Shown: positions 1 to 64,000 of the stretch, one piece after another
Numbering within the stretch: the first letter of the stretch is position 1
Layout of the letters: each line of letters begins with the position of its first letter
Assembly: GCA_019638675.1 (NCBI GenBank)
Contig: JAHBTE010000001.1
Location: 1,086,605-1,150,604, forward strand
DNA length: 64,000 nucleotides
Source: Fimbriimonadaceae bacterium
GTDB taxonomy: Bacteria > Armatimonadota > Fimbriimonadia > Fimbriimonadales > Fimbriimonadaceae
Direction of reading: 5' to 3'
Translations under genes and position numbers: made by a program
Notes under the pieces: model-generated
What the model was told of the DNA's origin: nothing
The model's input: only the letters and a program-made list of their open reading frames with translations
Databases searched by the model: none

Positions 1-683
1 GTGACGAGAGCGACTTCCTGGTTAGGGAATGCGGCCTTCCAAGCCTGATAGGCAAGCTCAGGGTTTTTCCGGGGCCAGCGTGAAGTAATCAAAAAAATGT
101 AAGGGCGGTCAATTTTCACACGAGCGGCCACGATTTTTTTCGCATCCTCTTTTGTAGGAGGCTGGTATTCGGGATCAAGGGCATTCGGAGTAACTACGGT
201 TTTCCCGACTGCCGCCGGGATGTATTTTTCAATTTCCTTTTTCGAAGTTTCGGAAACAGTGAGGATTCGTTTTGCCTGCCTTGCTGAGCGAGGAATCTGA
301 CTCTTGAGTATCCAACGATCTTTTTGTGAATACCATTCGGGATTCACAAAAAAGGAAACATCATGGATTGTTGTAACGCCGATATTTCCCACGAACGGAC
401 TTAAATTGTATTGCGTGTGGATTACATCGGCGCCATGCTTTTTTGCCGCTTGCGGAAAAGTGATCAAACTCCAAATCCTAGAATGCGGGGAATTGAGCGA
501 TATCCACTCAAATTTTTCTATTCCGGGAACTCGTGGCGGAGTTGGATTGTCGGAATAGAGGCGAATCTTAGGACAATTGGGTAATTGAGCAAGTCCCCAA
601 ATGAGGCCACGCCAATAGCTTGTATCTCCGGTGTTCCGAGTGCTGATCAAGCGAGCATCAATTGCAACCGTGAATTCGCGCAT
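1..683 (-). CDS. GT4-family glycosyltransferase, N-terminal part (cut by window edge)
   Basis: I translated the minus strand from an ATG at 683. The frame stays open to the window edge, giving about 227 residues. The start MREFTVAIDARLIS is followed by a segment typical of GT-B group 1 (GT4) glycosyltransferases: HTQYNLSPF, then TIHDVSFFVNPEWY, then the linker SRWPRKNPELAYQAW that opens the C-terminal nucleotide-sugar domain. Members transfer a sugar from an NDP-sugar to a growing glycan, usually at the inner face of the cytoplasmic membrane. The donor-binding C-terminal half, with the E-x7-E motif, lies outside the window, so the sugar specificity cannot be read. The next gene is divergent, with its start about 80 bases away. 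Confidence 0.85.
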   Translation of the reverse strand, partial: MREFTVAIDARLISTRNTGDTSYWRGLIWGLAQLPNCPKIRLYSDNPTPPRVPGIEKFEWISLNSPHSRIWSLITFPQAAKKHGADVIHTQYNLSPFVGNIGVTTIHDVSFFVNPEWYSQKDRWILKSQIPRSARQAKRILTVSETSKKEIEKYIPAAVGKTVVTPNALDPEYQPPTKEDAKKIVAARVKIDRPYIFLITSRWPRKNPELAYQAWKAAFPNQEVALV

Positions 684-763
684 GAATCTTAAAAATGGCC
701 CGGATTCTGCAAGCCGGAACGAATACAATACCGTTATTCGTTGAAAGAAGCAGACGAGGAATT

Positions 764-1153
764 ATGCGAAACAAAAAATCTCCTGCAATGATGATCGTAG
801 CCGCGGTGCTTATCCTCGGTTTTGCGTTCTTCTTGAATGCGACCAGTTTTATGACTCGGCCATTGTTACCTGAGGCTCCGAAGGAGCAACCAGATGCACC
901 AAAAATGAGCTCATCTGACAGTAAACAAATGTTAACAAGAGCACTAAAACCGAGAACTGAAGATGGACTTGAAACCCCAAGTACTTCACTGGATGGAGGC
1001 GGTGGGATTCCAGATAAGCCTGCAATTCTCAAACCAAAGGTAGAACGATTTGAGCCCACTCTGAACCCAACGTCAACTGCCGCACATTGGTGGGATGATG
1101 ATGGCGTTCTTCAAAAACAAAGTGAAGAAACTCGCGAAAAGCGCGGATTCTGA
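764..1153 (+). CDS. Hypothetical single-pass membrane protein
   Basis: No family recognised. I chose the ATG at 764 because GAGGA lies just upstream and the product then begins MRNKKSP followed directly by one hydrophobic segment (about residues 8-26). An earlier in-frame ATG at 695 would add 23 unremarkable residues and overlap the divergent promoter region. After the membrane segment comes a low-complexity Pro/Ser/Glu-rich tail of about 100 residues with a GGGG run and a WWDDD patch near the end. The form suggests an anchored extracytoplasmic or linker protein. A strong hairpin terminator follows at 1174-1206. Confidence 0.6.
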   Translation: MRNKKSPAMMIVAAVLILGFAFFLNATSFMTRPLLPEAPKEQPDAPKMSSSDSKQMLTRALKPRTEDGLETPSTSLDGGGGIPDKPAILKPKVERFEPTLNPTSTAAHWWDDDGVLQKQSEETREKRGF

Positions 1154-1163
1154 TTTTGCAAAT

Positions 1164-1913
1164 TCAATCTAGATCTGGCCGAGCAAATGCTCGGCCAGAA
1201 CTGTTTTCGAGTACTTGAATCTTTACTCCAAGTGTTTGGGTGAAAATTTCTTCATCAAGCGAGTTAGCTGCAACTTTGCCTCGAGATAGCAAAATTATGT
1301 TGTTGGTTAGCCGAGTACCCCATTCAAGGTCGTGTGTGGTTACGACTAAGCATTTGCCATCCAACGCTAAGTTAGTCAAGATTTGCGAAAGCTCATGGCG
1401 ACTCTTCAAGTCTACGTGGGCGGTGGGCTCGTCAAGGAGCAGTACTTCAGGTTCTTGCGCCAAGCTCCTCGCGATAAGTGTCCGCTGACGTTCGCCACCG
1501 CTCAAGCTGGCGATACTTTGGTTTGCTAAGTGCTCCAAATTAAGTTGCCGGATCGCATGCTCAGCCGCTTTGTGGTCTGCTTCGTTTTCCCAGCGGCTAT
1601 TGCTCCATGGGAGGCGCGCCATGAGAACGGTCTCTAAAACCGTGAATGAAAAAGGGATCGGTTCAAATTGAGGGACGAGTGAACATAATCTTGCTTTTTC
1701 TTGCAAGGTGTATTTCGTCCAGTCTTTGTTATCGTAGGTTAATGTCCCAGAACTCAGCGAATGCTCGCCAAGCAAAGCCCTGAGGAGTGTGGTTTTCCCC
1801 GAACCGTTTTCACCCAAAATAACGGAAATGGAGCCTGGCGTTAGAGTTAGACTGACCGGGCCAAGGGAGAAATTTTCGCTGAGATTAACGACAATGTCGG
1901 TGGCGGTCAGCAT
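1164..1913 (-). CDS. ABC transporter ATP-binding protein, FecE/BtuD-like
   Basis: A 249-residue stand-alone ABC ATPase. Walker A GENGSGKTT lies at 34-42, the Q-loop at VPQF (80-83), the signature LSGGE at 137-141, Walker B LLLDEP at 158-163 and the H-loop His at 194. The order, spacing and the TAHVDL segment after Walker B resemble ATPases of iron-siderophore, haem or B12 importers (FecE/BtuD class). No permease or binding protein is nearby, so the substrate is unknown. It starts 6 bases after the end of the ABC exporter gene and is probably the last gene of an asnS - exporter - ATPase operon. The final codons overlap a terminator hairpin that serves the opposite strand. Confidence 0.85.
   Translation of the reverse strand: MLTATDIVVNLSENFSLGPVSLTLTPGSISVILGENGSGKTTLLRALLGEHSLSSGTLTYDNKDWTKYTLQEKARLCSLVPQFEPIPFSFTVLETVLMARLPWSNSRWENEADHKAAEHAIRQLNLEHLANQSIASLSGGERQRTLIARSLAQEPEVLLLDEPTAHVDLKSRHELSQILTNLALDGKCLVVTTHDLEWGTRLTNNIILLSRGKVAANSLDEEIFTQTLGVKIQVLENSSGRAFARPDLD
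1174..1206 (+). terminator. Rho-independent terminator nested in the 3' end of the convergent ABC gene
   Basis: A perfect 12-bp inverted repeat, TCTGGCCGAGCA / TGCTCGGCCAGA, is separated by AA and followed on the plus strand by ACTGTTTTC. It should stop transcription of the gene ending at 1153. The same bases encode the last residues of the minus-strand ABC ATPase (SGRAFARPDLD), so hairpin and C-terminus share the DNA. Confidence 0.75.
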
Positions 1914-1919
1914 GGCATT

Positions 1920-3845
1920 CTAACCTAAAGTATCATCCAAAACGCCAGAAGTGAAAGCTCGATACATCCCAGCGTAAGCTTGATTTGCCGCCATCAAGTC
2001 ATCGTGTGAGCCAGATTCAAGAATTTCGCCTTTCCGAAGAACAAGGATCTTATTAGCTCGTGATGCCGTGGTTAGCCGGTGGGCGATAAACAGGGTGGTT
2101 CGGTCTTGCATCACGTGTTCCAATGCTTCGGTGACCACCTGTTCCGACATTGCATCAAGGTTGCTGGTCGCCTCATCCAAAACAAGCACTTTGGGATTCT
2201 TGACGAGGGCTCGCGCAATCGCTAATCGTTGAAGTTCGCCCCCCGATAACCGCACTCCACGCTCGCCAAGAACCGTTTCATATCCTTCGGGAGAGGCATC
2301 AATAAACGGCACTGCGTTCGCCATTTGAGCGGCTTCTACAATGTCGGTATCAGTTGCGTCCAGCCGACCGAGCTTTAAGTTGTCGCGGATGGTGCCAGCA
2401 AATAAAAAAGTTTGCTGTGGAACAACCCCGAATTGTGACCTCAGCCATGAAACCTTGAGCTGCTTGTACGGAACCCCATCAAACAAGATTTCGCCAGAAG
2501 TCGGTTCGTAAAATCGAAGCACCAGATCGGCAATAGTGGATTTCCCCGCTCCAGATGGGCCAACGAGAGCCAATGATTCACCCGGCGTGAGGCTGAAGCT
2601 GACGTCAGTGAGAGCGGCTGTGCCATCAGCGTACTTGAAACTCACATTTTTGAATTCAATTTGGCCAATCGGGTTGTCTAAAATCTTCGCTGAGGTTTCG
2701 TCGTGCCGCTCGTCGGGGATATCAAGAATATGCCCGTGAATACGGTCAACTGCCGCTTGAACTTGGTTGTAAGTGCTGCTCACATTCGTAATGCTCTTGA
2801 ACCCTTGGTTAACGATATCAAGTGCTTGGACGATCACAATGATCTGCGAAATCGTCAACAAATCCGCCTTGGCAAGGTGCCCGCAGGCGTACATGATGAG
2901 GGCAATCGCAACTGCGCCGAGGAGTTCAACCGTTGGTCGCAAACTGGCGATTCGGCGCGCCCCGGTGAGCTGAGATTGGTACTGCCGCTCTGCAGATTCA
3001 TCAAAAATGTCCCGCATCCGATCTTCAGCTGAAAACGACTTGATGATCCTTGCCCCGGAAAGTGCTTCCTGCGAAAGAGCGGTGACATTCGCCAAATCTT
3101 CCTGAATCTGGTTCTGAGCGGCCTTGATTCGTTTTCCGGTTCTGCTCACCACAAATGCGAGTAGGGGGACGAACAAGATCGCAATCCCGCCCAGAATCGG
3201 CTGCATATAAAACACAAATGCTAACGCCCCGATAGCTTTGATCGGCCCGTCAATCGAATCGCGAATGACCATGACGGCGGATTGGTAGACGCCAACGTCG
3301 TTGCTGACAATAGACTGAATCTCCCCAGTCCGTTTGCTGTTGAAAAACGAAACCGGAAGGCGCATCAGTTTTTCAAATAGGTTCTGGCGCAGGTCGGTGG
3401 CGAGGCGGTTGGATGCTTTGCTCAGATAATAAACCTGTCCGCGCGTGAATACATATTTGAGCCCAAATAGCAGTACAACGCCGACACAGGCGATGGCTAA
3501 TCGGTTGAGGGCATCTGATTGCCGCTTTTCCTTTTCAGTTTGAGTTTCAGTCGCATTGGCTCTGGCTTTGTTTTTTTCAATCGCTTCAGCAAGCCGAGTT
3601 GAATCTACGCCAACTTCGGCGGCGACTTCTTCCGTCTGTTGCTTGGTGAGTTCTAGCGACTCGCGGGTGATGCGTGTACCCGCCGCATCTTCGATTGCGG
3701 TAAGCGCGCTTAATGTGAGTTGCAGAGTCGCGATAGTGAGAACACTGGTGAGTACAACGCACAGCAGCCCCTTGATAATCGTTTTTCGCTGCCGTTTGAG
3801 TTCGGCAGTGATGCGAGGATCGAGTCGGGGCAGCTTGGATTGCAA
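1920..3845 (-). CDS. ABC exporter, MsbA-type half-transporter with fused ATPase
   Basis: A 641-residue fusion of a six-helix membrane domain (about 20-350) and an ATPase domain (about 395-630). Walker A GPSGAGKST is at 429-437, signature LSGGE at 533-537, Walker B LVLDEAT at 554-560 and the H-loop His at 589. It should work as a homodimer that flips lipid, LPS core or hydrophobic substrates outward, like MsbA. The loop between the first two membrane helices is unusual: about 65 charged, probably helical residues (about 52-116) where MsbA has a short turn. The start is a TTG at 3845, 9 bases after asnS ends, suggesting translational linkage. The substrate cannot be fixed from sequence; MsbA-like lipid export is one possibility. 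Confidence 0.85.
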   Translation of the reverse strand: MQSKLPRLDPRITAELKRQRKTIIKGLLCVVLTSVLTIATLQLTLSALTAIEDAAGTRITRESLELTKQQTEEVAAEVGVDSTRLAEAIEKNKARANATETQTEKEKRQSDALNRLAIACVGVVLLFGLKYVFTRGQVYYLSKASNRLATDLRQNLFEKLMRLPVSFFNSKRTGEIQSIVSNDVGVYQSAVMVIRDSIDGPIKAIGALAFVFYMQPILGGIAILFVPLLAFVVSRTGKRIKAAQNQIQEDLANVTALSQEALSGARIIKSFSAEDRMRDIFDESAERQYQSQLTGARRIASLRPTVELLGAVAIALIMYACGHLAKADLLTISQIIVIVQALDIVNQGFKSITNVSSTYNQVQAAVDRIHGHILDIPDERHDETSAKILDNPIGQIEFKNVSFKYADGTAALTDVSFSLTPGESLALVGPSGAGKSTIADLVLRFYEPTSGEILFDGVPYKQLKVSWLRSQFGVVPQQTFLFAGTIRDNLKLGRLDATDTDIVEAAQMANAVPFIDASPEGYETVLGERGVRLSGGELQRLAIARALVKNPKVLVLDEATSNLDAMSEQVVTEALEHVMQDRTTLFIAHRLTTASRANKILVLRKGEILESGSHDDLMAANQAYAGMYRAFTSGVLDDTLG

Positions 3846-3854
3846 ATTGGCCTT

Positions 3855-5258
3855 TTAGAAATCGGCAGAACCAGCCGAACGCGAAAAGGGAATCACGTCG
3901 CGGATGTTCTTCATGCCGGTCAGATACATGATCAGTCGCTCGAATCCGAGCCCAAACCCGGAGTGGGGAGCAGAGCCGTATTTGCGTAAATCGAGATACC
4001 ACCAGTACGCTTCTTTGGGTAATCCCATTTCGTCGATCTTGGCTTCGAGAACGTCGAGCCGATCTTCCCGCTGTGAACCGCCGATGAGTTCTCCAATCCG
4101 CGGAACCAATACGTCCATCGCCCGGACGGTTTTGTTATCCTCGTTTCCGTACATGTAAAACGCTTTGATGTCCTTGGGGTAGTCGGTGAGGATTACTGGG
4201 CGGCCAACCTTTGTTTCGGTAAGCCAGCGTTCGTGCTCGGATTGCAAGTCGCTACCCCAAGCGGTCGGGAACTCAAAGTTTTCGCCGCTGGCTTCCAAAT
4301 GCTTGACCGCCTCCGTGTAAGTCATTCGCTCGAATTCCGAATTTGCAACGTGTTCCAAAGTTTGGATCAAACCTTTTTCGATGCGTTGGTCGAAGAACTC
4401 CAAATCTGGCCCGCAGTTATCGAGAATATCGCGAATGACTTCATGGACAAACTCTTCTGCAAGGTTCATGTCGCCGTGGATATCGCAGAACGCCATTTCC
4501 GGCTCGATCATCCAAAACTCAGCAAGGTGGCGCGGAGTGTGAGAGTTTTCTGCGCGGAAAGTTGGGCCAAAGGTGTAGCAGTTGGTGAGGCCCATTGCTT
4601 GAGTTTCGACGTTAAGCTGTCCGGAGACGGTGAGAAACGCAGGCTTGCCGAAAAAGTCGTTTTCTGGGTTGTTATCCTTTAGCCGGAATTGGGCACCATC
4701 TGGGCCGTGTTCTGCTTCCAGCAAAGTCGAAACTGCAAACATCGCCCCGGCGCCTTCGCAGTCGCTCGCGGTGATGATTGGCGTATGAATCCAGTTGAAT
4801 CCCCGCGACTGGAAAAAGTTATGTACTGCGTAGCTGGCCCGGTTGCGAACCCGCATCACTGCGCCAAATGTGTTGCCGCGCACGCGAAGGTGTCCGATTT
4901 CACGGAGAAATTCAAACGATGCCCCTTTCTTTTGCATCGGGTAACTGGCTGGGTCAGCCGCGCCGTAGATTTCGAGTGAACTTGCTTTGAGTTCAACTGC
5001 TTGGCCTTCGCCGGGAGATTCCACCAACTCCCCAGAAAACTTGACGCATGCCCCGGTTGTTGCTTGTTTCAGGAGGTCGTCGGGGATCGATCCCGCATCA
5101 ATCACGACCTGCAAATCTTTAAAACATGATCCGTCGCTGAGTTGGACAAAACTCACGCCTTTGCTATCACGGCGGGTTTTGACCCATCCGTAAGCTTCGG
5201 CGGCTTGCCCGGGTGATCCCGTTAGAAGATCCTTAATGTACTGGCGACGATAATCCAT
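3855..5258 (-). CDS. asnS: Asparaginyl-tRNA synthetase
   Basis: Class IIb aminoacyl-tRNA synthetase that charges tRNA-Asn. An N-terminal OB-fold anticodon-binding domain ([20 protein letters not shown]) precedes the catalytic core, which carries motif 2 ([20 protein letters not shown]) and motif 3 ([15 protein letters not shown]), ending IRDVIPFSR as usual. [16 protein letters not shown] fits AsnRS rather than AspRS. I prefer the ATG at 5258 (467 residues, the usual length); an upstream GTG at 5288 would add ten residues with no family counterpart. It is the first gene of a minus-strand run with two ABC genes, an uncommon partnership. The next gene is divergent. Confidence 0.95.
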
Positions 5259-5323
5259 GCAGGCTGATTTTACTTTGGGCACCAGCACAGAGGGGGGCTG
5301 AATAGCGTAGGATGGAGTTGGAT

Positions 5324-6016
5324 ATGGTTACGCCCTACGATTGGCAGGAGAATATTGGTCACCGTTCGCGGTATGTGGAAGCCCGGCTTGAATCCGGAAT
5401 TCCGGTGGCGGCGGCTTCAATTCCGGAAGGGATTCTGGTGGCATCGTTCCGCTACCAAGCGAGCAAACTATACGAAATCTACGACCGATTGATGTATTCG
5501 GCAATCGGCATGCAAAGCGATGTCGAAGCAGTTAGGGTAGCGGCGGTCGAGTTCTGCCACCAAGAAGGTTATCGGCGAAGCGAAGACGATGTGACCATTC
5601 AGCGAGTGGCAACCCACTTGAGCCAGCCGATAAAACAGGCATTCGGCGACATGAGAGTCTCACCAATGGTCGTCCGTGGATTGTTTGCGGAAGTCGGCGA
5701 AACCGTTGACCAGGACAAATACTACGCGATAGATTTTGATGGCGACTATTCGGTCTATAAACACAAATTCTTCCTCGCAGGCTCAGTCGAAGCCGGTCGC
5801 ACGATGGGGAAGGCGGTTGAAGGTGTGGATTTTGCTACCGCTAAACGGGATGATGCCATAGCCCAACTGAGAGAAGCCGTTGTGAAGGGCATGGATCCAG
5901 ACGGATCGAAAGCAGTTGCCGGTGAACTCCCGGAATTAACTTTCGAGGCGGCGATTCTAGTGCGTGGGGAGAACCGAGTACGGCGATTTGTTCGTATTGA
6001 AGGCGCGCCAGATTAA
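5324..6016 (+). CDS. 20S proteasome alpha-subunit-like protein
   Basis: About 230 residues resembling actinobacterial Prc[21 protein letters not shown] matches the alpha-type N-terminal helix region, [19 protein letters not shown] matches the first beta strands, and [16 protein letters not shown] matches the KL-x-I-x-DR-x4-A-G block. [22 protein letters not shown] follows as in PrcA (the region before RDVTGRQLA), and DFDGDY matches the PrcA ITYDGS strand. No propeptide with a processed Thr1 is visible, so it is alpha-like and probably non-catalytic. No beta subunit, Pup or ARC/Mpa ATPase lies in the window. The ATG at 5324 has GGAG 6 bases upstream and is preferred over the ATG at 5312. It could instead belong to another proteasome-fold (Ntn) family. 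Confidence 0.75.
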
Positions 6017-6057
6017 GAAGCAATAAACGCACGTATTTGAAACGTCATAATCATTGT

Positions 6058-7212
6058 ATGAAACGTGCGTCGCTATTCTTAGCTGGTTTGCTGGTGCTGG
6101 TCGGGTGCTCTGGCAATAATGTGTCCCCGCTTGCAAACCAACCTGGTGATAGAACTCTAGGCGGCGGCCGTTCAGGAGGATCGGGAACCGCGACAGCGAC
6201 GATTGCTAAACTCGCACCAGCCGTTGTCACCGACCAAGTTGCCAACGATCCAGATGACCCTGCAATATGGATCAATAAGGAAGATTCGGCAAAAAGTTTG
6301 ATTTTTGGTACGGACAAAATTGAAGAAAAAGGTGCGCTGTATGTTTTTGGATTAGACGGTAAAAAAATCACTTCAATAGAGGGCCTTGACCGCCCGAACA
6401 ATGTTGACGTTGAATACGATTTTGCTTTTGGTGACAAGTTGGTTGACATTGTTGTAGTCACAGAACGAAAGAAAAAGCGACTTAAGATTTACTCTATTGA
6501 CCGTGCAACTGGAGAGTTAACAGATGTCACCGGAAGTACCGATGTTTCCATGGGTGATTTGTCCGAGGCAGGAGAGCCAATGGGTATTGGCCTTTACCGA
6601 CATACCAACGGAACGATTTACGCGATCGTCTCCCCGAAGACCGGGCCGAAAACTGGATATCTCGGGCAGTTTCGGCTTGAAGCAAATGGCGATAAGATTG
6701 ATACGAAACTCGTTCGTAGGTTCGGCGAGTTCAGTGGTCTTGATAAAGAAGGTAACGGTGAGATCGAAGCCATTGTGGTTGACGATGAAATGGGTTTCGT
6801 TTATTACAGCGACGAGCTGAAAGGAATCCGCAAATATTCAGCCGATCCAGATTCAAAATCAGGTGAATTGGCACTATTCGGGACTGATCAGTACAAAGGA
6901 GATCGAGAAGGTTTAGCGATCTTTTCAACTGGCCCTGGTGAGGGATATTTGCTCAGTAGCGATCAAGTTGAAAACGGCAGTCGATTGTTTGTCTATTCTC
7001 GGACTGCCACCTCAGATTCCGACGCGAAAAATAAGCTGATCCGCATCATTGAAACGCCAGCCGATGCCACTGACGGCATTGAAGCAACCAGTATTGCTCT
7101 GGGCAATCAATTCCCGATGGGATTCGTTGTGATGATGGATAGCAAGAACAAACGATTTGTAATCTTTGACTGGCGGCAGATTTCTAGCCAGCTTGGATTA
7201 TCTGGTCGCTGA
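6058..7212 (+). CDS. Beta-propeller phytase, lipoprotein
   Basis: Starting at the ATG at 6058, the product opens with a lipoprotein signal, [17 protein letters not shown], with the lipobox LVGC. The mature part is a six-bladed beta-propeller phytase (BPP, 3-phytase family): [14 protein letters not shown] is the hallmark calcium-binding start, then [38 protein letters not shown] and GDREGLAIF in the usual order. BPPs are calcium-dependent and hydrolyse phytate to inositol phosphates and phosphate. As an envelope lipoprotein it would serve phosphate scavenging. The length (384 residues) is normal. The 3' end overlaps the convergent mnmG by 15 bases. No Pho-box-like repeat was recognised upstream. 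Confidence 0.88.
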
Positions 7213-9132
7213 TTTCTGCGGTGAGCGTCGCAGATGCCCAATCAATAGGGCGATGTCGCTTGGGCGAACACCTGGGATTCGGCTTGCTTGACCAATCGTT
7301 GCTGGTTGAATCCGAGTGAGTTTCTCTGTGCTTTCGTAGCTGAGGCCCTTGAAACTGGAGTAATCGAATCCTGCCGGGATGTTTAAGCTTTCTAAGCGAG
7401 TGGAAGCTTCGATTTCATCCTCTTGCCGCTTCAGGTAACCGTCATAAATCGCCTGAATTTCTAGCTGTTCAATAACTTCTTGCCCTAATCGTCCATGCTC
7501 TGGATCGTTAAGTCGAGTTAAAGGCTCTGGAGAGTGACCGATGTGTTCAAGTGCGGTGACCAAGAATTTTGTACTCATGTTGGGTCGCTTGAGCAAATCA
7601 AAATACGATGCTTTGTTTTTGATCGGGCCAATTTCAATTTCAGCCAACTTATCGTTTTCGGCTTGGAAAACAAAATGAGCATCGAGATCAGCCCGTGATG
7701 AGCTCAGCAAGTCCATTTTTCGCAGGAATCGCTCAGTTCTGACTTGTGAGGCGATTCCCAGTTCGATTGAAAGAGGGGTAAGCCGGTGATCGGCGTTATC
7801 GTGGCGGAGCACCAATCGGTGTTCTGCACGGGCTGTGAGCATGCGATAAGGGTCATCTACTCCCTTGGTCACGAGGTCGTCAATCATCACTCCGATAAAA
7901 CTGTTATTTCGAGGGAAAATAATTTCAGATTGATCGGTCGCATACTGCGCTGCGTTAATTCCAGCAACAATTCCTTGACCTGCCGCTTCCTCGTAGCCGC
8001 TCGTTCCATTAATCTGACCGGCGAGGAAAAGCCCGTCCAACAACTTTGACATCAGGGTTGGGCGCAACTGCAGTGGATCTGCCATGTCGTACTCCACGGC
8101 ATAACCTGGCTTGATCATTTCGACATTTTCCAGGCCTGGAATCGTTTTCAAAGCCGCAAGTTGAACGTCGCCCGGCATGGAGCTGCTGAACCCTTGCACA
8201 TAAATGGATTCGTCGTCCCACATTTCTTGCTCAAGGAAAATCGGGTGCGATGTTTTGTCGGCAAAGCGAACCACTTTGTCTTCGATTGAAGGACAGTAGC
8301 GAGGGCCGACACCTTCAATTTGCCCGCTGAACATGGCGGATTGATGCAAGTTATCGCTTAGCAAATCATGAGTTGCCTGGCAGGTGTGGGTTTGCCAGGT
8401 TGGGAGCAATTCACGTTGCTCGAATGTTCGGTCGTGCAAAAAGCTGAGTGGCCCTGCTTCTGGCTCCGAAGGCATAACCATCGTTTTGGCAAGATTAACG
8501 CTAGATAGCTTGATTCGCGGAGTCGTACCAGTTTTGAACCTACGTTGTCGCACTCCGAGGTCGCGAAGAAAGTCGGAAAGGTTTTGGACTGCTTGGTCTC
8601 CATGCCGGGCGGCTACGGTTTGGGTTTTGCCTTCGTGGCATAGCCCGTTCAAAAAAGTGCCAGTCGTGATGATCACAGCACGGCACTGAATGTCAATAGA
8701 CTGGTCGGTCTCGCTTGACGTTACCCTCACGCCAGTAACTACCCCATTTGAATTCAAAACATTGTGAACTTGACCCTGCAAAACCGTTAGGTTGGGTTCA
8801 TTTTCAAAAACCCGTTGCATGAATGCCGGGTATTCGTTTTTGCAGACCTGCGCACGATTGGTTTGAACGGCTGGCCCTTTGCTCGTGCCGACTTTCCGAT
8901 TGTGGGTCAGGGTGTAGTCGGTGGTAACAGCCATCTGACCACCGAGGGCATCTACTTCGCGGGCGATGTGGCCCTTAGCTGGTCCGCCGATGCTGCAGTT
9001 GCAAGGTAGGTGGCCGATCCGGTCAAGTCTCAGAGTGACGCAAAGGGTTTGGCGACCCATGCGAGCACTCGCAAGGGCCGCTTCGATTCCGGCATGGCCG
9101 GCACCAACCACGACAACGTCAAATCTTTCCAC
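7198..9132 (-). CDS. mnmG: tRNA uridine-34 carboxymethylaminomethyl synthesis enzyme MnmG (GidA)
   Basis: FAD-dependent enzyme which, with the GTPase MnmE, installs the cmnm5 group on U34 of several tRNAs. The 644 residues match the family. The N-terminal FAD motif [17 protein letters not shown] is followed by [14 protein letters not shown] with the conserved Cys pair, [21 protein letters not shown], then the [19 protein letters not shown] block and the C-terminal MnmE/tRNA-binding helical domain ending [10 protein letters not shown]. The gene stands alone: no mnmE, rsmG or parAB, its partners in many bacteria, lies nearby. Its stop codon lies inside the convergent phytase gene. Confidence 0.96.
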
Positions 9133-9174
9133 GCTAAGCTTAGATTTTACCGTTTGCCAGTGGCTTGTTCTGGG

Positions 9175-9921
9175 TTACTCTTCGACGGGAGGTTTGTTGT
9201 CGATGTTGTGCATTCCCCAGTTGTTCACTGCATCGACCGGCAAAGTGGGGTTCAGAGTCTGCGTGAACCTAAACCATTTTGCGTGTCCATCCGCAAAACT
9301 GTAGTTGTTACCGCCGATGTGACGACCTTTGTTCTTAGAATCAATGACTTGGGAATCTGTATTAACATCCCCGATGGTGTAGCCACTGCCATCTAAGAAT
9401 CCGCGCTCCCACTGGTCATCGGGTGCAGAAGCCCAAGGATGGTAATCAAAAAAGGCGATGTTCGGATTTCGCTCGGCAATCATGATTTGCTCGGCAACAC
9501 GGTCGTATTCCGTGAGGCTCTGACCATGAGCAAAGTATCCGTTGATCAAGTAGTCAGTCCGGTTGGGTAGCCACTCGTTCAAAGTCATAAATGAAGGAAA
9601 GATCGTCGGATTTGAACTAACTATTGGATCACGAAAAATCTGCTTGTTCTTGATGTAAGGCTGGAGCGGCGTAAACCAAACATATAAATCAGCAATGGTT
9701 TCGCCTGTCTCTAAGTCGTGGTGCGTGGACACCGAATGGTCATCGTAGTCTCCGGCGTAGAGCATGATCGCGGTTGCAATCTGCTTGTGATTGCTAAGAT
9801 CTTGAGTTTTCTTCGCAGCGGCTTTTGCCTGGGCGAAAACAGGGAAGAGAATCGCTGCTAGGATTGCGATGATCGCAATTACAACCAAAAGCTCAATGAG
9901 GGTAAACGCTCGCTTTGTCAT
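9175..9921 (-). CDS. Prepilin-like protein with H-X9-DG C-terminal motif
   Basis: A 248-residue protein with a type IV prepilin N-terminus, MTKRAFTLIELLVVIAIIAI. Cleavage by PilD would fall after Ala, with Glu at +5. After the helix comes a segment (KTQDLSNHKQIATAIMLYAGDYDD) followed by a globular domain ending in HIGGNNYSFADGHAKWF, the H-X9-DG processing-associated motif common in Planctomycetes, Verrucomicrobia and Armatimonadota. It would be an inner-membrane pseudopilin or pilus-like subunit. It lies alone, 6 kb from the pilus locus, 42 bases beyond the start of mnmG and divergent from the reductase gene. Confidence 0.85.
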   Translation of the reverse strand: MTKRAFTLIELLVVIAIIAILAAILFPVFAQAKAAAKKTQDLSNHKQIATAIMLYAGDYDDHSVSTHHDLETGETIADLYVWFTPLQPYIKNKQIFRDPIVSSNPTIFPSFMTLNEWLPNRTDYLINGYFAHGQSLTEYDRVAEQIMIAERNPNIAFFDYHPWASAPDDQWERGFLDGSGYTIGDVNTDSQVIDSKNKGRHIGGNNYSFADGHAKWFRFTQTLNPTLPVDAVNNWGMHNIDNKPPVEE

Positions 9922-9931
9922 AGTTGCAACA

Positions 9932-9965
9932 TTATTGCATTATTATTGAAATAAAATTGCAATAA
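9932..9965. promoter_or_regulatory. AT-rich divergent intergenic region with an inverted repeat
   Basis: In the short region between the pseudopilin (minus) and the reductase (plus), TTATTGCA at 9932-9939 is mirrored by TGCAATAA at 9958-9965. The DNA is much more AT-rich than its flanks. This could be an operator or overlapping promoters. No protein can be assigned and chance is possible in such AT-rich sequence. Confidence 0.3.
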
Positions 9966-10014
9966 ATTTTGAAAAGACTTGGGGCTTTGTGGTTTTCAGC
10001 CTCATACTCAACCT

Positions 10015-11004
10015 GTGAGTACGGTTGATGTGACGATTATCGGCGGTGGGCCGGTCGGCTTATTCGGAGCGTTTTATGCGGGGCTTCGGGGAATGAGTGT
10101 CCGGATTATCGATAGCCTTCCTGACCTTGGCGGTCAGCTCACCGCACTCTATCCAGAAAAATATGTTTACGATATGCCGGGATTTCCTGAAGTGCTTGCC
10201 AAAGACCTCGCCGACCAGTTAGTGAAGCAGGCGGGTCGCTTTGCCCCAGATTTAGTGCTGAGTCGCACCGCAACCGAACTAGAAAAATCGGGTGATGACT
10301 GGGTAATCAAAACTGACGACGGAGAAATTTGGCCAACCAAAACGGTGATTATTTCTGCGGGTGCCGGCGCTTTTTCTCCGACAAAAATCGGTTGCGAGCG
10401 GGAAGGGGAATTTCTCGGTCGCGGTTTGAGCTACGGGGTTCGAGAAAAGGCAATCTTTGCAGACAAGCACTGCCTCGTGGTTGGAGGCGGAGACTCGGCC
10501 TTTGATTGGGCGCTGGCTCTTCACCCGATAGCGAGCAGTATTAAATTAGTCCACCGGAGTGATCGTTTCCGTGCCCACGAAGAAACCATTGAGCAACTTA
10601 AACAAACTGATGCGGAGTTCTGCCTTTGGGAAACGGTGAAAGAGATTCATGGCGAAGATCATGTCACCGGCGTCACGTTAGAGAACAGTCAGTCTAAAGA
10701 AACCCGCCACGTGGAATGTGATGCTATTATTGTCAATATTGGGTTCAAATCAAGCCTCGGGCCGATTAAAGACTGGGGAATCAATATTGAAAAAAATCAG
10801 GTTGTTGTAGACCATCTCTACCAAACCAATTTGTCGGGAGTTTTTGCGGTTGGTGACGTCTGCTCGTTTGATGGCAAGCTTAAGCTGATCGCAACCGGTG
10901 TAGGCGAAGCCGCGACTGCAGTCTGCATTGCAAAAACGATGATTGATCCAGCGGCGAAGCTATTTCCTGGGCACAGTTCGGATATGGAAATGCCCAGCCA
11001 TTAG
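10015..11004 (+). CDS. Ferredoxin--NADP(+) reductase, thioredoxin-reductase-like (YumC type)
   Basis: Flavoprotein of about 329 residues. The FAD motif GGGPVGLFGAFYAGLRGM and SLPDLGGQLTALYPEKYVYDMPG are typical of the TrxR-like ferredoxin-NADP reductases of Bacillus (YumC) and Chlorobium. The second dinucleotide motif VVGGGDSAFDWA binds NADPH, and GVFAVGDVCSFDGKLKLIATGVGEAA closes the fold. The Cys-x-x-Cys redox pair of true thioredoxin reductase is absent, supporting the FNR assignment. It would move electrons between NADPH and ferredoxin. I prefer the GTG at 10015, giving VSTVDVTIIGGG; an upstream ATG at 9979 adds 12 residues unlike the family. No ferredoxin gene is adjacent. Confidence 0.9.
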   Translation: MSTVDVTIIGGGPVGLFGAFYAGLRGMSVRIIDSLPDLGGQLTALYPEKYVYDMPGFPEVLAKDLADQLVKQAGRFAPDLVLSRTATELEKSGDDWVIKTDDGEIWPTKTVIISAGAGAFSPTKIGCEREGEFLGRGLSYGVREKAIFADKHCLVVGGGDSAFDWALALHPIASSIKLVHRSDRFRAHEETIEQLKQTDAEFCLWETVKEIHGEDHVTGVTLENSQSKETRHVECDAIIVNIGFKSSLGPIKDWGINIEKNQVVVDHLYQTNLSGVFAVGDVCSFDGKLKLIATGVGEAATAVCIAKTMIDPAAKLFPGHSSDMEMPSH

Positions 11005-11114
11005 TATCTTGGTGGTTAAAACATGCTCAAACTTTTGAGAATTCAATCCATTGGCATAAGCATTGCCTCATACTTCGATTAAAGGCCAGCCTAACAAAGT
11101 AATACCATCCCACC

Positions 11115-11864
11115 ATGTCAATTCCTCGCATAGCCCACTTTACATCGCACAAAGCGGTTCTGCCCGAAGACGAACAATTCGTTGTCGATGAATTTAAGAG
11201 GCTACATCCGGATTGGGAAGTCAAAATCTGGAACGATGAAATGAATGCCGAAGCATTTAAGCGGCACCTCCCCGAGCACGCTGAAATGATTCTGAAACTG
11301 CCACACGGCGTGCTGCGTGCCGACATTGCAAGATATCTATTTCTAAAACAGGATGGAGGTTGGTATTTTGATACTGACTATCAAGTCTTGCAAAATTTGG
11401 ATCAGTATTCCGACTACGATTTGATCCTGCCCATCAGTTGGGCAAAAGACGACCCTTCCACTGATTACGCTGGATTAGATAAGTACTGTAACTCCGTAAT
11501 GGCTTCTATCCTGGGGCATCCGTTCTGGGACACCTTATTGGCAGAAAGTATGAATCGCCTAAAAACTTGGCCAGTTGCCTTAAATATGATTGAAGAACTT
11601 ACTGGCCCGGACTTAGTTACACAAGTTGCCCATTCACATCCAGAAGTTCTCGGCAACCATTGGATGCCTGCTCAGCCTCTTTTCCATCCACGGCTGGCTG
11701 GCTACCCTGTTAAAGCAGAAGATTATCCCGATGCGTACGGTGCGCATTGGTGTAAAGGTGGTTGGCGTGATCTGAGTTTTATGGGTCGGGTGAAACGCCG
11801 ATTGGCCCGAATGCGCAAGAGCAATAGAGTTCGCAATTTTGTTGCTAATCTAAATAAATCTTGA
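11115..11864 (+). CDS. DXD-type sugar transferase, OCH1/Gly_transf_sug-like
   Basis: A 249-residue protein starting MSIPRIAHFTSHKAVLPED, then HPDWEVKIWND, then GVLRADIARYLFLKQDGGWYFDTDYQVLQ. The R-x-D-x2-RY-x4-GG-x-Y-x-DxD block is the signature of the glycosyltransferase sugar-binding DXD family (OCH1-like alpha-mannosyl or capsular transferases). FDTD carries the metal- and nucleotide-sugar-binding aspartates. AHWCKGGWRD near the end fits the family. The acceptor is unknown; surface polysaccharide or LPS decoration is likely. The gene stands alone between the reductase and a PEP-CTERM gene, with about 110 bases upstream and 186 downstream showing no clear gene. Confidence 0.85.
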   Translation: MSIPRIAHFTSHKAVLPEDEQFVVDEFKRLHPDWEVKIWNDEMNAEAFKRHLPEHAEMILKLPHGVLRADIARYLFLKQDGGWYFDTDYQVLQNLDQYSDYDLILPISWAKDDPSTDYAGLDKYCNSVMASILGHPFWDTLLAESMNRLKTWPVALNMIEELTGPDLVTQVAHSHPEVLGNHWMPAQPLFHPRLAGYPVKAEDYPDAYGAHWCKGGWRDLSFMGRVKRRLARMRKSNRVRNFVANLNKS

Positions 11865-12050
11865 GAAAGCATATTGAGATATTCCTTCAGTGCAAATTGC
11901 CAAGTCGTAATGCCTGTTTTTGCCTAGTAGAATTGCTTGTTTGCTCAATATTTTCAGGTTTTGTTCAGCTATTTCAGATAGATTGAAGTCGAACTTAGTG
12001 CGCTATTGTGCGCATTTTCTCTGCGGCTGGCAGAGTTGGAAAATGGGATT

Positions 12051-12668
12051 ATGAAAATGCATTACTTGGCTGTGGTCGGGGCGACCATGGCAATAGGATC
12101 TGTGGCGCAAGCTGCGACGTTCACCCTCAACTTCACCAATGTTTACACTGGTGACACTCCTGGCGGGACTGGCCCGTTTGCAACTGCCGTATTCACGGAC
12201 GCTGCGGCGAATACAGTTAATTTGGTGCTCACTCACAACTCAACAAGTCTTTCCCCACAGTTTTTGACCTTGCTAAGGCTGAACGTCGAGCCTGCTGTTG
12301 CATCAATTACAACGACAGCGATTGGGGGAAAAACCACGGCGTTCCAAAGCTCAGCACTTGGATCGGCAACGGATGCAGGAACTTCGTTCGATTTCCGTAT
12401 TGACTTTGGAACCTCCAATTCAGGTGGGGGAATCAATCGCTTAAACTCGGGCGATTCAATCACCCTTCAAATGGTTGGAACCGGATTAACTGCTTCCAGC
12501 TTTGATGCCTATTCCACTGGCGGAACCCCAACCCAAGGGTTGCTCCACTTGCAAGGAATTGCAGGCGGTGGTTCATCCAAGCTCGGTGGAGAAGCAGTTC
12601 CTGAGCCGGCGACAATTGCTGTTCTGGCTGGACTTGGTTTAGCCGCGGCTCGACGTCGCAAGAAGTAA
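12051..12668 (+). CDS. PEP-CTERM sorting-domain protein
   Basis: A 205-residue secreted protein. From the ATG at 12051 a signal peptide (MKMHYLAVVGATMAIGSVAQA) precedes a Thr/Asn/Gly-rich beta-type region with no recognised enzymatic motif. The end is a PEP-CTERM sorting signal: VPEP, a hydrophobic helix (TIAVLAGLGLAAA) and the basic tail RRRKK. In known systems an exosortase (EpsH/XrtA) processes such proteins, often linked to exopolysaccharide. No exosortase lies in the window. The in-frame ORF extends upstream to about 12006, but those residues do not look like a signal peptide. A strong terminator follows. Confidence 0.88.
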   Translation: MKMHYLAVVGATMAIGSVAQAATFTLNFTNVYTGDTPGGTGPFATAVFTDAAANTVNLVLTHNSTSLSPQFLTLLRLNVEPAVASITTTAIGGKTTAFQSSALGSATDAGTSFDFRIDFGTSNSGGGINRLNSGDSITLQMVGTGLTASSFDAYSTGGTPTQGLLHLQGIAGGGSSKLGGEAVPEPATIAVLAGLGLAAARRRKK

Positions 12669-12690
12669 CGCTGTAATCGTATTTTGGTGA

Positions 12691-12721
12691 CCCTACCTTT
12701 GATTCAAAGGTAGGGTTTCTT
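12691..12721 (+). terminator. Rho-independent terminator after the PEP-CTERM gene
   Basis: A perfect 11-bp stem, CCCTACCTTTG / CAAAGGTAGGG, with an ATT loop is followed by TTTCTT. A second, weaker hairpin (CACTGGT-GAA-ACCAGTG at 12767-12783, then TTTAATTT) also points along the plus strand and abuts the argS stop codon. Confidence 0.85.
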
Positions 12722-12784
12722 GTCACTAGGATATTGCAGAACGTTTTTTGAACTAGATTTTGAGGCCACTGGTGAAACCAGTGT

Positions 12785-15442
12785 TTAATTTGTGACTGTT
12801 CGATCCATTCGCTCGGGAGCAGAGACGCCAAGCAGATTTAACGCGTTTTTGAGAGCGATTCGCGTCGCTTGGCACAAAGCAAGGCGGGCCAGTGTGAGTT
12901 CTGGTTGATCGCTTTGAATCACACGGCACGAATCGTAGAACGAGTGGTACGTTCGCGCTAGTTCGATTGCGTAAGTCGTCAAACGGTTGACGGAATAATC
13001 TTTCGCCGTGCGCTCAACCTCGTGTGGAAGGTCGCAAATCTTGAGGACGAGAGCAATCTCTTTCGGATGATTGAGTAGGCCAGGATTGTTAAGCCGCGCC
13101 GGGGCTTCAAACCCTTGTTCCTTGGCCTTTTCGATCACGCTGCTAATGCGGGCGTGGGCGTACTGCACATAGAAAACTGGGTTTTCATCGCTCTGTTTGG
13201 TCGCCAGTTCAAGGTCAAAATCCATCGCCGTATCGTGGTGGCGCATCAGGTAGAAGAACCGCGCTACATCGGAGCCGGCTTGTTGTCTTTCGGCTTCTGT
13301 ACCGTTCGGTCTAATGGTTTCCCCGATTTCGTTGACAAGGTCAATCAAGGCGTAAATATTGCCGTCGCGTTTGCGCATCGGAGCAGGTTTGCCATCTTTC
13401 AGGAACCGCACGATCTGGAAGATTTGAACCTCCAAATGCTCCTTGGCCCAAGCCAGTGAAGCTTGGCATCGGTTGCGCTCTTCCACGCTGGAATAAAGCT
13501 TGGCTTCGATTTTGCTCAGCGGCTCCGGGTTGTTAATCGGCTCGGCTTGGTCAGCGTGCATCGCGGCGACCACCGCCGTCAGGCGACCAATGTAGCCGTG
13601 GTGATCCGGCCCAAGAACAGTAATGAGCTTGGTGGCATCAGCAGGCCGATTGAATTTATCCTTGTGGTAGGCCACGTCGCTGGCGATGTAGGTGAGTCGC
13701 CCATCTTTGCGGCGGAGAACCCGGTCTTGGTCGTCACCGAATTTGGTGGATCGAAGCCAGACGGTTTTGCTAGAGCCGGAGTTGTCAACCCCTCCCTCAA
13801 TCCCTCCCCGATCTTCGGGGAGGGAATCTTCTGTATCGTCCTCATCTACTGGCTGTTCCTCGCGGATGACATCTTTGATGACTCCACCCTTCGCCATGTC
13901 GAGCTTGATTCGGTAAGGGCCATCGTCGGCGACCTTACTTTTGATCAAGTGGTCTAGTTCCTGTTGAACTGCGCCGGAATCGTGAAGGGATTGCTCCGAG
14001 AACCATGTGTCGAAGTTGACTTGGAAAACTAAAAGGTCTGCTCTCTGCTTGGCAATCATCATTGATTCAGACATTTCTCTAATATCATCACCGTAGAGGT
14101 TTTCCAAATCATTTCGTGATGAGATTATTGCTGCAGCAGCGGACATTTCTGGGCTGAACCCTGACGTAAATGACTTAAGGCTTAATGCGTGTTTTCTGTC
14201 TTCCGAGGCATTCCACTCACGTAGTTTCGTAATTGAAGAAACTAACCAATCTGTATATTCTGGAGTCTTAAAGAAACTTTTAAATTCTGGATCAATAAGT
14301 AACCCATTCATAAATTCTACTCTCGCGTTCACTCCCGAATAAAGCATAGCCATTGACATTTCAGATGGACGTCCAAAAAGAGCTCCCCGAGGTGCTAACT
14401 GAGTTTCAGACTCAATTGCGAGAGCAAGGGCAATAATAAAGTTGTCTTGGATCACCTTGTCATGGACAAATCTAAGTGAATCATTTGCTTCATTCGGAAA
14501 AGTACTCATCATATGATCCATTGAGAGGTAGTACCAATAATTAACAATTACACTCTGCTCTCCGAACGGATTCTTGTTATCGTGTGTAAATTTCTGTCTA
14601 TCAATATCGCCACGTAGTCGAACCATCTGATTGTGCAATCGTGCGAATTTGTCCAAAATATCTGCGAAACTTATTTGAGGATCAAAGAATTCAGCATAAG
14701 CTTTTATATAACCACTGTATATGCTTCCCAGTCCAAGCACCCTTTCCCTAGACTCTGCAATTTTGTCGGCAACGTCTTTAACGTAATCACCTTTGTAGCC
14801 GTCAGCAGGAATATCATCTCTGAGGATTATCGCCTTCACCGACTCGGCGAACAACCGCATTTGCTCCGAATTCACCCCGTCGTTGATGTAGTACTCGCGG
14901 TGGACGACGTTCCCCGCCGCTTCCAGAACATTACACAGCGCCGAACCAAATGCGGCCCCGCGACCAGAGCCAATCGTGATCGGACCATTGGGGTTTACAG
15001 AAACAAACTCGACATTAATGCGTTCAGGGGAACTGTTTTCTAGCTTCCCAAACCCTTCTGCTCTCTCTAAAACTGTGCCGATATGAGCCGCAACCTGCGT
15101 TGCGGAGAGCTTGAAGTTGATAAACCCCGGACCGGCGATATCGATTTCGGTGATGAGTTGGTTTTGGTCGGCTTCGCGGATGGCTTCCACCAGCATCTCA
15201 GCAAGTGCCCGCGGATTCTGTCCAAGTTTTTTGCTCGCAACCAGACAAAAATTGGTCGCAAAGTCGCCGTGCTCGGCTTGCTTTGGGGGTTCAACCTCCA
15301 CCAAATCCTCTACGTCAGCGGAAAATCCATTTTTTTCCACCAGAATTTTTACGGCTGTTTTTAGCAGTTGGATAAGGGAGTTGCGAACCAAAACAGCTTG
15401 ATTATGAAGGTTTAATGAGGGGTGACGAACGTTAAGGCCCAC
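12785..15442 (-). CDS. argS: Arginyl-tRNA synthetase, oversized and with degenerate signature motifs
   Basis: An 885-residue class I synthetase, against about 550-600 for the family. The ArgRS-specific N-terminal domain (about 20-110), the catalytic core and the C-terminal anticodon-binding domain (from about 735, FYVQYAHARISS) are all recognisable. WFSEQSLHDSGAVQ and WLRSTKFGDDQDRVL are diagnostic. There are three oddities. The HIGH motif reads TIGS (GPITIGSGRG, about 154-163) and the KMSK region reads APMRKRDGN. A segment of about 240 residues (about 231-470) is inserted between DVADKIAE and FDTWFSEQ. A second insert (about 527-558) contains an in-frame palindromic DNA element. The start is probably the GTG at 15442; no strong ribosome site is visible. 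Sure of the family, less sure it charges tRNA-Arg normally. Confidence 0.85.
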   Translation of the reverse strand: MGLNVRHPSLNLHNQAVLVRNSLIQLLKTAVKILVEKNGFSADVEDLVEVEPPKQAEHGDFATNFCLVASKKLGQNPRALAEMLVEAIREADQNQLITEIDIAGPGFINFKLSATQVAAHIGTVLERAEGFGKLENSSPERINVEFVSVNPNGPITIGSGRGAAFGSALCNVLEAAGNVVHREYYINDGVNSEQMRLFAESVKAIILRDDIPADGYKGDYVKDVADKIAESRERVLGLGSIYSGYIKAYAEFFDPQISFADILDKFARLHNQMVRLRGDIDRQKFTHDNKNPFGEQSVIVNYWYYLSMDHMMSTFPNEANDSLRFVHDKVIQDNFIIALALAIESETQLAPRGALFGRPSEMSMAMLYSGVNARVEFMNGLLIDPEFKSFFKTPEYTDWLVSSITKLREWNASEDRKHALSLKSFTSGFSPEMSAAAAIISSRNDLENLYGDDIREMSESMMIAKQRADLLVFQVNFDTWFSEQSLHDSGAVQQELDHLIKSKVADDGPYRIKLDMAKGGVIKDVIREEQPVDEDDTEDSLPEDRGGIEGGVDNSGSSKTVWLRSTKFGDDQDRVLRRKDGRLTYIASDVAYHKDKFNRPADATKLITVLGPDHHGYIGRLTAVVAAMHADQAEPINNPEPLSKIEAKLYSSVEERNRCQASLAWAKEHLEVQIFQIVRFLKDGKPAPMRKRDGNIYALIDLVNEIGETIRPNGTEAERQQAGSDVARFFYLMRHHDTAMDFDLELATKQSDENPVFYVQYAHARISSVIEKAKEQGFEAPARLNNPGLLNHPKEIALVLKICDLPHEVERTAKDYSVNRLTTYAIELARTYHSFYDSCRVIQSDQPELTLARLALCQATRIALKNALNLLGVSAPERMDRTVTN
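13801..13825. repeat. Perfect palindromic element inside argS
   Basis: TCCCTCCCCGA - TCT - TCGGGGAGGGA is an 11-bp perfect stem with a 3-base loop. It is preceded by the related string CCCTCCCTCAA, so the C-rich unit is partly duplicated. On the minus strand it is read in frame as part of SLPEDRGGIEGGV within a linker absent from ordinary ArgRS. The form matches small palindromic repeats (REP or RPE type) that insert in genes without breaking the frame. Confidence 0.7.
14035..14752 (-). other. AT-rich in-frame insertion of about 240 codons in argS
   Basis: This stretch encodes about residues 231-470 of ArgRS and has no counterpart in the usual catalytic domain. It is far more AT-rich than its flanks: by hand count, 14221-14280 has 18 G+C in 60 bases, while 13681-13740 has 37 in 60. 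The protein looks folded and mostly helical (KFARLHNQMVRLRGDIDRQK, VIQDNFIIALALAIESE). It lacks intein features: no Cys/Ser at the upstream junction and no His-Asn before a nucleophile at the downstream one. A domain acquired by insertion is the likely reading. No family was recognised. Confidence 0.65.
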
Positions 15443-15614
15443 GAGTTCTGTCGAGAAAATAAGAGTTCCCCTTTCTTATTGAGGTGCTTTTAGGACTAAA
15501 ATAGGAGAGTTAAGGGTATTTGCTCCTCTGGGAACAATTTGGGGGCTGGCTCTGACTGCTGCTTATTTGCGTGCTTTTATGGTTGGGCGTTAATGGGCAG
15601 GGGATTTTGAACGA

Positions 15615-17402
15615 ATGGCAATTGAACGTGTACCGATGGCCAAGTACCTGATGGACAAGGGGTACTTGAAACAGGATCAACTGGACGAGGCAACGAAAGT
15701 TCAGGAGCAGTCAAACACTCCGAACTTAGGAAAAATTTTAATCGACCTTGGGATGGTTGGCGAACGAGAGGTAACCGAGGCGCAAGCTCAGGAAGCCGGA
15801 TATCCGTTTGTAGACCTTGACAACGTTTCGCTGGAAAGCAGCGCGGTTAACGTTGTGCCCGATCGAATTGCAAAGCAACACTCCGTCATCCCCGTCCGCA
15901 AAGACGGCATGGTGCTGTGGGTTGCCATGAAAGACCCGAACGACATTGAAGCAATTGACGCCATTCGGTTTGCTTCCGGTTGTCAGGTCAAGCCAGCAAT
16001 CGCAGTTCGCGGCGCAATTGAAGACGCGATTAAAAAATATTACGGTGGCTCTAATGGTGAGAATGGAGCCGCACCCGTCGCAGAAGCCGCCGCTGCTGGA
16101 GGTGAAGCTCAACGAACAAACACCGCTGGTATTTCTGCTCTTGTGGCCCAAGCGCAGGTCAATCGCGATGCAGATAACTTTGCGATGCCCGGCGGAACCG
16201 AAGAAGATGACGGAGCCGAGCTTGCTGAGCAAGCACCGATCATTAAGCTGGCAAACGCAGTTATCCAAACCGCTATTGTCGACCGCGCATCAGACATCCA
16301 CGTAGAACCTCAGCAACGTGCGGTTCGCGTTCGGTACCGCATTGACGGTGTTTTGATGGAAGCAATGACGGTTCCTAAGAACCTTCAAGCTCCGATGATC
16401 TCCCGCCTAAAAATCATGGCGGAAATGAACATTGCAGAACGCCGGGTTCCACAAGACGGTCGTATTGAAGTACGCCACCAAGGCAAAGAGTTCGACCTTC
16501 GGGTTAGCTCCATCCCAACCCCGTTCGGTGAAAAAATCGTTATGCGGATCCTTGATAAAGGAAACGCGATGATCGGTTTGACGAAACTTGGATTTACCGA
16601 AAGCAACCAAGCGGCGATTGAAGAACTGATTTCTCAGCCAAACGGAATGTTCCTCTGTACTGGTCCAACTGGTTCCGGTAAGACAACTACTCAGTATTCG
16701 GTACTTAACATGCTCAACTCGGTTGAGCGGAACATCATCACGGTTGAAGACCCGGTCGAATACCAACTTGGCGGTATCAGCCAGGTGCAGGTCAACAAGA
16801 AAGCTGGTTTGACCTTTGGTACCGCTCTCCGCTCCTTCCTCCGGCAAGACCCTGACATCATCATGGTCGGGGAAATGCGCGACCTTGAAACTGCTGAAAT
16901 CGCGATTGAAGCATCACTCACGGGTCACTTGGTACTTTCCACGCTTCACACGAACGACGCGCCTTCGGCAACTCTTCGTATGATTGACATGGGGGTTGAG
17001 CCGTACTTGATTTCGGCAACGGTTATTGGTGTTCTGGCGCAACGGCTTGCTCGACGTATTGACCCGGGTCATAAAGAACCGTACGAAGTGCGCCAGCTCG
17101 ACTTGCGCCGATTTGGATTTAAGGTAACCGATCCAGAAGGATCAGTCACTCTCTATCGTGGAATTCCGCACGATGATAACCGAATGACAGGCTTCAAAGG
17201 TCGAAACGGTATTCACGAGCTGATGATCATGAACGCGGAAATCGCTGAACTTGTTGTTCGGCGTGCACCACTGAACGATATTAAAGCGGCTGCGAAAGCA
17301 AACGGTATGCACGAACTTCGTGAAGATGGACTTGAAAAGGTTTTGATGGGTATGACGACACCAGATGAAGTCATGCGCGTTGTCTTCACCGCAGGTTTCT
17401 AG
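15615..17402 (+). CDS. pilB: Type IV pilus extension ATPase PilB
   Basis: A 595-residue hexameric GspE/PilB ATPase that powers pilin polymerisation at the inner membrane. An MshEN-type N-terminal domain (about 10-145) is followed by an Ala/Gly-rich linker and the ATPase core with Walker A GPTGSGKTT (350-358), the Asp box around TVEDPVEYQL, Walker B PDIIMVGEMRD (413-423) and the His box THLVLSTLHTND-like segment (437-448). The four-Cys zinc site that most PilB and GspE proteins carry after ...RLARR is missing: only two cysteines exist, near 123 and 348. It heads the 32-kb pilus locus. The 172 bases between it and the divergent argS must hold its promoter, but I see no convincing one. Confidence 0.95.
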   Translation: MAIERVPMAKYLMDKGYLKQDQLDEATKVQEQSNTPNLGKILIDLGMVGEREVTEAQAQEAGYPFVDLDNVSLESSAVNVVPDRIAKQHSVIPVRKDGMVLWVAMKDPNDIEAIDAIRFASGCQVKPAIAVRGAIEDAIKKYYGGSNGENGAAPVAEAAAAGGEAQRTNTAGISALVAQAQVNRDADNFAMPGGTEEDDGAELAEQAPIIKLANAVIQTAIVDRASDIHVEPQQRAVRVRYRIDGVLMEAMTVPKNLQAPMISRLKIMAEMNIAERRVPQDGRIEVRHQGKEFDLRVSSIPTPFGEKIVMRILDKGNAMIGLTKLGFTESNQAAIEELISQPNGMFLCTGPTGSGKTTTQYSVLNMLNSVERNIITVEDPVEYQLGGISQVQVNKKAGLTFGTALRSFLRQDPDIIMVGEMRDLETAEIAIEASLTGHLVLSTLHTNDAPSATLRMIDMGVEPYLISATVIGVLAQRLARRIDPGHKEPYEVRQLDLRRFGFKVTDPEGSVTLYRGIPHDDNRMTGFKGRNGIHELMIMNAEIAELVVRRAPLNDIKAAAKANGMHELREDGLEKVLMGMTTPDEVMRVVFTAGF

Positions 17403-17486
17403 TGAACTAATTTGCTTGCAAGTTGCATTAGAACAATAACGACCAGACCAGACGTCTAAAACACAGAAAAAAGAAACGAATCAATA

Positions 17487-18767
17487 ATGGAAAACTCGCC
17501 ATACGCACAGTCACCTGGAAGCATGCCCCCTTCCTCGCCTCCACCTTCAGCTCCCCCGACAATGGGTGGAGAAACCTCCGGTGGTGAAGAAAAGAAAGTA
17601 GGCGCGCCGAAGATTCTTGAAGATCTTCACATTGACGAGCTCTTGCACATCGTTGTCGATCGCAACTGCTCTGACCTCCACATCTGTGTGGATAGCGAAC
17701 CAGTTATCCGCGAAGACGGGAAATTGAAGCGGCTGAACTACGAAAAGTTCACGCCTCCGCAATCTCAGCGGATGATGTACGAAATCATCAGCGACGACCA
17801 CATCACGAAGTTTGAGCAAACCAAAGAACTCGACTTTTCGTATGCGTTGCCGAATCCGGTTCACATGCGGGAACAAGGTAAGGGCCCTGTTCGCGCGCGG
17901 TTCCGTGTAAACCTCTACCGAGACCGAGGTAGCGTTGCCGCTGCGTTCCGCTTGATTTCGAGCCGAATTCCAACGGTTGAAGAACTCAACCTTCCTCCGC
18001 TCCTGAAAACGCTTTCAGAAAAACCTCGTGGTTTGATCCTGGTAACTGGCCCAACTGGTTCAGGTAAATCAACTTCGCTTGCGGCGATGATCAACCACTT
18101 GAACATCAACTATTCGCATCACATCATCACGATTGAAGACCCGATTGAATATCTGCACACGCATAAGTCATCGGTCATCAACCAACGTGAACTTGGTGGC
18201 GACACACTCAGCTTCTCAAATGCTCTGCGGGCAAGTCTTCGGGAAGACCCGGATATCCTGCTCGTTGGTGAAATGCGCGACCGAGAAACGATTCAGCTTG
18301 CGATCACCGCGGCTGAAACGGGTCACTTGGTCTTTGCAACTCTCCACACGAACAACGCAGCAGAATCTATTGACCGTATCATTGACGTTTTCCCTCCGGG
18401 ACAACAAGAGCAAATCCGTGTTCAGTTGGCGAACAACATCATTGCGATCATTTCGCAGCAGTTGTTGCCACGAGCAAGCGGCCCTGGCCGAATTCCAACC
18501 AACGAAATCATGGTTGCAACTCCGGCAGTTCGCAACTTGATTCGTGAAAACAAAACTCACCAGATTCCGTCCATGATTCAAACAGGGGCGGCGCACGGCA
18601 TGATGAGTATGGATCAGTGCTTGCGAGACCAATATATGAAAGGTCTGATTACACTTGAAGAAGCAATGACTCGGTGTATGAACGTTGAAGAATTGAAGAA
18701 GATGATCAGTCTGGGTGCCCCAGGCGGACAAGGTGGAAGCGCGGCTCCGGGCGCTCCAAAAAGGTAA
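17487..18767 (+). CDS. pilT: Type IV pilus retraction ATPase PilT
   Basis: A 426-residue secretion ATPase of the PilT type, which depolymerises the pilus to drive twitching motility. Walker A GPTGSGKST is at about 188-196; EDPIEYLHTHKSSVINQREL and REDPDILLVGEMRDRETI are PilT-specific; AETGHLVFATLHTNNAAESIDRIIDVFP is the AIRNLIRE-region neighbour. The N-terminal 45 residues are Pro/Ser/Gly-rich and not part of the usual fold, and the C-terminus ends in the Gly/Ala/Pro tail APGGQGGSAAPGAPKR. The gene lies 84 bases after pilB with no terminator between and 7 bases before pilC. Its presence implies retractable pili rather than a pure type II secretion system. Confidence 0.95.
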   Translation: MENSPYAQSPGSMPPSSPPPSAPPTMGGETSGGEEKKVGAPKILEDLHIDELLHIVVDRNCSDLHICVDSEPVIREDGKLKRLNYEKFTPPQSQRMMYEIISDDHITKFEQTKELDFSYALPNPVHMREQGKGPVRARFRVNLYRDRGSVAAAFRLISSRIPTVEELNLPPLLKTLSEKPRGLILVTGPTGSGKSTSLAAMINHLNINYSHHIITIEDPIEYLHTHKSSVINQRELGGDTLSFSNALRASLREDPDILLVGEMRDRETIQLAITAAETGHLVFATLHTNNAAESIDRIIDVFPPGQQEQIRVQLANNIIAIISQQLLPRASGPGRIPTNEIMVATPAVRNLIRENKTHQIPSMIQTGAAHGMMSMDQCLRDQYMKGLITLEEAMTRCMNVEELKKMISLGAPGGQGGSAAPGAPKR

Positions 18768-18774
18768 GTGAACA

Positions 18775-20016
18775 ATGGCAGTCTATAGCTACACATTCAA
18801 AGACCCCTCAGGGGGATTGCAAAAGGGAACCGCTGAAGCTGAATCGGAAGAGAAGCTGAGGGCACGTTTTTCGGAGCAAGGCCTAGAAATTGTTGAAGTC
18901 ACCCTGATTAAGAAAGGGAACATCAAGAAGGCTCGTAGCTTTGGAAAGGTCAAGCTTACTAGGCTATCTCTCTTCTGTCGTCAGTTTTCAACCATGGTTG
19001 ACGCTGGTGTTTCGCTTGTTCGTTGTCTTGACGTTTTGAGCCGACAAACCGAAGACCCCAAGCTCAAAAAGATTCTTATTGACGTTGGCGAACGGGTTGA
19101 AGGTGGTGAATCACTTTCCCGTGCGATGCAACGACACCCTCGAACGTTCAATAGCCTCTTTATCGGTTTGATTCGAGCTGGTGAAGTTGGTGGTGTTCTT
19201 GAAGAAGCACTGCAGCGACTTTCACAGTTCTTGGAAGCTGACGTTGCACTTCGGCGAAAAGTTAAAGCCGCGTTGACCTATCCAATCATCGTTATTTTGG
19301 CAGCGGTCGGAATCCTCGTTCTCTTGATGGTTGTTGTCGTTCCACAGTTTGCTGCGATCTTTAAAGATCTCGGTTTGCCAGACAGTGAATTCCCTGCGGC
19401 AACGAAGTTCCTTATCGATCTTTCAAACAATATGATCCGAAACTGGCATATCTTCCTCATCGTTGGTATTGCCCTGTTCTTTGGATATAAGTTGTTCGTG
19501 GGAACCCGATTCGGACGTAGAACGGTGGACAGAATCAAGTTAAAAGTGCCCGTTTTCGGCCCTCTTCACCTGAAAGTTTGTATGGCTCGTTTTAGTCGAA
19601 CCATGGGAACCCTGTTGACCTCCGGTGTTCCTATCTTGCAAGCAATGGAAACAGTTGCAGGTACGGTTGGAAACTCAATCATGTCCGACGCGGTGCTTGA
19701 TGCTCGTGCTCGAATCCGAGAAGGGGATCGAATTGGTGACCCACTTGAAGCAAGCCGATTGTTCCCGCCCATGGTCGTTCACATGATCGGGGTTGGTGAA
19801 GAATCTGGTTCGCTTGACTTTATGCTTCAAAAAATTGCTGACTTCTATGAAGCTGAAGTTGAAGCGACTTTGCAATCACTGACTGCGGCTCTGGAACCAA
19901 TCATCATTGTTTTCCTTGGCGGAATGGTTGGATTCATCGTTTACGCAATGTTTGCACCACTGCTGAAGGTTATTACCAGTCTCTCCTCTGGTGACTCCTT
20001 CGAAAACAATAACTAG
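18775..20016 (+). CDS. pilC: Type IV pilus inner-membrane platform protein PilC
   Basis: A 413-residue PilC/GspF protein that couples the cytoplasmic ATPases to pilin assembly. It opens with the usual short lead MAVYSYTFKDPSGGLQKG and carries two copies of the T2SSF cytoplasmic helical domain (LSLFCRQFSTMVDAGVSLVRCL and CMARFSRTMGTLLTSGVPILQAM). Three membrane segments sit near 170-200, 220-245 and 375-400, the last within EPIIIVFLGGMVGFIVYAMFAPLL. The length is standard. The start codon is 7 bases after pilT, so the two are probably co-translated. A strong terminator hairpin follows 14 bases after the stop. Confidence 0.96.
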   Translation: MAVYSYTFKDPSGGLQKGTAEAESEEKLRARFSEQGLEIVEVTLIKKGNIKKARSFGKVKLTRLSLFCRQFSTMVDAGVSLVRCLDVLSRQTEDPKLKKILIDVGERVEGGESLSRAMQRHPRTFNSLFIGLIRAGEVGGVLEEALQRLSQFLEADVALRRKVKAALTYPIIVILAAVGILVLLMVVVVPQFAAIFKDLGLPDSEFPAATKFLIDLSNNMIRNWHIFLIVGIALFFGYKLFVGTRFGRRTVDRIKLKVPVFGPLHLKVCMARFSRTMGTLLTSGVPILQAMETVAGTVGNSIMSDAVLDARARIREGDRIGDPLEASRLFPPMVVHMIGVGEESGSLDFMLQKIADFYEAEVEATLQSLTAALEPIIIVFLGGMVGFIVYAMFAPLLKVITSLSSGDSFENNN

Positions 20017-20030
20017 TAAATTGCGCGCCA

Positions 20031-20072
20031 ATCGCCGAGAGCAGTTTGTTTGCTCTCGGCGATTTGTCGTTT
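20031..20072 (+). terminator. Rho-independent terminator between pilC and pilD
   Basis: A perfect 13-bp stem, ATCGCCGAGAGCA / TGCTCTCGGCGAT, with a 7-base loop is followed by TTGTCGTTT. It ends the pilB-pilT-pilC unit. The first possible start of the pilD frame (TTG at 20046) falls inside the hairpin, so the real pilD start must be further downstream. Confidence 0.8.
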
Positions 20073-20129
20073 AAAGAGGTTCCAATTGGGTATCTTGCGA
20101 TAGGCAGGGAAGCCAGGGTAGCAAACAGA

Positions 20130-21164
20130 GTGTTTCCAGATTGGACTTGGGTGGTTGGGTTTTGGATAGGAGCCGCAATTGGCAGCTTTCTGAACGTCGT
20201 TATTTATCGCCTTCCCCGTGGGCTTTCCATCTACAAACCAAAACATTCGTTTTGCCCGAGTTGTAACCGTCAGCTCAGTACAGGTGAGTTGATTCCACTT
20301 TTAAGTTGGGCATTGCAAAAGGGTAAATGCCACTGTGGGAAAAATCAAATCGGAGCGAGATATTTTATTGTTGAGTTGGTTACGGGCAGTTTGTTTGCTG
20401 CAATTTGGTATCAGCAACTCGTGTTGAGCCCGGCTGGTTTCAATTCTCCACTCAATTTGATCTATGCAGTTGGATATATGCTTTTTGCCGCCGCGCTCGT
20501 CGCGGCTATTTTTACTGATTTGGCGCACTACATCATCCCCGATCAAATAAACGCGTTCATGCTTGTAGTTGGCCTCGGTATGAACATCGCGATGATAGCC
20601 TATGGTTTGCCAGAGGCTTGGCTTTGGGGAATCCCAAGCTCGCTTGCAGGCGCTCTTGTAGGGGTTGGAGTGCTTTGGGGGATCGCCTTTTTGGGACGAC
20701 TTTTATTCAAAAAGGATGCTATGGGCCATGGTGATATAAAAATGGCCCGAGGAATTGGGGCAGTATTGCTGCCAATTGGTGCAGGTATGAGTTTTGCCAT
20801 GGCAGTTGCGCTTGGAGCAATTATTGGCGGCATTCAAGTTTATATGTTTAGAAACAGGAAAGCGGCAGAGGAAGAAACGGATGAAGAGGTTTACGTTCCT
20901 GAGTCAATAGGTTCACTTTTGCGCTGTGGAGTAGGTTATGTTGGTTGTGTGGACGTAGTGGGGCTTGCCGTCCCGAGCATTTATGAGAAATGGTTTGGGG
21001 AGAATCCTTATTCAATTGAAGAGTTTGAGGAGGAGCCTGAAGTAGAATTAACAATGATTCCGTTTGGACCATATTTGGCGGCGGGAGCATTGGCAGTGGT
21101 GCTGTTTGCTCCGCAGTTATATGGATTGCTGGATCAATACATTAAATATTTGGGCATTGAGTGA
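20130..21164 (+). CDS. pilD: Prepilin peptidase PilD with an extra acidic segment
   Basis: Membrane aspartic protease that cleaves and usually N-methylates prepilins. The N-terminal loop carries FCPSCNRQLS and KCHCGKNQIGARYFIVEL, a zinc-type site with C-x-x-C and a shortened C-x-C pair. The catalytic aspartates lie in TDLAHYIIPDQIN and GHGDIKMARGIGA. About 80 residues between the last core helices and the final IPFGPYLAAGALAVV are not in typical PilD; they contain Cys residues and the acidic stretches AAEEETDEEVY and SIEEFEEEPEVEL. I prefer the GTG at 20130, because the longer frame begins inside a terminator. It should process all the pilin-like proteins encoded downstream. Confidence 0.88.
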   Translation: MFPDWTWVVGFWIGAAIGSFLNVVIYRLPRGLSIYKPKHSFCPSCNRQLSTGELIPLLSWALQKGKCHCGKNQIGARYFIVELVTGSLFAAIWYQQLVLSPAGFNSPLNLIYAVGYMLFAAALVAAIFTDLAHYIIPDQINAFMLVVGLGMNIAMIAYGLPEAWLWGIPSSLAGALVGVGVLWGIAFLGRLLFKKDAMGHGDIKMARGIGAVLLPIGAGMSFAMAVALGAIIGGIQVYMFRNRKAAEEETDEEVYVPESIGSLLRCGVGYVGCVDVVGLAVPSIYEKWFGENPYSIEEFEEEPEVELTMIPFGPYLAAGALAVVLFAPQLYGLLDQYIKYLGIE

Positions 21165-21222
21165 AGGACAACGGAACAATGAAGAATCGAGGGCAGTCAG
21201 ACAAGACAGACCGGAGTAGGCC

Positions 21223-22146
21223 ATGACGAAGGGCACAAGAGCGTTTACACTAATTGAACTATTGACCGTGATTGCGATCATTGCAATCCTTTCAGGCATT
21301 ATCGTGCCTGTTTATGCACGGGTCAAGGATAATGCAAACCGTAGCAACGATATCAGTCACATGAACCAGTTGAGAACTGCTTTAGGCTTATATCGTGAGG
21401 ATCAAGGAGCTTATCCTCCCCAGTTGCTGGGCTACGTCACCCTCTATAGTTCTGGCCCAAATGCTGGGAATGTGATGCCAGCATCAGTGGTGCAAGGATT
21501 CCTGTACTCTAAGCGAGTTGGTAGCTTAGAAACGTTCCGGCCTGCCTACAATCGCGTTTCTCCGTCTGCAATTGTTAATGCAGTTTTTCCAACCCAAGAT
21601 CCATTGGCGCTCGGAAACTTTGTTCCAGGGTTAGATCTGAACGGTGATGGCAACTCAACGGCTGCAGATGACACGCTAGGTTCACGACAAGCTTTTGGCC
21701 CGGCTGATGGTTTTGTTTGCTGGGATCCAGCAATTTCTGCGGTGGCCGCTGGCGGCACTCGTTGTAGCGGCGTTAGCTTGAGTGATCCTGCAGATGTAAG
21801 GGCGAGAATGTTCTATAGCATCTCCGGTTATGATGTTGCGAATGTTCCTGTCGCAGGGGGTGCTTCCAGAAATGAATTGAGATACGCTCGGTTCTGGACA
21901 AACTTTGCGATTGGAGTTGGAGCAGGTTTTGGAAACGGCGACGCAGCTGACGATCCTCGGCAGTTGGGTTATACGAATCCTCCGGATAACACAGTTGTAA
22001 CTTGGAATAGCTACTTCCGTGAGTATCAAAGCCCGGGTGTGCCGCAGCGGATCCGCAAGGACATCATTTTGTTCTTGAATGGTAGTGCGCGACCTTGGGA
22101 TTCCAGGGCTTTGGCAGACGCGGCATGGCGACAGAAGGCTGATTAA
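21223..22146 (+). CDS. GspG/PilA-like prepilin
   Basis: A 307-residue prepilin starting MTKGTRAFTLIELLTVIAII, with Ala at -1 and Glu at +5 of the predicted PilD site. After the N-terminal helix comes DISHMNQLRTALGLYREDQGAYPPQ, the conserved turn of GspG-type pseudopilins, then a globular Gly/Asn-rich domain much longer than in GspG (usually about 140 residues). LNGDGNSTAADD resembles a calcium-binding or dockerin-like Asp loop. It is the smallest pilin candidate in the locus and could be the major subunit or an initiating pseudopilin. The gene lies 58 bases after pilD. Confidence 0.85.
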   Translation: MTKGTRAFTLIELLTVIAIIAILSGIIVPVYARVKDNANRSNDISHMNQLRTALGLYREDQGAYPPQLLGYVTLYSSGPNAGNVMPASVVQGFLYSKRVGSLETFRPAYNRVSPSAIVNAVFPTQDPLALGNFVPGLDLNGDGNSTAADDTLGSRQAFGPADGFVCWDPAISAVAAGGTRCSGVSLSDPADVRARMFYSISGYDVANVPVAGGASRNELRYARFWTNFAIGVGAGFGNGDAADDPRQLGYTNPPDNTVVTWNSYFREYQSPGVPQRIRKDIILFLNGSARPWDSRALADAAWRQKAD

Positions 22147-22199
22147 CAGTCTCACAGTTCAGCATTGCCCTTGAAGGTTTGATTGGTTTGAGAAAAGAT

Positions 22200-24272
22200 A
22201 TGGTACGTGGAATGAATCGGCGGCTCGTAGCGGGAACTTCGTTAATCGAAATTCTTACCGTTATCGTTGTATTCCTGGTCGGGATTTTGGCAGTTGTCCA
22301 AATCTTCCCTCCTGGTTTAGGCGTGTTGCGAGAAAATAGAGCTAAAACTCAAGCGATTGCGATGGCGCGGGCTGAAGTTCAGCGTGTGCTTGGTCAGTCA
22401 GCGCAAATTCCTGAGCGCATCGTAGCTGGTGTTTTTGATACAGTTGGCAACTTCTTTGTACTGAGTAACTCGAATCCCAATGAAATGAATCCTCCCGTAG
22501 ACTCGGGCACGGGTATTGGGGAAATGACCTCAAGTGGTCAAGTTCTCGATGGTGGAAACCCAATTGGTGATTGGACGAAACTGACTGGCGCAAACCGAAT
22601 TACTCGCGTCATTGGTGAAGGCAAACCGATTTCACAGCCTACGGTTATTAATGGCATTAGTGGTAGCCGTATGCAATTGCTATTCGGCCCGATTTATTAC
22701 CAATACGATGCGCCTAACAACCGCTCACTCGGTCAAGTCCTTTCCGTTTATGGCAACGATTTACGTCGAACTCAAGGCAGTGCGGATAATCAAAATCCTA
22801 ACTCGGCTGAGCCACTTTACGATACTGATTCATTCGCGTTTGTGCCTGGCACAGAAGCAACACTTTCTGGGCTGACTCCAGCTGGATTTGAAAACAAAGA
22901 TCAAATCTGGATCGGTCGCCTGCAGGATTTAGGCACAAACACGCTCAAATCTCACGCTTACCGCGTTTCTATGAGTTTCGTCTACAACGACGGGGTTACT
23001 GATCGGGTTGTAGAAGCTATCTTCACCGCTTTTCCAAACATTGCAAATGCTTACTACCGAGAACTGAATAACTATGCGGTTATTTCAGTACCTGATCTGC
23101 TGACTGGTAGCGCGTTTGCGCCAGCTGGATATCGCGGTGTTGAGCTTGCCAGCGTGCGCGTTCAACGAATTTTCCAAGAAGTGCCAAACGGAACGCCGTT
23201 CGATGCGTATGATCCCTATCAGTACAAGCCTTGGAATTATGCACTCGGCACTTTAATGCTGAACCCAGCTGGTGCTAACGAAACCGTTAAGGATGAAAAC
23301 GGCAACGATTCGCCGTTGATGGCGCGAGTTGATTATTCGGTTTATGATTGGAGAATCATCCGAGATGAGTTCCAAGTGCCAGGTCAGATTATTGCAACTG
23401 GATTTAACCCAGTTGTTAAGTTGCTGGCTAATCAAATCATGCCAAGTAGCGGAACTCGAGTAGATGGCCAACCTTATGGTGGAATCGCACTCGCAGGTGA
23501 CAACTTTATGTACACGCCAGATTTGGCAGGCAATCTTGGTTCACGAGATTTCGTGTTGATGGATCTGCAGTCCGGCGGAATTATCGCAGGTAACTCTGGT
23601 GTTGCCAATAGCTGCTACGAAGTGGATAAATCTTCTGGAAACATCCGATTCAAGGATACGGATTCTTCTGATTCGCTGGTCGTAACTGGTCACATCTGGG
23701 TTCCTGACGGAACATTCGGTGGCTGGGTGGATTCTGGCCCAGTAGAAATTGCTGGTCGGCGCGTTCAGGCCCTGTACATGGCTACGGGTGAGTATGCCGT
23801 CCAGTTGTTGAAGGCTTCCAGTAGCTACAACGTAGTCTTCCCGACCGCGGCTAATCAACTTGCGGCTGGTCAGTGCTATGAAGGTGGCAGTAATGGTTGG
23901 GGGCAGCCAAACCGTCTTTACTTCCCGCTGATTGACAGCGGACAAAAAGTAACCGTTGGTGAGCTTTGGGTTGCTGGATATTCAGAACCCGTTATTCGAG
24001 ACAGAGATTTACGGATTGCTGGCATTGAGTCAATCGGTGGCGTTACTGTAGCCTATGCTGAATTACCTGCCGGAGTTACATTCGATGCGTCGCGAAACAA
24101 CTATGCGGTGCGTCGAGTTGAAGGAGCTTCGATTAAGGTTCGATCTTTCTACAATCCTCAACGATTTAACATGACGTCTTCAACGACTGAAAACTTTGAG
24201 CGTTTAGCTCGTTGGACACAAACCTATAGCATCACCCAAACCGAAACATTCGATGCGGGAGGGAATAACTAA
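22200..24272 (+). CDS. PilV-like minor prepilin, very large
   Basis: About 690 residues from the ATG at 22200 (alternatives at 22179 and 22212). The N-terminus MNRRLVAGTSLIEILTVIVVFLVGILAVVQ is a type III prepilin signal with Gly at -1 and Glu at +5. ENRAKTQAIAMARAEVQRVL is the usual coiled continuation. The remaining roughly 600 residues are beta-rich, Asn/Gly/Thr-rich and unlike known PilV proteins, which are under about 200 residues. The stop TAA shares a base with the ATG of the next gene, so the two are translationally coupled. Likely a tip or priming minor pilin with a large exposed head. Confidence 0.75.
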   Translation: MVRGMNRRLVAGTSLIEILTVIVVFLVGILAVVQIFPPGLGVLRENRAKTQAIAMARAEVQRVLGQSAQIPERIVAGVFDTVGNFFVLSNSNPNEMNPPVDSGTGIGEMTSSGQVLDGGNPIGDWTKLTGANRITRVIGEGKPISQPTVINGISGSRMQLLFGPIYYQYDAPNNRSLGQVLSVYGNDLRRTQGSADNQNPNSAEPLYDTDSFAFVPGTEATLSGLTPAGFENKDQIWIGRLQDLGTNTLKSHAYRVSMSFVYNDGVTDRVVEAIFTAFPNIANAYYRELNNYAVISVPDLLTGSAFAPAGYRGVELASVRVQRIFQEVPNGTPFDAYDPYQYKPWNYALGTLMLNPAGANETVKDENGNDSPLMARVDYSVYDWRIIRDEFQVPGQIIATGFNPVVKLLANQIMPSSGTRVDGQPYGGIALAGDNFMYTPDLAGNLGSRDFVLMDLQSGGIIAGNSGVANSCYEVDKSSGNIRFKDTDSSDSLVVTGHIWVPDGTFGGWVDSGPVEIAGRRVQALYMATGEYAVQLLKASSSYNVVFPTAANQLAAGQCYEGGSNGWGQPNRLYFPLIDSGQKVTVGELWVAGYSEPVIRDRDLRIAGIESIGGVTVAYAELPAGVTFDASRNNYAVRRVEGASIKVRSFYNPQRFNMTSSTTENFERLARWTQTYSITQTETFDAGGNN

Positions 24273-26482
24273 TGCGACTGCGCAAACGAAGAAAAGCTTT
24301 TACCCTTATTGAGCTACTCACAGTTATGGCGATCACTGCCATCTTGTTGACGGTGATTACGGTTCCTGTCGTGCAGAGCTTTAACCTGACTCGGGCAGCT
24401 CAAGGGTTCGCAAATGCTCAAAATCGGGCGCGATTGGTCATTTCCCAAATCGAACGCGAGGTTAGTAACAGCGCCGGAATTCGGGATAACTCTGGACAGG
24501 GCGGTTCGCTCTATATCATGGTTCCCGATAACACAGGTGCGCAGACGCCAATTCAATTGAGCTACGTGAAGATGGATATTGCTGCGCCGGCGCAAGGTGA
24601 TCCAAGTACTCGCGTTGGAACCGCATTTATTGATCCTGACACAGGAAAGGTTGACCCTACGCTGCAAACAACCAAGGGTCAAATGCAGTTGCCAGGTGTT
24701 CCGGGCGACACCGTTGTTCGGTACTTTATCTGCCGACGTGATCCGTTTACGAATTACAACAATCCGTTTCAGCGGTTCCGCAATCCAGGTGGCGCGCTTT
24801 GGCTCGGAACGCAAGGTGGGCGAGACAATCTGTATGTCCTCATGCGGGCAGAAGTTCAGCCTTACGTGTACCAAACGATCGCTGGTGTTCCAACCCGGGT
24901 TGTGAACTCTGACTTCTTTATGGATTTGGATCGGGATGCTGATCCAAATACCAGTGGGCCACTTTTAGATGACACGACATTTATGGATCCCCTCGCGCGA
25001 AATGCGTTAGGTGGAAGTGCGGCACTTGGCTACACAGTGCCCCAGGCTTATGATCCTGCTGATCGCGACGAAATGATCCGTAACTGGCTGAACAAGGCAA
25101 CAGTTGTGACCGAAGTCAGTCGGTACGACATGATCATGCCTATCTCCAATCCGTCTACTCAAGAAATTAAGTACAACGGTGCGGTACCGGTAGTTGTGCC
25201 TCTCGTTCGCTTCCAGCCAACTCGATTGAATACAGAAGCGGCCACGAAGCAACTTGCTGTTCGTCCAACGGAAGAATCAGACAACGTTGAAAAAATCGGC
25301 CCGGATGTGTACCTCACTCAATACGGAAGTTGGGCTGACGCTTATATGCGGGTTTTCCCAAGCCTTTACAACCCAGGAACAGGAGCTGGTGCAGCTTCGG
25401 CGGGTGCGGTTCGCGCTCCTTGGCCTGGTGGCGATACCGTTGACATGGTTCAGGATGTAAATGGCGACTTGGTTCTCGGTGTACCAGGTGGTAATTACTT
25501 CAACATCACGCGTTATTCAACACTGAAAGGAACTGGTGCAGATTATCCATTCACACGCTCGTTGAATATCCCGTTCCTAACAGGTAACCCTTTGGCAAGG
25601 CAAGAATTTATCGCGCTTGTGCCGGAACCAACGATTGGGAAAGTTGTCGGAAGTTTTGATATCCGAGATTACGGCGTAGATAATCTGGTTGCCTTTGAGG
25701 AGCGAGTACCTTCGAGCACAACGGCTGCTCCTGGAATCGTGGTTGGTGCTACGGTCACTCCGGCGGATGCAACATACACGGCGGGCGCATCTTGGGATAC
25801 CTACACAGGAATTAACGAACGATTTGCTCGGCTGTGGCATCAGTGGGATAGCCTGTGGCCGAATCTCGCTGCGGCTCCGGCTAGGGATGACCTTGCTGGT
25901 GGCGTCAAGCGATGGCTCGACCTCCGGTTCTTTGCTCAGGCAGGCCCATCGGCAGAACAAAGCCCGCTCACTCCTGGCTTATTCCCTCGAATCAGCATCA
26001 CTCCTGGTAGCGAAACAATTTACGGCCCAGACCAAAATCCTGGCCCGAACTACGGAAAAATCGTTCGCTACACACGAGTGCCAAACGTAGACTCGGTAAC
26101 CGTTGGTCCGAACCAATATAAGATCAATTACACAGATCGAAAGGAGCCAGATTGGGCGACACAGTTTGGATTTGGAGCGGTTAATTACGATAAGTCCGTT
26201 GCTAACCCCAACGACTTCCTGCAAGGCGTACTGCAAGCGCGTTACCGCGCTGGCTACGTCGAGTTGAATTCTCGATACGGTGAACCGATTCCTGCTGGGA
26301 ACATTTACGTCACCTATCGCTTCCAATTTACAGAGCCTAACGATGTGGTTTCGGTTGACTACGGTTCAACTGAACTCATGGAAGTCGTGCTCACAATTCG
26401 CAACTACCCGCAAACTAACGTACCGAACCCACAAATGGTGACGGTAAGAGGAACGGCGGCGGTGCGTAATAAGCTTCGGTGA
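24272..26482 (+). CDS. PilW-like minor prepilin, very large
   Basis: A 736-residue protein whose start MRLRKRRKAFTLIELLTVMAITAILLTV is a prepilin signal (Ala at -1, Glu at +5). RAAQGFANAQNRARLVISQIEREVSNSAGIRDN matches the PilW/GspJ-type helix and first strand. The head is several times longer than in PilW or GspJ, with segments such as DLDRDADPNTSGPLLDD (possible calcium loop) and many aromatic residues. The start overlaps the stop of the preceding gene (TAATG) and the next gene begins one base after its stop. Position and order (V, W, X) match minor-pilin operons of Pseudomonas. Confidence 0.75.
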   Translation: MRLRKRRKAFTLIELLTVMAITAILLTVITVPVVQSFNLTRAAQGFANAQNRARLVISQIEREVSNSAGIRDNSGQGGSLYIMVPDNTGAQTPIQLSYVKMDIAAPAQGDPSTRVGTAFIDPDTGKVDPTLQTTKGQMQLPGVPGDTVVRYFICRRDPFTNYNNPFQRFRNPGGALWLGTQGGRDNLYVLMRAEVQPYVYQTIAGVPTRVVNSDFFMDLDRDADPNTSGPLLDDTTFMDPLARNALGGSAALGYTVPQAYDPADRDEMIRNWLNKATVVTEVSRYDMIMPISNPSTQEIKYNGAVPVVVPLVRFQPTRLNTEAATKQLAVRPTEESDNVEKIGPDVYLTQYGSWADAYMRVFPSLYNPGTGAGAASAGAVRAPWPGGDTVDMVQDVNGDLVLGVPGGNYFNITRYSTLKGTGADYPFTRSLNIPFLTGNPLARQEFIALVPEPTIGKVVGSFDIRDYGVDNLVAFEERVPSSTTAAPGIVVGATVTPADATYTAGASWDTYTGINERFARLWHQWDSLWPNLAAAPARDDLAGGVKRWLDLRFFAQAGPSAEQSPLTPGLFPRISITPGSETIYGPDQNPGPNYGKIVRYTRVPNVDSVTVGPNQYKINYTDRKEPDWATQFGFGAVNYDKSVANPNDFLQGVLQARYRAGYVELNSRYGEPIPAGNIYVTYRFQFTEPNDVVSVDYGSTELMEVVLTIRNYPQTNVPNPQMVTVRGTAAVRNKLR

Positions 26483-26483
26483 T

Positions 26484-29400
26484 ATGAGAAGGACCATGAA
26501 CAGAACGGAACGTATGCTTATGAATCGGTCGCGCCAGCAAGGTCAGACCTTGATCATCGCGATTTTGATTCTTGGGGTTCTTTTGATCCTCGGAGTTGCC
26601 TTTGCCGGAATTATCAGCCGAAACATTACGGAAACTGGTCGTTCGGCTCAGCGCACAGTGGCGTCAGACCTTTCCCAAGCGGGGATCAAGTTTGCGCATG
26701 ATCAAATGTTGAACGGTAGCTTGGGTGCTGACTGGCGCCCGGCAAATACTGCTTTGACAGTTGATGGGGCTGGTTTCACTAAAGATCCAGATGCTCTGTA
26801 TCTTCGACCGGGATCAGGCTTCTTTGTCGAAGTTGATCCCGTAGGCAAACCCGGTTATCTTGTTGAAGACCTTGGTGGCCCAGACTATCTCGGTGCTTAT
26901 AGCCGAGTTGGTTTTGGAAAAGGCCGTTCTCTTCTTCGGGTTCGCTACTCTCCATCGGCATACGATGCGTTCGGTGCTTCCACTGGTGCACTCCGCGATG
27001 CTGGTAAGGCCCGCGGGCATATCATTATTGAATCTGTCGGTCGCGCTGGTGCCATTGATGACCAAGGTCGAATTGATCCGAGCAAATTGCTTGATCGTAA
27101 CGTTCAGGCGACTTTGTTTGCTGACGGAAACGCAGTTAGAAATGGATTAGGCGTTCTCAAAGCAGTTGATGCAGGTGTCACTAACTCTCGCCGAATGATT
27201 GCCTTTGCTTCCATTGGCTTCATGGAATCGGCTCGTTACATCACCAACAAGTACAACCGAAGTCAGTCGGCTCAAATTGGAACTCCGACTTCAGCGGCTG
27301 GCCCACTGTTTAATAGTGCAGTTGGAATAGGCGCAACCTACGAAGGCAATGACGTCAATGTGCCCCAGCAATTTGGTAGAAACCAATCTGGTGCCGCGAC
27401 AATTGCAGTTGACCAAGGTCGGTGGGATTTGCTTCCCGGCGGTGGTTCAATTTGGGTGAACGGATCGCTTGAAGTGTTCGGTCAATCAGACATTTTTATC
27501 AACCGACAACTCGGTGAATCGATTAACGTTACTGATGGAATTCGGCCAGCAAACAATAGTTCAGCTGTAAACCTACACATTTTTGCTCTTGATGGCACTT
27601 CAACCAACTGGCGCGAATGGCAAATAGGATTTGGCGACCCTGTCAACTCCCCTCAGCTAGTCACTGGCAACGGCCTGGATAGTAATAATGCGAACTTCAG
27701 CACCTTGGGTGGGGTCATTAAAGATGGACGCTTGTTGAGCGACCTTCCAGGATTTAATCGCATGACCGCAGTTAAGGCTGCTCCTTCTGTTAGCGCAACT
27801 GATCCTCAAACTGGTGACAATCGTTACCGTGAATTGAGTCAGCGCACTGGTGCTCTTGGCACAAACGGTCACCTTGCAGGTGAGTTTGGTCATGGTGAAG
27901 GCGTGTACGTTGATAGCCCAGAACGAGGTAACCGCAGTTTGGCTGATCAACGCAAAGGCCTTGATCCTCTTAAATCTTTGCCCAACGACTGGTTGAACCC
28001 GAATAATGCTTCTTCGCAAGGTTGGCAAGGCCAATACTACATTCCCAATGCACCTTACGTTCGGTTGCTTCCTGATGGATTTGAAATTATCCGGGATAGT
28101 CGAAGCAGTAGCGCAACTTGGAAAGATGTTAATGGCGTAGATACTGCGCAGACTCTCTGCCGCTATTGGATTCGCACGATTGGAAACCAAACTTACATCG
28201 TTAACTCAATCGCTAACCCAGCATTTGATCCGCTGACGGGCAACTTTGCCACCAACGGTCAGCTATTCAATGGTGTGTTGTTGTTCGAAGGTGACGTTCG
28301 AGTTCGAGGAGTTATTCCAACCGACCAGCAGCTGACTCTGGTTTCAATGGGTTCGATTTACATTGAAGGCAGTATCACTAAGGGCATTTTTGATCCTTGG
28401 ACAAACACGGTTTTGACTCGTCCAAGCACTTCACTCTGCGCTTTGCTGGCAAAAGATTTTGTGACGATCAACCCAACGATGTTCTTTGGCCCTGAAGTGG
28501 GAGAATCTCCTAAGCCAAAAACAACGAATCCGTTGCCAAATACGCCTAACCCAATTGAATTGGATGGCACTTCGTCTCCGGAACTGTTGATGACATCAGA
28601 AATGCTCCTCAACCCGGTAGGCAACAACCCAGCAAACTGGACAACTTTTGCCGAACAGTACGTTCCATCCGGCGGTTTGGGAGAACCAGGTGCTCTGGAT
28701 TCAAACATCTTGGTATCCGTTTCTGCCGATGACAACGGGCCTGGCTTCTTGGGTATGGATATCCTCTCGGGCACGTTCCGCGATGCTACGCCGACAGCAA
28801 CTCGATATCTTTATCCACGGGCTTACCTTGGCGTGTTGAATAACGATGCTTCTCCTTACTTCGGTGGAGCTGGCAACATTCCTTCATACGGCTTAGGCGA
28901 CCCAGCATTGAACGCATATCCGAAGTTCCAAACTTGGGCGATGCCGCTGGTGAACCTGCAAACTCCTGGTGGAGTTGCTCCTTACAACTCAGCCGGTAGC
29001 CGCAAGCTAGAAATGAACCCTGCCGCAATCGAAGGTCTTTATGATCTCTCGGTTCAAGATCCAACGTTCTTCCGAATGTTCTTGAACCCAGTCGGCGGTC
29101 AACCGACGAAGAACGTTTTGATTGCACGAACGGCAATCACTCCATTCGATGTGCGGATTGAAGCGGTGATGTACGCTGAAAACGGTTCGTTCTTTGTGAT
29201 TCCTGGTCAATGGTTTAACACCAATCCAGAAGACACCCGAGCAAACTTCGAGCAAAACTACACTCCAGGCGATACAACCGATGACTTGAATACCGCCGCT
29301 CTGGACTACGATCCAGGCCAAACCGTGACGGTTGCTGGTGTGACTTCTAGTCGCCGATTGCTGGCTCAGCAACGACGCGTAGAAAACTTCGGTGCTTCCG

Positions 29401-29783
29401 CAGAGGTTCCGTTCTACGGTGAACCGCTGGCATGCCGAATCACGATGGTAGGTTCAATTTCTGAAAACATGACCGCTCCGATGGCCATGCAAACAGAATG
29501 GTTGAAGAAATGGGGTTGGATGCCTCGTAGAATCGGTGGAACAGGTCGGATTCTTCCGGCGCAACATGTCCCAACTGGTTACAGCGTCGCGACTAACCTT
29601 GCCGTTCCTAATCTGAATTTGATTTACGACCCAGTTCTGGCTACGGCCGCTGTTCCGGTATCTGATGCCGCGAACGCAGTTCTGCAGTCAGTACGACGAG
29701 ACAATCAAGGGCGAATTTTGCCCCCGGCCCCCAGATTGCCGGTTAGCCCGACGTTGGCTTACTTTGGAGACATAAACCCGTGA
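26484..29783 (+). CDS. PilX/GspK-like minor prepilin, 1099 residues
   Basis: The N-terminus RSRQQGQTLIIAILILGVLLILGVAFAG has Gly at the predicted cleavage site and lacks Glu at +5, as in PilX and GspK. RNITETGRSAQRTVASDLSQAGIKFAHDQM is the PilX-type helix. Alternative starts are the ATGs at 26484, 26496, 26511 and 26520. The ectodomain is exceptional: PilX is about 170-200 residues and GspK about 320. It is Asn/Gly/Pro-rich and includes GDVRVRGVIPTDQQLTLVSM followed by GSIYIEGSITKG, a beta-helix-like passage also seen in large secreted PilX-like proteins. The next gene's GTG overlaps its stop (GTGA). Confidence 0.7.
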   Translation: MRRTMNRTERMLMNRSRQQGQTLIIAILILGVLLILGVAFAGIISRNITETGRSAQRTVASDLSQAGIKFAHDQMLNGSLGADWRPANTALTVDGAGFTKDPDALYLRPGSGFFVEVDPVGKPGYLVEDLGGPDYLGAYSRVGFGKGRSLLRVRYSPSAYDAFGASTGALRDAGKARGHIIIESVGRAGAIDDQGRIDPSKLLDRNVQATLFADGNAVRNGLGVLKAVDAGVTNSRRMIAFASIGFMESARYITNKYNRSQSAQIGTPTSAAGPLFNSAVGIGATYEGNDVNVPQQFGRNQSGAATIAVDQGRWDLLPGGGSIWVNGSLEVFGQSDIFINRQLGESINVTDGIRPANNSSAVNLHIFALDGTSTNWREWQIGFGDPVNSPQLVTGNGLDSNNANFSTLGGVIKDGRLLSDLPGFNRMTAVKAAPSVSATDPQTGDNRYRELSQRTGALGTNGHLAGEFGHGEGVYVDSPERGNRSLADQRKGLDPLKSLPNDWLNPNNASSQGWQGQYYIPNAPYVRLLPDGFEIIRDSRSSSATWKDVNGVDTAQTLCRYWIRTIGNQTYIVNSIANPAFDPLTGNFATNGQLFNGVLLFEGDVRVRGVIPTDQQLTLVSMGSIYIEGSITKGIFDPWTNTVLTRPSTSLCALLAKDFVTINPTMFFGPEVGESPKPKTTNPLPNTPNPIELDGTSSPELLMTSEMLLNPVGNNPANWTTFAEQYVPSGGLGEPGALDSNILVSVSADDNGPGFLGMDILSGTFRDATPTATRYLYPRAYLGVLNNDASPYFGGAGNIPSYGLGDPALNAYPKFQTWAMPLVNLQTPGGVAPYNSAGSRKLEMNPAAIEGLYDLSVQDPTFFRMFLNPVGGQPTKNVLIARTAITPFDVRIEAVMYAENGSFFVIPGQWFNTNPEDTRANFEQNYTPGDTTDDLNTAALDYDPGQTVTVAGVTSSRRLLAQQRRVENFGASAEVPFYGEPLACRITMVGSISENMTAPMAMQTEWLKKWGWMPRRIGGTGRILPAQHVPTGYSVATNLAVPNLNLIYDPVLATAAVPVSDAANAVLQSVRRDNQGRILPPAPRLPVSPTLAYFGDINP

Positions 29784-32700
29784 AGCAGTACACGAAATTG
29801 ACCCTTGGCTTATTCATGGCCTGCGCAGCATTTGTTGCGCAGGCTCAGCCAGTGAATTATGCGATCAAAACCAAGTCGATCAAGGCAGGGGTTTTGCTTG
29901 TTCGCGATAGTTCTGGTTTGATTCAGGCAAGCGGGGCTCCACACATCTGGACGATTCTCGATCGAGACACACAGATCAAGCCAGCTGAGTGGAATTTTGA
30001 TTCTCCACTTGGTCTTTCTGTGCTCAGCACAGAAGCCGCTAACCGCTGGGGAGTTCCCGGTAATGCTGGTAGCTCGATTAATAAAGCGTATGCGCCTTAC
30101 TGGGAGGTAGACCTCACCACCGCAACAGAGCAATCGCTGGCCAATTTCGATATCCTTCAGATGAGTGTCATCGGTTCTACGGTTATCACTCCAGATGAAC
30201 GAGAAAAACTGCGGTTGTTCGTCGACAAAGGTGGGATTCTGTGGGTTGATCTTGCTGTCGGTGGAACCGCTGCCTTTGATTCCATCAATAACCTTCCTTC
30301 GCCAGTTCAAATTGTGAACTCTGGTGCTGCACTTTCACTCAACGTTTTTCACCCGCTTGCGGCTGGTCCAAACCGATTGAACTTAGCTGACCTCTATGCG
30401 ATGAGCGATGCAAGCTCATCTCTTTCGGTCGTTCCTTTCGATTTTCCAGGTACCGCTGTGGATCAGCTTTTCCGAGGTACACGACAAGATGGCTTGCGGC
30501 TTGACCCAGCGGCCCTAACCGGATCTAACGCGGTTGTTGCAAGCGCGCAAATTGGTGATGGGTATATGGTGATCACTACTCGAGGCGTATCTCGTGTGAT
30601 CAACCGCAGTGCGTTTACACCGTTTAACAATAACGCTTTAACGGTTGGCCCTCCGAATAAAGATCAAGCTTATTTTGCGGCGACTAAGCTCGTCATGAAT
30701 ATGCTTTCGCTTTCTTCGCGATTTACATCGCATGGAAACGGAAGTCGAAACAGTAATTCGGTAACCGCCACCGTTAGTGCGCCCGCATTAAAACGATTTG
30801 CTGCACCAGCATTTGGTGGAACCAAGGGTTCGCCAGTACTTTTCAATGGTAGGTTCATCGTTAGAGCTGGTGGAACGCTTTATGTTTACGATGCTGATCC
30901 TAGCAACGATATTGATCGAGATGGAAACCCAGACGATGGCATAGTTGACCCAGTTGGTTCGGCTTACGACCGCATCTGGTCGAGCCAAGATATGGGCACA
31001 ATTTCTGACCCAATTGTTATTGAGTCACCCAACTCACCATTAGTTGAGCAGATTTGGGTTCAAGACAGCAATGGTCGCGCCCACGGCTTTAACCTGAGTC
31101 AGAGCACCTTTGTAAACGTTACTCCGTTTGCTACAATCGATGGCCCTCCGCCTCCAGCTGGTGCGACCGTATCCACGATTTTTGCTCCGACTTATCATGA
31201 AGGCATGCTGTTCTTTACCAATGGTTTTGATTCAGGTCAAGGTCGTTTGTGGAGCCTGAACCCACGGATGGCAGCAGAAGGTGCTGGCAACGAATCCCGC
31301 AACGTAGATGATGATGGCGTTGTCGGCGGAAACTACTGGTGGTCGGTTGAAGGAGCTCCTGATCGCTTTAAGGCACCCGGTGCAAGTGCGTCGGTTGCCT
31401 ATATTCCAATTCAGGATGGTTCTGGTGGTTTGGATCGAGTGGCGTACATTGCCACAAACAGAATTCCAAGTGGCCCAGGAACTGCTCCAGCAGGTTTAGT
31501 CAGTATTTGGATAGGCGCGCGCGCTGAAGTTCCGACTGGGGTCGGTCGAGCTGGTGCTGCACTCAATCTTGAAACACGAGCCGCTCGTAATCAACTGCCT
31601 CTTTCAATCACCCAAGGAGATCGTTCTCCATTCGGTTTGAATGTTCGAGTTATTCGACCAAACGGAATTCCGCTAACCGCGACTGAAATGGGCATTTACT
31701 TTACTGGTGTCGTCACCCAGCCAAGTAATGGAAGAATTCAGCTTCAGATTACTCCTGGTTTTGAAACGGGAACGTTCGACTGGGATGGCAACAATACGGC
31801 TTCGACTGCGGATGACGTCAGTTATCGAATTGACTATACGATAGATGCAACAAGAGTTGCAGTTGGTTATAATGGTACGAAGTACGTTCGCTCTTGGCTA
31901 TTCGTTGTTGACGAGAGCGGTAATCCTCAACTTGATGTCCAAGCCGCTCCTGCTATTTCGGATAGTGGAAACGTTGGTCTAATCGTTGGCCGAGATAACG
32001 GCGGTTCATTCTATAACTTCAAGGAAAATGCGCCAGGTCAAATTTTCGTTAAGTCACGATTTGAATTCCATAGTGCAATTAATAACCTCGGTGCGTTAGG
32101 CACAAACCAAGGTTATCCAAGCTCGCTGGTTGATGAAGATGACTTGGTTCGATTGATTCCATTCTTAAATCTTCCTCTGTCCAACATTCATCCGGTTGGG
32201 ATTGCTGCCTCTGGCGATTCGTTCTATGTCAGCGTTGAAGCAGGGAAGAATGCAGGGCCATTCCAGGTTCCAACAAGTGCTCTTCTCTCATTTAAGGCAG
32301 ACCCCGATCCCATTGAATTTACGATTGATATCGGAGCGAATCAGCAAAACACGGCGGTTCTGTTCAAACAACCAGATACGGCAAGAAGTGGTTATTCTGC
32401 CATTCCTGGATTGTTTAGTAGTCGCTCATCTAGCGAATTCAGCATAGAGCCGATCCCAAATACCTCGCTTGCGCGAGTGATCATGCAGAGCCTTGCCGGA
32501 ACAACTAGCAACGGTGCTCTCAATTCCTGTTTTGCAAATAACCTCCCCATTATCGTGAACCGTGGCGGTCAAACCGATACGATTTACGAACCAGAAGCAC
32601 CCACCAATAGCGGCGTGTTCTTTAGAGGCCGTGCTGCAGGTCGGTACAACTCTCTGCGTTGGTACACGGTCTTGAACGGCTATCGAGTACAGCAGGGCCC

Positions 32701-34585
32701 TGTTGTTGCTGGTGGCACCATGTTCGTGGCGGGGCAAAGCGTGTTGCCGTCACTGATGAATGGCGATTTTCCTCCGACAAGTCTTGATGGCTTGATGTTC
32801 GGAATGGACACCGCCCTTAGCCCTGACGACCGACACATGATCTCGACTTCGGCAAGGCCGTGGATAACTCAGTTGTTCCAACTGAAATACACTCCTGGCC
32901 CTGGCGACCCGGTCAACCCGCCTCCGTTCAGCTTTAACAAGGTTACACCTGCAGAACCGATCCGCTGGCCACAGGCAAAAGGAATTACATCGTTTGATGA
33001 CTTCCGAGTGCGGATTTTGCAGGCGGCTTTGCTGAACGAAAACCAATTTGCTGGGTTAGCGGTTGGTGAAGGTGCGGTAGCTGTTGTCTCGGAAGATAAT
33101 TCGACACTCTTCAAACGAAGCGACTTCTTGGTCGTTGACGCAGGTCGAATCAGCCGATTTGACCCAAGCGGAAACCCAATTTGGGCGACTGAATCAACCA
33201 CTTATGCTGGTTTTAATCAACCAGGAACCTCTGAACGAGCACGAAGACTTTCAACGCCAAGTAGAGCTTATCCAGACGGAGCGAATGGATATGTGTTTGC
33301 TGATCCAGGTAATAACTTGGTTTCAAGAATAGACTCAGCAGGTCGCGAAATTCGAACTGTTGAATCTATCCGATTCCATCCAGACGTATACGCCACTACT
33401 GATCCAGGGCGCCCAGAAAAGAGCCCCCGTGGTCAAGGTTTGAATGAAGCGAAATTGCTTCGCAATCCGCAAGACGTTGGATTCTGGACAACTTACGTTT
33501 CAGCGGCTGATGTGGATCGACTCTTCCCGAGCGAAAATATCTCTACCGGTGGCTATCGAACCATTACAAACGAGCGATGGGATCACTGGCTGATCGCTGA
33601 TGCTGGCAATAGTCGCGTAATTGAATTGATTGATCGTTATGCGCTAGATTCATTTGGTCGGGTGACAGGCGTAGTTCGTTATCGCGATCTTTCAGATAAT
33701 GAAGGCGATACGTTAACCCCTGCACTTGGAATTCTTTGGTGGCATTCACCAGAAGAATTTAGCGGAAAACGATACGCTTATAATACGCTTGCCAGAACAA
33801 CGGTTGATCTTGGTGCAACAACTAGAGAAGCAGTTGCTCTCGGATTCAATAATGTTCAACCTAGCTTGCAAACTTTTGGCTTGGATACATCGACTCCTCC
33901 AAAAGTAGACAATGCGACTGGTTACGGTGGAGTCGTGATTTACGATGGCCCTTCAACTAAGGTCATCAATGAATATACGATTCCGGCTCTTCCAAATGGA
34001 ACGCTGATTTCTGACCTCGGTGGTGGAAACTTCTCCTATGATCCGGGAATGGGCGCAACCAGTGAGCAAACGGTAAAGGTGAGCAACCTCACGTCAGTGA
34101 GCGTTCGCTACATAGATACTGGTGCTGGCTTGGTGCTGACCGTAATGGTTTCGACTGATCGCGGCGTATTTGAACTATGGGAACGCCCATTTGGCACAGG
34201 TACACGCTGGGAAGTCCGCTGGATGTTGCCAAATAAGGCGTACGTGAATATGCGACGATCTTCATTGACGGCTACCAACTTTACGCTTGCTGGTTTGGGA
34301 TCAAATTCAGTTGGATTCCGACCAATGCATGCACGAAGATTAGACAGTGGTGACGTATTGATCGTGAACGGTTATACAGGAACTACACGAATCGGTAATG
34401 CCTTCAATGGTGAAGTTATCTTGGTCAGTGGAAATTTTGCCAATGGTAATCCGGATATCCGGCAACCAGGCTATGACATTAATCGAATGAACCTTGGCTT
34501 TAACAGCTTAAGCGTGCAGTTCGAACTACCTCCGGTGCAAGGTATCCGCGGCATCGTGAGACCAATTTTTGCGGAGAGGCAATAA
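29780..34585 (+). CDS. Giant secreted protein 1: GATase-like domain plus beta-propellers
   Basis: A 1601-residue protein with signal peptide MKQYTKLTLGLFMACAAFVAQA. Residues about 30-290 resemble the DUF4350/ThuA-like glutamine-amidotransferase fold (DILQMSVIGSTVITPDEREKLRLFVDKGGILWVD) without an evident catalytic Cys. From about 330 there are strands of PQQ-like or kelch-like propeller type (SPVLFNGRFIVRAGGTLYVYD, ISDPIVIESPNSPLVEQIWV). Towards 1150-1300 are NHL-like units (GYVFADPGNNLVSRIDSAG, WLIADAGNSRVIELID). It begins within the stop of the PilX-like gene, so it is co-translated with the minor pilins. I infer a pilus-associated tip or adhesin role, analogous to PilY1; no sequence homology to PilY1 was recognised. 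Confidence 0.6.
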   Translation: MKQYTKLTLGLFMACAAFVAQAQPVNYAIKTKSIKAGVLLVRDSSGLIQASGAPHIWTILDRDTQIKPAEWNFDSPLGLSVLSTEAANRWGVPGNAGSSINKAYAPYWEVDLTTATEQSLANFDILQMSVIGSTVITPDEREKLRLFVDKGGILWVDLAVGGTAAFDSINNLPSPVQIVNSGAALSLNVFHPLAAGPNRLNLADLYAMSDASSSLSVVPFDFPGTAVDQLFRGTRQDGLRLDPAALTGSNAVVASAQIGDGYMVITTRGVSRVINRSAFTPFNNNALTVGPPNKDQAYFAATKLVMNMLSLSSRFTSHGNGSRNSNSVTATVSAPALKRFAAPAFGGTKGSPVLFNGRFIVRAGGTLYVYDADPSNDIDRDGNPDDGIVDPVGSAYDRIWSSQDMGTISDPIVIESPNSPLVEQIWVQDSNGRAHGFNLSQSTFVNVTPFATIDGPPPPAGATVSTIFAPTYHEGMLFFTNGFDSGQGRLWSLNPRMAAEGAGNESRNVDDDGVVGGNYWWSVEGAPDRFKAPGASASVAYIPIQDGSGGLDRVAYIATNRIPSGPGTAPAGLVSIWIGARAEVPTGVGRAGAALNLETRAARNQLPLSITQGDRSPFGLNVRVIRPNGIPLTATEMGIYFTGVVTQPSNGRIQLQITPGFETGTFDWDGNNTASTADDVSYRIDYTIDATRVAVGYNGTKYVRSWLFVVDESGNPQLDVQAAPAISDSGNVGLIVGRDNGGSFYNFKENAPGQIFVKSRFEFHSAINNLGALGTNQGYPSSLVDEDDLVRLIPFLNLPLSNIHPVGIAASGDSFYVSVEAGKNAGPFQVPTSALLSFKADPDPIEFTIDIGANQQNTAVLFKQPDTARSGYSAIPGLFSSRSSSEFSIEPIPNTSLARVIMQSLAGTTSNGALNSCFANNLPIIVNRGGQTDTIYEPEAPTNSGVFFRGRAAGRYNSLRWYTVLNGYRVQQGPVVAGGTMFVAGQSVLPSLMNGDFPPTSLDGLMFGMDTALSPDDRHMISTSARPWITQLFQLKYTPGPGDPVNPPPFSFNKVTPAEPIRWPQAKGITSFDDFRVRILQAALLNENQFAGLAVGEGAVAVVSEDNSTLFKRSDFLVVDAGRISRFDPSGNPIWATESTTYAGFNQPGTSERARRLSTPSRAYPDGANGYVFADPGNNLVSRIDSAGREIRTVESIRFHPDVYATTDPGRPEKSPRGQGLNEAKLLRNPQDVGFWTTYVSAADVDRLFPSENISTGGYRTITNERWDHWLIADAGNSRVIELIDRYALDSFGRVTGVVRYRDLSDNEGDTLTPALGILWWHSPEEFSGKRYAYNTLARTTVDLGATTREAVALGFNNVQPSLQTFGLDTSTPPKVDNATGYGGVVIYDGPSTKVINEYTIPALPNGTLISDLGGGNFSYDPGMGATSEQTVKVSNLTSVSVRYIDTGAGLVLTVMVSTDRGVFELWERPFGTGTRWEVRWMLPNKAYVNMRRSSLTATNFTLAGLGSNSVGFRPMHARRLDSGDVLIVNGYTGTTRIGNAFNGEVILVSGNFANGNPDIRQPGYDINRMNLGFNSLSVQFELPPVQGIRGIVRPIFAERQ

Positions 34586-34588
34586 GCA

Positions 34589-37500
34589 ATGAAGGAGTCT
34601 GGAGTGGAAAAAACCCGTATGAATCGTGACCGATTGGGTTTGGGCCTTTTAATGGTGGTAGCGGCAATTCTTGCCGTACCGGCCTTTGCCCAAGATTTTC
34701 GTTCGTTCCATGGAACGAGCGAGCGAACAGGTCGTGCCAGTATTCAACCTTCAACTGCCGTCGCAGAAAATGTTTGGAACAATGGTGGTCGAGGATTTCT
34801 CCGTTGGTGGGATCCGATTTTTGAAGCAGGAACCGAGGTTGATAACCCTAGTATTAACGCTAACATCCTAACTGGAACCTGGGATAACCCATTTCCATTT
34901 GGTGCTGGCGTTAATCCAGTGCTTGCTCTCGGATATCAAGTTAGTTCACCTACAGAAGAGCCGTACCTTTATGCAGTAACTACCACTGCGGGCGGTATTT
35001 CAGACCCCGATCCATCTGCTGGGGCAACTGCATCTTTCACCTGGAATATGAACGGTCTGATTCCTGGTTCGGAGTACTCAATCGAAGTAAACGTTCCAGT
35101 TGGACCAACAAATGTCAATCCTCTTGGAGCAACTGATCTCCGATTCACCCCACACTATCAGCTGTATTCAGTTCAAAGTAATACGGGAACGGACTTCTTC
35201 TGGCTAGACCTTTTTGAATCTGCTGGCGGTTATGGCGAATTAGCGGAAGGTCAGGCGTTTGAAGCTATGGCGGGTGGAAACATCCGTGTAACTCTCTACA
35301 ACGTTGTTCGACGAAATGATTTCGGAACTCAAATTGATCCACTGGATACACCAGGTACCGATATCGTTTATGCAGACGCGGTTAAAGCTGTGTCTCGATC
35401 ACCGAGAGGCGTTGCAAATGCAGTCGCGACCCCAGTTGTTGGTCAACTTACACAAGCTCCGCTTGATGCCCCAACTTTTGGCGTGCTCTCCGATCAACGT
35501 GTGTTCAGTAGTCGCAACGAAGATGCTTTCTTTGGTGCAATCAATAAGGAAATCCGGTTCGGAACAGTTACATCTTTCACCCATAACGGTGAACTCGTAG
35601 ATGCGTTTTCACCGCTACGAAGAAATATGATGTGGAGTTGGCCGGCAACTCGCCCACTCGATCTGAGCCAAGCCGAATCAGATCGCTATGCAGTTGATCG
35701 TCAGAATTGGGTTCTTGGCGCACCAAATCCGAACTATCCTCGCTACCAGGTTTTCCGACAAGCTGATAACCTTAGCGCGGCTACGACTATTGGTGCTGGA
35801 TTCGTTGACGATAATACGTTTAACTCGCGCGGGCCGAATTACACTATTACTCCGGCAGTGGTTACGGCTAATAGCTTCGTTCATTGGAACCCTGTTGCAT
35901 CAGAAGGAAATTACTCAATTCAAGTTCATTTCCCTAACAACGACACAGCTGCAGACCTTGCAACCAACGTTACTTACGAGATTCTGCAAGGGGCCACTGT
36001 GGTCGCTATTAGAACAGTTAACCAATCCACTCTCAACGGCTGGGTAAACATTCCGAATCAGCCGGAAGACGGTTTTGCACACACTGCTCTAAACCCACTA
36101 TCTATTCGAGTCCTGAATAGCGGATCTGCTCAAGATGTTCTAGACGGGCGCGATGTATATGCAGATGCGGTTCGATTTGTTGGCGATGCTGACCTTGGAA
36201 TTACAAGCACTCCAGTACTGACCGTAGCCAATGTAAATCCGGGAACCGGGACGACTACGCGAGACGTGCTTGTTGTTGCCCGTGAAAACGGCTCGATCAC
36301 TGCTATGGAAGCGCACGGAAATGATGCCACGGCTTCCCAACAGCACGTGTTATGGACATATCCAAGCGAAGATGTTGCTACCGATCCTAATGATGATCCA
36401 ACGGAAGACTACGGTATTACCGAAAACCCAACCAAATTTAACTTGAGTTCTGCTCTGGTGACCAATATTGCTGGGCAAGACTTGCTTTACATTGGTTCGG
36501 ATAACGGAAAGGTCTACTGTCTGGAAATGGAAGGCCGTGGCGATGGAACTACTCGCCGGCGATGGACTTGGCCCGACGACTTTAACCCAACTAATCCGCT
36601 TGTGCCTATGCAAGCAGGTGTTGGCCCAATCAAAGGCTCAATTGCCCTAGCCAATTTTGGCGGCGTTCCGCACATTATCGTGCCTGACAGTAACGGAAAA
36701 GTTTATGCCCTTGATGCCGCTGGAAATCCAGCTAGCAAAACAACGAACATGACTTGGGAATATCCTGCGTTTGGAAATAACCTTGGCGCATTGGAAATGA
36801 CCCCAGTGGTCGCGTTTGGTCAGATCACTTTTGCTGCCGCTAACTTAGCGGCCCCAACGGAAGGAGTGATCCACTCCCTCGTCGAAGATGCAGGAACCGC
36901 GGGTGTTGCAAACGTGGCTTGGACACGAGATACGCGTCTTGATGGCGTAACCCCGTTTGGACTATTTGGTTCATCAGCGCCAGTTGCTGTGAACGCTCCT
37001 ATCGTCGCAAATAATTCGTTGTACTTTGTTGACAATGGTGGCTATGTCACAAGCATCAATGCGGCAACAGGAAACGTCCAGTGGCAGGAATTGAGTGTAG
37101 CCAGTGGTTCGACTGCAAACTTGAGTTTTGCTTACATGAGAACCTATGACGGAACAGGATCATTCATCGTAGATGATGTTCCTACCGTTCTGGTGGCTAC
37201 CACAGGTGGCTCGCTACTTGGTTTCTATGCAGATGGCACGGTGAACATCAACGGCAACCGCATTAACTGGGGTTACTACGTTGAGAGTAACGGTGACCAA
37301 ATGTCTGGCATCGCTGTTGGTGGATGGCCAAATGCGGCTGGATTGCTGGCTAACCGAACCCACCTCTATACAACCGATGCAGATGGACTGTTGTACGCAT
37401 TTTCGAGTGAAGATGATACGAACTCTGTTCCACCGATCACACCTGGAGTTCCACCAGGACGTAGAACTGCAACCCCTAACGATCCGAACCAAGGTCTGTT

Positions 37501-40500
37501 GAACGGATTGATTCAGCAAGATGATGTGCTAGTCCTGTCTGTTGACCAATTCAGGACGCTCACAAACGCCTATCAAGCTGGCACTCTCACTTATGCGATG
37601 CTTGATAACATCAAGTCTTCTGCTCCGATGAACCGTCGACACTATGAATATGGCGAAGCGGTTTACATTGCGGTCATGAATATTCCGGATACGACAGTTG
37701 CTTCAACAAATGGTTATGTTGTAGCTGGAATTCTTGCGGGTAATCAGTCTCGGGGCGTACCTGTTAGTCCAATTCGAAACGTCTCTGGAGCTCCAACTCC
37801 AGAGCAAGGAGGCGTTGCGCTACTTGCCCTTAGTTTAACGCCAACCGGAAGCAATGCAGTAACACCTGGTCAAGTGAGCGTACAAGTCAGTGCGCGACAA
37901 GCCAATGTCAACGGCGCTCCGGTTCGGGTGAGAAGCTCGGCGTCGCAACCAGCGATTGACATCTTTGTTGCCAACCCATTTGGACTTACCTTTACAAATC
38001 CTGGTGGAGGCACAAACAGTGCAGGTGTAACTACCGATCCAATGAACCCACTTGTTATGGGAACGATGCCACTCGGTAAAACGACTGCAGTTGCAACTCC
38101 ATACAATAAGTGGACAAGTACGGGATTCTTGGCACCAAATGCTCTCACTGAAGCTGTACCTGGAGCTTGGCTCAGCACAACCAATGGTGGTGTTGACCCT
38201 GTAGCTCACGGTTCCGTTGGTCGGGCAGATATGCAAGTGTATGACCGAACAGCAATGGTTTTGTTGAGTAACCGCGGTCTGCAAAGTGTCAACGTGCGGA
38301 ACACCGATTTGAGCTGGCAGCCAAACAGCAATTTCGCCCCTACCACGGCCGCAGAAGCTGGTATTTACAATCCAATTCCGTACAACGGATTTGAAGATTT
38401 GCCAAATCAGTATCCGAACGTCAGTTTGGATTATCCAGACCTGAATCGAAGCGGAATGCAAATCACCAAGAGCTTGCGTGGCGATAGCCAGAACGCTCTC
38501 TTTGGTACTGGTGTTTCGTTGAATCCACCTGCTAACGTGGATCGGGCAACGTATGAAGGCTCGGTTGCTGGTTACGAGGCAGGTTTGCCACGGTCATTGG
38601 TTAATACACCGTTTTCAATCTCATTGAACATCCCTCGGTATCAACCTGCGTCTACTGCCAATGGTTCTCGAACCTCAGGTTATGCTTCAGACAACATTAT
38701 CTATGTTGATCGCGGTCGTTCAGGGTATGACCAAGCAGATGCAGCACGTGGATTCACTCTAGGATCAAATGTTGCAGTTGATGTCCGATTGAATACGGAA
38801 ACAAAAACCGTTGATTTAGGTTCAACTCCTGCCGGCGGCGGAATGTACGATCCAGGAACTGGTGCGCCAAATAATCCATGGGCAAACAATGTCTTTGGAC
38901 CATTTAACGCAGCATTCATGGGTGCTAATCCGCAATTCCAACAGTTCACAGTTCTTAACGAAGGCAACGTCAACCTGCTTAACGTTCGCCTTAGTAAGAG
39001 ATTTGGTGTGATAAGTGGCGGTACTCAAGTAGAACGACCACTTGAACTCTATGCTGGAGCAGACCATGAACTCGGCTGGCTTGATGGTGCGGTCACTATG
39101 TTTAGCGATCTTGACCCACAACTCAGTCCAACTTTCCGATCAGGATTGGATGCTGCAGGAAGAGTCTTCTTGCAAAAACCACGTCCTGGCGATCCGGCAC
39201 CTTCGCGATTGAAGACGAATCCGAGACGACGACAAAACAGCAACTTGAATGTAAATTCAGGAACGCTGATAGCAGATGTTGCTAACTTCCCGGATGCCGA
39301 CCCCTACGTTGGCATTGCCGCACCGATTGGTGCTCCAGTGGGTAGCTATTCTCGTCCAATCTTCCCATTCGAAGATATTCCTGGTACGAATCTAGATCCA
39401 AACGTTCCGACGTTGGGCTACTACTCGACAGGACTTGCCTTTAATCCAGAATCGTTTGCTGACCCCGGATTTACTCTCAAGTTCAATGTTCGGGAAACAC
39501 GATTGACCAACCGGTCGACGACAAAGAGCAGTAATTTGCTTGAAAATATCACGCCAGTTGATCCTGGAATGGAATGGTCGAACCGACAGCCTTCGATCTC
39601 ACGAGATGCACAAGGCAACTTGTTTACAGCTTGGAGTTCAAACCGACTCGATGCTGGAAACAATCCTGCATTCTCGGCCAGAGGTCGAAATCAGCTCGAT
39701 GCCGCTAATCAAGATGTGTGGCGAATTTACTTCGCAAATATGTCTAGTACCGGCCTTGCTGGGGCAGTTGGAGATAACCCATTACGTGATTTGACGACTT
39801 GGAGTTCAGCGGCAGCTGGTGACCCAACTTGGCTCCATACTGCTGGCACCTTGCCGGTCGGTAACGAATGGAATAACTGGTTTGCTCTGCAACCTGGGGA
39901 AGCCCTTCAGGCTCCAGGTGACCCAAGCTCTGCCAAATTCTTCTACCCAACGTTTGCGGCCCAAGGATTTATCAATCCTCTGGCGCCAGCAAGCCCAAGC
40001 CGGCCAACCTTTGCTGATCGGTATATGGCGTTTGTGGGTGAAACAACGAAGCTGGATCGCTCCGGTAAACCGTTAACGCTCAGCCAAGTCATGATCGCGA
40101 ATTTGAACTTTGGTGTGACGACCACTCGAAACAATACGGGTGCTTTGAACGGCATCTTCCCAATTACGGATGATCCGACTTCAAAGAAAGGACGACCTAG
40201 CCTGGTTCAAAATGGAACTGGAGCAAGTGTGTTCTACACGGCTCAATCTGCTGGAAGAGCTGAACTGTATGGTGCTAGCTTCAACGGAGCAACTTGGTCT
40301 CAGGCGCAAAGCTTAGGCCTTGCAGCTAACTTTGAAGAAGTTGGAGCACCAACCGTTTTGTTGAGAACTCAGTCAACTGCAGTTGCAGGATCCACTGGTT
40401 CGGCCATCACAGTGTTCTTTACTGGGCAGGTGAGAGGTCGCACCAATGCTGAAGGTTTCATGGGTGAACTTTCGGCAAACCGTGGTGGACAACTGGTACC

Positions 40501-41653
40501 AAATGCGGCTTGGCGAATCTTTGAAGATCGACTTGATCGCCTTGAATATGATTCGACAACTGGCGTTTACTGGACTCCAGGCGTCCATTGGGCAATGGGG
40601 CCAGATGATGTTGATCAACTTGAACTCACCGTGCTGAACCCATCAACAGGCCAACTTGAATCTCTTATTCGAAACACCACCGTAGCAGATCGACGAACTC
40701 GAGTTGTTGATCGAACCACGCGCGAAATGGTCTTCGAAGGAACTCGAGGCGGCAAGATATACATCGATGCACTCCGTGGTTCGGTTCGCTTAAGCGGAAC
40801 AATTCTTGGTCGAGGCGCGCAAATCTTTGCAACTTACTCACCACGATTTGTCCGAGTCAGCGGTGCGCAAGGTGCCTTCAACGTAGGTAATGCACTTTCG
40901 CCAGGTGGTGAACGAATCGCTCGTAGCAACACCAGCACGGGAGCAAACTACCGCGGTGCTTCGGCTGTCTATGATGACCGACTGCTTGGTACTTACTTGC
41001 ATCCAACGCTTGGTGAAAGAGCGCTCACTGAAGATGCTAACTTCTGGTACGACGGAAACGGAGCCGCCCTTGGCTCACCGTTCCCAGTTCGACAGGATCG
41101 GTTCTATCTTGCATTCAACCGAACATCTGGTGATGGTTCTGCAGCTGCGCGACCAGTTATGAGCTCAATGCGCTTTGGTGTGCATCTGCCAACTCCGGTT
41201 GCAATCGCTCCGAACGGAACTCCCCAAAGTCTGACAGTGACGGTTCAACCACCATTGCCTGGTGATCCGCCAAATCCGGCACTTCCGAACGTATTTGTTC
41301 AGGTCGATCCGGCATCTGGCAAGCTGTTTATTCCGGCAGAGTTTGAAGGAGTTCGAATCCAAGTCCGCTACAATGGTGTGGATGTCAACGGCAACGCTCT
41401 GAACAACATTGTCCGAACGGAACGAGTTGGACTCATTCATGAAACGGGTGAGCAGGTGGTTCCAATTGAACAGGTTGGTCGAGAAGGAGACTTCTTCATG
41501 AGCCTTGACCGTGTCAATCCAAATGATCCGTTTACAAGCAATCGGCGACCACCACTGCTTTGGATGATTTGGAGTAGTTCTCGAACGGGTGCACCAGACG
41601 TTTACTTCCAAACCCTAGCACCAAAAACCACGGCAAGTTTGCGGCGACCGTAA
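34589..41653 (+). CDS. Giant secreted protein 2: golvesin-like and PQQ beta-propeller domains
   Basis: A 2354-residue secreted protein. The signal peptide is RLGLGLLMVVAAILAVPAFAQ; the start may be the ATG at 34589 or 34619. Two sandwich domains resembling the golvesin C-terminal/carbohydrate-binding type lie at about 95-270 and 380-530, each ending in YADAV plus a short strand. They are followed at about 535-930 by BamB-like PQQ propeller blades (DLLYIGSDNGKVYCLEM, HIIVPDSNGKVYALDAAGN, NSLYFVDNGGYVTSINAATG). The C-terminal part has sialidase-type Asp-box-like strands (RQPSISRDAQGNLFTAWSSN) and ends PDVYFQTLAPKTTASLRRP. It starts 3 bases after giant protein 1. A 15-bp terminator follows. Likely a surface or pilus-tip binding protein; function not established. 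Confidence 0.6.
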   Translation: MKESGVEKTRMNRDRLGLGLLMVVAAILAVPAFAQDFRSFHGTSERTGRASIQPSTAVAENVWNNGGRGFLRWWDPIFEAGTEVDNPSINANILTGTWDNPFPFGAGVNPVLALGYQVSSPTEEPYLYAVTTTAGGISDPDPSAGATASFTWNMNGLIPGSEYSIEVNVPVGPTNVNPLGATDLRFTPHYQLYSVQSNTGTDFFWLDLFESAGGYGELAEGQAFEAMAGGNIRVTLYNVVRRNDFGTQIDPLDTPGTDIVYADAVKAVSRSPRGVANAVATPVVGQLTQAPLDAPTFGVLSDQRVFSSRNEDAFFGAINKEIRFGTVTSFTHNGELVDAFSPLRRNMMWSWPATRPLDLSQAESDRYAVDRQNWVLGAPNPNYPRYQVFRQADNLSAATTIGAGFVDDNTFNSRGPNYTITPAVVTANSFVHWNPVASEGNYSIQVHFPNNDTAADLATNVTYEILQGATVVAIRTVNQSTLNGWVNIPNQPEDGFAHTALNPLSIRVLNSGSAQDVLDGRDVYADAVRFVGDADLGITSTPVLTVANVNPGTGTTTRDVLVVARENGSITAMEAHGNDATASQQHVLWTYPSEDVATDPNDDPTEDYGITENPTKFNLSSALVTNIAGQDLLYIGSDNGKVYCLEMEGRGDGTTRRRWTWPDDFNPTNPLVPMQAGVGPIKGSIALANFGGVPHIIVPDSNGKVYALDAAGNPASKTTNMTWEYPAFGNNLGALEMTPVVAFGQITFAAANLAAPTEGVIHSLVEDAGTAGVANVAWTRDTRLDGVTPFGLFGSSAPVAVNAPIVANNSLYFVDNGGYVTSINAATGNVQWQELSVASGSTANLSFAYMRTYDGTGSFIVDDVPTVLVATTGGSLLGFYADGTVNINGNRINWGYYVESNGDQMSGIAVGGWPNAAGLLANRTHLYTTDADGLLYAFSSEDDTNSVPPITPGVPPGRRTATPNDPNQGLLNGLIQQDDVLVLSVDQFRTLTNAYQAGTLTYAMLDNIKSSAPMNRRHYEYGEAVYIAVMNIPDTTVASTNGYVVAGILAGNQSRGVPVSPIRNVSGAPTPEQGGVALLALSLTPTGSNAVTPGQVSVQVSARQANVNGAPVRVRSSASQPAIDIFVANPFGLTFTNPGGGTNSAGVTTDPMNPLVMGTMPLGKTTAVATPYNKWTSTGFLAPNALTEAVPGAWLSTTNGGVDPVAHGSVGRADMQVYDRTAMVLLSNRGLQSVNVRNTDLSWQPNSNFAPTTAAEAGIYNPIPYNGFEDLPNQYPNVSLDYPDLNRSGMQITKSLRGDSQNALFGTGVSLNPPANVDRATYEGSVAGYEAGLPRSLVNTPFSISLNIPRYQPASTANGSRTSGYASDNIIYVDRGRSGYDQADAARGFTLGSNVAVDVRLNTETKTVDLGSTPAGGGMYDPGTGAPNNPWANNVFGPFNAAFMGANPQFQQFTVLNEGNVNLLNVRLSKRFGVISGGTQVERPLELYAGADHELGWLDGAVTMFSDLDPQLSPTFRSGLDAAGRVFLQKPRPGDPAPSRLKTNPRRRQNSNLNVNSGTLIADVANFPDADPYVGIAAPIGAPVGSYSRPIFPFEDIPGTNLDPNVPTLGYYSTGLAFNPESFADPGFTLKFNVRETRLTNRSTTKSSNLLENITPVDPGMEWSNRQPSISRDAQGNLFTAWSSNRLDAGNNPAFSARGRNQLDAANQDVWRIYFANMSSTGLAGAVGDNPLRDLTTWSSAAAGDPTWLHTAGTLPVGNEWNNWFALQPGEALQAPGDPSSAKFFYPTFAAQGFINPLAPASPSRPTFADRYMAFVGETTKLDRSGKPLTLSQVMIANLNFGVTTTRNNTGALNGIFPITDDPTSKKGRPSLVQNGTGASVFYTAQSAGRAELYGASFNGATWSQAQSLGLAANFEEVGAPTVLLRTQSTAVAGSTGSAITVFFTGQVRGRTNAEGFMGELSANRGGQLVPNAAWRIFEDRLDRLEYDSTTGVYWTPGVHWAMGPDDVDQLELTVLNPSTGQLESLIRNTTVADRRTRVVDRTTREMVFEGTRGGKIYIDALRGSVRLSGTILGRGAQIFATYSPRFVRVSGAQGAFNVGNALSPGGERIARSNTSTGANYRGASAVYDDRLLGTYLHPTLGERALTEDANFWYDGNGAALGSPFPVRQDRFYLAFNRTSGDGSAAARPVMSSMRFGVHLPTPVAIAPNGTPQSLTVTVQPPLPGDPPNPALPNVFVQVDPASGKLFIPAEFEGVRIQVRYNGVDVNGNALNNIVRTERVGLIHETGEQVVPIEQVGREGDFFMSLDRVNPNDPFTSNRRPPLLWMIWSSSRTGAPDVYFQTLAPKTTASLRRP

Positions 41654-41678
41654 GGTTCACGTCTAACTTGTGGATAAC

Positions 41679-41719
41679 AAGTCGCTGCCAGTTGAAGAAC
41701 TGGCAGCGACTTTGCTTTT
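41679..41719 (+). terminator. Strong rho-independent terminator between giant protein 2 and pilM
   Basis: A perfect 15-bp stem, AAGTCGCTGCCAGTT / AACTGGCAGCGACTT, with a GAAG tetraloop is followed by TGCTTTTG. It ends the pilin and giant-protein operon and separates it from the pilM-pilQ operon. Confidence 0.9.
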
Positions 41720-41779
41720 GAATGTAACCATCGGAGTAGTAAATTGCGTCAGTTTTATCGTTAACACTGGGCTTATGTG

Positions 41780-41809
41780 TTGACTCTGGTGAGTGTGTGA
41801 TGCTAACAT
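41780..41809 (+). promoter_or_regulatory. Sigma-70-type promoter for pilM
   Basis: A -35 TTGACT (41780-41785), an 18-base spacer and a -10 TAACAT (41804-41809) lie just past the terminator. Transcription would begin near 41816. This rules out the GTG at 41797 as the pilM start, because it lies between the promoter elements, and supports the ATG at 41842. Confidence 0.65.
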
Positions 41810-41841
41810 TTACACGCTTACTGGGAATACGGGTTATCCGC

Positions 41842-43029
41842 ATGGCGAAAAGGTTAAACAGCGTTTTGGGAGTTGATGTCGGGAGTCAATCGGTTAAGGT
41901 TGCAGAAATTCGACTTCAGGGCAATCAGCCCGTTATCACAGCATTGGGGATTGCTCCGACTCCAGAAGGAGCGGTAGATCATGTTGGAATCAATGATCCT
42001 GAAGCCGTGGCAGTAGCGGTAAAGCAAGCAATTATGGATTCCGGAGCTTCTGCGCCAGATGCAGTAAGTTCACTTTCTGGTCAAGGCTCTGTACTTGTTC
42101 GCCAGTTGGAAGTTCCCAACATGAGTGAATCTGAACTGAAAGATCACATGGCATGGGAGTTCACACGAAACATTCCGTTTGCTGAAAGCACCGTTGAAAC
42201 AGATTTCAAAGCTTATCCTCTCATTGACCCAGCCGCGCAAAACGTGGATGTGGTCATGGCAATGGCGACACATTCTAGTGTGGAAACCCACGTGCAGATT
42301 TTGAAACGAGCTGGTCGAAAACCAGCGGCGCTAGACGTGGAACCACTTGGTTTATTGCGTTCTGTAGCTATGAGCTACGGCAGTGAACTCGCTGGCAAAA
42401 CCATCTGCATTGCAGAAATGGGCCACAAAACGACTTCAATCAATATCTATAAGGATGAGCGGTTACTGATGGCCCGGCAAGTGCCAGTCGGCGGGCAAAT
42501 GTTTACTCAAGCCATTGCTGATGCTCAAGGCGTATCAATGACTGATGCTGAGCAGATGAAGAAGGATCAGTTGAGCCTTCCAGATAACGCAGTGGCCGCA
42601 ACGGGAGCATTTAACCCATTTGGCTCGGCGGCACCGGTTCAATCCTATAATCCATTTGCTGATCCAGGTGAAGTTACTCAGGGTATGCCAGAACAGCCTG
42701 CCGAAACAACCCCGGTCGCGAGTTCGGGTAGCCCGCTTTACTCAGCAGTTGCTGCGGCTCTGGATGAATTGGTTTCAGAAATTCGCCGCTCGGTCGATTA
42801 CTTTAAAAATAAAGGTGGCGACGTCGATGTGATCTACCTAACGGGTGGTTCATCTCAAATTGGCAATCTCGCAAACTTCCTCAAGTCGGCACTTGGGACA
42901 GATGTTCAAATGTTCGACCCGATGAAGAATGTTTCAATGAGTTTGAAGAAAGGTGATCCTGCTATGGTTGAAAATGACCGTCAGGAATTCGCCGTGGCAA
43001 TTGGTAATGGGATGCATATTTGCTTCTAA
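41842..43029 (+). CDS. pilM: Type IV pilus alignment protein PilM, with an NPF-containing insert
   Basis: Actin-like (FtsA-fold) cytoplasmic protein that binds the N-terminus of PilN and links the ATPase platform to the secretin. From the ATG at 41842 it has 395 residues: VLGVDVGSQSVKVAEI is the phosphate-1 strand, MSESELKDHMAWEFTRNIPF is PilM-specific, DVEPLGLLRSVAM and MGHKTTSINIYKDERLLMARQVPVGG follow, and VDVIYLTGGSSQIGNLANFL is the phosphate-2/adenosine region. Between 'TDAEQMKK' and 'SAVAAALDELV' is an insert of about 55 Pro/Ala-rich residues with two NPF motifs (AFNPFGSAAP, YNPFADPGE) not found in typical PilM. First gene of the pilM-N-O-P-STN-pilQ operon, with its own promoter. Confidence 0.93.
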   Translation: MAKRLNSVLGVDVGSQSVKVAEIRLQGNQPVITALGIAPTPEGAVDHVGINDPEAVAVAVKQAIMDSGASAPDAVSSLSGQGSVLVRQLEVPNMSESELKDHMAWEFTRNIPFAESTVETDFKAYPLIDPAAQNVDVVMAMATHSSVETHVQILKRAGRKPAALDVEPLGLLRSVAMSYGSELAGKTICIAEMGHKTTSINIYKDERLLMARQVPVGGQMFTQAIADAQGVSMTDAEQMKKDQLSLPDNAVAATGAFNPFGSAAPVQSYNPFADPGEVTQGMPEQPAETTPVASSGSPLYSAVAAALDELVSEIRRSVDYFKNKGGDVDVIYLTGGSSQIGNLANFLKSALGTDVQMFDPMKNVSMSLKKGDPAMVENDRQEFAVAIGNGMHICF

Positions 43030-43044
43030 GGGCCTAAAGAGAAG

Positions 43045-43881
43045 ATGAAATTAAACTTACTTCCACAAAGCGTTTCAAAAGCTGGTGCGGCGAGAGGAAT
43101 GATCGTAGTGGCTGCGGCAATGGCGATTCTGGGAATCCTGGCTGCTGTATTCATGACGGTCACTTCGGAAAAGATGTTGGCCGATGCTAAAGAAAACGCT
43201 ATTGCAAAGCAAAAACTGGCAGCGGATGCAAAGGCAACTTCTGATCAGGCAGATGCGCAAATCGCGGCAGCAACAATCATCACCAAGAATCAAAAGCTCG
43301 CCGAGGCGATGAATGCCCATAATCGCAAATATGTCGATCTCTATCGAGATGTATTGCGTTATGTTCCTGCTTACTACCGCCTAGAAAGCATCCGTGCAAC
43401 CCCAACTGGCCCGGGAACATCCAGCGTTACCTTAGTTGGGTATATCGACACATTCCATCAATACGCCGATCTTGCTATTGCACTTTGGAAAATTCCAGAA
43501 GCAATGACAGTTACTCGCGCTGGTTATCAAATTGACGATGCGAGTGTTCAGCCGTTAACGGAAACAGATCAAGTTGGTACAGCAATCAAGCCAGATGAGA
43601 CTCCATTGCCGTCTGATCCACTAGCGCGAATGGATGCTTTGATTGCACGAGCAGCTAGCGAACCAAGAGGTTTCTTGAATCAAGGTGGCTTCGGTACTAC
43701 TGATACCAATAGCCCACGCGGCGCAATGCCTGGTCGTAGCCAGGTGACGATGACAGTAACAATGAATCGAGACATTCAAACACCTGATCCGCGAGCAACA
43801 ATTGCTACGGGTGGCGGTGCTCCGGCACCTGGTGGAGTGGCTCCAGGATTTGGCGGTGTGCCAGGAGGCGGTCGCCGATAA
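43045..43881 (+). CDS. pilN: Type IV pilus alignment protein PilN
   Basis: A 278-residue bitopic inner-membrane protein. The conserved start MKLNLLPQSV is the PilM-binding motif of PilN (consensus INLLPxR). One membrane helix (about 20-42) precedes a coiled-coil region (ADAKENAIAKQKLAADAKAT) and a ferredoxin-like periplasmic domain (LESIRATPTGPGTSSVTLVGYIDTFHQYADLAIAL). The last 60 residues are an added low-complexity tail rich in Gly, Pro and Ala (APAPGGVAPGFGGVPGGGRR). PilN normally pairs with PilO in a heterodimer. The gene lies 15 bases after pilM and 27 before pilO. Confidence 0.88.
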   Translation: MKLNLLPQSVSKAGAARGMIVVAAAMAILGILAAVFMTVTSEKMLADAKENAIAKQKLAADAKATSDQADAQIAAATIITKNQKLAEAMNAHNRKYVDLYRDVLRYVPAYYRLESIRATPTGPGTSSVTLVGYIDTFHQYADLAIALWKIPEAMTVTRAGYQIDDASVQPLTETDQVGTAIKPDETPLPSDPLARMDALIARAASEPRGFLNQGGFGTTDTNSPRGAMPGRSQVTMTVTMNRDIQTPDPRATIATGGGAPAPGGVAPGFGGVPGGGRR

Positions 43882-43908
43882 GAGTGGCCTGAAAAGGAGA
43901 AGAGAACG

Positions 43909-44688
43909 ATGAAACTTTCACCACTTGCAATTTTCATGATCGGCCTAATGTTCTTGGTAATCGGCGTATCCTACGGCCTGTTCCAAGAATGGATTCCGAA
44001 TACTAACGATAAGGCTGCCTACGATGAATGGGGTCAAAAGCTTGATGCGGAAGGGGCAAAAATGCCAGCTGCGGTTAAGCGAGTAGAGAACGCCCAGGAA
44101 ATGGTTAAAGAAATTTCTGACAACTGGCAGATTACAGTTAATCGACGAACTCCTCCGGCTTCAGTAGCGGCTGGCGGAATTAACATTGCAGTTAACCCAT
44201 ACGATTTGACAGTTGATTCACGAACGTTCAGAAATAATGTTCAACGAGCAGTGAACCGACAATTGAAAGCGGGTGGCGTATTGGTTGTGAGTGGTCCTCA
44301 AATCCCATTCCCGACTGATGATCCCGACACAATCATGTCGAGCTACTACAACTATCCAAACGTTCCTTATCCGGTCGTCATTTTTGACCTGGGTCAGGTT
44401 ACAGTTCGCGGAACTTTCGAGCAAATTAGTCAGAACATCCGAAGCTGGTCGAATATGCCGAACTATCTGGCAGTAGCTGATGGTCTAGCAATTACAGGCA
44501 CTTCGCCGAATATGACAGGTACATACAACTTGTCAGTTGTTGGGTTTGTTCGAGGTAAGAAGATTGCACCATCTATTCAGATGGCGGCCGCAAGTGCGGC
44601 TGGCGCGGCAGCTGGACAACCAGCCGCTGGTGGAGCAGGGCAGCCTCCTGCGGTGCCAGCTGGTCGGGGTGGAGACGAAAGAGACTGA
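43909..44688 (+). CDS. pilO: Type IV pilus alignment protein PilO
   Basis: A 259-residue bitopic protein: one N-terminal membrane helix (AIFMIGLMFLVIGVSYGLF, about 7-25), a coiled-coil stretch (AYDEWGQKLDAEGAKMPAAVKRVENAQ), then a PilO-type ferredoxin-like domain around VIFDLGQVTVRGTFEQISQNIRSW and YNLSVVGFVRGKK. Sequence similarity to proteobacterial PilO is weak; position after pilN and topology carry the call. The C-terminus is an Ala/Gly/Pro tail ending GRGGDERD. The pilP start follows 13 bases after its stop. Confidence 0.8.
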   Translation: MKLSPLAIFMIGLMFLVIGVSYGLFQEWIPNTNDKAAYDEWGQKLDAEGAKMPAAVKRVENAQEMVKEISDNWQITVNRRTPPASVAAGGINIAVNPYDLTVDSRTFRNNVQRAVNRQLKAGGVLVVSGPQIPFPTDDPDTIMSSYYNYPNVPYPVVIFDLGQVTVRGTFEQISQNIRSWSNMPNYLAVADGLAITGTSPNMTGTYNLSVVGFVRGKKIAPSIQMAAASAAGAAAGQPAAGGAGQPPAVPAGRGGDERD

Positions 44689-44701
44689 GGATTTGAGGGC
44701 T

Positions 44702-45400
44702 ATGAACTTGGAATTAATGATGAAAAATGGTCTTTTAATTGCTGCCTTGGTTGCAGTACTTGCCTTGGGTGGTTGTAAGACTGATCCTGAACCAGGGCCA
44801 GCGGCAGTAACTGGCGTTGTCAACAGCAAAGTAAAAGATTTGTATCAGCCAGAAGCTCAAGCTGGTGTCAGCCTGGACTTGGCGGAAGCCAATAAAGATA
44901 TGGATACAGTTCGCCAAATTGCAGAACGCAAAATGTGGAACCGTCGGGCCGATGCATTCTCTCTTCTCGCCGCTGAACGTACATTTGAGCAGCAACAACA
45001 GCTTGAAAATCTTCTGAGCCAAACGGGTGGGTACATGACGGAGTTCGAAGCTCCCGATCCAAATGCTGTGGAAGCCGCCCCGCAACGGTTCCCAGTTCCT
45101 AACTGGAGGCTAGCTGGGGTTGTTGTTAGTGAAGGTGCGATTATCGCCTTGCTCGATCAGGGCACAAGGGTAGATACGATCGTTCCTGGGCAAATGGTTG
45201 AAGGAACAGAATGGCGCTGTGTCTCAATAGACACGGAGAAGGCTGTATTCCGCCGTGATCCTTCCCGGTTGCCGGATGAAATTACCGTACCACTGCAAGG
45301 ATCAATTCCTGGAGCGGTAGGTGGCGGAAACGCCCCTGCGGGCGGTGGAAACTCAGGTCGGGGTCGAGGCCCTGAAGGTGGCGAGCGAGGCGGCGGTTAG
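44702..45400 (+). CDS. pilP: PilP-like pilus-assembly lipoprotein
   Basis: About 232 residues. The lipoprotein signal MMKNGLLIAALVAVLALGGC has the lipobox ALGGC; starts at 44702, 44717 and 44720 are possible and I keep the first. A Gln/Glu-rich helical middle (ERTFEQQQQLENLL) precedes a small beta domain WRLAGVVVSEGAIIALLDQGTRVDTIVPGQMVEGTEWRCVSI, which fits the PilP HR domain that contacts the secretin. It ends in a Gly-rich tail (GGGNAPAGGGNSGRGRGPEGG). PilP tethers PilNO to PilQ. A longer reading from 44537 overlaps pilO in another frame and is not credible. Confidence 0.8.
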   Translation: MNLELMMKNGLLIAALVAVLALGGCKTDPEPGPAAVTGVVNSKVKDLYQPEAQAGVSLDLAEANKDMDTVRQIAERKMWNRRADAFSLLAAERTFEQQQQLENLLSQTGGYMTEFEAPDPNAVEAAPQRFPVPNWRLAGVVVSEGAIIALLDQGTRVDTIVPGQMVEGTEWRCVSIDTEKAVFRRDPSRLPDEITVPLQGSIPGAVGGGNAPAGGGNSGRGRGPEGGERGGG

Positions 45401-45492
45401 TCTGCCTAAGCTCAAAAACAGTTTGCAATTAGAAATCTAAACAAAGATTAAGCACAAAAGAAAGGAATCAAGGTATCGTTGAGGAACGTAAG

Positions 45493-46152
45493 ATGAAAAA
45501 AACCGCTGGATTAGCATTGACACTCGCCATGGTGATAGGGTTACTGGCAGCGCCAGCCCCGGCAGTGGCACAGCAAGATCCTAACAACATCATTATTGAA
45601 TCGTTGGAACTGGATCAGGCAGATATTCGGGACGCACTCAAGGTGCTATTCCGCTCGACCTCTCTGAACTACACGGTAGCTCCCGATGTACAGGGTGTTG
45701 TAACTGTTTCACTCAAGCAAGTGCCTTTCAAAACAGCGCTTCGTGGACTTTTGCAACAAGTAGATGCAACCTGGCGAGAAGAAGGAAACATTTTTAATGT
45801 TATTCGCAAGCCAGAAGTAACGGCTCCGACCACTACCACACCAGATTTTGGAAATCAAAATTCAGGTAGTGATTTCTTCCCACCAATTCAGTTGTTGGGC
45901 GATCCGCAAACGATTCTGAATATCCTTATGGATCAAGCAGGCGTTGGTGATAATCCTGAAACCTCATCCGGTCTCGGTATCTCTGCTGGAAACGGTGGTC
46001 TAGGTGGCGGCGGTTTCGGTGGCGGTAGCGGCGGCTTCGGTGGCGGCGGCTTTGGTGGCGGCGGCTTCGGCGGCGGCAGTGGCGGCTTCGGCGGCGGCGG
46101 CTTTGGCGGCGGCGGCGGTGGCGGCTTTGGTGGAGCTGGCGGAGGACGCTAA
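45493..46152 (+). CDS. Stand-alone STN-domain protein with Gly-rich tail
   Basis: A 219-residue exported protein with signal peptide MKKTAGLALTLAMVIGLLAAPAPAVA. Residues about 35-110 form an STN/secretin N-terminal domain: LDQADIRDALKVLFRSTSLNYTVAPDVQGVVTVSLKQVPFKTALRGLLQQVDATW. A Thr/Pro linker and about 55 residues of near-pure Gly with Phe and Ser (FGGGSGGFGGGGFGGG) follow. In most PilQ proteins this STN domain is part of the secretin; here it is a separate gene 30 bases upstream of it. It probably docks on the secretin periplasmic ring or on PilP. It is not a frameshift fragment, because each of the two genes has its own signal peptide. Confidence 0.75.
   Translation: MKKTAGLALTLAMVIGLLAAPAPAVAQQDPNNIIIESLELDQADIRDALKVLFRSTSLNYTVAPDVQGVVTVSLKQVPFKTALRGLLQQVDATWREEGNIFNVIRKPEVTAPTTTTPDFGNQNSGSDFFPPIQLLGDPQTILNILMDQAGVGDNPETSSGLGISAGNGGLGGGGFGGGSGGFGGGGFGGGGFGGGSGGFGGGGFGGGGGGGFGGAGGGR
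45994..46149 (+). repeat. GGC/GGT-rich low-complexity repeat encoding Gly-Phe-Gly units
   Basis: The 3' end of the STN-domain gene is a run of imperfect short repeats built from GGCGGC, GGTGGC and GGCTTCGGT, encoding (G)nF(G)n. Copy number may vary between strains by slippage. Confidence 0.8.
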
Positions 46153-46182
46153 GGTCTCACTGGGATTTTTGAGGAGGAATTA

Positions 46183-47775
46183 ATGACACGAAACATTTTC
46201 ATGAAATCGATGGCGGTGGTCGCATGTTTGGGTGCGGTTGTTGCTTCATTCGCACAAACTGGCGTTCAGGATAGAGTGAACCTTTACCTGAAGGATGCTG
46301 ATTTGATGACGGCAACTCGCCTGCTATCACAGCAAACAGGGCTTCAGTTCGTTCTTGAACCAGGCGACAACAAGTTTAGTAAGATTAACTTGTCGTTGGA
46401 AGATGCTTCGGCAGAAAGTGCGATTAAGTACATTTGCCAAGCGGCTGGCGGTTACGCTGAGCGAAATGAAGAAGGCATCTTCATTATTCGGTACGGTGCT
46501 AAGCGAGAAGCTCTCACAACAAATATTGATCCTGAAAAGGACATCATCGTTTTCAAAACGATCCCGATTATGCGGGCTGATCCAAGAGATGTTCATGAAT
46601 TGTTGACAGTTGGGGCGATCGTCAATCCTGATCGTGCATACAAGGAGTTGTATGAAATGCGAAACTATACGTCTCCAAACGTATGGGGCAACAATGCAAA
46701 TCCAAGTTTGAGCTCTCCTCAGCAATTTGGAACCCCGCGCAACGAAAATAACAATGTGCGCTCTGATGAAGGGTTGCTTAACTTGCCTGGATCTGGAAGT
46801 AATCAGCGCGGCGGCGGTGGTGGTGGCGGTGCTGCTCTAGGCGGCGGTCAAGGTCAACCTGGCGGCGGCGGTGGTGGTCAAGGTACCAACGGTGGTGCTA
46901 GCTTCTCTGGTCAAAACGCTGGTGGCGGCCAAGGGCTATTGCCTGCTGGCACACAAGACTTAACCTACAACCCGGCAACAAACGAACTGATTTACCGAGG
47001 AACCAGCCAGGGTTACCAAGATTTGCTCAATATTTTGGCGCAAATCGATAAGGCTCCAAAGCAAGTTACAGTTAAGGTTGAATTCATCACCACAACTCAA
47101 AACTTGGATAAAGCCCTTGGTATTGACTGGAACTACGAACGAGCAGGCATTTTCGCTGGTGTTGCACCAGGTCGATTTGCAAGTTCAGCAGACCCTGTCT
47201 TCTTGAACTATGCTACTGGAAACATTTCAACACGACTCCGAACCCTGTTAACCAACGGTTTTGGACGAGTTGTAACCGCTCCAGTCGTTCGAACATTTAA
47301 CAACCAATTGGCGCAAGTTACGGCTGGTACCAGCACCTGGGTGTTTGTTACCAACCAAACAATTACCAACGGAATCGTTAGTACAACTGTTTCGCCGCAA
47401 AACATCCAAATCAACTCAACCTTGCAGGTTCGACCACGAATCAACGGCGATAACACGATCACTATGACTCTGGCGCCGAGTATTGCGAACGTCACGGGCT
47501 TCCGAACAAGCCCAGATGGTAACCAGTTCCCGGAATTCACATTCCAATCAATTCAGGTTGCGGTTCGAGTTAAAGATGGTGAAACAATCGCTCTCGGTGG
47601 TTTGACCTCAAAGCAAGATACGGTTCAACAAAGCCGAATTCCATTGCTTAGTGACTTGCCAGTTATCGGTCAGTTGTTCCGACGAAAGCAAACTAACCAA
47701 GGTAGTTCAGAACTCATCATCTTCGTAACGCCAAAAATCGTTGACGAATCGATGAGCGGACTTGGAATTCCATAG
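46183..47775 (+). CDS. pilQ: Outer-membrane secretin PilQ
   Basis: A 530-residue secretin forming the outer-membrane pilus gate. The signal peptide MKSMAVVACLGAVVASFAQ is followed by another STN-like domain (YLKDADLMTATRLLSQQTGLQFVLEPGDNK), an N1/KH-like region, a Gly-rich linker (about 200-250) and the secretin domain. That domain contains TVKVEFITTTQNLDKALGIDW, VVTAPVVRTFNNQLAQVTAGT, the signature VAVRVKDGETIALGGLTS and PLLSDLPVIGQLFRRKQTNQGSSELIIFVTPKIV. GAGGAGG-type ribosome sites precede it (TTTGAGGAGGAATT before the ATG at 46183). Last gene of the pilus locus, closed by a terminator. Confidence 0.93.
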   Translation: MTRNIFMKSMAVVACLGAVVASFAQTGVQDRVNLYLKDADLMTATRLLSQQTGLQFVLEPGDNKFSKINLSLEDASAESAIKYICQAAGGYAERNEEGIFIIRYGAKREALTTNIDPEKDIIVFKTIPIMRADPRDVHELLTVGAIVNPDRAYKELYEMRNYTSPNVWGNNANPSLSSPQQFGTPRNENNNVRSDEGLLNLPGSGSNQRGGGGGGGAALGGGQGQPGGGGGGQGTNGGASFSGQNAGGGQGLLPAGTQDLTYNPATNELIYRGTSQGYQDLLNILAQIDKAPKQVTVKVEFITTTQNLDKALGIDWNYERAGIFAGVAPGRFASSADPVFLNYATGNISTRLRTLLTNGFGRVVTAPVVRTFNNQLAQVTAGTSTWVFVTNQTITNGIVSTTVSPQNIQINSTLQVRPRINGDNTITMTLAPSIANVTGFRTSPDGNQFPEFTFQSIQVAVRVKDGETIALGGLTSKQDTVQQSRIPLLSDLPVIGQLFRRKQTNQGSSELIIFVTPKIVDESMSGLGIP

Positions 47776-47799
47776 GCTCTAAGCCGACAACGCAGACGG

Positions 47800-47834
47800 C
47801 AGCGGTGACCTTTCGAGGTTGCCGCTGTCTTGTT
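47800..47834 (+). terminator. Rho-independent terminator after pilQ
   Basis: An 11-bp stem with two G-T wobbles (CAGCGGTGACC / GGTTGCCGCTG, loop TTTCGA) is followed by TCTTGTTCT. It lies between the secretin gene and the ATG of aroK at 47846. Confidence 0.7.
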
Positions 47835-47845
47835 CTATTACACTC

Positions 47846-48364
47846 ATGAAATCGGGGATCATACTAATCGGGATGATGGGAAGCGGTAAAAGCACTGTTG
47901 GTCGTGCGCTTGCCGGACTTTTGAATTATCCGTTTGAAGATACCGATCAAATGCTCGAATATCGGCTCGGAAGGCAGATTCCTCAACTTTTTAAGTTGTA
48001 TGGCGAAGAGGCATTTCGCTCTCACGAAACGGCGATTCTCAAAGGGCTAGAGCCAGCAGAAAGGGTATTGGCAACTGGAGGTGGGATCGTACTAAAGGCC
48101 GAGAATTGGGTTGAGTTTGAGCGTCTGGGAACAACCGTATTTCTTGATGTTTCTACGGAGCTGCTCGCAAATCGGCTCGGGCAATCAAACCGTAAGCGGC
48201 CTTTGCTTCAAACTGAAAACTGGGAGGATAAACTCAGTGACCTCTACTCCGGTAGGAGGCACCTCTATGAACAAGCAGAGATCATTGTGAAAGTTCAGGA
48301 CAATCAGCCAATCGAAAACGTTGCCCAGGATATTTTTGAGGTGATCAGTGCAAGTCGAGGTTAA
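47846..48364 (+). CDS. aroK: Shikimate kinase
   Basis: A 172-residue P-loop kinase that phosphorylates shikimate at O3 in chorismate biosynthesis. Walker A GMMGSGKSTVG is near the start, FEDTDQMLE gives the DxD substrate/Mg site, RSHE follows and LATGGGIVL is the shikimate-binding GGG loop; RKRPLL is the LID arginine region. The ATG at 47846 is used, since nine upstream in-frame codons overlap the terminator. Its 3' end overlaps aroB by 17 bases. Confidence 0.94.
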   Translation: MKSGIILIGMMGSGKSTVGRALAGLLNYPFEDTDQMLEYRLGRQIPQLFKLYGEEAFRSHETAILKGLEPAERVLATGGGIVLKAENWVEFERLGTTVFLDVSTELLANRLGQSNRKRPLLQTENWEDKLSDLYSGRRHLYEQAEIIVKVQDNQPIENVAQDIFEVISASRG

Positions 48365-49382
48365 AAGCGGTACCGACCAATACACAGTTCAGCAAACACG
48401 ATTGCAAAGCGTCATTGAACAAGTAAGTAGCCGCGATATGATTATTACGGATACCAATGTTCTAGCTTGTTATCCGGCACTTTCCAACAGCAAGGGCCAA
48501 ATCATATCAATTCCGGCAGGTGAAGAGAGCAAAAGCTTTGTTCAATACGAAGCAGTGGTCGAGCAGATTTTTCAAGCAGGCTTCCTGCGTAACGGAACAG
48601 TCTTTGCCATTGGAGGAGGAGTCGTTGGGGATCTCGCAGGATTTGTTGCTGCTACCGTTCACCGGGGCGTGCGATTGGTTCAAGTACCAACTAGCCTGCT
48701 TGCTATGGTGGATAGCTCAGTGGGCGGAAAGGTGGGGATTGATCTCAGCTACGGCAAAAACCTTCTTGGTTCGTTTTATAATCCTGCATCTGTTTACATT
48801 GATCCAACAGTTTTGCAAACCCTCCCAACTGAGCATTTTCAAAACGGAATGGCCGAAGTGATCAAATACGGCTGGATTCTCGATGTTGAACTACTTGAGA
48901 TTCTCAAAAAGGAGAACTTTAGCGTAAATTCTCACAATCTGGAGGAAATCGTATTCCGCTGTGTTGCGCTCAAACGTGATGTCGTTGAAGCAGATTTCAC
49001 CGAAAAATCTGGCTTGCGGGCGATTCTCAATTTTGGTCACACAGTCGGGCATGCGTTAGAAGCCCAAGCCGAATACAAGAATCTTCTCCACGGTCAAGCT
49101 ATTGCCGTTGGAATGGTGGCGGAAGTCGCAATTGCGAACGAGTTAGGATTGTCGCAAATACGTACCCAAGATGTCGAGTCACTTTTCCAGCAGTATCAGT
49201 TGCCGATCCGTCCAACAAGCTATGTAAACATCGATCAATTGATTTCGTTGATGCTGGGAGACAAAAAAAGCACGGGGAATGGAATCGCAATGAGCCTTGT
49301 ATTGGAACCAGGCCAGTGTAAACTTGTTGATAACATTGACCCTGCGCTTGTTCGCAGGGTACTGGCAAATATATGGAGCTAA
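48348..49382 (+). CDS. aroB: 3-dehydroquinate synthase
   Basis: A 344-residue NAD- and metal-dependent enzyme converting DAHP to 3-dehydroquinate. The GTG start at 48348 has GAGG 6 bases upstream and lies inside aroK. Diagnostic motifs are GGGVVGDLAGFVAAT, QVPTSLLAMVDSSVGGKVGI (with the catalytic Lys), KNLLGSFYNPASV, NGMAEVIKYGWI and the metal-binding His residues in LNFGHTVGHALE and LLHGQAIAVGM. The next small gene overlaps its end by 10 bases. Confidence 0.96.
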   Translation: MQVEVKSGTDQYTVQQTRLQSVIEQVSSRDMIITDTNVLACYPALSNSKGQIISIPAGEESKSFVQYEAVVEQIFQAGFLRNGTVFAIGGGVVGDLAGFVAATVHRGVRLVQVPTSLLAMVDSSVGGKVGIDLSYGKNLLGSFYNPASVYIDPTVLQTLPTEHFQNGMAEVIKYGWILDVELLEILKKENFSVNSHNLEEIVFRCVALKRDVVEADFTEKSGLRAILNFGHTVGHALEAQAEYKNLLHGQAIAVGMVAEVAIANELGLSQIRTQDVESLFQQYQLPIRPTSYVNIDQLISLMLGDKKSTGNGIAMSLVLEPGQCKLVDNIDPALVRRVLANIWS

Positions 49383-49597
49383 TTCGGTTATTGGTCGCGG
49401 CGGTGACGGGCGTACTCGTCGTCGGGGGATACCTTGCTTCGTTGGCTGCCTATTTCGGTGGAACCGCCGAGAACTATAGTATTCAATTAGATCACTCTTC
49501 CGTGCCTATGCTGGCACTAGGCTTATTGTTGGCTACGGTTGTGCTTGCATTCATCCCAGCGAAAGAAGAACCTTCAAACGATGAGGTTGAATCGTGA
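49373..49597 (+). CDS. Small two-helix membrane protein
   Basis: A 74-residue protein with two hydrophobic segments (about 5-27 and 44-63) joined by a polar loop and ending in an acidic tail EEPSNDEVES. No family recognised. It overlaps aroB by 10 bases and the pseudokinase by 4 (ATCGTGA context), so it is translated as part of the run. Its place directly before the membrane-anchored pseudokinase suggests a possible partner. Confidence 0.7.
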   Translation: MELIRLLVAAVTGVLVVGGYLASLAAYFGGTAENYSIQLDHSSVPMLALGLLLATVVLAFIPAKEEPSNDEVES

Positions 49598-51351
49598 TCG
49601 GTCAACTTATCGGCGGGAAATACGAAGTCATTGAAGACATCGGCTCTGATTCAGTATTCGACTTGTTTAAGGCGAAAGAAAAAGGCACGGAAAATTTTGT
49701 TTTTGTCCGGGCGATAGAAGGGAGTAAACGGAGGCCAGATGGATTCGGCGACCAAGTTCAGCAAGCGGTTGGTCGGCTTAAGGCGGTCAACCATCCCGGC
49801 GTTGAACGACTGATTTCGGCGCACCAAGAAACCAACGGCTATTTCATTGTTTCTGAGTACACGCCTGGCTCGTTGCTTGATGATCGGCTCAAAAGGCTCG
49901 CAAACCTTAGCGTTCCGGCCGCAGTAGCCATGGCGATAGAAATCTGCGATGCCATGTCAGCACTTCACTCGGCAAAGATCGTTCACGGTGACATTTCCAC
50001 GCGCACGATATTAAGCACTAGCGGAGAAGGAGCGAAACTGCTTTTGCCTGGTTTATGGACGGCTTACGGTCAAGATCAAGACCTTGCAGTAGGGATGCTC
50101 AAGCAGATGGCCCCTTATTTGGCCCCTGAGGTGACCTCTGGAGGCATGCCGACCCCTCAAAGCGATATTTATGCCCTCGGAGTGCTTCTCTGGCAGGTAT
50201 TAGCGGGGAGAACTCCATATTACGGTGATACGCCAAGCATCATCGCCGCTAAACATGAAAGTGACCCATATCCTTCGCTACGCATGGTAGCGGCAACGGT
50301 TCCGAATGCACTCGACGAAATCATTAAAAAGTGCATGGATAAGAACCCGCTGAATCGTTATCTCACAGCGGCGGCACTCCTCAACGATCTGAAAGCGGTT
50401 CAAGACGCATTGCGGTTTGGTCGCAAAATCACGTGGCCGATTGTCGGGCCGATCAGCATTGAAGAAGCGAGCGACGTCGCTCCAGAACTCAACGCAGTGG
50501 ATGGCAAACCACAAGATGCTGCCATGACTAAAAAGGCAAAACAAGATAAGAAGCGGCAAGCGCGAGAAGAATCCGATGGCATTCCAATCTGGATCGCCGC
50601 ATTGATGTATACGGTTACAGCCGTATTTATGCTCATCGTTGGTGGGTGGATTTTCTTCAATTCTCAAAAGCCGAAGTTGTTAACCGTTCCTGATATCAGA
50701 GGCAAAAATATTGAGAACGCTCGTAAGGAACTCAAACCGATGGGGCTGATGATTCGGGTAGCCCGTGAACAAGTCAGTGAAACACAACCCGAAGGGGCAA
50801 TTATTGAAACAAATCCAGCTCCGGGAGAAGATATCCGTCAAGGGCAAAGGATTGAAGTCACAGTGAGCAAAGGCTCCAAGTTTGTTGAGATGCCGGATTT
50901 CCGTGGTCGGACAATTGCAGAAGCGAAGGCTCTTGCCGCCAAAATGAACCTGAGCATCTCGGATACAGATATAGAACTAGTTCGCGACAAAGAACTTGAG
51001 CAAGGCCTAATCGTGAGCCAAGTGCCAGAATCGCGCAAAAAAGTCGAGCGGTATACCCGTGTTCGGCTAAAAGTCAGTAATGGCGATGAACGAGTGGGCG
51101 GTTCGCGGAACAGTGATGCGTGGCATACGAACCGTGTTCAGTTTTCTGTTCCCGGCAACTTGGATCAAGACGTTCTTGTCCGAATTGATGTAACCGACGA
51201 CCAAGGCACAAAAACCTTGTTTGAAGAGCTCATGGCACCTGGCCAGCAAGTTGACGAGCGGGTTCGATGGGTGGGAGATGAGCTTATCATCCGAATCTTC
51301 TTTGATGGAGAATTGATCAAACAGCAAACTGCAAAGCCGGAGGAAGAATAG
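49594..51351 (+). CDS. PASTA-domain membrane pseudokinase (Hanks-type fold)
   Basis: A 585-residue PknB/PrkC-like protein: kinase-like domain (about 8-272), Lys/Arg-rich juxtamembrane segment, one membrane helix (about 333-355), two PASTA domains (about 363-427 and 429-497) and a C-terminal beta domain. Key catalytic residues are lost. The Gly loop reads IGSDSVFD, the VAIK Lys is Arg39, the HRD motif is HGD with the catalytic-loop Asn replaced by Thr138, and DFG is replaced by LPG (151-153). The APE motif and the Asp of SDIYALG, both structural, remain. It may sense muropeptides or lipid II through PASTA and signal by binding rather than phosphorylation. It starts with a GTG overlapping the previous gene; rpe follows 2 bases later. 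Confidence 0.88.
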   Translation: MIGQLIGGKYEVIEDIGSDSVFDLFKAKEKGTENFVFVRAIEGSKRRPDGFGDQVQQAVGRLKAVNHPGVERLISAHQETNGYFIVSEYTPGSLLDDRLKRLANLSVPAAVAMAIEICDAMSALHSAKIVHGDISTRTILSTSGEGAKLLLPGLWTAYGQDQDLAVGMLKQMAPYLAPEVTSGGMPTPQSDIYALGVLLWQVLAGRTPYYGDTPSIIAAKHESDPYPSLRMVAATVPNALDEIIKKCMDKNPLNRYLTAAALLNDLKAVQDALRFGRKITWPIVGPISIEEASDVAPELNAVDGKPQDAAMTKKAKQDKKRQAREESDGIPIWIAALMYTVTAVFMLIVGGWIFFNSQKPKLLTVPDIRGKNIENARKELKPMGLMIRVAREQVSETQPEGAIIETNPAPGEDIRQGQRIEVTVSKGSKFVEMPDFRGRTIAEAKALAAKMNLSISDTDIELVRDKELEQGLIVSQVPESRKKVERYTRVRLKVSNGDERVGGSRNSDAWHTNRVQFSVPGNLDQDVLVRIDVTDDQGTKTLFEELMAPGQQVDERVRWVGDELIIRIFFDGELIKQQTAKPEEE

Positions 51352-51353
51352 GT

Positions 51354-51998
51354 TTGGCGATCAAAATCTGTCCGTCCATTCTTTCCTGTGATCCGGCGAA
51401 TTTTGCCGATCCGGTTCGGGAAATGAATCAAGCCGGAGTGGACTGGATTCATCTGGACGTGATGGACGGTCAGTTCGTGCCACCAATCACCTTTGGGGCA
51501 GATTTGGCGAAGAGCTTAGGTCAAGTTACAAATGTGCCGATGGAAGCCCATTTGATGACTCTCACGCCAGATGCGCACTTCGACGCATTTATTCAGGCTG
51601 GCTGCAGGCGAATCATTTTCCACGCTGAAGTTCATCACCATGCGCATCGGCTTTGCCAAACTTTGAGATCAAAAGGAGTTTTAGCCGGGGTGGCGATCAA
51701 TCCTGGTAGCCCAGTTCAAATGCTCGAACCAGTATTGAATGTCATGGATTTAGCTTTGGTGATGACTGTCAACCCTGGTTGGGGTGGTCAAAAGTTTATT
51801 GAATCCTGTGTGGACAAGGTCAAAGCGATTCGCGCAATGCGACCAGACTTGCCAATTCAAGTTGATGGTGGAGTTGATCCTACAACCATCCAACGTCTTT
51901 ACCATGCTGGAGCCACAGATTTTGTGACTGGGAGCTATTTAATGAAGGCTCCTTCGATCGCCGAAGGCGTTTCTAAGTTGAGGTCAGCATGCGGTTAA
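51354..51998 (+). CDS. rpe: Ribulose-phosphate 3-epimerase
   Basis: A 214-residue TIM-barrel enzyme interconverting ribulose-5-P and xylulose-5-P in the pentose phosphate pathway. ICPSILSCDPANF, WIHLDVMDGQFVPPITFG, MEAHLMT, MTVNPGWGGQKFIES and IQVDGGVDPTTI carry the metal-binding His/Asp residues. The start is a TTG with GGAGGAAGAA just upstream, two bases after the pseudokinase stop. The kinase-rpe order matches the Firmicutes prkC-rsgA-rpe cluster, with rsgA missing here. Confidence 0.96.
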   Translation: MAIKICPSILSCDPANFADPVREMNQAGVDWIHLDVMDGQFVPPITFGADLAKSLGQVTNVPMEAHLMTLTPDAHFDAFIQAGCRRIIFHAEVHHHAHRLCQTLRSKGVLAGVAINPGSPVQMLEPVLNVMDLALVMTVNPGWGGQKFIESCVDKVKAIRAMRPDLPIQVDGGVDPTTIQRLYHAGATDFVTGSYLMKAPSIAEGVSKLRSACG

Positions 51999-52327
51999 AA
52001 ACAATCACCACCGGATTGCTGATTTTTGGCGTTCTTCTTTTACTTGGATTGATTCCGCTTTTCGGCATGAACCCTGGAACTGATGCCTCTTTTGAAGCAA
52101 AACGCGTGTATGCCATTCAGTTTGGTGCTTATTCAATGGTGATTTTTGCTGTGGCAATCGCAGTCATTATCTGCGCCATGATCGTGTTGAGGAGAACCTC
52201 AAATGATCTCAAAGAGCAGGCCAAACTCAATATGCAGATATTTGTTGAAGGAAGTCTGAACGACCACAAAAAGAAGACCGAAGCCGAGGCTGAACAAGCA
52301 GAAGGCGAAGATGTTCACGATAGCTGA
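51989..52327 (+). CDS. Small membrane protein with acidic/lysine-rich tail
   Basis: A 112-residue protein with two hydrophobic helices (about 7-26 and 47-67), a basic stop-transfer RR and a charged, probably coiled tail (KKKTEAEAEQAEGEDVHDS). No family recognised. It overlaps rpe by 10 bases and ribD by 17, so it is firmly part of this coupled operon. Confidence 0.7.
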   Translation: MRLKTITTGLLIFGVLLLLGLIPLFGMNPGTDASFEAKRVYAIQFGAYSMVIFAVAIAVIICAMIVLRRTSNDLKEQAKLNMQIFVEGSLNDHKKKTEAEAEQAEGEDVHDS

Positions 52328-53294
52328 CCAGCGGTTCATGCGGCGAGCATTAGAACTTGCCGGAAGTGGTTTTTCTGCGCCAAACCCTTGCGTTGGCTGT
52401 GTGATTGTTCAAGGTGAATCCATCGTTGGCGAAGGGTTTTCTGAGCCGGCTGGGGGTGCCCACGCTGAAGTTGTCGCTCTGCGTCAAGCAGGAAAATCTG
52501 CAAATGGCGCAACCGTTTACGTGACTCTTGAGCCTTGCAATCACCAAGGCAGAACCGGGCCATGTTCGCTCGCCCTTATCGCGGCAGGAGTACAGCGAGT
52601 TGTTTTTGCAGTTGCTGACCCAAGCCCAAAAGCAAAAGGAGGAGGGTTGGTTCTAGCTGAGGCGGGAATTATCGTGGAATCGGGCTTGCTGGCGGAGGAA
52701 GCCAGCAAGAAACATGAGCAGTTCTTGTTTTCGGTGACACACGAGCGACCATTCATAACAGTTAAAGCGGCTATCACTCAAGACGGATTTCTGTCGAAAT
52801 TAGATGGCATCAGTAAGTGGATTAGCTCTCCAGAAGCAAGGTTAGATGCTCATCGGCTTCGGGCGGAGCGAGGTTCTGTGCTGGTGGGAAGGGGGACTGT
52901 TCAGGTAGACGATCCGTTGCTAACCGCGCGAATTGAAGGCGTTGTTAACCAGCCAGTGCGGATCTTGCTTGATCCCTCAAGCAAGCTTTCTGGGTCGGAG
53001 CAAGTATTCAACGAGGATGCCGAGACTATCTGGATACGTGAAGAAGTATCGATTCCTTGCCTACTCGCTGATCTTTACAAAAAGGGGATTCGGGGAGTTT
53101 TGGTAGAAGGCGGAGCCGAAACAATTCGTCGATTTTTGGAATCAGGTTTAGTCGAAGAAATCGTTCTTTATGTCGGGAATCTTACGTTCGGGCAGGGCAA
53201 GCCGTGGCATGGTGCAACGGATCCACTCTCTAGCTGGAAATTAACAGATTCTACGATGTTTGGCGATACTGAACGGCGTACCTATCGCCGCTAA
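52311..53294 (+). CDS. ribD: Bifunctional riboflavin biosynthesis deaminase/reductase RibD
   Basis: A 327-residue two-domain enzyme for the second and third steps of riboflavin synthesis. The deaminase domain has PNPCVGCVIV, the zinc ligands of HAEVVAL and EPCNHQGRTGPC; the reductase domain has VKAAITQDGF, SKWISSPEARLDAHRLRAERGSVLVGRGTVQVDDPLL and GVLVEGGAETIRRFL. The start lies inside the preceding small gene. No other rib genes and no FMN riboswitch are in the window. The C-terminus is slightly short against typical RibD (about 360). Confidence 0.94.
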   Translation: MFTIADQRFMRRALELAGSGFSAPNPCVGCVIVQGESIVGEGFSEPAGGAHAEVVALRQAGKSANGATVYVTLEPCNHQGRTGPCSLALIAAGVQRVVFAVADPSPKAKGGGLVLAEAGIIVESGLLAEEASKKHEQFLFSVTHERPFITVKAAITQDGFLSKLDGISKWISSPEARLDAHRLRAERGSVLVGRGTVQVDDPLLTARIEGVVNQPVRILLDPSSKLSGSEQVFNEDAETIWIREEVSIPCLLADLYKKGIRGVLVEGGAETIRRFLESGLVEEIVLYVGNLTFGQGKPWHGATDPLSSWKLTDSTMFGDTERRTYRR

Positions 53295-53374
53295 TTTAGG
53301 TTCAAAACTAGGACTAGGGGAACAGAATTACACCAGAGTAGTCATATAAATCACAAGACAGTTTTCTTCTCCCC

Positions 53375-53415
53375 AAAACCCCAAAAGCCCCGTCTCTGCG
53401 CCCTCGGAGCGGGGC
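53375..53415 (-). terminator. Rho-independent terminator for pdxT
   Basis: Read on the minus strand: GCCCCG, a short inner CTC/GAG pairing, CGGGGC, then TTTTGGGGTTTT. It lies 9 bases past the pdxT stop and may also help stop ribD transcription from the other side. Confidence 0.6.
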
Positions 53416-53423
53416 ACCCTTAT

Positions 53424-53996
53424 TTATAAGTTGAGAAAATACTGATGTAATCGAATATCGTGAGTGAGTTCTGGGTGAAAACTGGTTCCAAGAATCTTTG
53501 CTTGTTGAACTGCCACCACTTGATCTTGATACTTGCTCAAAACTTCGACTTCAGATGAAAACTCCGTAACAATTGGTGCCCGAATAAACACACCCAGAAT
53601 AGGTTCATCTAGCTTTGAAAAGGGCACCTCGGCTTCAAAACTATGGATTTGGGCTCCGAATGCGTTTCGGCGTACCTTAATATCAAGTAATCCCAACGTG
53701 AATTGTTTACGGTCTTCAACCGTTTTTGCCAGCAGGATCATGCCCATGCACGTGCCCCAGATTGGCATTCCTGCACTGGCTTTTTCTTGAATGGCTTTTG
53801 CCGTGCCAAACCTTTCGAGAAGCAATCCAACGGTTGTGCTTTCTCCGCCTGGGATTATCAGCCGATCAATTTTGCTCACGTCTTTTGGCGTTTTAACTTC
53901 AAGTACGTCTTTAGCCGGATGTCCGCACGCAATCAAAGATTCGGTGTGTTTATGGAAGTCGCCCTGAATGGCGAGAACTCCGACGAGGTTGGACAT
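53424..53996 (-). CDS. pdxT: Pyridoxal 5'-phosphate synthase glutaminase subunit PdxT
   Basis: A 190-residue class I glutamine amidotransferase supplying ammonia to PdxS for PLP synthesis. VGVLAIQGDFHKH, IIPGGESTTVGLLLERF, the nucleophile Cys in WGTCMGMILLA, RNAFGAQIHSFE and the His-Glu pair in SFHPELTHD are all intact. PdxS, usually the upstream gene, is not in the window. Divergent from the arginase gene, with 58 bases between the starts. Confidence 0.95.
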   Translation of the reverse strand: MSNLVGVLAIQGDFHKHTESLIACGHPAKDVLEVKTPKDVSKIDRLIIPGGESTTVGLLLERFGTAKAIQEKASAGMPIWGTCMGMILLAKTVEDRKQFTLGLLDIKVRRNAFGAQIHSFEAEVPFSKLDEPILGVFIRAPIVTEFSSEVEVLSKYQDQVVAVQQAKILGTSFHPELTHDIRLHQYFLNL

Positions 53997-54054
53997 TTCG
54001 CAGAGTGTACAGGTGGCTCGTTCGAGAGTCGTGAGTCCAAGTAGAATTAGCCTT

Positions 54055-55041
54055 ATGTCGAGTCAAGTTTCCGTGGATGTGATCGGGGTTCCGTTTGATT
54101 TGTGCGGAAAAATCTCGGGGAGCCGGCTCGGCCCTGCGGCCCTAAGGCTAAGGCAACTCAGCAAAGATCTGCGCGATTTAGGGCATTCCGTGACTGACCG
54201 CGGCGATGTCGTTGAACTTGAATACAGCTTGGCGGATTCTTATGCATCCAAAATGGCTCAAGCGCAGGCAATGTACAGTGCGCTCGCCGAGCAGGTTGAA
54301 ACGAGCATCAAAAACGGTTCAACCCCAGTTGTTTTAGGCGGTGATCATAGTCTTTCGATTGGCTCGGTCAGTGGCGCACTCAAAGCTTGCGGGCGAGATG
54401 ATCTTGCCGTGATCTGGGTAGACGCCCACATGGATTTAAACAACCCCGAAACGAGTCCTAGCGGGAATTTTCACGGGATGCCGCTTGCGGCTCTTTGCCG
54501 ATTGGACAAAGGTTCAACGTCGGCAAATCCCGAAGCTCCTCAGGTTTGGGACAAGATTCAGGAAGATGTTGTGCCGAATCCTGGTTTGAGAACCGATCGG
54601 GTAGCGTGGATTGGACTACGCGACGTTGACCCAGGTGAGATCAAGCATTACAACGGGTTTCAAGGCGAATCGGCTTGGGCAATGCAGGATATTGACCATT
54701 TGGGCATGCCAGGAGTTCTCGACGAATTAGATGCTTGGTTGCGCAAAACTGGCGCAAAGAAAGTATGGATTAGTTTTGATGTGGATTCCCTTGATCCCGT
54801 TCTCGCCCCCGGGACGGGAACTGCAGTTCGAGGTGGTTTGACTTACCGTGAGGGTCACCTTTTGGCTGAACTACTCTTTGAAATGCTGTTCCGCTCCGGT
54901 TCCGCTTACACCCTAGCGGGGGTTGATCTCGTCGAAGTGAACCCGATGGAAGATGCGAAGTCGAATACGGCCATTGCGGCGGTAGAGTGGATTTGTTCGT
55001 TGTTCGGGAAAAGGACAATGGTGAAGCGGATCAATGACTGA
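54055..55041 (+). CDS. Arginase
   Basis: A 328-residue ureohydrolase. Binuclear Mn ligands are seen in LGGDHSLSIGSV, WVDAHMDLNNPETSPSGNFHGMPLA and SFDVDSLDPVLAPGTGTAVRGGLTYREG. The N-terminal VDVIGVPFDLCGKISGSRLGPAALR and the SPSGNFHGMPLA loop favour arginase (arginine to ornithine and urea) over agmatinase. The ATG at 54055 is chosen; a longer in-frame ORF from 53968 runs into the divergent pdxT. Its 3' end overlaps kdsD by 8 bases. Confidence 0.9.
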   Translation: MSSQVSVDVIGVPFDLCGKISGSRLGPAALRLRQLSKDLRDLGHSVTDRGDVVELEYSLADSYASKMAQAQAMYSALAEQVETSIKNGSTPVVLGGDHSLSIGSVSGALKACGRDDLAVIWVDAHMDLNNPETSPSGNFHGMPLAALCRLDKGSTSANPEAPQVWDKIQEDVVPNPGLRTDRVAWIGLRDVDPGEIKHYNGFQGESAWAMQDIDHLGMPGVLDELDAWLRKTGAKKVWISFDVDSLDPVLAPGTGTAVRGGLTYREGHLLAELLFEMLFRSGSAYTLAGVDLVEVNPMEDAKSNTAIAAVEWICSLFGKRTMVKRIND

Positions 55042-55993
55042 TGCAATCGCCCGAGTGCTGAGGGAAGAAGCGGCGGCCCTTCTTTTGAAAGCCGATGGAA
55101 ACCATGCTGAATTTGTTCAGATGGTGGAATGGATTCTTGCGACCAAGGGGCGGTTGGTGACCTGCGGAATTGGTAAAAGTGGTCACATCGCAGCGAAGGC
55201 GGCGGCAACATTTGCGAGCACCGGAACTCCCTCATTCTTTTTGCACGCGGCCGAAGCAGTGCACGGAGACCTTGGAATGGTGACCGAACGCGATTTGGTT
55301 CTGGCTTACACTTATTCCGGGGAAACAGATGAAGTCGTCAGGTTATTTCCTTCATTTCGGCAAATCGGAGCCCGCTCGGCCGTGATGACGGGGCGAGCCG
55401 AGAGCTCAGCGGCCCGCGAAGCGGATTTGGTCTTGAACGTCGGCGTAGATCGAGAGGCTTGCCCAAATAATCTTGCTCCCACCACCAGCACTACCATGAT
55501 GCTGGCTTGCAGTGATGCGCTTGCGGTTGCGGCAATGGAGGCCCGTAATTTCGGTTCGGACGACTTTGCCAAATACCACCCGGCGGGGGCGTTGGGTCGG
55601 CGATTGCTTCTCACTGTTCGCGATGTGATGCGAACCGGAGAAGATTTGGCTGTCTCCCATCCAGATACTTCGGTCGTGGAGATAATGCGGACGATCACGC
55701 AAGCGGGGGCCGGCGGATCGTGCGTGGTTGATTCTCAAGGCGCATTACTTGGGTTTGTTTCTGATGGCGACTTAAGACGGTGGATCGTGGATGGACACTC
55801 GGCAACGAGCGGTTCGGCACAAGAACTCATGAGTTCGGGCGGCCCGACAGTTGAACCTGGATTACTGGCGATTGATGCTTTTGAGGCTTTCCAAAACTAT
55901 CCCAAAAAGATCGGCGAAATGCCAGTTGTTGAAGATGGCAAGGTAGTCGGACTGCTGGTTCTCAAAGATTTGTTGCGCAGCGGCATAGTTTGA
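55034..55993 (+). CDS. kdsD: Arabinose-5-phosphate isomerase, KpsF/GutQ family
   Basis: A 319-residue protein with a SIS domain (about 30-170: TCGIGKSGHIAAKAAATFASTGTPSFFLHAAEAVHGDLGM, then YSGETDEVVRLFP) and two CBS domains (about 205-315; VRDVMRTGEDLAV, VVDSQGALLGFVSDGDLRRWI, MPVVEDGKVVGLLVLKDLLR). It converts ribulose-5-P to arabinose-5-P, the entry to Kdo for LPS, which supports a diderm envelope. It overlaps the arginase gene, an unusual pairing. No other kds genes are near. Confidence 0.93.
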   Translation: MTDAIARVLREEAAALLLKADGNHAEFVQMVEWILATKGRLVTCGIGKSGHIAAKAAATFASTGTPSFFLHAAEAVHGDLGMVTERDLVLAYTYSGETDEVVRLFPSFRQIGARSAVMTGRAESSAAREADLVLNVGVDREACPNNLAPTTSTTMMLACSDALAVAAMEARNFGSDDFAKYHPAGALGRRLLLTVRDVMRTGEDLAVSHPDTSVVEIMRTITQAGAGGSCVVDSQGALLGFVSDGDLRRWIVDGHSATSGSAQELMSSGGPTVEPGLLAIDAFEAFQNYPKKIGEMPVVEDGKVVGLLVLKDLLRSGIV

Positions 55994-56010
55994 GTCGGTA
56001 ACCTAATCCC

Positions 56011-58182
56011 ATGTTGGGGATACGCTTGTTGTGTGGATTGTTGCTGATGGCTCCGGTAATGGGGCAAACTCAGACCTTGAAAACACGCTGGACGGACTCC
56101 GTTACCCCCCAAAACGTACATCAGGAATACCCGCGCCCGCAAATGGTGCGCGACGAGTGGGTAAACCTCAACGGAACCTGGCAGTACGCAATCAACGGCA
56201 AGTGGGGAGAGATCTTGGTGCCGTTTCCCGTGGAATCTAAGCTTTCGGGCGTTCAAAAAACGCTGAAACCGAGTGATACGCTTCACTACCATCGGAACTT
56301 CCGCATGTTTGAAGGCGCACGCACCCATCTCCTTCATATCGGCGCCAGCGACTGGAAGACCAGGGTGGAGGTCAACGGTCAAATAGTGGGCGAACACGAA
56401 GGCGGGTTCGACCCGATTACTATTGATATTACGAAGGCCCTGAGCAACGACAGGGAAGTCCAATCACTGGATATTTTTGTCACCGATCCTACTGACTCCG
56501 GCCCTCAACCTCGCGGCAAGCAAGTTCTGAAGCCAGGCGGAATATTTTATGTTCCGACCAGCGGAATTTGGCAAACGGTTTGGATGGAGCCAGTTCACGA
56601 CACGTTTTACATTTCATATTTGGATATCCACGCTGACCCAGCCACGGGAAAGATCACCGTCTCCCCGACTACTAGTAACGGGGAAAAGGGATACGTGGAA
56701 GTGGAAGTTCTCCAAAACCGAAAGCGGCTTGCTCAGGCAGAAGCACTTGGAAAAGCTGAAGTCACCGTTCGTAATCCCAAGTTGTGGAGTCCGGAATCGC
56801 CAACCCTGTACGATCTCAAGATCAAGCTGGTTGGCGACGATGGTCGCGTGTATGACGAAGTGAAAAGCTACACGGCGTTCCGCAAATTCAGTATCGAACG
56901 CGATAAGGATGGAGTCAAAAAGTTCTTTCTCAACGGAAAGCCGTACTTCCTTATGGGAACGCTCGACCAAGGGTTCTGGCCCGACGGTCTTTTCACTGCT
57001 CCAAGCGATGAAGCCCTGAAATACGACCTAGAAGTTCAAAAACGGCTTGGGTTTAACTTCATTCGCAAGCACGTCAAAGTCGAACCTGCGCGTTGGTATT
57101 ACCACTGCGACAGGCTCGGCTTGCTGGTCATACAGGATATGCCAAGCGGCGACCGCTCCATCGGCCCGAACGATCCCGATATCGTGCGGACTCCTGAGTC
57201 GGCGGCGATATTTAAGAAAGAGCTCAAGGCGATGATCGATTCGCTCAAAAATCATCCATCGATTTTTAGTTGGGTGGTTTTTAACGAAGGTTGGGGTCAG
57301 TTTGATACGGTTGCTATGGCGGATTGGACTCAAAACTATGATCAAACTCGCCTTGCCCATGCGGTGACTGGATGGGCAGATCGAGGGGTAGGTGCGTTCA
57401 AAGATCCGCACATTTATCCTGGGCCGGGTGCGCCGACTCCCGATGCGAATCGGGCTTTGCTCCTTGGCGAATACGGTGGCCTTGGTTTACCAATTCCTGG
57501 GCATATGTGGCAAGAATCCGGTTGGGGATATCAAAGCTACAAAACTCAGGATGAACTTACAAATGCGTTCTGCGACCTGATGTTTCAGCTGAGAATTCTG
57601 AAAGGGAACGGGCTTTCAGGTGCCGTCTACACGCAGACGACCGATGTCGAAACCGAAACCAACGGGTTGATGACTTACGACCGTGCGATGCTGAAAATGG
57701 ATGAAAAGCGCATCACGCAGGCGATTAAAGATGTCTACAAGCCGGCTCCAAAAATTGAAGTGTTGCTTCCCACCAGTGAGCAGGTCGCACAAAAGTGGCT
57801 CGTGACGACCGAGAATCCTGGAGCAGATTGGGTGAAAGCAAAATCTTGGGCAGGAGAATCAGAGAAAATCGGCGGATTCGGCACTCCGGAAACACCTGGC
57901 TCCATCGTCCGAAGCCGATGGGATACGCCGGATATCTGGCTTCGTCGGAGTTTTACAATCAAAGATTCTGTGACGGATGGGGTTTATCTCAAGGTCAGTC
58001 ACGACGACGACGTGGAAGTCTATTTGGATGGAAAACTGGTTTTCAAAGCGGGTGGATGGACGACTTCTTATAAGCTGGTCAAGCTAGGCGGGATTAAGCC
58101 GGGGAATCACGAGCTTCGGATTCATGTTCACCAAAATCAGGGCGGTCAGTATATTGATGCTGGTTTAGTGAGAGTTCGATAG
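56011..58182 (+). CDS. Secreted glycoside hydrolase family 2 enzyme
   Basis: A 723-residue exported glycosidase. Signal peptide MLGIRLLCGLLLMAPVMGQ, then the GH2 sugar-binding jelly roll (EWVNLNGTWQYAI, IGASDWKTRVEVNGQIVGEHEGGF), an immunoglobulin-like domain and the TIM barrel. The acid/base Glu lies in SWVVFNEGWG and the nucleophile Glu is probably in LLLGEYGGLG. The last about 110 residues form an extra carbohydrate-binding-like beta domain (VSHDDDVEVYLDGKLVF). The substrate could be a beta-galactoside, mannoside or glucuronide; the sequence seen does not decide. It starts 17 bases after kdsD. Confidence 0.88.
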   Translation: MLGIRLLCGLLLMAPVMGQTQTLKTRWTDSVTPQNVHQEYPRPQMVRDEWVNLNGTWQYAINGKWGEILVPFPVESKLSGVQKTLKPSDTLHYHRNFRMFEGARTHLLHIGASDWKTRVEVNGQIVGEHEGGFDPITIDITKALSNDREVQSLDIFVTDPTDSGPQPRGKQVLKPGGIFYVPTSGIWQTVWMEPVHDTFYISYLDIHADPATGKITVSPTTSNGEKGYVEVEVLQNRKRLAQAEALGKAEVTVRNPKLWSPESPTLYDLKIKLVGDDGRVYDEVKSYTAFRKFSIERDKDGVKKFFLNGKPYFLMGTLDQGFWPDGLFTAPSDEALKYDLEVQKRLGFNFIRKHVKVEPARWYYHCDRLGLLVIQDMPSGDRSIGPNDPDIVRTPESAAIFKKELKAMIDSLKNHPSIFSWVVFNEGWGQFDTVAMADWTQNYDQTRLAHAVTGWADRGVGAFKDPHIYPGPGAPTPDANRALLLGEYGGLGLPIPGHMWQESGWGYQSYKTQDELTNAFCDLMFQLRILKGNGLSGAVYTQTTDVETETNGLMTYDRAMLKMDEKRITQAIKDVYKPAPKIEVLLPTSEQVAQKWLVTTENPGADWVKAKSWAGESEKIGGFGTPETPGSIVRSRWDTPDIWLRRSFTIKDSVTDGVYLKVSHDDDVEVYLDGKLVFKAGGWTTSYKLVKLGGIKPGNHELRIHVHQNQGGQYIDAGLVRVR

Positions 58183-58221
58183 GCGTTGATTAAGTTAAAA
58201 ACACTCGTTTTGCACCCAGTG

Positions 58222-58227
58222 TATAAT
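58222..58227 (+). promoter_or_regulatory. Consensus -10 box just before the Mrr-like gene (possible leaderless mRNA)
   Basis: TATAAT sits 7 bases before the TTG start at 58235, the spacing expected for transcription starting on the start codon. No Shine-Dalgarno sequence and no good -35 were seen. Confidence 0.4.
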
Positions 58228-58234
58228 CTTCAGA

Positions 58235-59104
58235 TTGCATATATTTGCCCTTAAAAAAGCCATAGTTGATGCAATTTGTGCTTGCTTTTGGTTTCACAAC
58301 GAACTCCGAGAGTTTATGCTGAGTTGTGGTGTGCCTGAAAATTATTACGATGCCCAAGTAAAACAACATGCGAATAAGCGCGCATATATAAATACTGTAC
58401 TGACCGATTTGGAAAATCGTGGAAAACCTGGGCTTAATATCATTGATCGTATTGCGATTGAATTGTGTACTTTTCAAGGTGATGTTTATGCGGAAAAGCT
58501 TGATCCTGCTGTTGCCAAGGACAAGCTCAGTGTGTTGCGAAAGGTTGCCGTAGAACGTGGGCTAATCCATCCTGCTGGTGCATCGTCAAAATGGATTGCT
58601 CCAATTAAGTCAGAATCAAAAGAAGCTGAAATTGAGAGTCTACGCGGCCAGTTCGATCTGCTTTACAGATGGAAAGGTACTTCTCAAGAGCGTGGAATAG
58701 AGTTTCAAAAATTTTTAGGAAACATGTTTCGTGCATATGGCTTGGAGTATCATCCGCCGTTTAGAACTACTGGTCAAGAGATTGACGGCATGTTTATATT
58801 TGGAGATCGAAGGTATTTAATCGAAGCAAAGTGGGAAAAGACGGAGGCAAACTTTGAAGCTTTGAGCCATTTCCATAGTAAATGTTCGACAAAGTTTACA
58901 GGTACTGTCGGCCTGTTTGTGAGTATGGAAGGTTTTTCTGATGAGGCTCTAGCGGCACTTGATAAGCTGGGCGAAAGTCGATTTATTTTATTGAGTGGAA
59001 TTGCGCTAATGAAGATTATTGATCGTACCGTTTCGTTGCCAGATGCCTTACACTTAATGATAAACGACGCTCACAAGCGTGGGGTTGAAGTAGTGACCTT
59101 TTAA
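58235..59104 (+). CDS. Mrr-like restriction-endonuclease-fold protein
   Basis: A 289-residue AT-rich gene, unlike its neighbours (22 G+C of 60 at 58381-58440 by hand count). The N-terminal about 100 residues are helical (KKAIVDAICACFWFHNELREF, IDRIAIELCTFQGDVYAEKL) and resemble no domain I can name. The C-terminal half is a PD-(D/E)XK nuclease of the Mrr type: GIEFQKFLGNMFRAYGLE, then GQEIDGMFIFGDRRYLIEAKW with Asp, Glu and Lys at catalytic spacing, then QF-like FTGTVGLFVSMEGFSDEA. The ending NDAHKRGVEVVTF is complete. A stand-alone defence-type nuclease without a methylase is plausible. The TTG start is uncertain; the next in-frame Met is about residue 28. Confidence 0.75.
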   Translation: MHIFALKKAIVDAICACFWFHNELREFMLSCGVPENYYDAQVKQHANKRAYINTVLTDLENRGKPGLNIIDRIAIELCTFQGDVYAEKLDPAVAKDKLSVLRKVAVERGLIHPAGASSKWIAPIKSESKEAEIESLRGQFDLLYRWKGTSQERGIEFQKFLGNMFRAYGLEYHPPFRTTGQEIDGMFIFGDRRYLIEAKWEKTEANFEALSHFHSKCSTKFTGTVGLFVSMEGFSDEALAALDKLGESRFILLSGIALMKIIDRTVSLPDALHLMINDAHKRGVEVVTF

Positions 59105-59107
59105 GAA

Positions 59108-59150
59108 TAAAGATGGGGTTCGCCTTATGTACTGGAGAACCCCATCTTTA
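59108..59150. terminator. Bidirectional terminator between the Mrr-like gene and rpmA
   Basis: A perfect 14-bp stem, TAAAGATGGGGTTC / GAACCCCATCTTTA, with a 15-base loop lies 3 bases after the nuclease stop and 16 bases past the end of rpmA. Its A/T ends make it usable from both strands. Confidence 0.85.
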
Positions 59151-59166
59151 TGGAATTGAGTTAAGT

Positions 59167-59430
59167 TTATGCCGAAATTTCTTCTGCGTAGACGCTGATG
59201 CGTCGCTTGCCCTTTGGGCCTTCAAACTTCACTTGACCGTCGATCTTTGCGTAGATGGTGTGGTCGTTACCGATTCCAACGTTGACGCCTGGGTGGAACT
59301 TGGTGCCGCGCTGTCGAACCAAGATCATGCCTGGTTTAACGACTTCGCCGCCGAACTTCTTCACTCCAAGGCGATTACTATTGGAATCGCGACCGTTTTT
59401 ACTGGAACCTTGTCCTTTCTTATGTGCCAT
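59167..59430 (-). CDS. rpmA: Ribosomal protein bL27
   Basis: An 87-residue protein of the large subunit, near the peptidyl-transferase centre. It begins [26 protein letters not shown] without the cleaved extension found in Firmicutes, and [32 protein letters not shown] is fully typical. It follows rplU by 3 bases. Confidence 0.97.
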
Positions 59431-59433
59431 GGA

Positions 59434-59751
59434 TTACTTTCCTCCACCAACTTCGGTGACGCGCAAAATGGTTTGTGGCTGGCGGTGTCCCCAGCGCTTG
59501 CGAACATTTTTCTTCGCTTTATAGTTGAAACCGTTGATCTTCTTGGCTTTGCCTTGTCGGACGATGGTGGCTTTTACCTTGGCGCCCTTTACAAACGGGC
59601 TGCCCATGGTGACTTTATCGCCATCGCAGACCATGACTACTTCGCCGAGTTCTACGGCATCGCCGGCTTCTCCGTTAATCTTTTCAACGGTCAGCAATTC
59701 ATCTTTTGCTGCCTTATACTGTTTTCCACCGGTCTTAACAATCACATACAT
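59434..59751 (-). CDS. rplU: Ribosomal protein bL21
   Basis: A 105-residue large-subunit protein: [25 protein letters not shown], then [40 protein letters not shown] with the conserved basic C-terminal loop that binds 23S rRNA. It forms an operon with rpmA, as in most bacteria. Just before the ATG the minus strand reads CCAAAGGCG-CAACT-CGCCTTGG then AGAA, so the ribosome site touches a hairpin that could mediate feedback. Confidence 0.97.
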
Positions 59752-59801
59752 CTCAATTCTCCAAGGCGAGTTGCGCCTTTGGCGTAGAGTCGCGAACAGA
59801 A

Positions 59802-59831
59802 ATTATGGCAGGGAGTTGCTTCATTCAGCAA
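59802..59831 (-). promoter_or_regulatory. Promoter for rplU-rpmA
   Basis: On the minus strand: TTGCTG (59831-59826), an 18-base spacer and CATAAT (59807-59802), close to the sigma-70 consensus. Transcription would start near 59795, about 43 bases before the rplU ATG, and include a small hairpin. Confidence 0.6.
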
Positions 59832-59886
59832 GAGAAAGTCCTCGGATGGGGTCCCTTGGGCATGAATTGGGGCCAATCGCCTACGA

Positions 59887-60960
59887 TTAAGCCGCGTTTT
59901 GCTTCTCTTTCGGCACGTCATCCGGGCCGCAAACCTTGTTCCGCCCCGTGTGCTTGGCGGCATAAAGCGCGTTGTCAGCGACTTTCAGCAACCTTTGCGG
60001 ATGCACTCCCCATTGCGGGCCGAACGAATAGCCAAGCGATGCAGTAATCGGTTTTTCTCCACCCGCTTTTGGATGGTAAACGACTCGCCGAATGTGGTCA
60101 AGCGCGGAAAGCGCGACGATTTCGGTGAGTTGCTCATCAGCCGACGGAAGGATGAGCGTGAATTCTTCACCTCCATATCGAGCGGCCATTCCTTTTTCAC
60201 CGACAGCTTTAGCAAGCGCATTTGCAACCGATTTGAGAACGAAGTCGCCAGCATCGTGACCATACGCTTCATTAAATTGGCGGAAATGGTCAACGTCCAC
60301 CATCACCACTCCAAGATTCTTGCGACCAGACTTAATTTCTTCGCACTGCTCACGCAGAAAATCCTGCATGGATCGGTGATTACTTAGTCCGGTGAGCGGG
60401 TCTGATGTTGCCATCAATTCAATGCTTTCAAATAATTGAGCCGACTGTAGAACCAGGGCGAGTTGTTCGGCAACCGTGGCGTGGAGGCTTCGTTCTAAAA
60501 GGAACTGCTCTTGCTCACGCGGAGCCATGAGCTCGAGGTAGCCAATGTTGCGGTCGGTGAGGTGGAGAGGCAGTAAAGCGCGAAGTCCGTCTTCCCATAC
60601 TTCCCACACTGCCATGTTAGACATCTTTTCAGGAGCTTGAACTGGCTTCAAACCTGGTCTGGACGGACTCTGGTGAGCGGAGGCGATCGAGACCAACTTG
60701 CCGTTTTCGTACATCCATACTCGAACGCTGAGTAGGTTCAAGGCTCCCTTAATTGTATGAGCCGCGTGGAGTGCCGCAGGATGTACTGTTTGATGCAGGT
60801 TGAACGCAGTGCCAATACGCTTTAGAACAAGTGATTCTCGTTCGGCAGTTTCCAGTTGAGCAATAGAAATGGCGATAGCCTCGCGATGGATTTGCTCCTC
60901 GGGACTATCAAATGGCAATGAACGCCACTTAAGAATCTTATCAAATAGGTTTTCGGACAC
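59887..60960 (-). CDS. GAF-GGDEF diguanylate cyclase
   Basis: A 357-residue cytosolic protein. A GAF-type sensor domain (about 45-185, AHTIKGALNLLSVRVWMYENGKL and RNIGYLELMAPR) precedes a GGDEF domain (about 190-345: DPLTGLSNHRSM, VVMVDVDHFRQFNEAYGHDAGD, ARYGGEEFTLIL). GGEEF is a catalytically competent signature, making c-di-GMP from two GTP. The product-inhibition site RxxD before GGEEF is not there (GEKGMAARYGGEEF), so feedback inhibition may be absent. The product could act on the type IV pili, but only shared presence in the window supports this. Divergent from the clostripain-like gene. Confidence 0.9.
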   Translation of the reverse strand: MSENLFDKILKWRSLPFDSPEEQIHREAIAISIAQLETAERESLVLKRIGTAFNLHQTVHPAALHAAHTIKGALNLLSVRVWMYENGKLVSIASAHQSPSRPGLKPVQAPEKMSNMAVWEVWEDGLRALLPLHLTDRNIGYLELMAPREQEQFLLERSLHATVAEQLALVLQSAQLFESIELMATSDPLTGLSNHRSMQDFLREQCEEIKSGRKNLGVVMVDVDHFRQFNEAYGHDAGDFVLKSVANALAKAVGEKGMAARYGGEEFTLILPSADEQLTEIVALSALDHIRRVVYHPKAGGEKPITASLGYSFGPQWGVHPQRLLKVADNALYAAKHTGRNKVCGPDDVPKEKQNAA

Positions 60961-61036
60961 TGGTCTCCGCTCAAATTATCGGATTGAAACTGGCAGTGCG
61001 TCAGACCAGTTTTTGGATAATTTTGAGAACGATGGC

Positions 61037-62917
61037 ATGGTTTTCCACGTCAGCTTCTGTGTGAAGTGTTTTTCTTGGTCGAAGTCCATTGCGGTGCTTT
61101 TCGCGTGCTCAACTATCGCCCTCATCGCCGGATGTGGTGGCGGGGGCGGCGGAACGTCGACATCGAACAATGCGCTCGGCCCGTGCGCGGTTACAACTAC
61201 GGTCGGATCGTTAACCTACAACACAACGTGGGGATCATCCCCTAACAACGCTTCTCAAGTCATACAGATTATTAATGTTGATGGGTTTGTTATTCGCACG
61301 GATTCGGTTAATCGCAATGGCGTTCCTAATAGTTCCATCACGTTGACCAACCTCACTTCAGGAATCCACATGATTCGGGCAACCCTCTACTCGGGGGCAA
61401 ACGCTTCTGGCTCGACTCTTGGAACCGCAAGTGCAATTTTAGATTTGTGTTCTAACGGCCCGGGTGGAGCAAACGTGACGATGGATTTCAGTGCAGGTGC
61501 AACGGTGACCGACCTTTCAGTTGCTCCGACACCAATCACAATCAAAGAGCAGAATCTGAATCAATTTGTAGCCATTGCGAAAGCAGGCAATAGTATCGGA
61601 TTCTTGCCACCATCTGATTTGAACTGGTCGGTGCAAGGAGGCATCGGAACCGTTTCTTCCACTGGGCAGTTCACTGCCACGAACATTGGTAACGGAACGG
61701 TTACAGTTAACTCTAACTCGACCCTACTTTCCGGCTTAGCGGTGGTGAACGTCACTCAGCGCACGATTACGCAAGGTAAGTGGACGATCATTGTGTTCTT
61801 GAACGCGGCGAATGACTTGTATTCGTTTAGCACGCTCAACATGAACCAAATGGAGCAAGTTGCCAGCAATCCCGACGTTCGCTTTGTTGTTCAGTGGAAG
61901 CAGAGCAAAACGGCTTATGGTGGATCTTCGTTTGATGGAGTTCGCCGTTACTTAGTCAAGCCGGATAACACTTCGGCAATTGCTAGTGAATTAGTACAGA
62001 ACAATGTTCAAGACAACTTTGGCAATGCTCTTGATATGGGTAGTCCGCAGGTATTAAATGACTTCATTACTTGGGCGAAGACAAACTATCCTGCCGACCG
62101 ATATGCGTTGATCCTTTGGAATCATGGCAATGGCTGGCAACGCGGATTGGAAGATGAACAGCCAACCCGAGCATTTAGCTACGACGACCAATACGGCACT
62201 TCAATTAAAACTTGGCAAACCAACCAGGCACTCAACGGGCACCATTTCGACATCATCGGCTGGGATGCCAGCTTGATGCAGATGATTGAAGTGGCGTACG
62301 AAGCTCGGAGCTATGCAGATTACATTGTTGGCAGCGAAGAAAGCCCGCCAGGAGAAGGGTATCCGTATCACTTGATCTTCGATAATTTCCGGGATACGCC
62401 AGATGCTTCGACGTTGACGCTTGCACAGGCATTTGTAGACGGGATGCAAGAGCAGACTCTGCCCGGGAATATCTATCAGTTCCGCAAGATCACGCAAAGC
62501 GTTTTGCAGACCAACCAGTTGTCAAATGTAACGGCAAAACTTTCGGTGCTTGCAGATGAACTCTCGGCTAATCGGCTTGGGATGGTCAGTCAGATTCAAA
62601 ATATCCGAGCAACTGCACAAAGTTATTCTCCCAACAGCACGCGTTACTACCGAGATATCACAGACTTGTGCTTGAAATTTGAGGCAGATTCATCTGGCAA
62701 TGTTCCGACTTCGGTGAAAACTGCTTGCGCCGATGTGCGAACAGCTTTAAGCCAAGCGGTGGTTTATGAATTCCATAACAGTCAGTCGCCGAACAGCAAT
62801 GGCTTGTCCATTGACTTCTCACCTAATCTGACTTTTTCCACCTACCGATCAGACTACATTCAACTCAAATTTGCGATTGATTCGCAGTGGGATGAGTGGC
62901 TTTCTCTGGCCCCATAA
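61037..62917 (+). CDS. Clostripain-like (C11) lipoprotein with the catalytic Cys replaced by Ser
   Basis: From the ATG at 61037 about 626 residues. A lipoprotein signal ends in the lipobox LIAGC, followed by Gly6. A BIG2-like domain (LSVAPTPITIKEQN to NVTQRTI, about 155-245) precedes the caspase-fold peptidase domain of the clostripain family: KWTIIVFLNAANDLYSFS, YALILWNHGNGWQRG with the catalytic His at about 363, and FDIIGWDASLMQMIEVAYEAR. In C11 peptidases the last motif reads DACLM with the nucleophile Cys; here the codon at 62270-62272 is AGC, Ser, about residue 412. The enzyme may be inactive or use Ser. A stop upstream and the lipobox fix the start reasonably well. Confidence 0.85.
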   Translation: MVFHVSFCVKCFSWSKSIAVLFACSTIALIAGCGGGGGGTSTSNNALGPCAVTTTVGSLTYNTTWGSSPNNASQVIQIINVDGFVIRTDSVNRNGVPNSSITLTNLTSGIHMIRATLYSGANASGSTLGTASAILDLCSNGPGGANVTMDFSAGATVTDLSVAPTPITIKEQNLNQFVAIAKAGNSIGFLPPSDLNWSVQGGIGTVSSTGQFTATNIGNGTVTVNSNSTLLSGLAVVNVTQRTITQGKWTIIVFLNAANDLYSFSTLNMNQMEQVASNPDVRFVVQWKQSKTAYGGSSFDGVRRYLVKPDNTSAIASELVQNNVQDNFGNALDMGSPQVLNDFITWAKTNYPADRYALILWNHGNGWQRGLEDEQPTRAFSYDDQYGTSIKTWQTNQALNGHHFDIIGWDASLMQMIEVAYEARSYADYIVGSEESPPGEGYPYHLIFDNFRDTPDASTLTLAQAFVDGMQEQTLPGNIYQFRKITQSVLQTNQLSNVTAKLSVLADELSANRLGMVSQIQNIRATAQSYSPNSTRYYRDITDLCLKFEADSSGNVPTSVKTACADVRTALSQAVVYEFHNSQSPNSNGLSIDFSPNLTFSTYRSDYIQLKFAIDSQWDEWLSLAP

Positions 62918-63248
62918 AGAAATGGGGCCGGCTGGGAAGCCGGCCCTTGGGCTGGAGGGTTGCTTTGTCCGGTGAGGAGGGCGCCTGCACCGGTCTTTGG
63001 GCTGTCTGGCGTTGCTTGTGAGGATTCACTCGCAACTATGTAGGTCATTCCCCGCCCTCAGTTCATTTGTACTTGCTTTTTTGCTGGTATGAAGGTTCAA
63101 TCGGCAAAAGCTAGTTGTGTTGCCTGAGGGTTTTTGCTAGGGTTTTGTTAGGCCTCGTGCCTGGGCCGCGGGTCCTTGGGTGATTTGTTCTGGTTCAAGC
63201 TGTGTCATAATCCTTTTCCTTCCATCCAGGAATAGTTGAGTACGTTGA
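62918..63248 (+). other. 331-base intergenic region with hairpins before rpsR
   Basis: No gene was recognised. It holds a 9-bp hairpin at 62925-62946 (listed separately). A second structured element follows at about 62971-62995: CCGGTGAGG paired with CCTGCACCGG through one bulged base, loop AGGGCG. A GC-rich stretch comes near 63150-63180. A possible -10 CATAAT lies at 63206-63211, about 38 bases before the rpsR ATG. This could be an RNA leader or an unrecognised small RNA, but nothing matches SRP, RNase P, 6S or tmRNA. Confidence 0.45.
62925..62946 (+). terminator. Hairpin terminator after the clostripain-like gene
   Basis: A perfect GC-rich 9-bp stem, GGGCCGGCT / AGCCGGCCC, with a GGGA tetraloop lies 8 bases past the stop. 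The following T stretch is weak (TTGGGC), so termination may be partial. Confidence 0.6.
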
Positions 63249-63677
63249 ATGAGCGAATTTGATCAAGAAAATTTTGACGGCGCCGCCGATAAGATGGCCG
63301 CGGATATGTCAGACGGTCGGAACGAGGGTCGTGGTAAGCCTCGCCGACGCCGAAAAGTCAGCTTTTTGACTGTAAATAAGATCGACACTGTCGATTACAA
63401 AGATGTTGCCACCCTGCAAAAGTTTATTACCGAGCGAGGCAAGATTCTTCCTAGCCGACAAACCGGTAATACCGCAAAGCAACAGCGAATGATTTCCAAT
63501 GCGATCAAGAGCGCACGAGAAATGGCTTTGTTACCGTTCGTGGTTCGAGATGCAGTTGATACCGGCCCACGCCGCCGAATGGTGAGCGACCGAGACCGCA
63601 CTGACCGAAACACAGGCAGTGAAAAAGCGGAAGATCAACAAACCAAAGAAACCGCAACTGCAGAAGCTGGCGAATAA
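63249..63677 (+). CDS. rpsR: Ribosomal protein bS18 with N- and C-terminal extensions
   Basis: A 142-residue protein whose middle (about 35-105) is bS18: [20 protein letters not shown], then [20 protein letters not shown] and [24 protein letters not shown], which binds S6 and 16S rRNA in the small subunit. The usual length is about 75-90. An acidic N-terminal extension of about 33 residues and a charged C-terminal tail of about 38 ([21 protein letters not shown]) are added. The N-terminal Cys residues of many S18 proteins are absent. No rpsF, ssb or rplI, its usual neighbours, is seen in the window. A terminator follows. Confidence 0.9.
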
Positions 63678-63699
63678 TCAAAGCTTCTCAGGATGGAAT

Positions 63700-63731
63700 A
63701 AATCCCTTGCAGATTCTGCAAGGGATTTTCT
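63700..63731. terminator. Bidirectional terminator after rpsR
   Basis: A perfect 13-bp stem, AAATCCCTTGCAG / CTGCAAGGGATTT, with an ATT loop is followed by TCTTA on the plus strand and preceded by TTTATTCC-like A/T sequence on the other. It serves rpsR and the convergent partial gene ending at 63742. Confidence 0.85.
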
Positions 63732-63741
63732 TATGCTTCGA

Positions 63742-64000
63742 TTACTTTTTTACCGTGAACCGAATTCCAAACGTTAGGTCAGCTCCTATAGTTGCCCCAC
63801 CATCGAATACTAGCCACGGGAAATCTCCGTCTTCGGTGATCCAATAAGTCCAGTTTCCGGCTTTTGTCACCTGCGTGTATCCAAAGCTAATGACTCGATG
63901 GGTGCGGTCAAGTTCTCGGTCGCCGTGACGAACCGGAGCTTCTTCACTTGTCCACTGCACATGAAAAGTGTGGTTATCCCATGGGGTGTAAACCAATGCG
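63742..64000 (-). CDS. C-terminal part of an unrecognised protein (cut by window edge)
   Basis: The minus-strand frame is open from the edge to the stop at 63742, giving about 86 residues. It is rich in Trp, Thr and Gly in alternating beta-type patterns (NWTYWITEDGDFPWLVFDGG) and ends GADLTFGIRFTVKK. An outer-membrane or lipocalin-like beta structure is possible. The true start is outside the window. No family recognised. Confidence 0.5.
   Translation of the reverse strand, partial: ALVYTPWDNHTFHVQWTSEEAPVRHGDRELDRTHRVISFGYTQVTKAGNWTYWITEDGDFPWLVFDGGATIGADLTFGIRFTVKK

Follow-up and report, generated by a model that had tools for sequence, protein, structure and literature searches.

Background

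The system closest to the locus analysed here is PilY1/PilC (PF05567, structure 3HX6). PilY1 is a large secreted protein whose gene lies directly after that of PilX in a minor-pilin operon. A priming complex of PilY1 with the minor pilins is kept at the pilus tip in M. xanthus, and the model places PilX, which does not have Glu5, there beside PilY1 (PMC7541494). PilY1 combines propeller blades with a non-propeller N-terminal domain that is variable. Its calcium motif 1 has been defined as Dx(D/N)xDGxxD (PMC13190605). This motif is common in PilY1 without being universal. The PQQ propellers (PF13360), BamB among them, are the second point of comparison. A further one is the Verru_Chthon cassette (TIGR02596, TIGR02599 and TIGR02600), in which one of the minor pilins is a giant PilX-like protein. 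We know of no counterpart in that cassette to the two giant proteins described below, and a search of the open-access literature (subscription papers were outside its scope) found no description of them.

The pilus locus

The window is the whole stretch of DNA that was analysed, 64,000 nucleotides of a genome of 2.85 Mb in the phylum Armatimonadota; the nearest relative with a name is Fimbriimonadaceae CP075366.1. It contains the gene order pilB-pilT-pilC-pilD-pilin-V-W-X-Y-Z-pilM-N-O-P-STN-secretin. Y and Z are our names for ORFs of 1601 and 2354 residues that lie 3' of X, a PilX/GspK-like minor pilin. The features that matter for the argument are as follows.

17487..18767, + strand: pilT (TIGR01420, 483 bits against a cut-off of 319)
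21223..22146, + strand: GspG-like pilin (family-model matches)
22179..24272, + strand: V, PilV-like minor pilin, 697 aa (position, N-terminal sequence and a weak TIGR02523 match, E 0.016)
24272..26482, + strand: W, minor pilin, 736 aa (N_methyl over cut-off)
26484..29783, + strand: X, PilX/GspK-like minor pilin, 1099 aa (no Glu5 in the predicted mature N-terminus)
29780..34585, + strand: Y, predicted secreted protein in the PilY1 slot, 1601 aa (ORF, translation, homologues across the phylum, dN/dS)
34589..41653, + strand: Z, predicted secreted protein, 2354 aa (ORF, translation, homologues, dN/dS)
41679..41712, + strand: terminator-like hairpin of 15 pairs, 3' of Z (pattern scan)
41780..41809, + strand: promoter-like site, 5' of pilM (pattern scan)
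41842..43029, + strand: pilM (TIGR01175 over cut-off; the longest ORF starts at 41797)

PilT and PilM (the latter with 189 bits against a cut-off of 133) both score above their cut-offs, which makes this a type IVa pilus machine rather than only a type II secretion system. They are accompanied by PilB, PilC and the secretin. The PilB match has 607 bits, under its equivalog cut-off of 676.

The first-pass annotation claimed two giant secreted proteins, translated directly after X. Both ORFs are present at the lengths it gave. Y and Z are real genes. In a comparison with the close relative L001, dN/dS is near 0.04 in Y and near 0.05 in Z, which is strong purifying selection, and the homologues retain open frames across the phylum. 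Each starts with a Sec-type signal sequence, judged by eye in the window and in relatives, and an alternative start of Z at the eleventh codon (34619) likewise yields one. The two junctions were also read correctly. X and Y overlap by GTGA, and Y and Z are joined by TAA-GCA-ATG, a 3-base gap that suggests coupled translation. The claim that the pair sits before pilMNOPQ holds as a matter of gene order and needs a refinement. A strong terminator-like hairpin and a promoter-like site separate Z from pilM, so Y and Z are probably the end of the minor-pilin operon, likely on one shared transcript, rather than part of pilMNOPQ.

The minor pilins V, W and X are themselves giant, and no domain is recognised in the middle of X and V. 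The absence of Glu5 in X is shared with PilX and GspK, which means X is expected at the very tip. As in those systems, its gene is 5' of the gene for the proposed tip protein. X differs from GspK and PilX in its length, which ranges from about 800 to 1160 aa among members, and in matching almost nothing in the libraries, apart from GspK, to which 2 of 20 members have weak matches. A ComZ-like solenoid had been suspected in X by eye; a PDB search with the X profile gave no relevant match, so that idea is unsupported. W and one X member have weak matches to the Verru_Chthon models TIGR02600, TIGR02599 and TIGR02596, all far below the cut-offs. It must also be noted that dS against L001 is 0.71-0.77 for W and X, about half of the 1.4-2.2 found for V, Y, Z, pilM, N and O. 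The W-X tract (24272-29783) looks as if it had been exchanged by recombination.

Domains of Y and Z

Y can be divided into an N-terminal domain, a long propeller region and a conserved tail.

29984..30292, + strand: DUF4159/ThuA-like N-terminal domain, Y residues 69-171 (PF13709 E 2.2e-5, just under cut-off)
30830..34429, + strand: propeller region, Y residues ~351-1550 (Pfam, PDB profile matches, self-repeats)
30908..30934, + strand: DIDRDGNPD, Y residues 377-385, which fits PilY1 calcium motif 1 (motif scan, aligned loop)
34553..34582, + strand: conserved C-terminal tail of Y, consensus QPxFADR, RPIFAERQ in the window (member alignment)

The N-terminal assignment comes mainly from the family, where 25 of 30 Y members match DUF4159 and one also matches ThuA. 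NHL-like strands had been proposed for Y. Blades of this type are supported across the members (15 of 30 match NHL in Pfam), and PQQ blades are there as well (PQQ_2 in 13 of 30). The PQQ-like blades are at residues 351-555 and the NHL-like ones at about 1092-1283, in one or more propellers. When the Y profile is compared with itself, repeats appear at about 351-555 and 960-1283, together with a weaker one at 1455-1550. The same profile matches solved designed PQQ and NHL propellers with E values of about 1e-18 to 1e-16, where the scores are summed over many short repeats. AlphaFold runs on residues 24-600 and 331-1530 with two-sequence input had mean pLDDT of 27 and 26 and produced no usable model. 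Calcium motif 1 occurs in 48 of 68 Y sequences against 0.3 expected by shuffling, a comparison among mutually related sequences, and is missing in 20. The tail follows a variable stretch, and its residues P1595 and R1600 are conserved in at least 90% of the 30 members.

Z has a different arrangement.

35012..35458, + strand: first golvesin-like domain, Z residues ~142-290 (98.5% in a profile comparison with the second)
35804..36187, + strand: second golvesin-like domain, Z residues ~406-533 (PF25275 E 2.9e-5, below cut-off)
36197..37423, + strand: PQQ/BamB-type blades, Z residues ~537-945 (PF13360 over cut-off; PDB propellers, BamB; self-repeats)

Golvesin-like domains resemble carbohydrate-binding domains. 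PF25275 scores 24.6 bits on the Z of the window against a cut-off of 31.6. The two such domains that the first-pass annotation saw in Z are supported by the family. Golvesin_C is matched in 13 of 19 Z members (best E 1.4e-32), and the two domains are mutually homologous in a profile comparison (~162-286 against 441-546, at the 98.5% listed above). Both precede the PQQ blades, and a blade-like segment follows each. The BamB-like blades of the first reading of Z are supported as well. The blades of Z match PQQ_2 and the solved structure of BamB, as do some blades in Y, and a profile comparison links Y to Z through one PQQ-like stretch (97.3%). This likeness to BamB is one of blades. The BamB equivalog TIGR03300 gives 17.1 bits where its cut-off is 285.2, and proteins of the Y and Z type are much larger and are set in a pilus operon. 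No domain is recognised in the last 1400 residues of Z. There is a conserved motif, WxFWxSTRxGxxDLYxxT, close to its end (window 41430-41653). By eye this resembles the strands of PD40/sialidase-type propellers, and Z may have a second propeller there.

A proposed role for Y and Z

We argue that Armatimonadota probably use Y, a protein of another family, in the function that PilY1 has elsewhere, with Z as an accessory adhesin. We hold this with moderate confidence. The slot of PilY1, in which Y had been placed, is the right one to compare: the Y gene comes directly after X, just as pilY1 ends the order pilV-pilW-pilX-pilY1 in the Legionella control.

The scenario we have in mind is drawn from the genes, by analogy. 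Y would be exported by Sec and would cap the minor-pilin complex by way of the Glu5-less X. During growth of the pilus, Y would pass out through the secretin and remain at the tip, as in M. xanthus. Contact with X may be made by the propeller body and the conserved C-terminal tail of Y, and a putative calcium loop may tune the stability of the protein. The DUF4159-like N-terminal domain would face outward, where it would bind a surface or sense it. Z, probably on the same transcript as Y, may contribute an adhesive module, with or without direct contact to Y. Fimbriae without motility are reported for the cultured species Fimbriimonas ginsengisoli, and its pili have been proposed to serve in attachment (PMC4072686).

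Distribution across the phylum

The first-pass annotation proposed to look for the gene pair beside minor pilins in related genomes. A protein search of 201 genomes of the phylum finds Y in 123 and Z in 57. A 30-sequence Y profile has matches in 181 of the 201, a minority of them weak with E near 1e-4. PilM is found in 195 of these genomes and X in 185. Of the loci that were fetched, 38, belonging to 21 family groups, have Y 3' of X. The X frame is uncalled in two of these (L081 and L094), where a long antisense frame was probably taken instead.

In 27 of these 38 loci the gene next after Y is a recognised Z. Six more have a protein of 1.8-2.2 kaa in its place that the Z profile does not recognise. 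Four of these six were scanned (L078:2426-8023, L079:10157-16480, L082:3013-8340 and L096:11497-17748, each about 1.8-2.1 kaa) and have no significant Pfam match. The remaining five (L067, L069, L071, L075 and L097) have Y after X and no adjoining Z. In genome G135 a Z-like C-terminus and Y are on different contigs. These exceptions, along with the wider occurrence of Y than of Z, are what one would cite for a scenario where Y is the tip protein and Z a separate secreted or surface-bound adhesin outside the pilus that shares only the locus. That is possible, if somewhat doubtful. It has to contend with the 27 loci where Z does follow Y, with the six large proteins in the same place and with the 3-base gap between the two genes.

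Comparison with PilY1

We next consider whether the counterpart of PilY1 could be PilY1 itself. No sequence homology had been recognised in the first reading of the locus, and the searches agree. PF05567 is found in 0 of 30 Y members and in 0 of 201 genomes of the phylum. Run on the record of a Legionella plasmid, the search does detect PilY1. That control, from Legionella adelaidensis, was located with a consensus query for the family. BLASTP finds no match between Y and PilY1, and hhalign gives a probability of 1.9% with a PilY1 profile of only four sequences. Y is therefore not a detectable member of the PilY1 family, yet it shares the slot and the layout. A resemblance noticed by eye between the Y consensus PTVGY and GSPTVGD of PilY1 was rejected, as the profile comparison gave no support.

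The alternative is that Y is a true PilY1 so diverged that common ancestry remains while the propeller has drifted beyond detection. We consider this unlikely. In its favour, Y is predicted to be secreted, occupies the same slot, and joins a non-propeller N-terminal domain to propeller blades that carry a predicted calcium motif 1. The PQQ blades of Z also match the PilY1 propeller weakly in hhalign (63.6%, again with the four-sequence profile). This is what one would expect from a shared PQQ-like propeller. Several differences count against common ancestry. The N-terminal domain of Y is DUF4159-like, not vWA or DUF4114, its blades are of NHL and PQQ type, and a second giant protein is usually found 3' of it. 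The calcium loop, compared by eye, is also placed differently relative to the neighbouring strands. Together with the empty PF05567 search, whose control was positive, and the low hhalign probability, this argues for a different family in the same position.

The weakest alternative, which we regard as improbable, is that Y and Z are substrates secreted in type II style and released with no structural role: X and the machine do also resemble GspK, GspE, GspF and GspD, and propeller and golvesin domains are frequent in secreted enzymes and binding proteins, but PilT and PilM are over their cut-offs, Pfam scans of the Y and Z members found no catalytic domain, and type II substrates are rarely fixed beside a tip pilin across a whole phylum.

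Lineages without Y and Z

Relatives that have the pilus locus and lack both genes had been named in advance as evidence against a pilus-tip system. Such relatives exist. Among genomes picked for lacking a strong Y match, L106 and L108 have X directly followed by pilM with neither Y nor Z. In L107 and L109 X is followed by the N, O and secretin genes with the pilM frame uncalled, and these probably lack the pair too. Others of the genomes picked in this way have X away from a pilM cluster. The pair is thus not required for every pilus of this type. On a tree of X, rows without Y are scattered over several separate places. Five changes are required to explain them, at least four of which are on well-supported branches, and either side of the midpoint root includes rows with Y. 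Repeated lineage-specific loss of Y and Z is therefore the best fit, for a tree whose branches are long and which is not rooted on an outgroup.

A different arrangement is seen in family f22, where one or two shorter secreted proteins (L114:11825-14659 and L115:5105-6784) come next after X. The first of them fills the slot and has PD40 (TolB-type) propeller repeats (E 5.9e-18 and 2.6e-11). We tentatively suggest, and it may be right, that Armatimonadota independently evolved a PilY1-like tip protein with an N-terminal DUF4159-like domain, an NHL/PQQ propeller with a calcium loop and, for docking, a C-terminal tail. In most cases its partner would be a second giant propeller protein that bears golvesin-like domains, and a PD40 family could fill the slot where the pair is missing. 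If this is true, a secreted propeller on a Glu5-less pilin would be a recurrent solution for the pilus tip. Armatimonadota, a phylum of environmental bacteria, may have built the grip of their pilus tip from a different protein family than PilY1, and surveys of PilY1 by Pfam domain would score the phylum as having no tip adhesin of this kind. A slot protein found across a phylum with no detectable homology to PilY1 would suggest convergent evolution of the type IV pilus adhesin and mechanosensor.

Two reduced 1.5-Mb genomes of one genus (G181 and G185; loci L117 and L118) have neither Y nor Z and have lost nearly all PilM signal, which counts in favour of the role proposed for Y. PilM is unmatched in one of them and weakly matched in the other. 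Both loci still encode a divergent X-like pilin, with an in-frame TGA in one match to the X-like stretch of L118.
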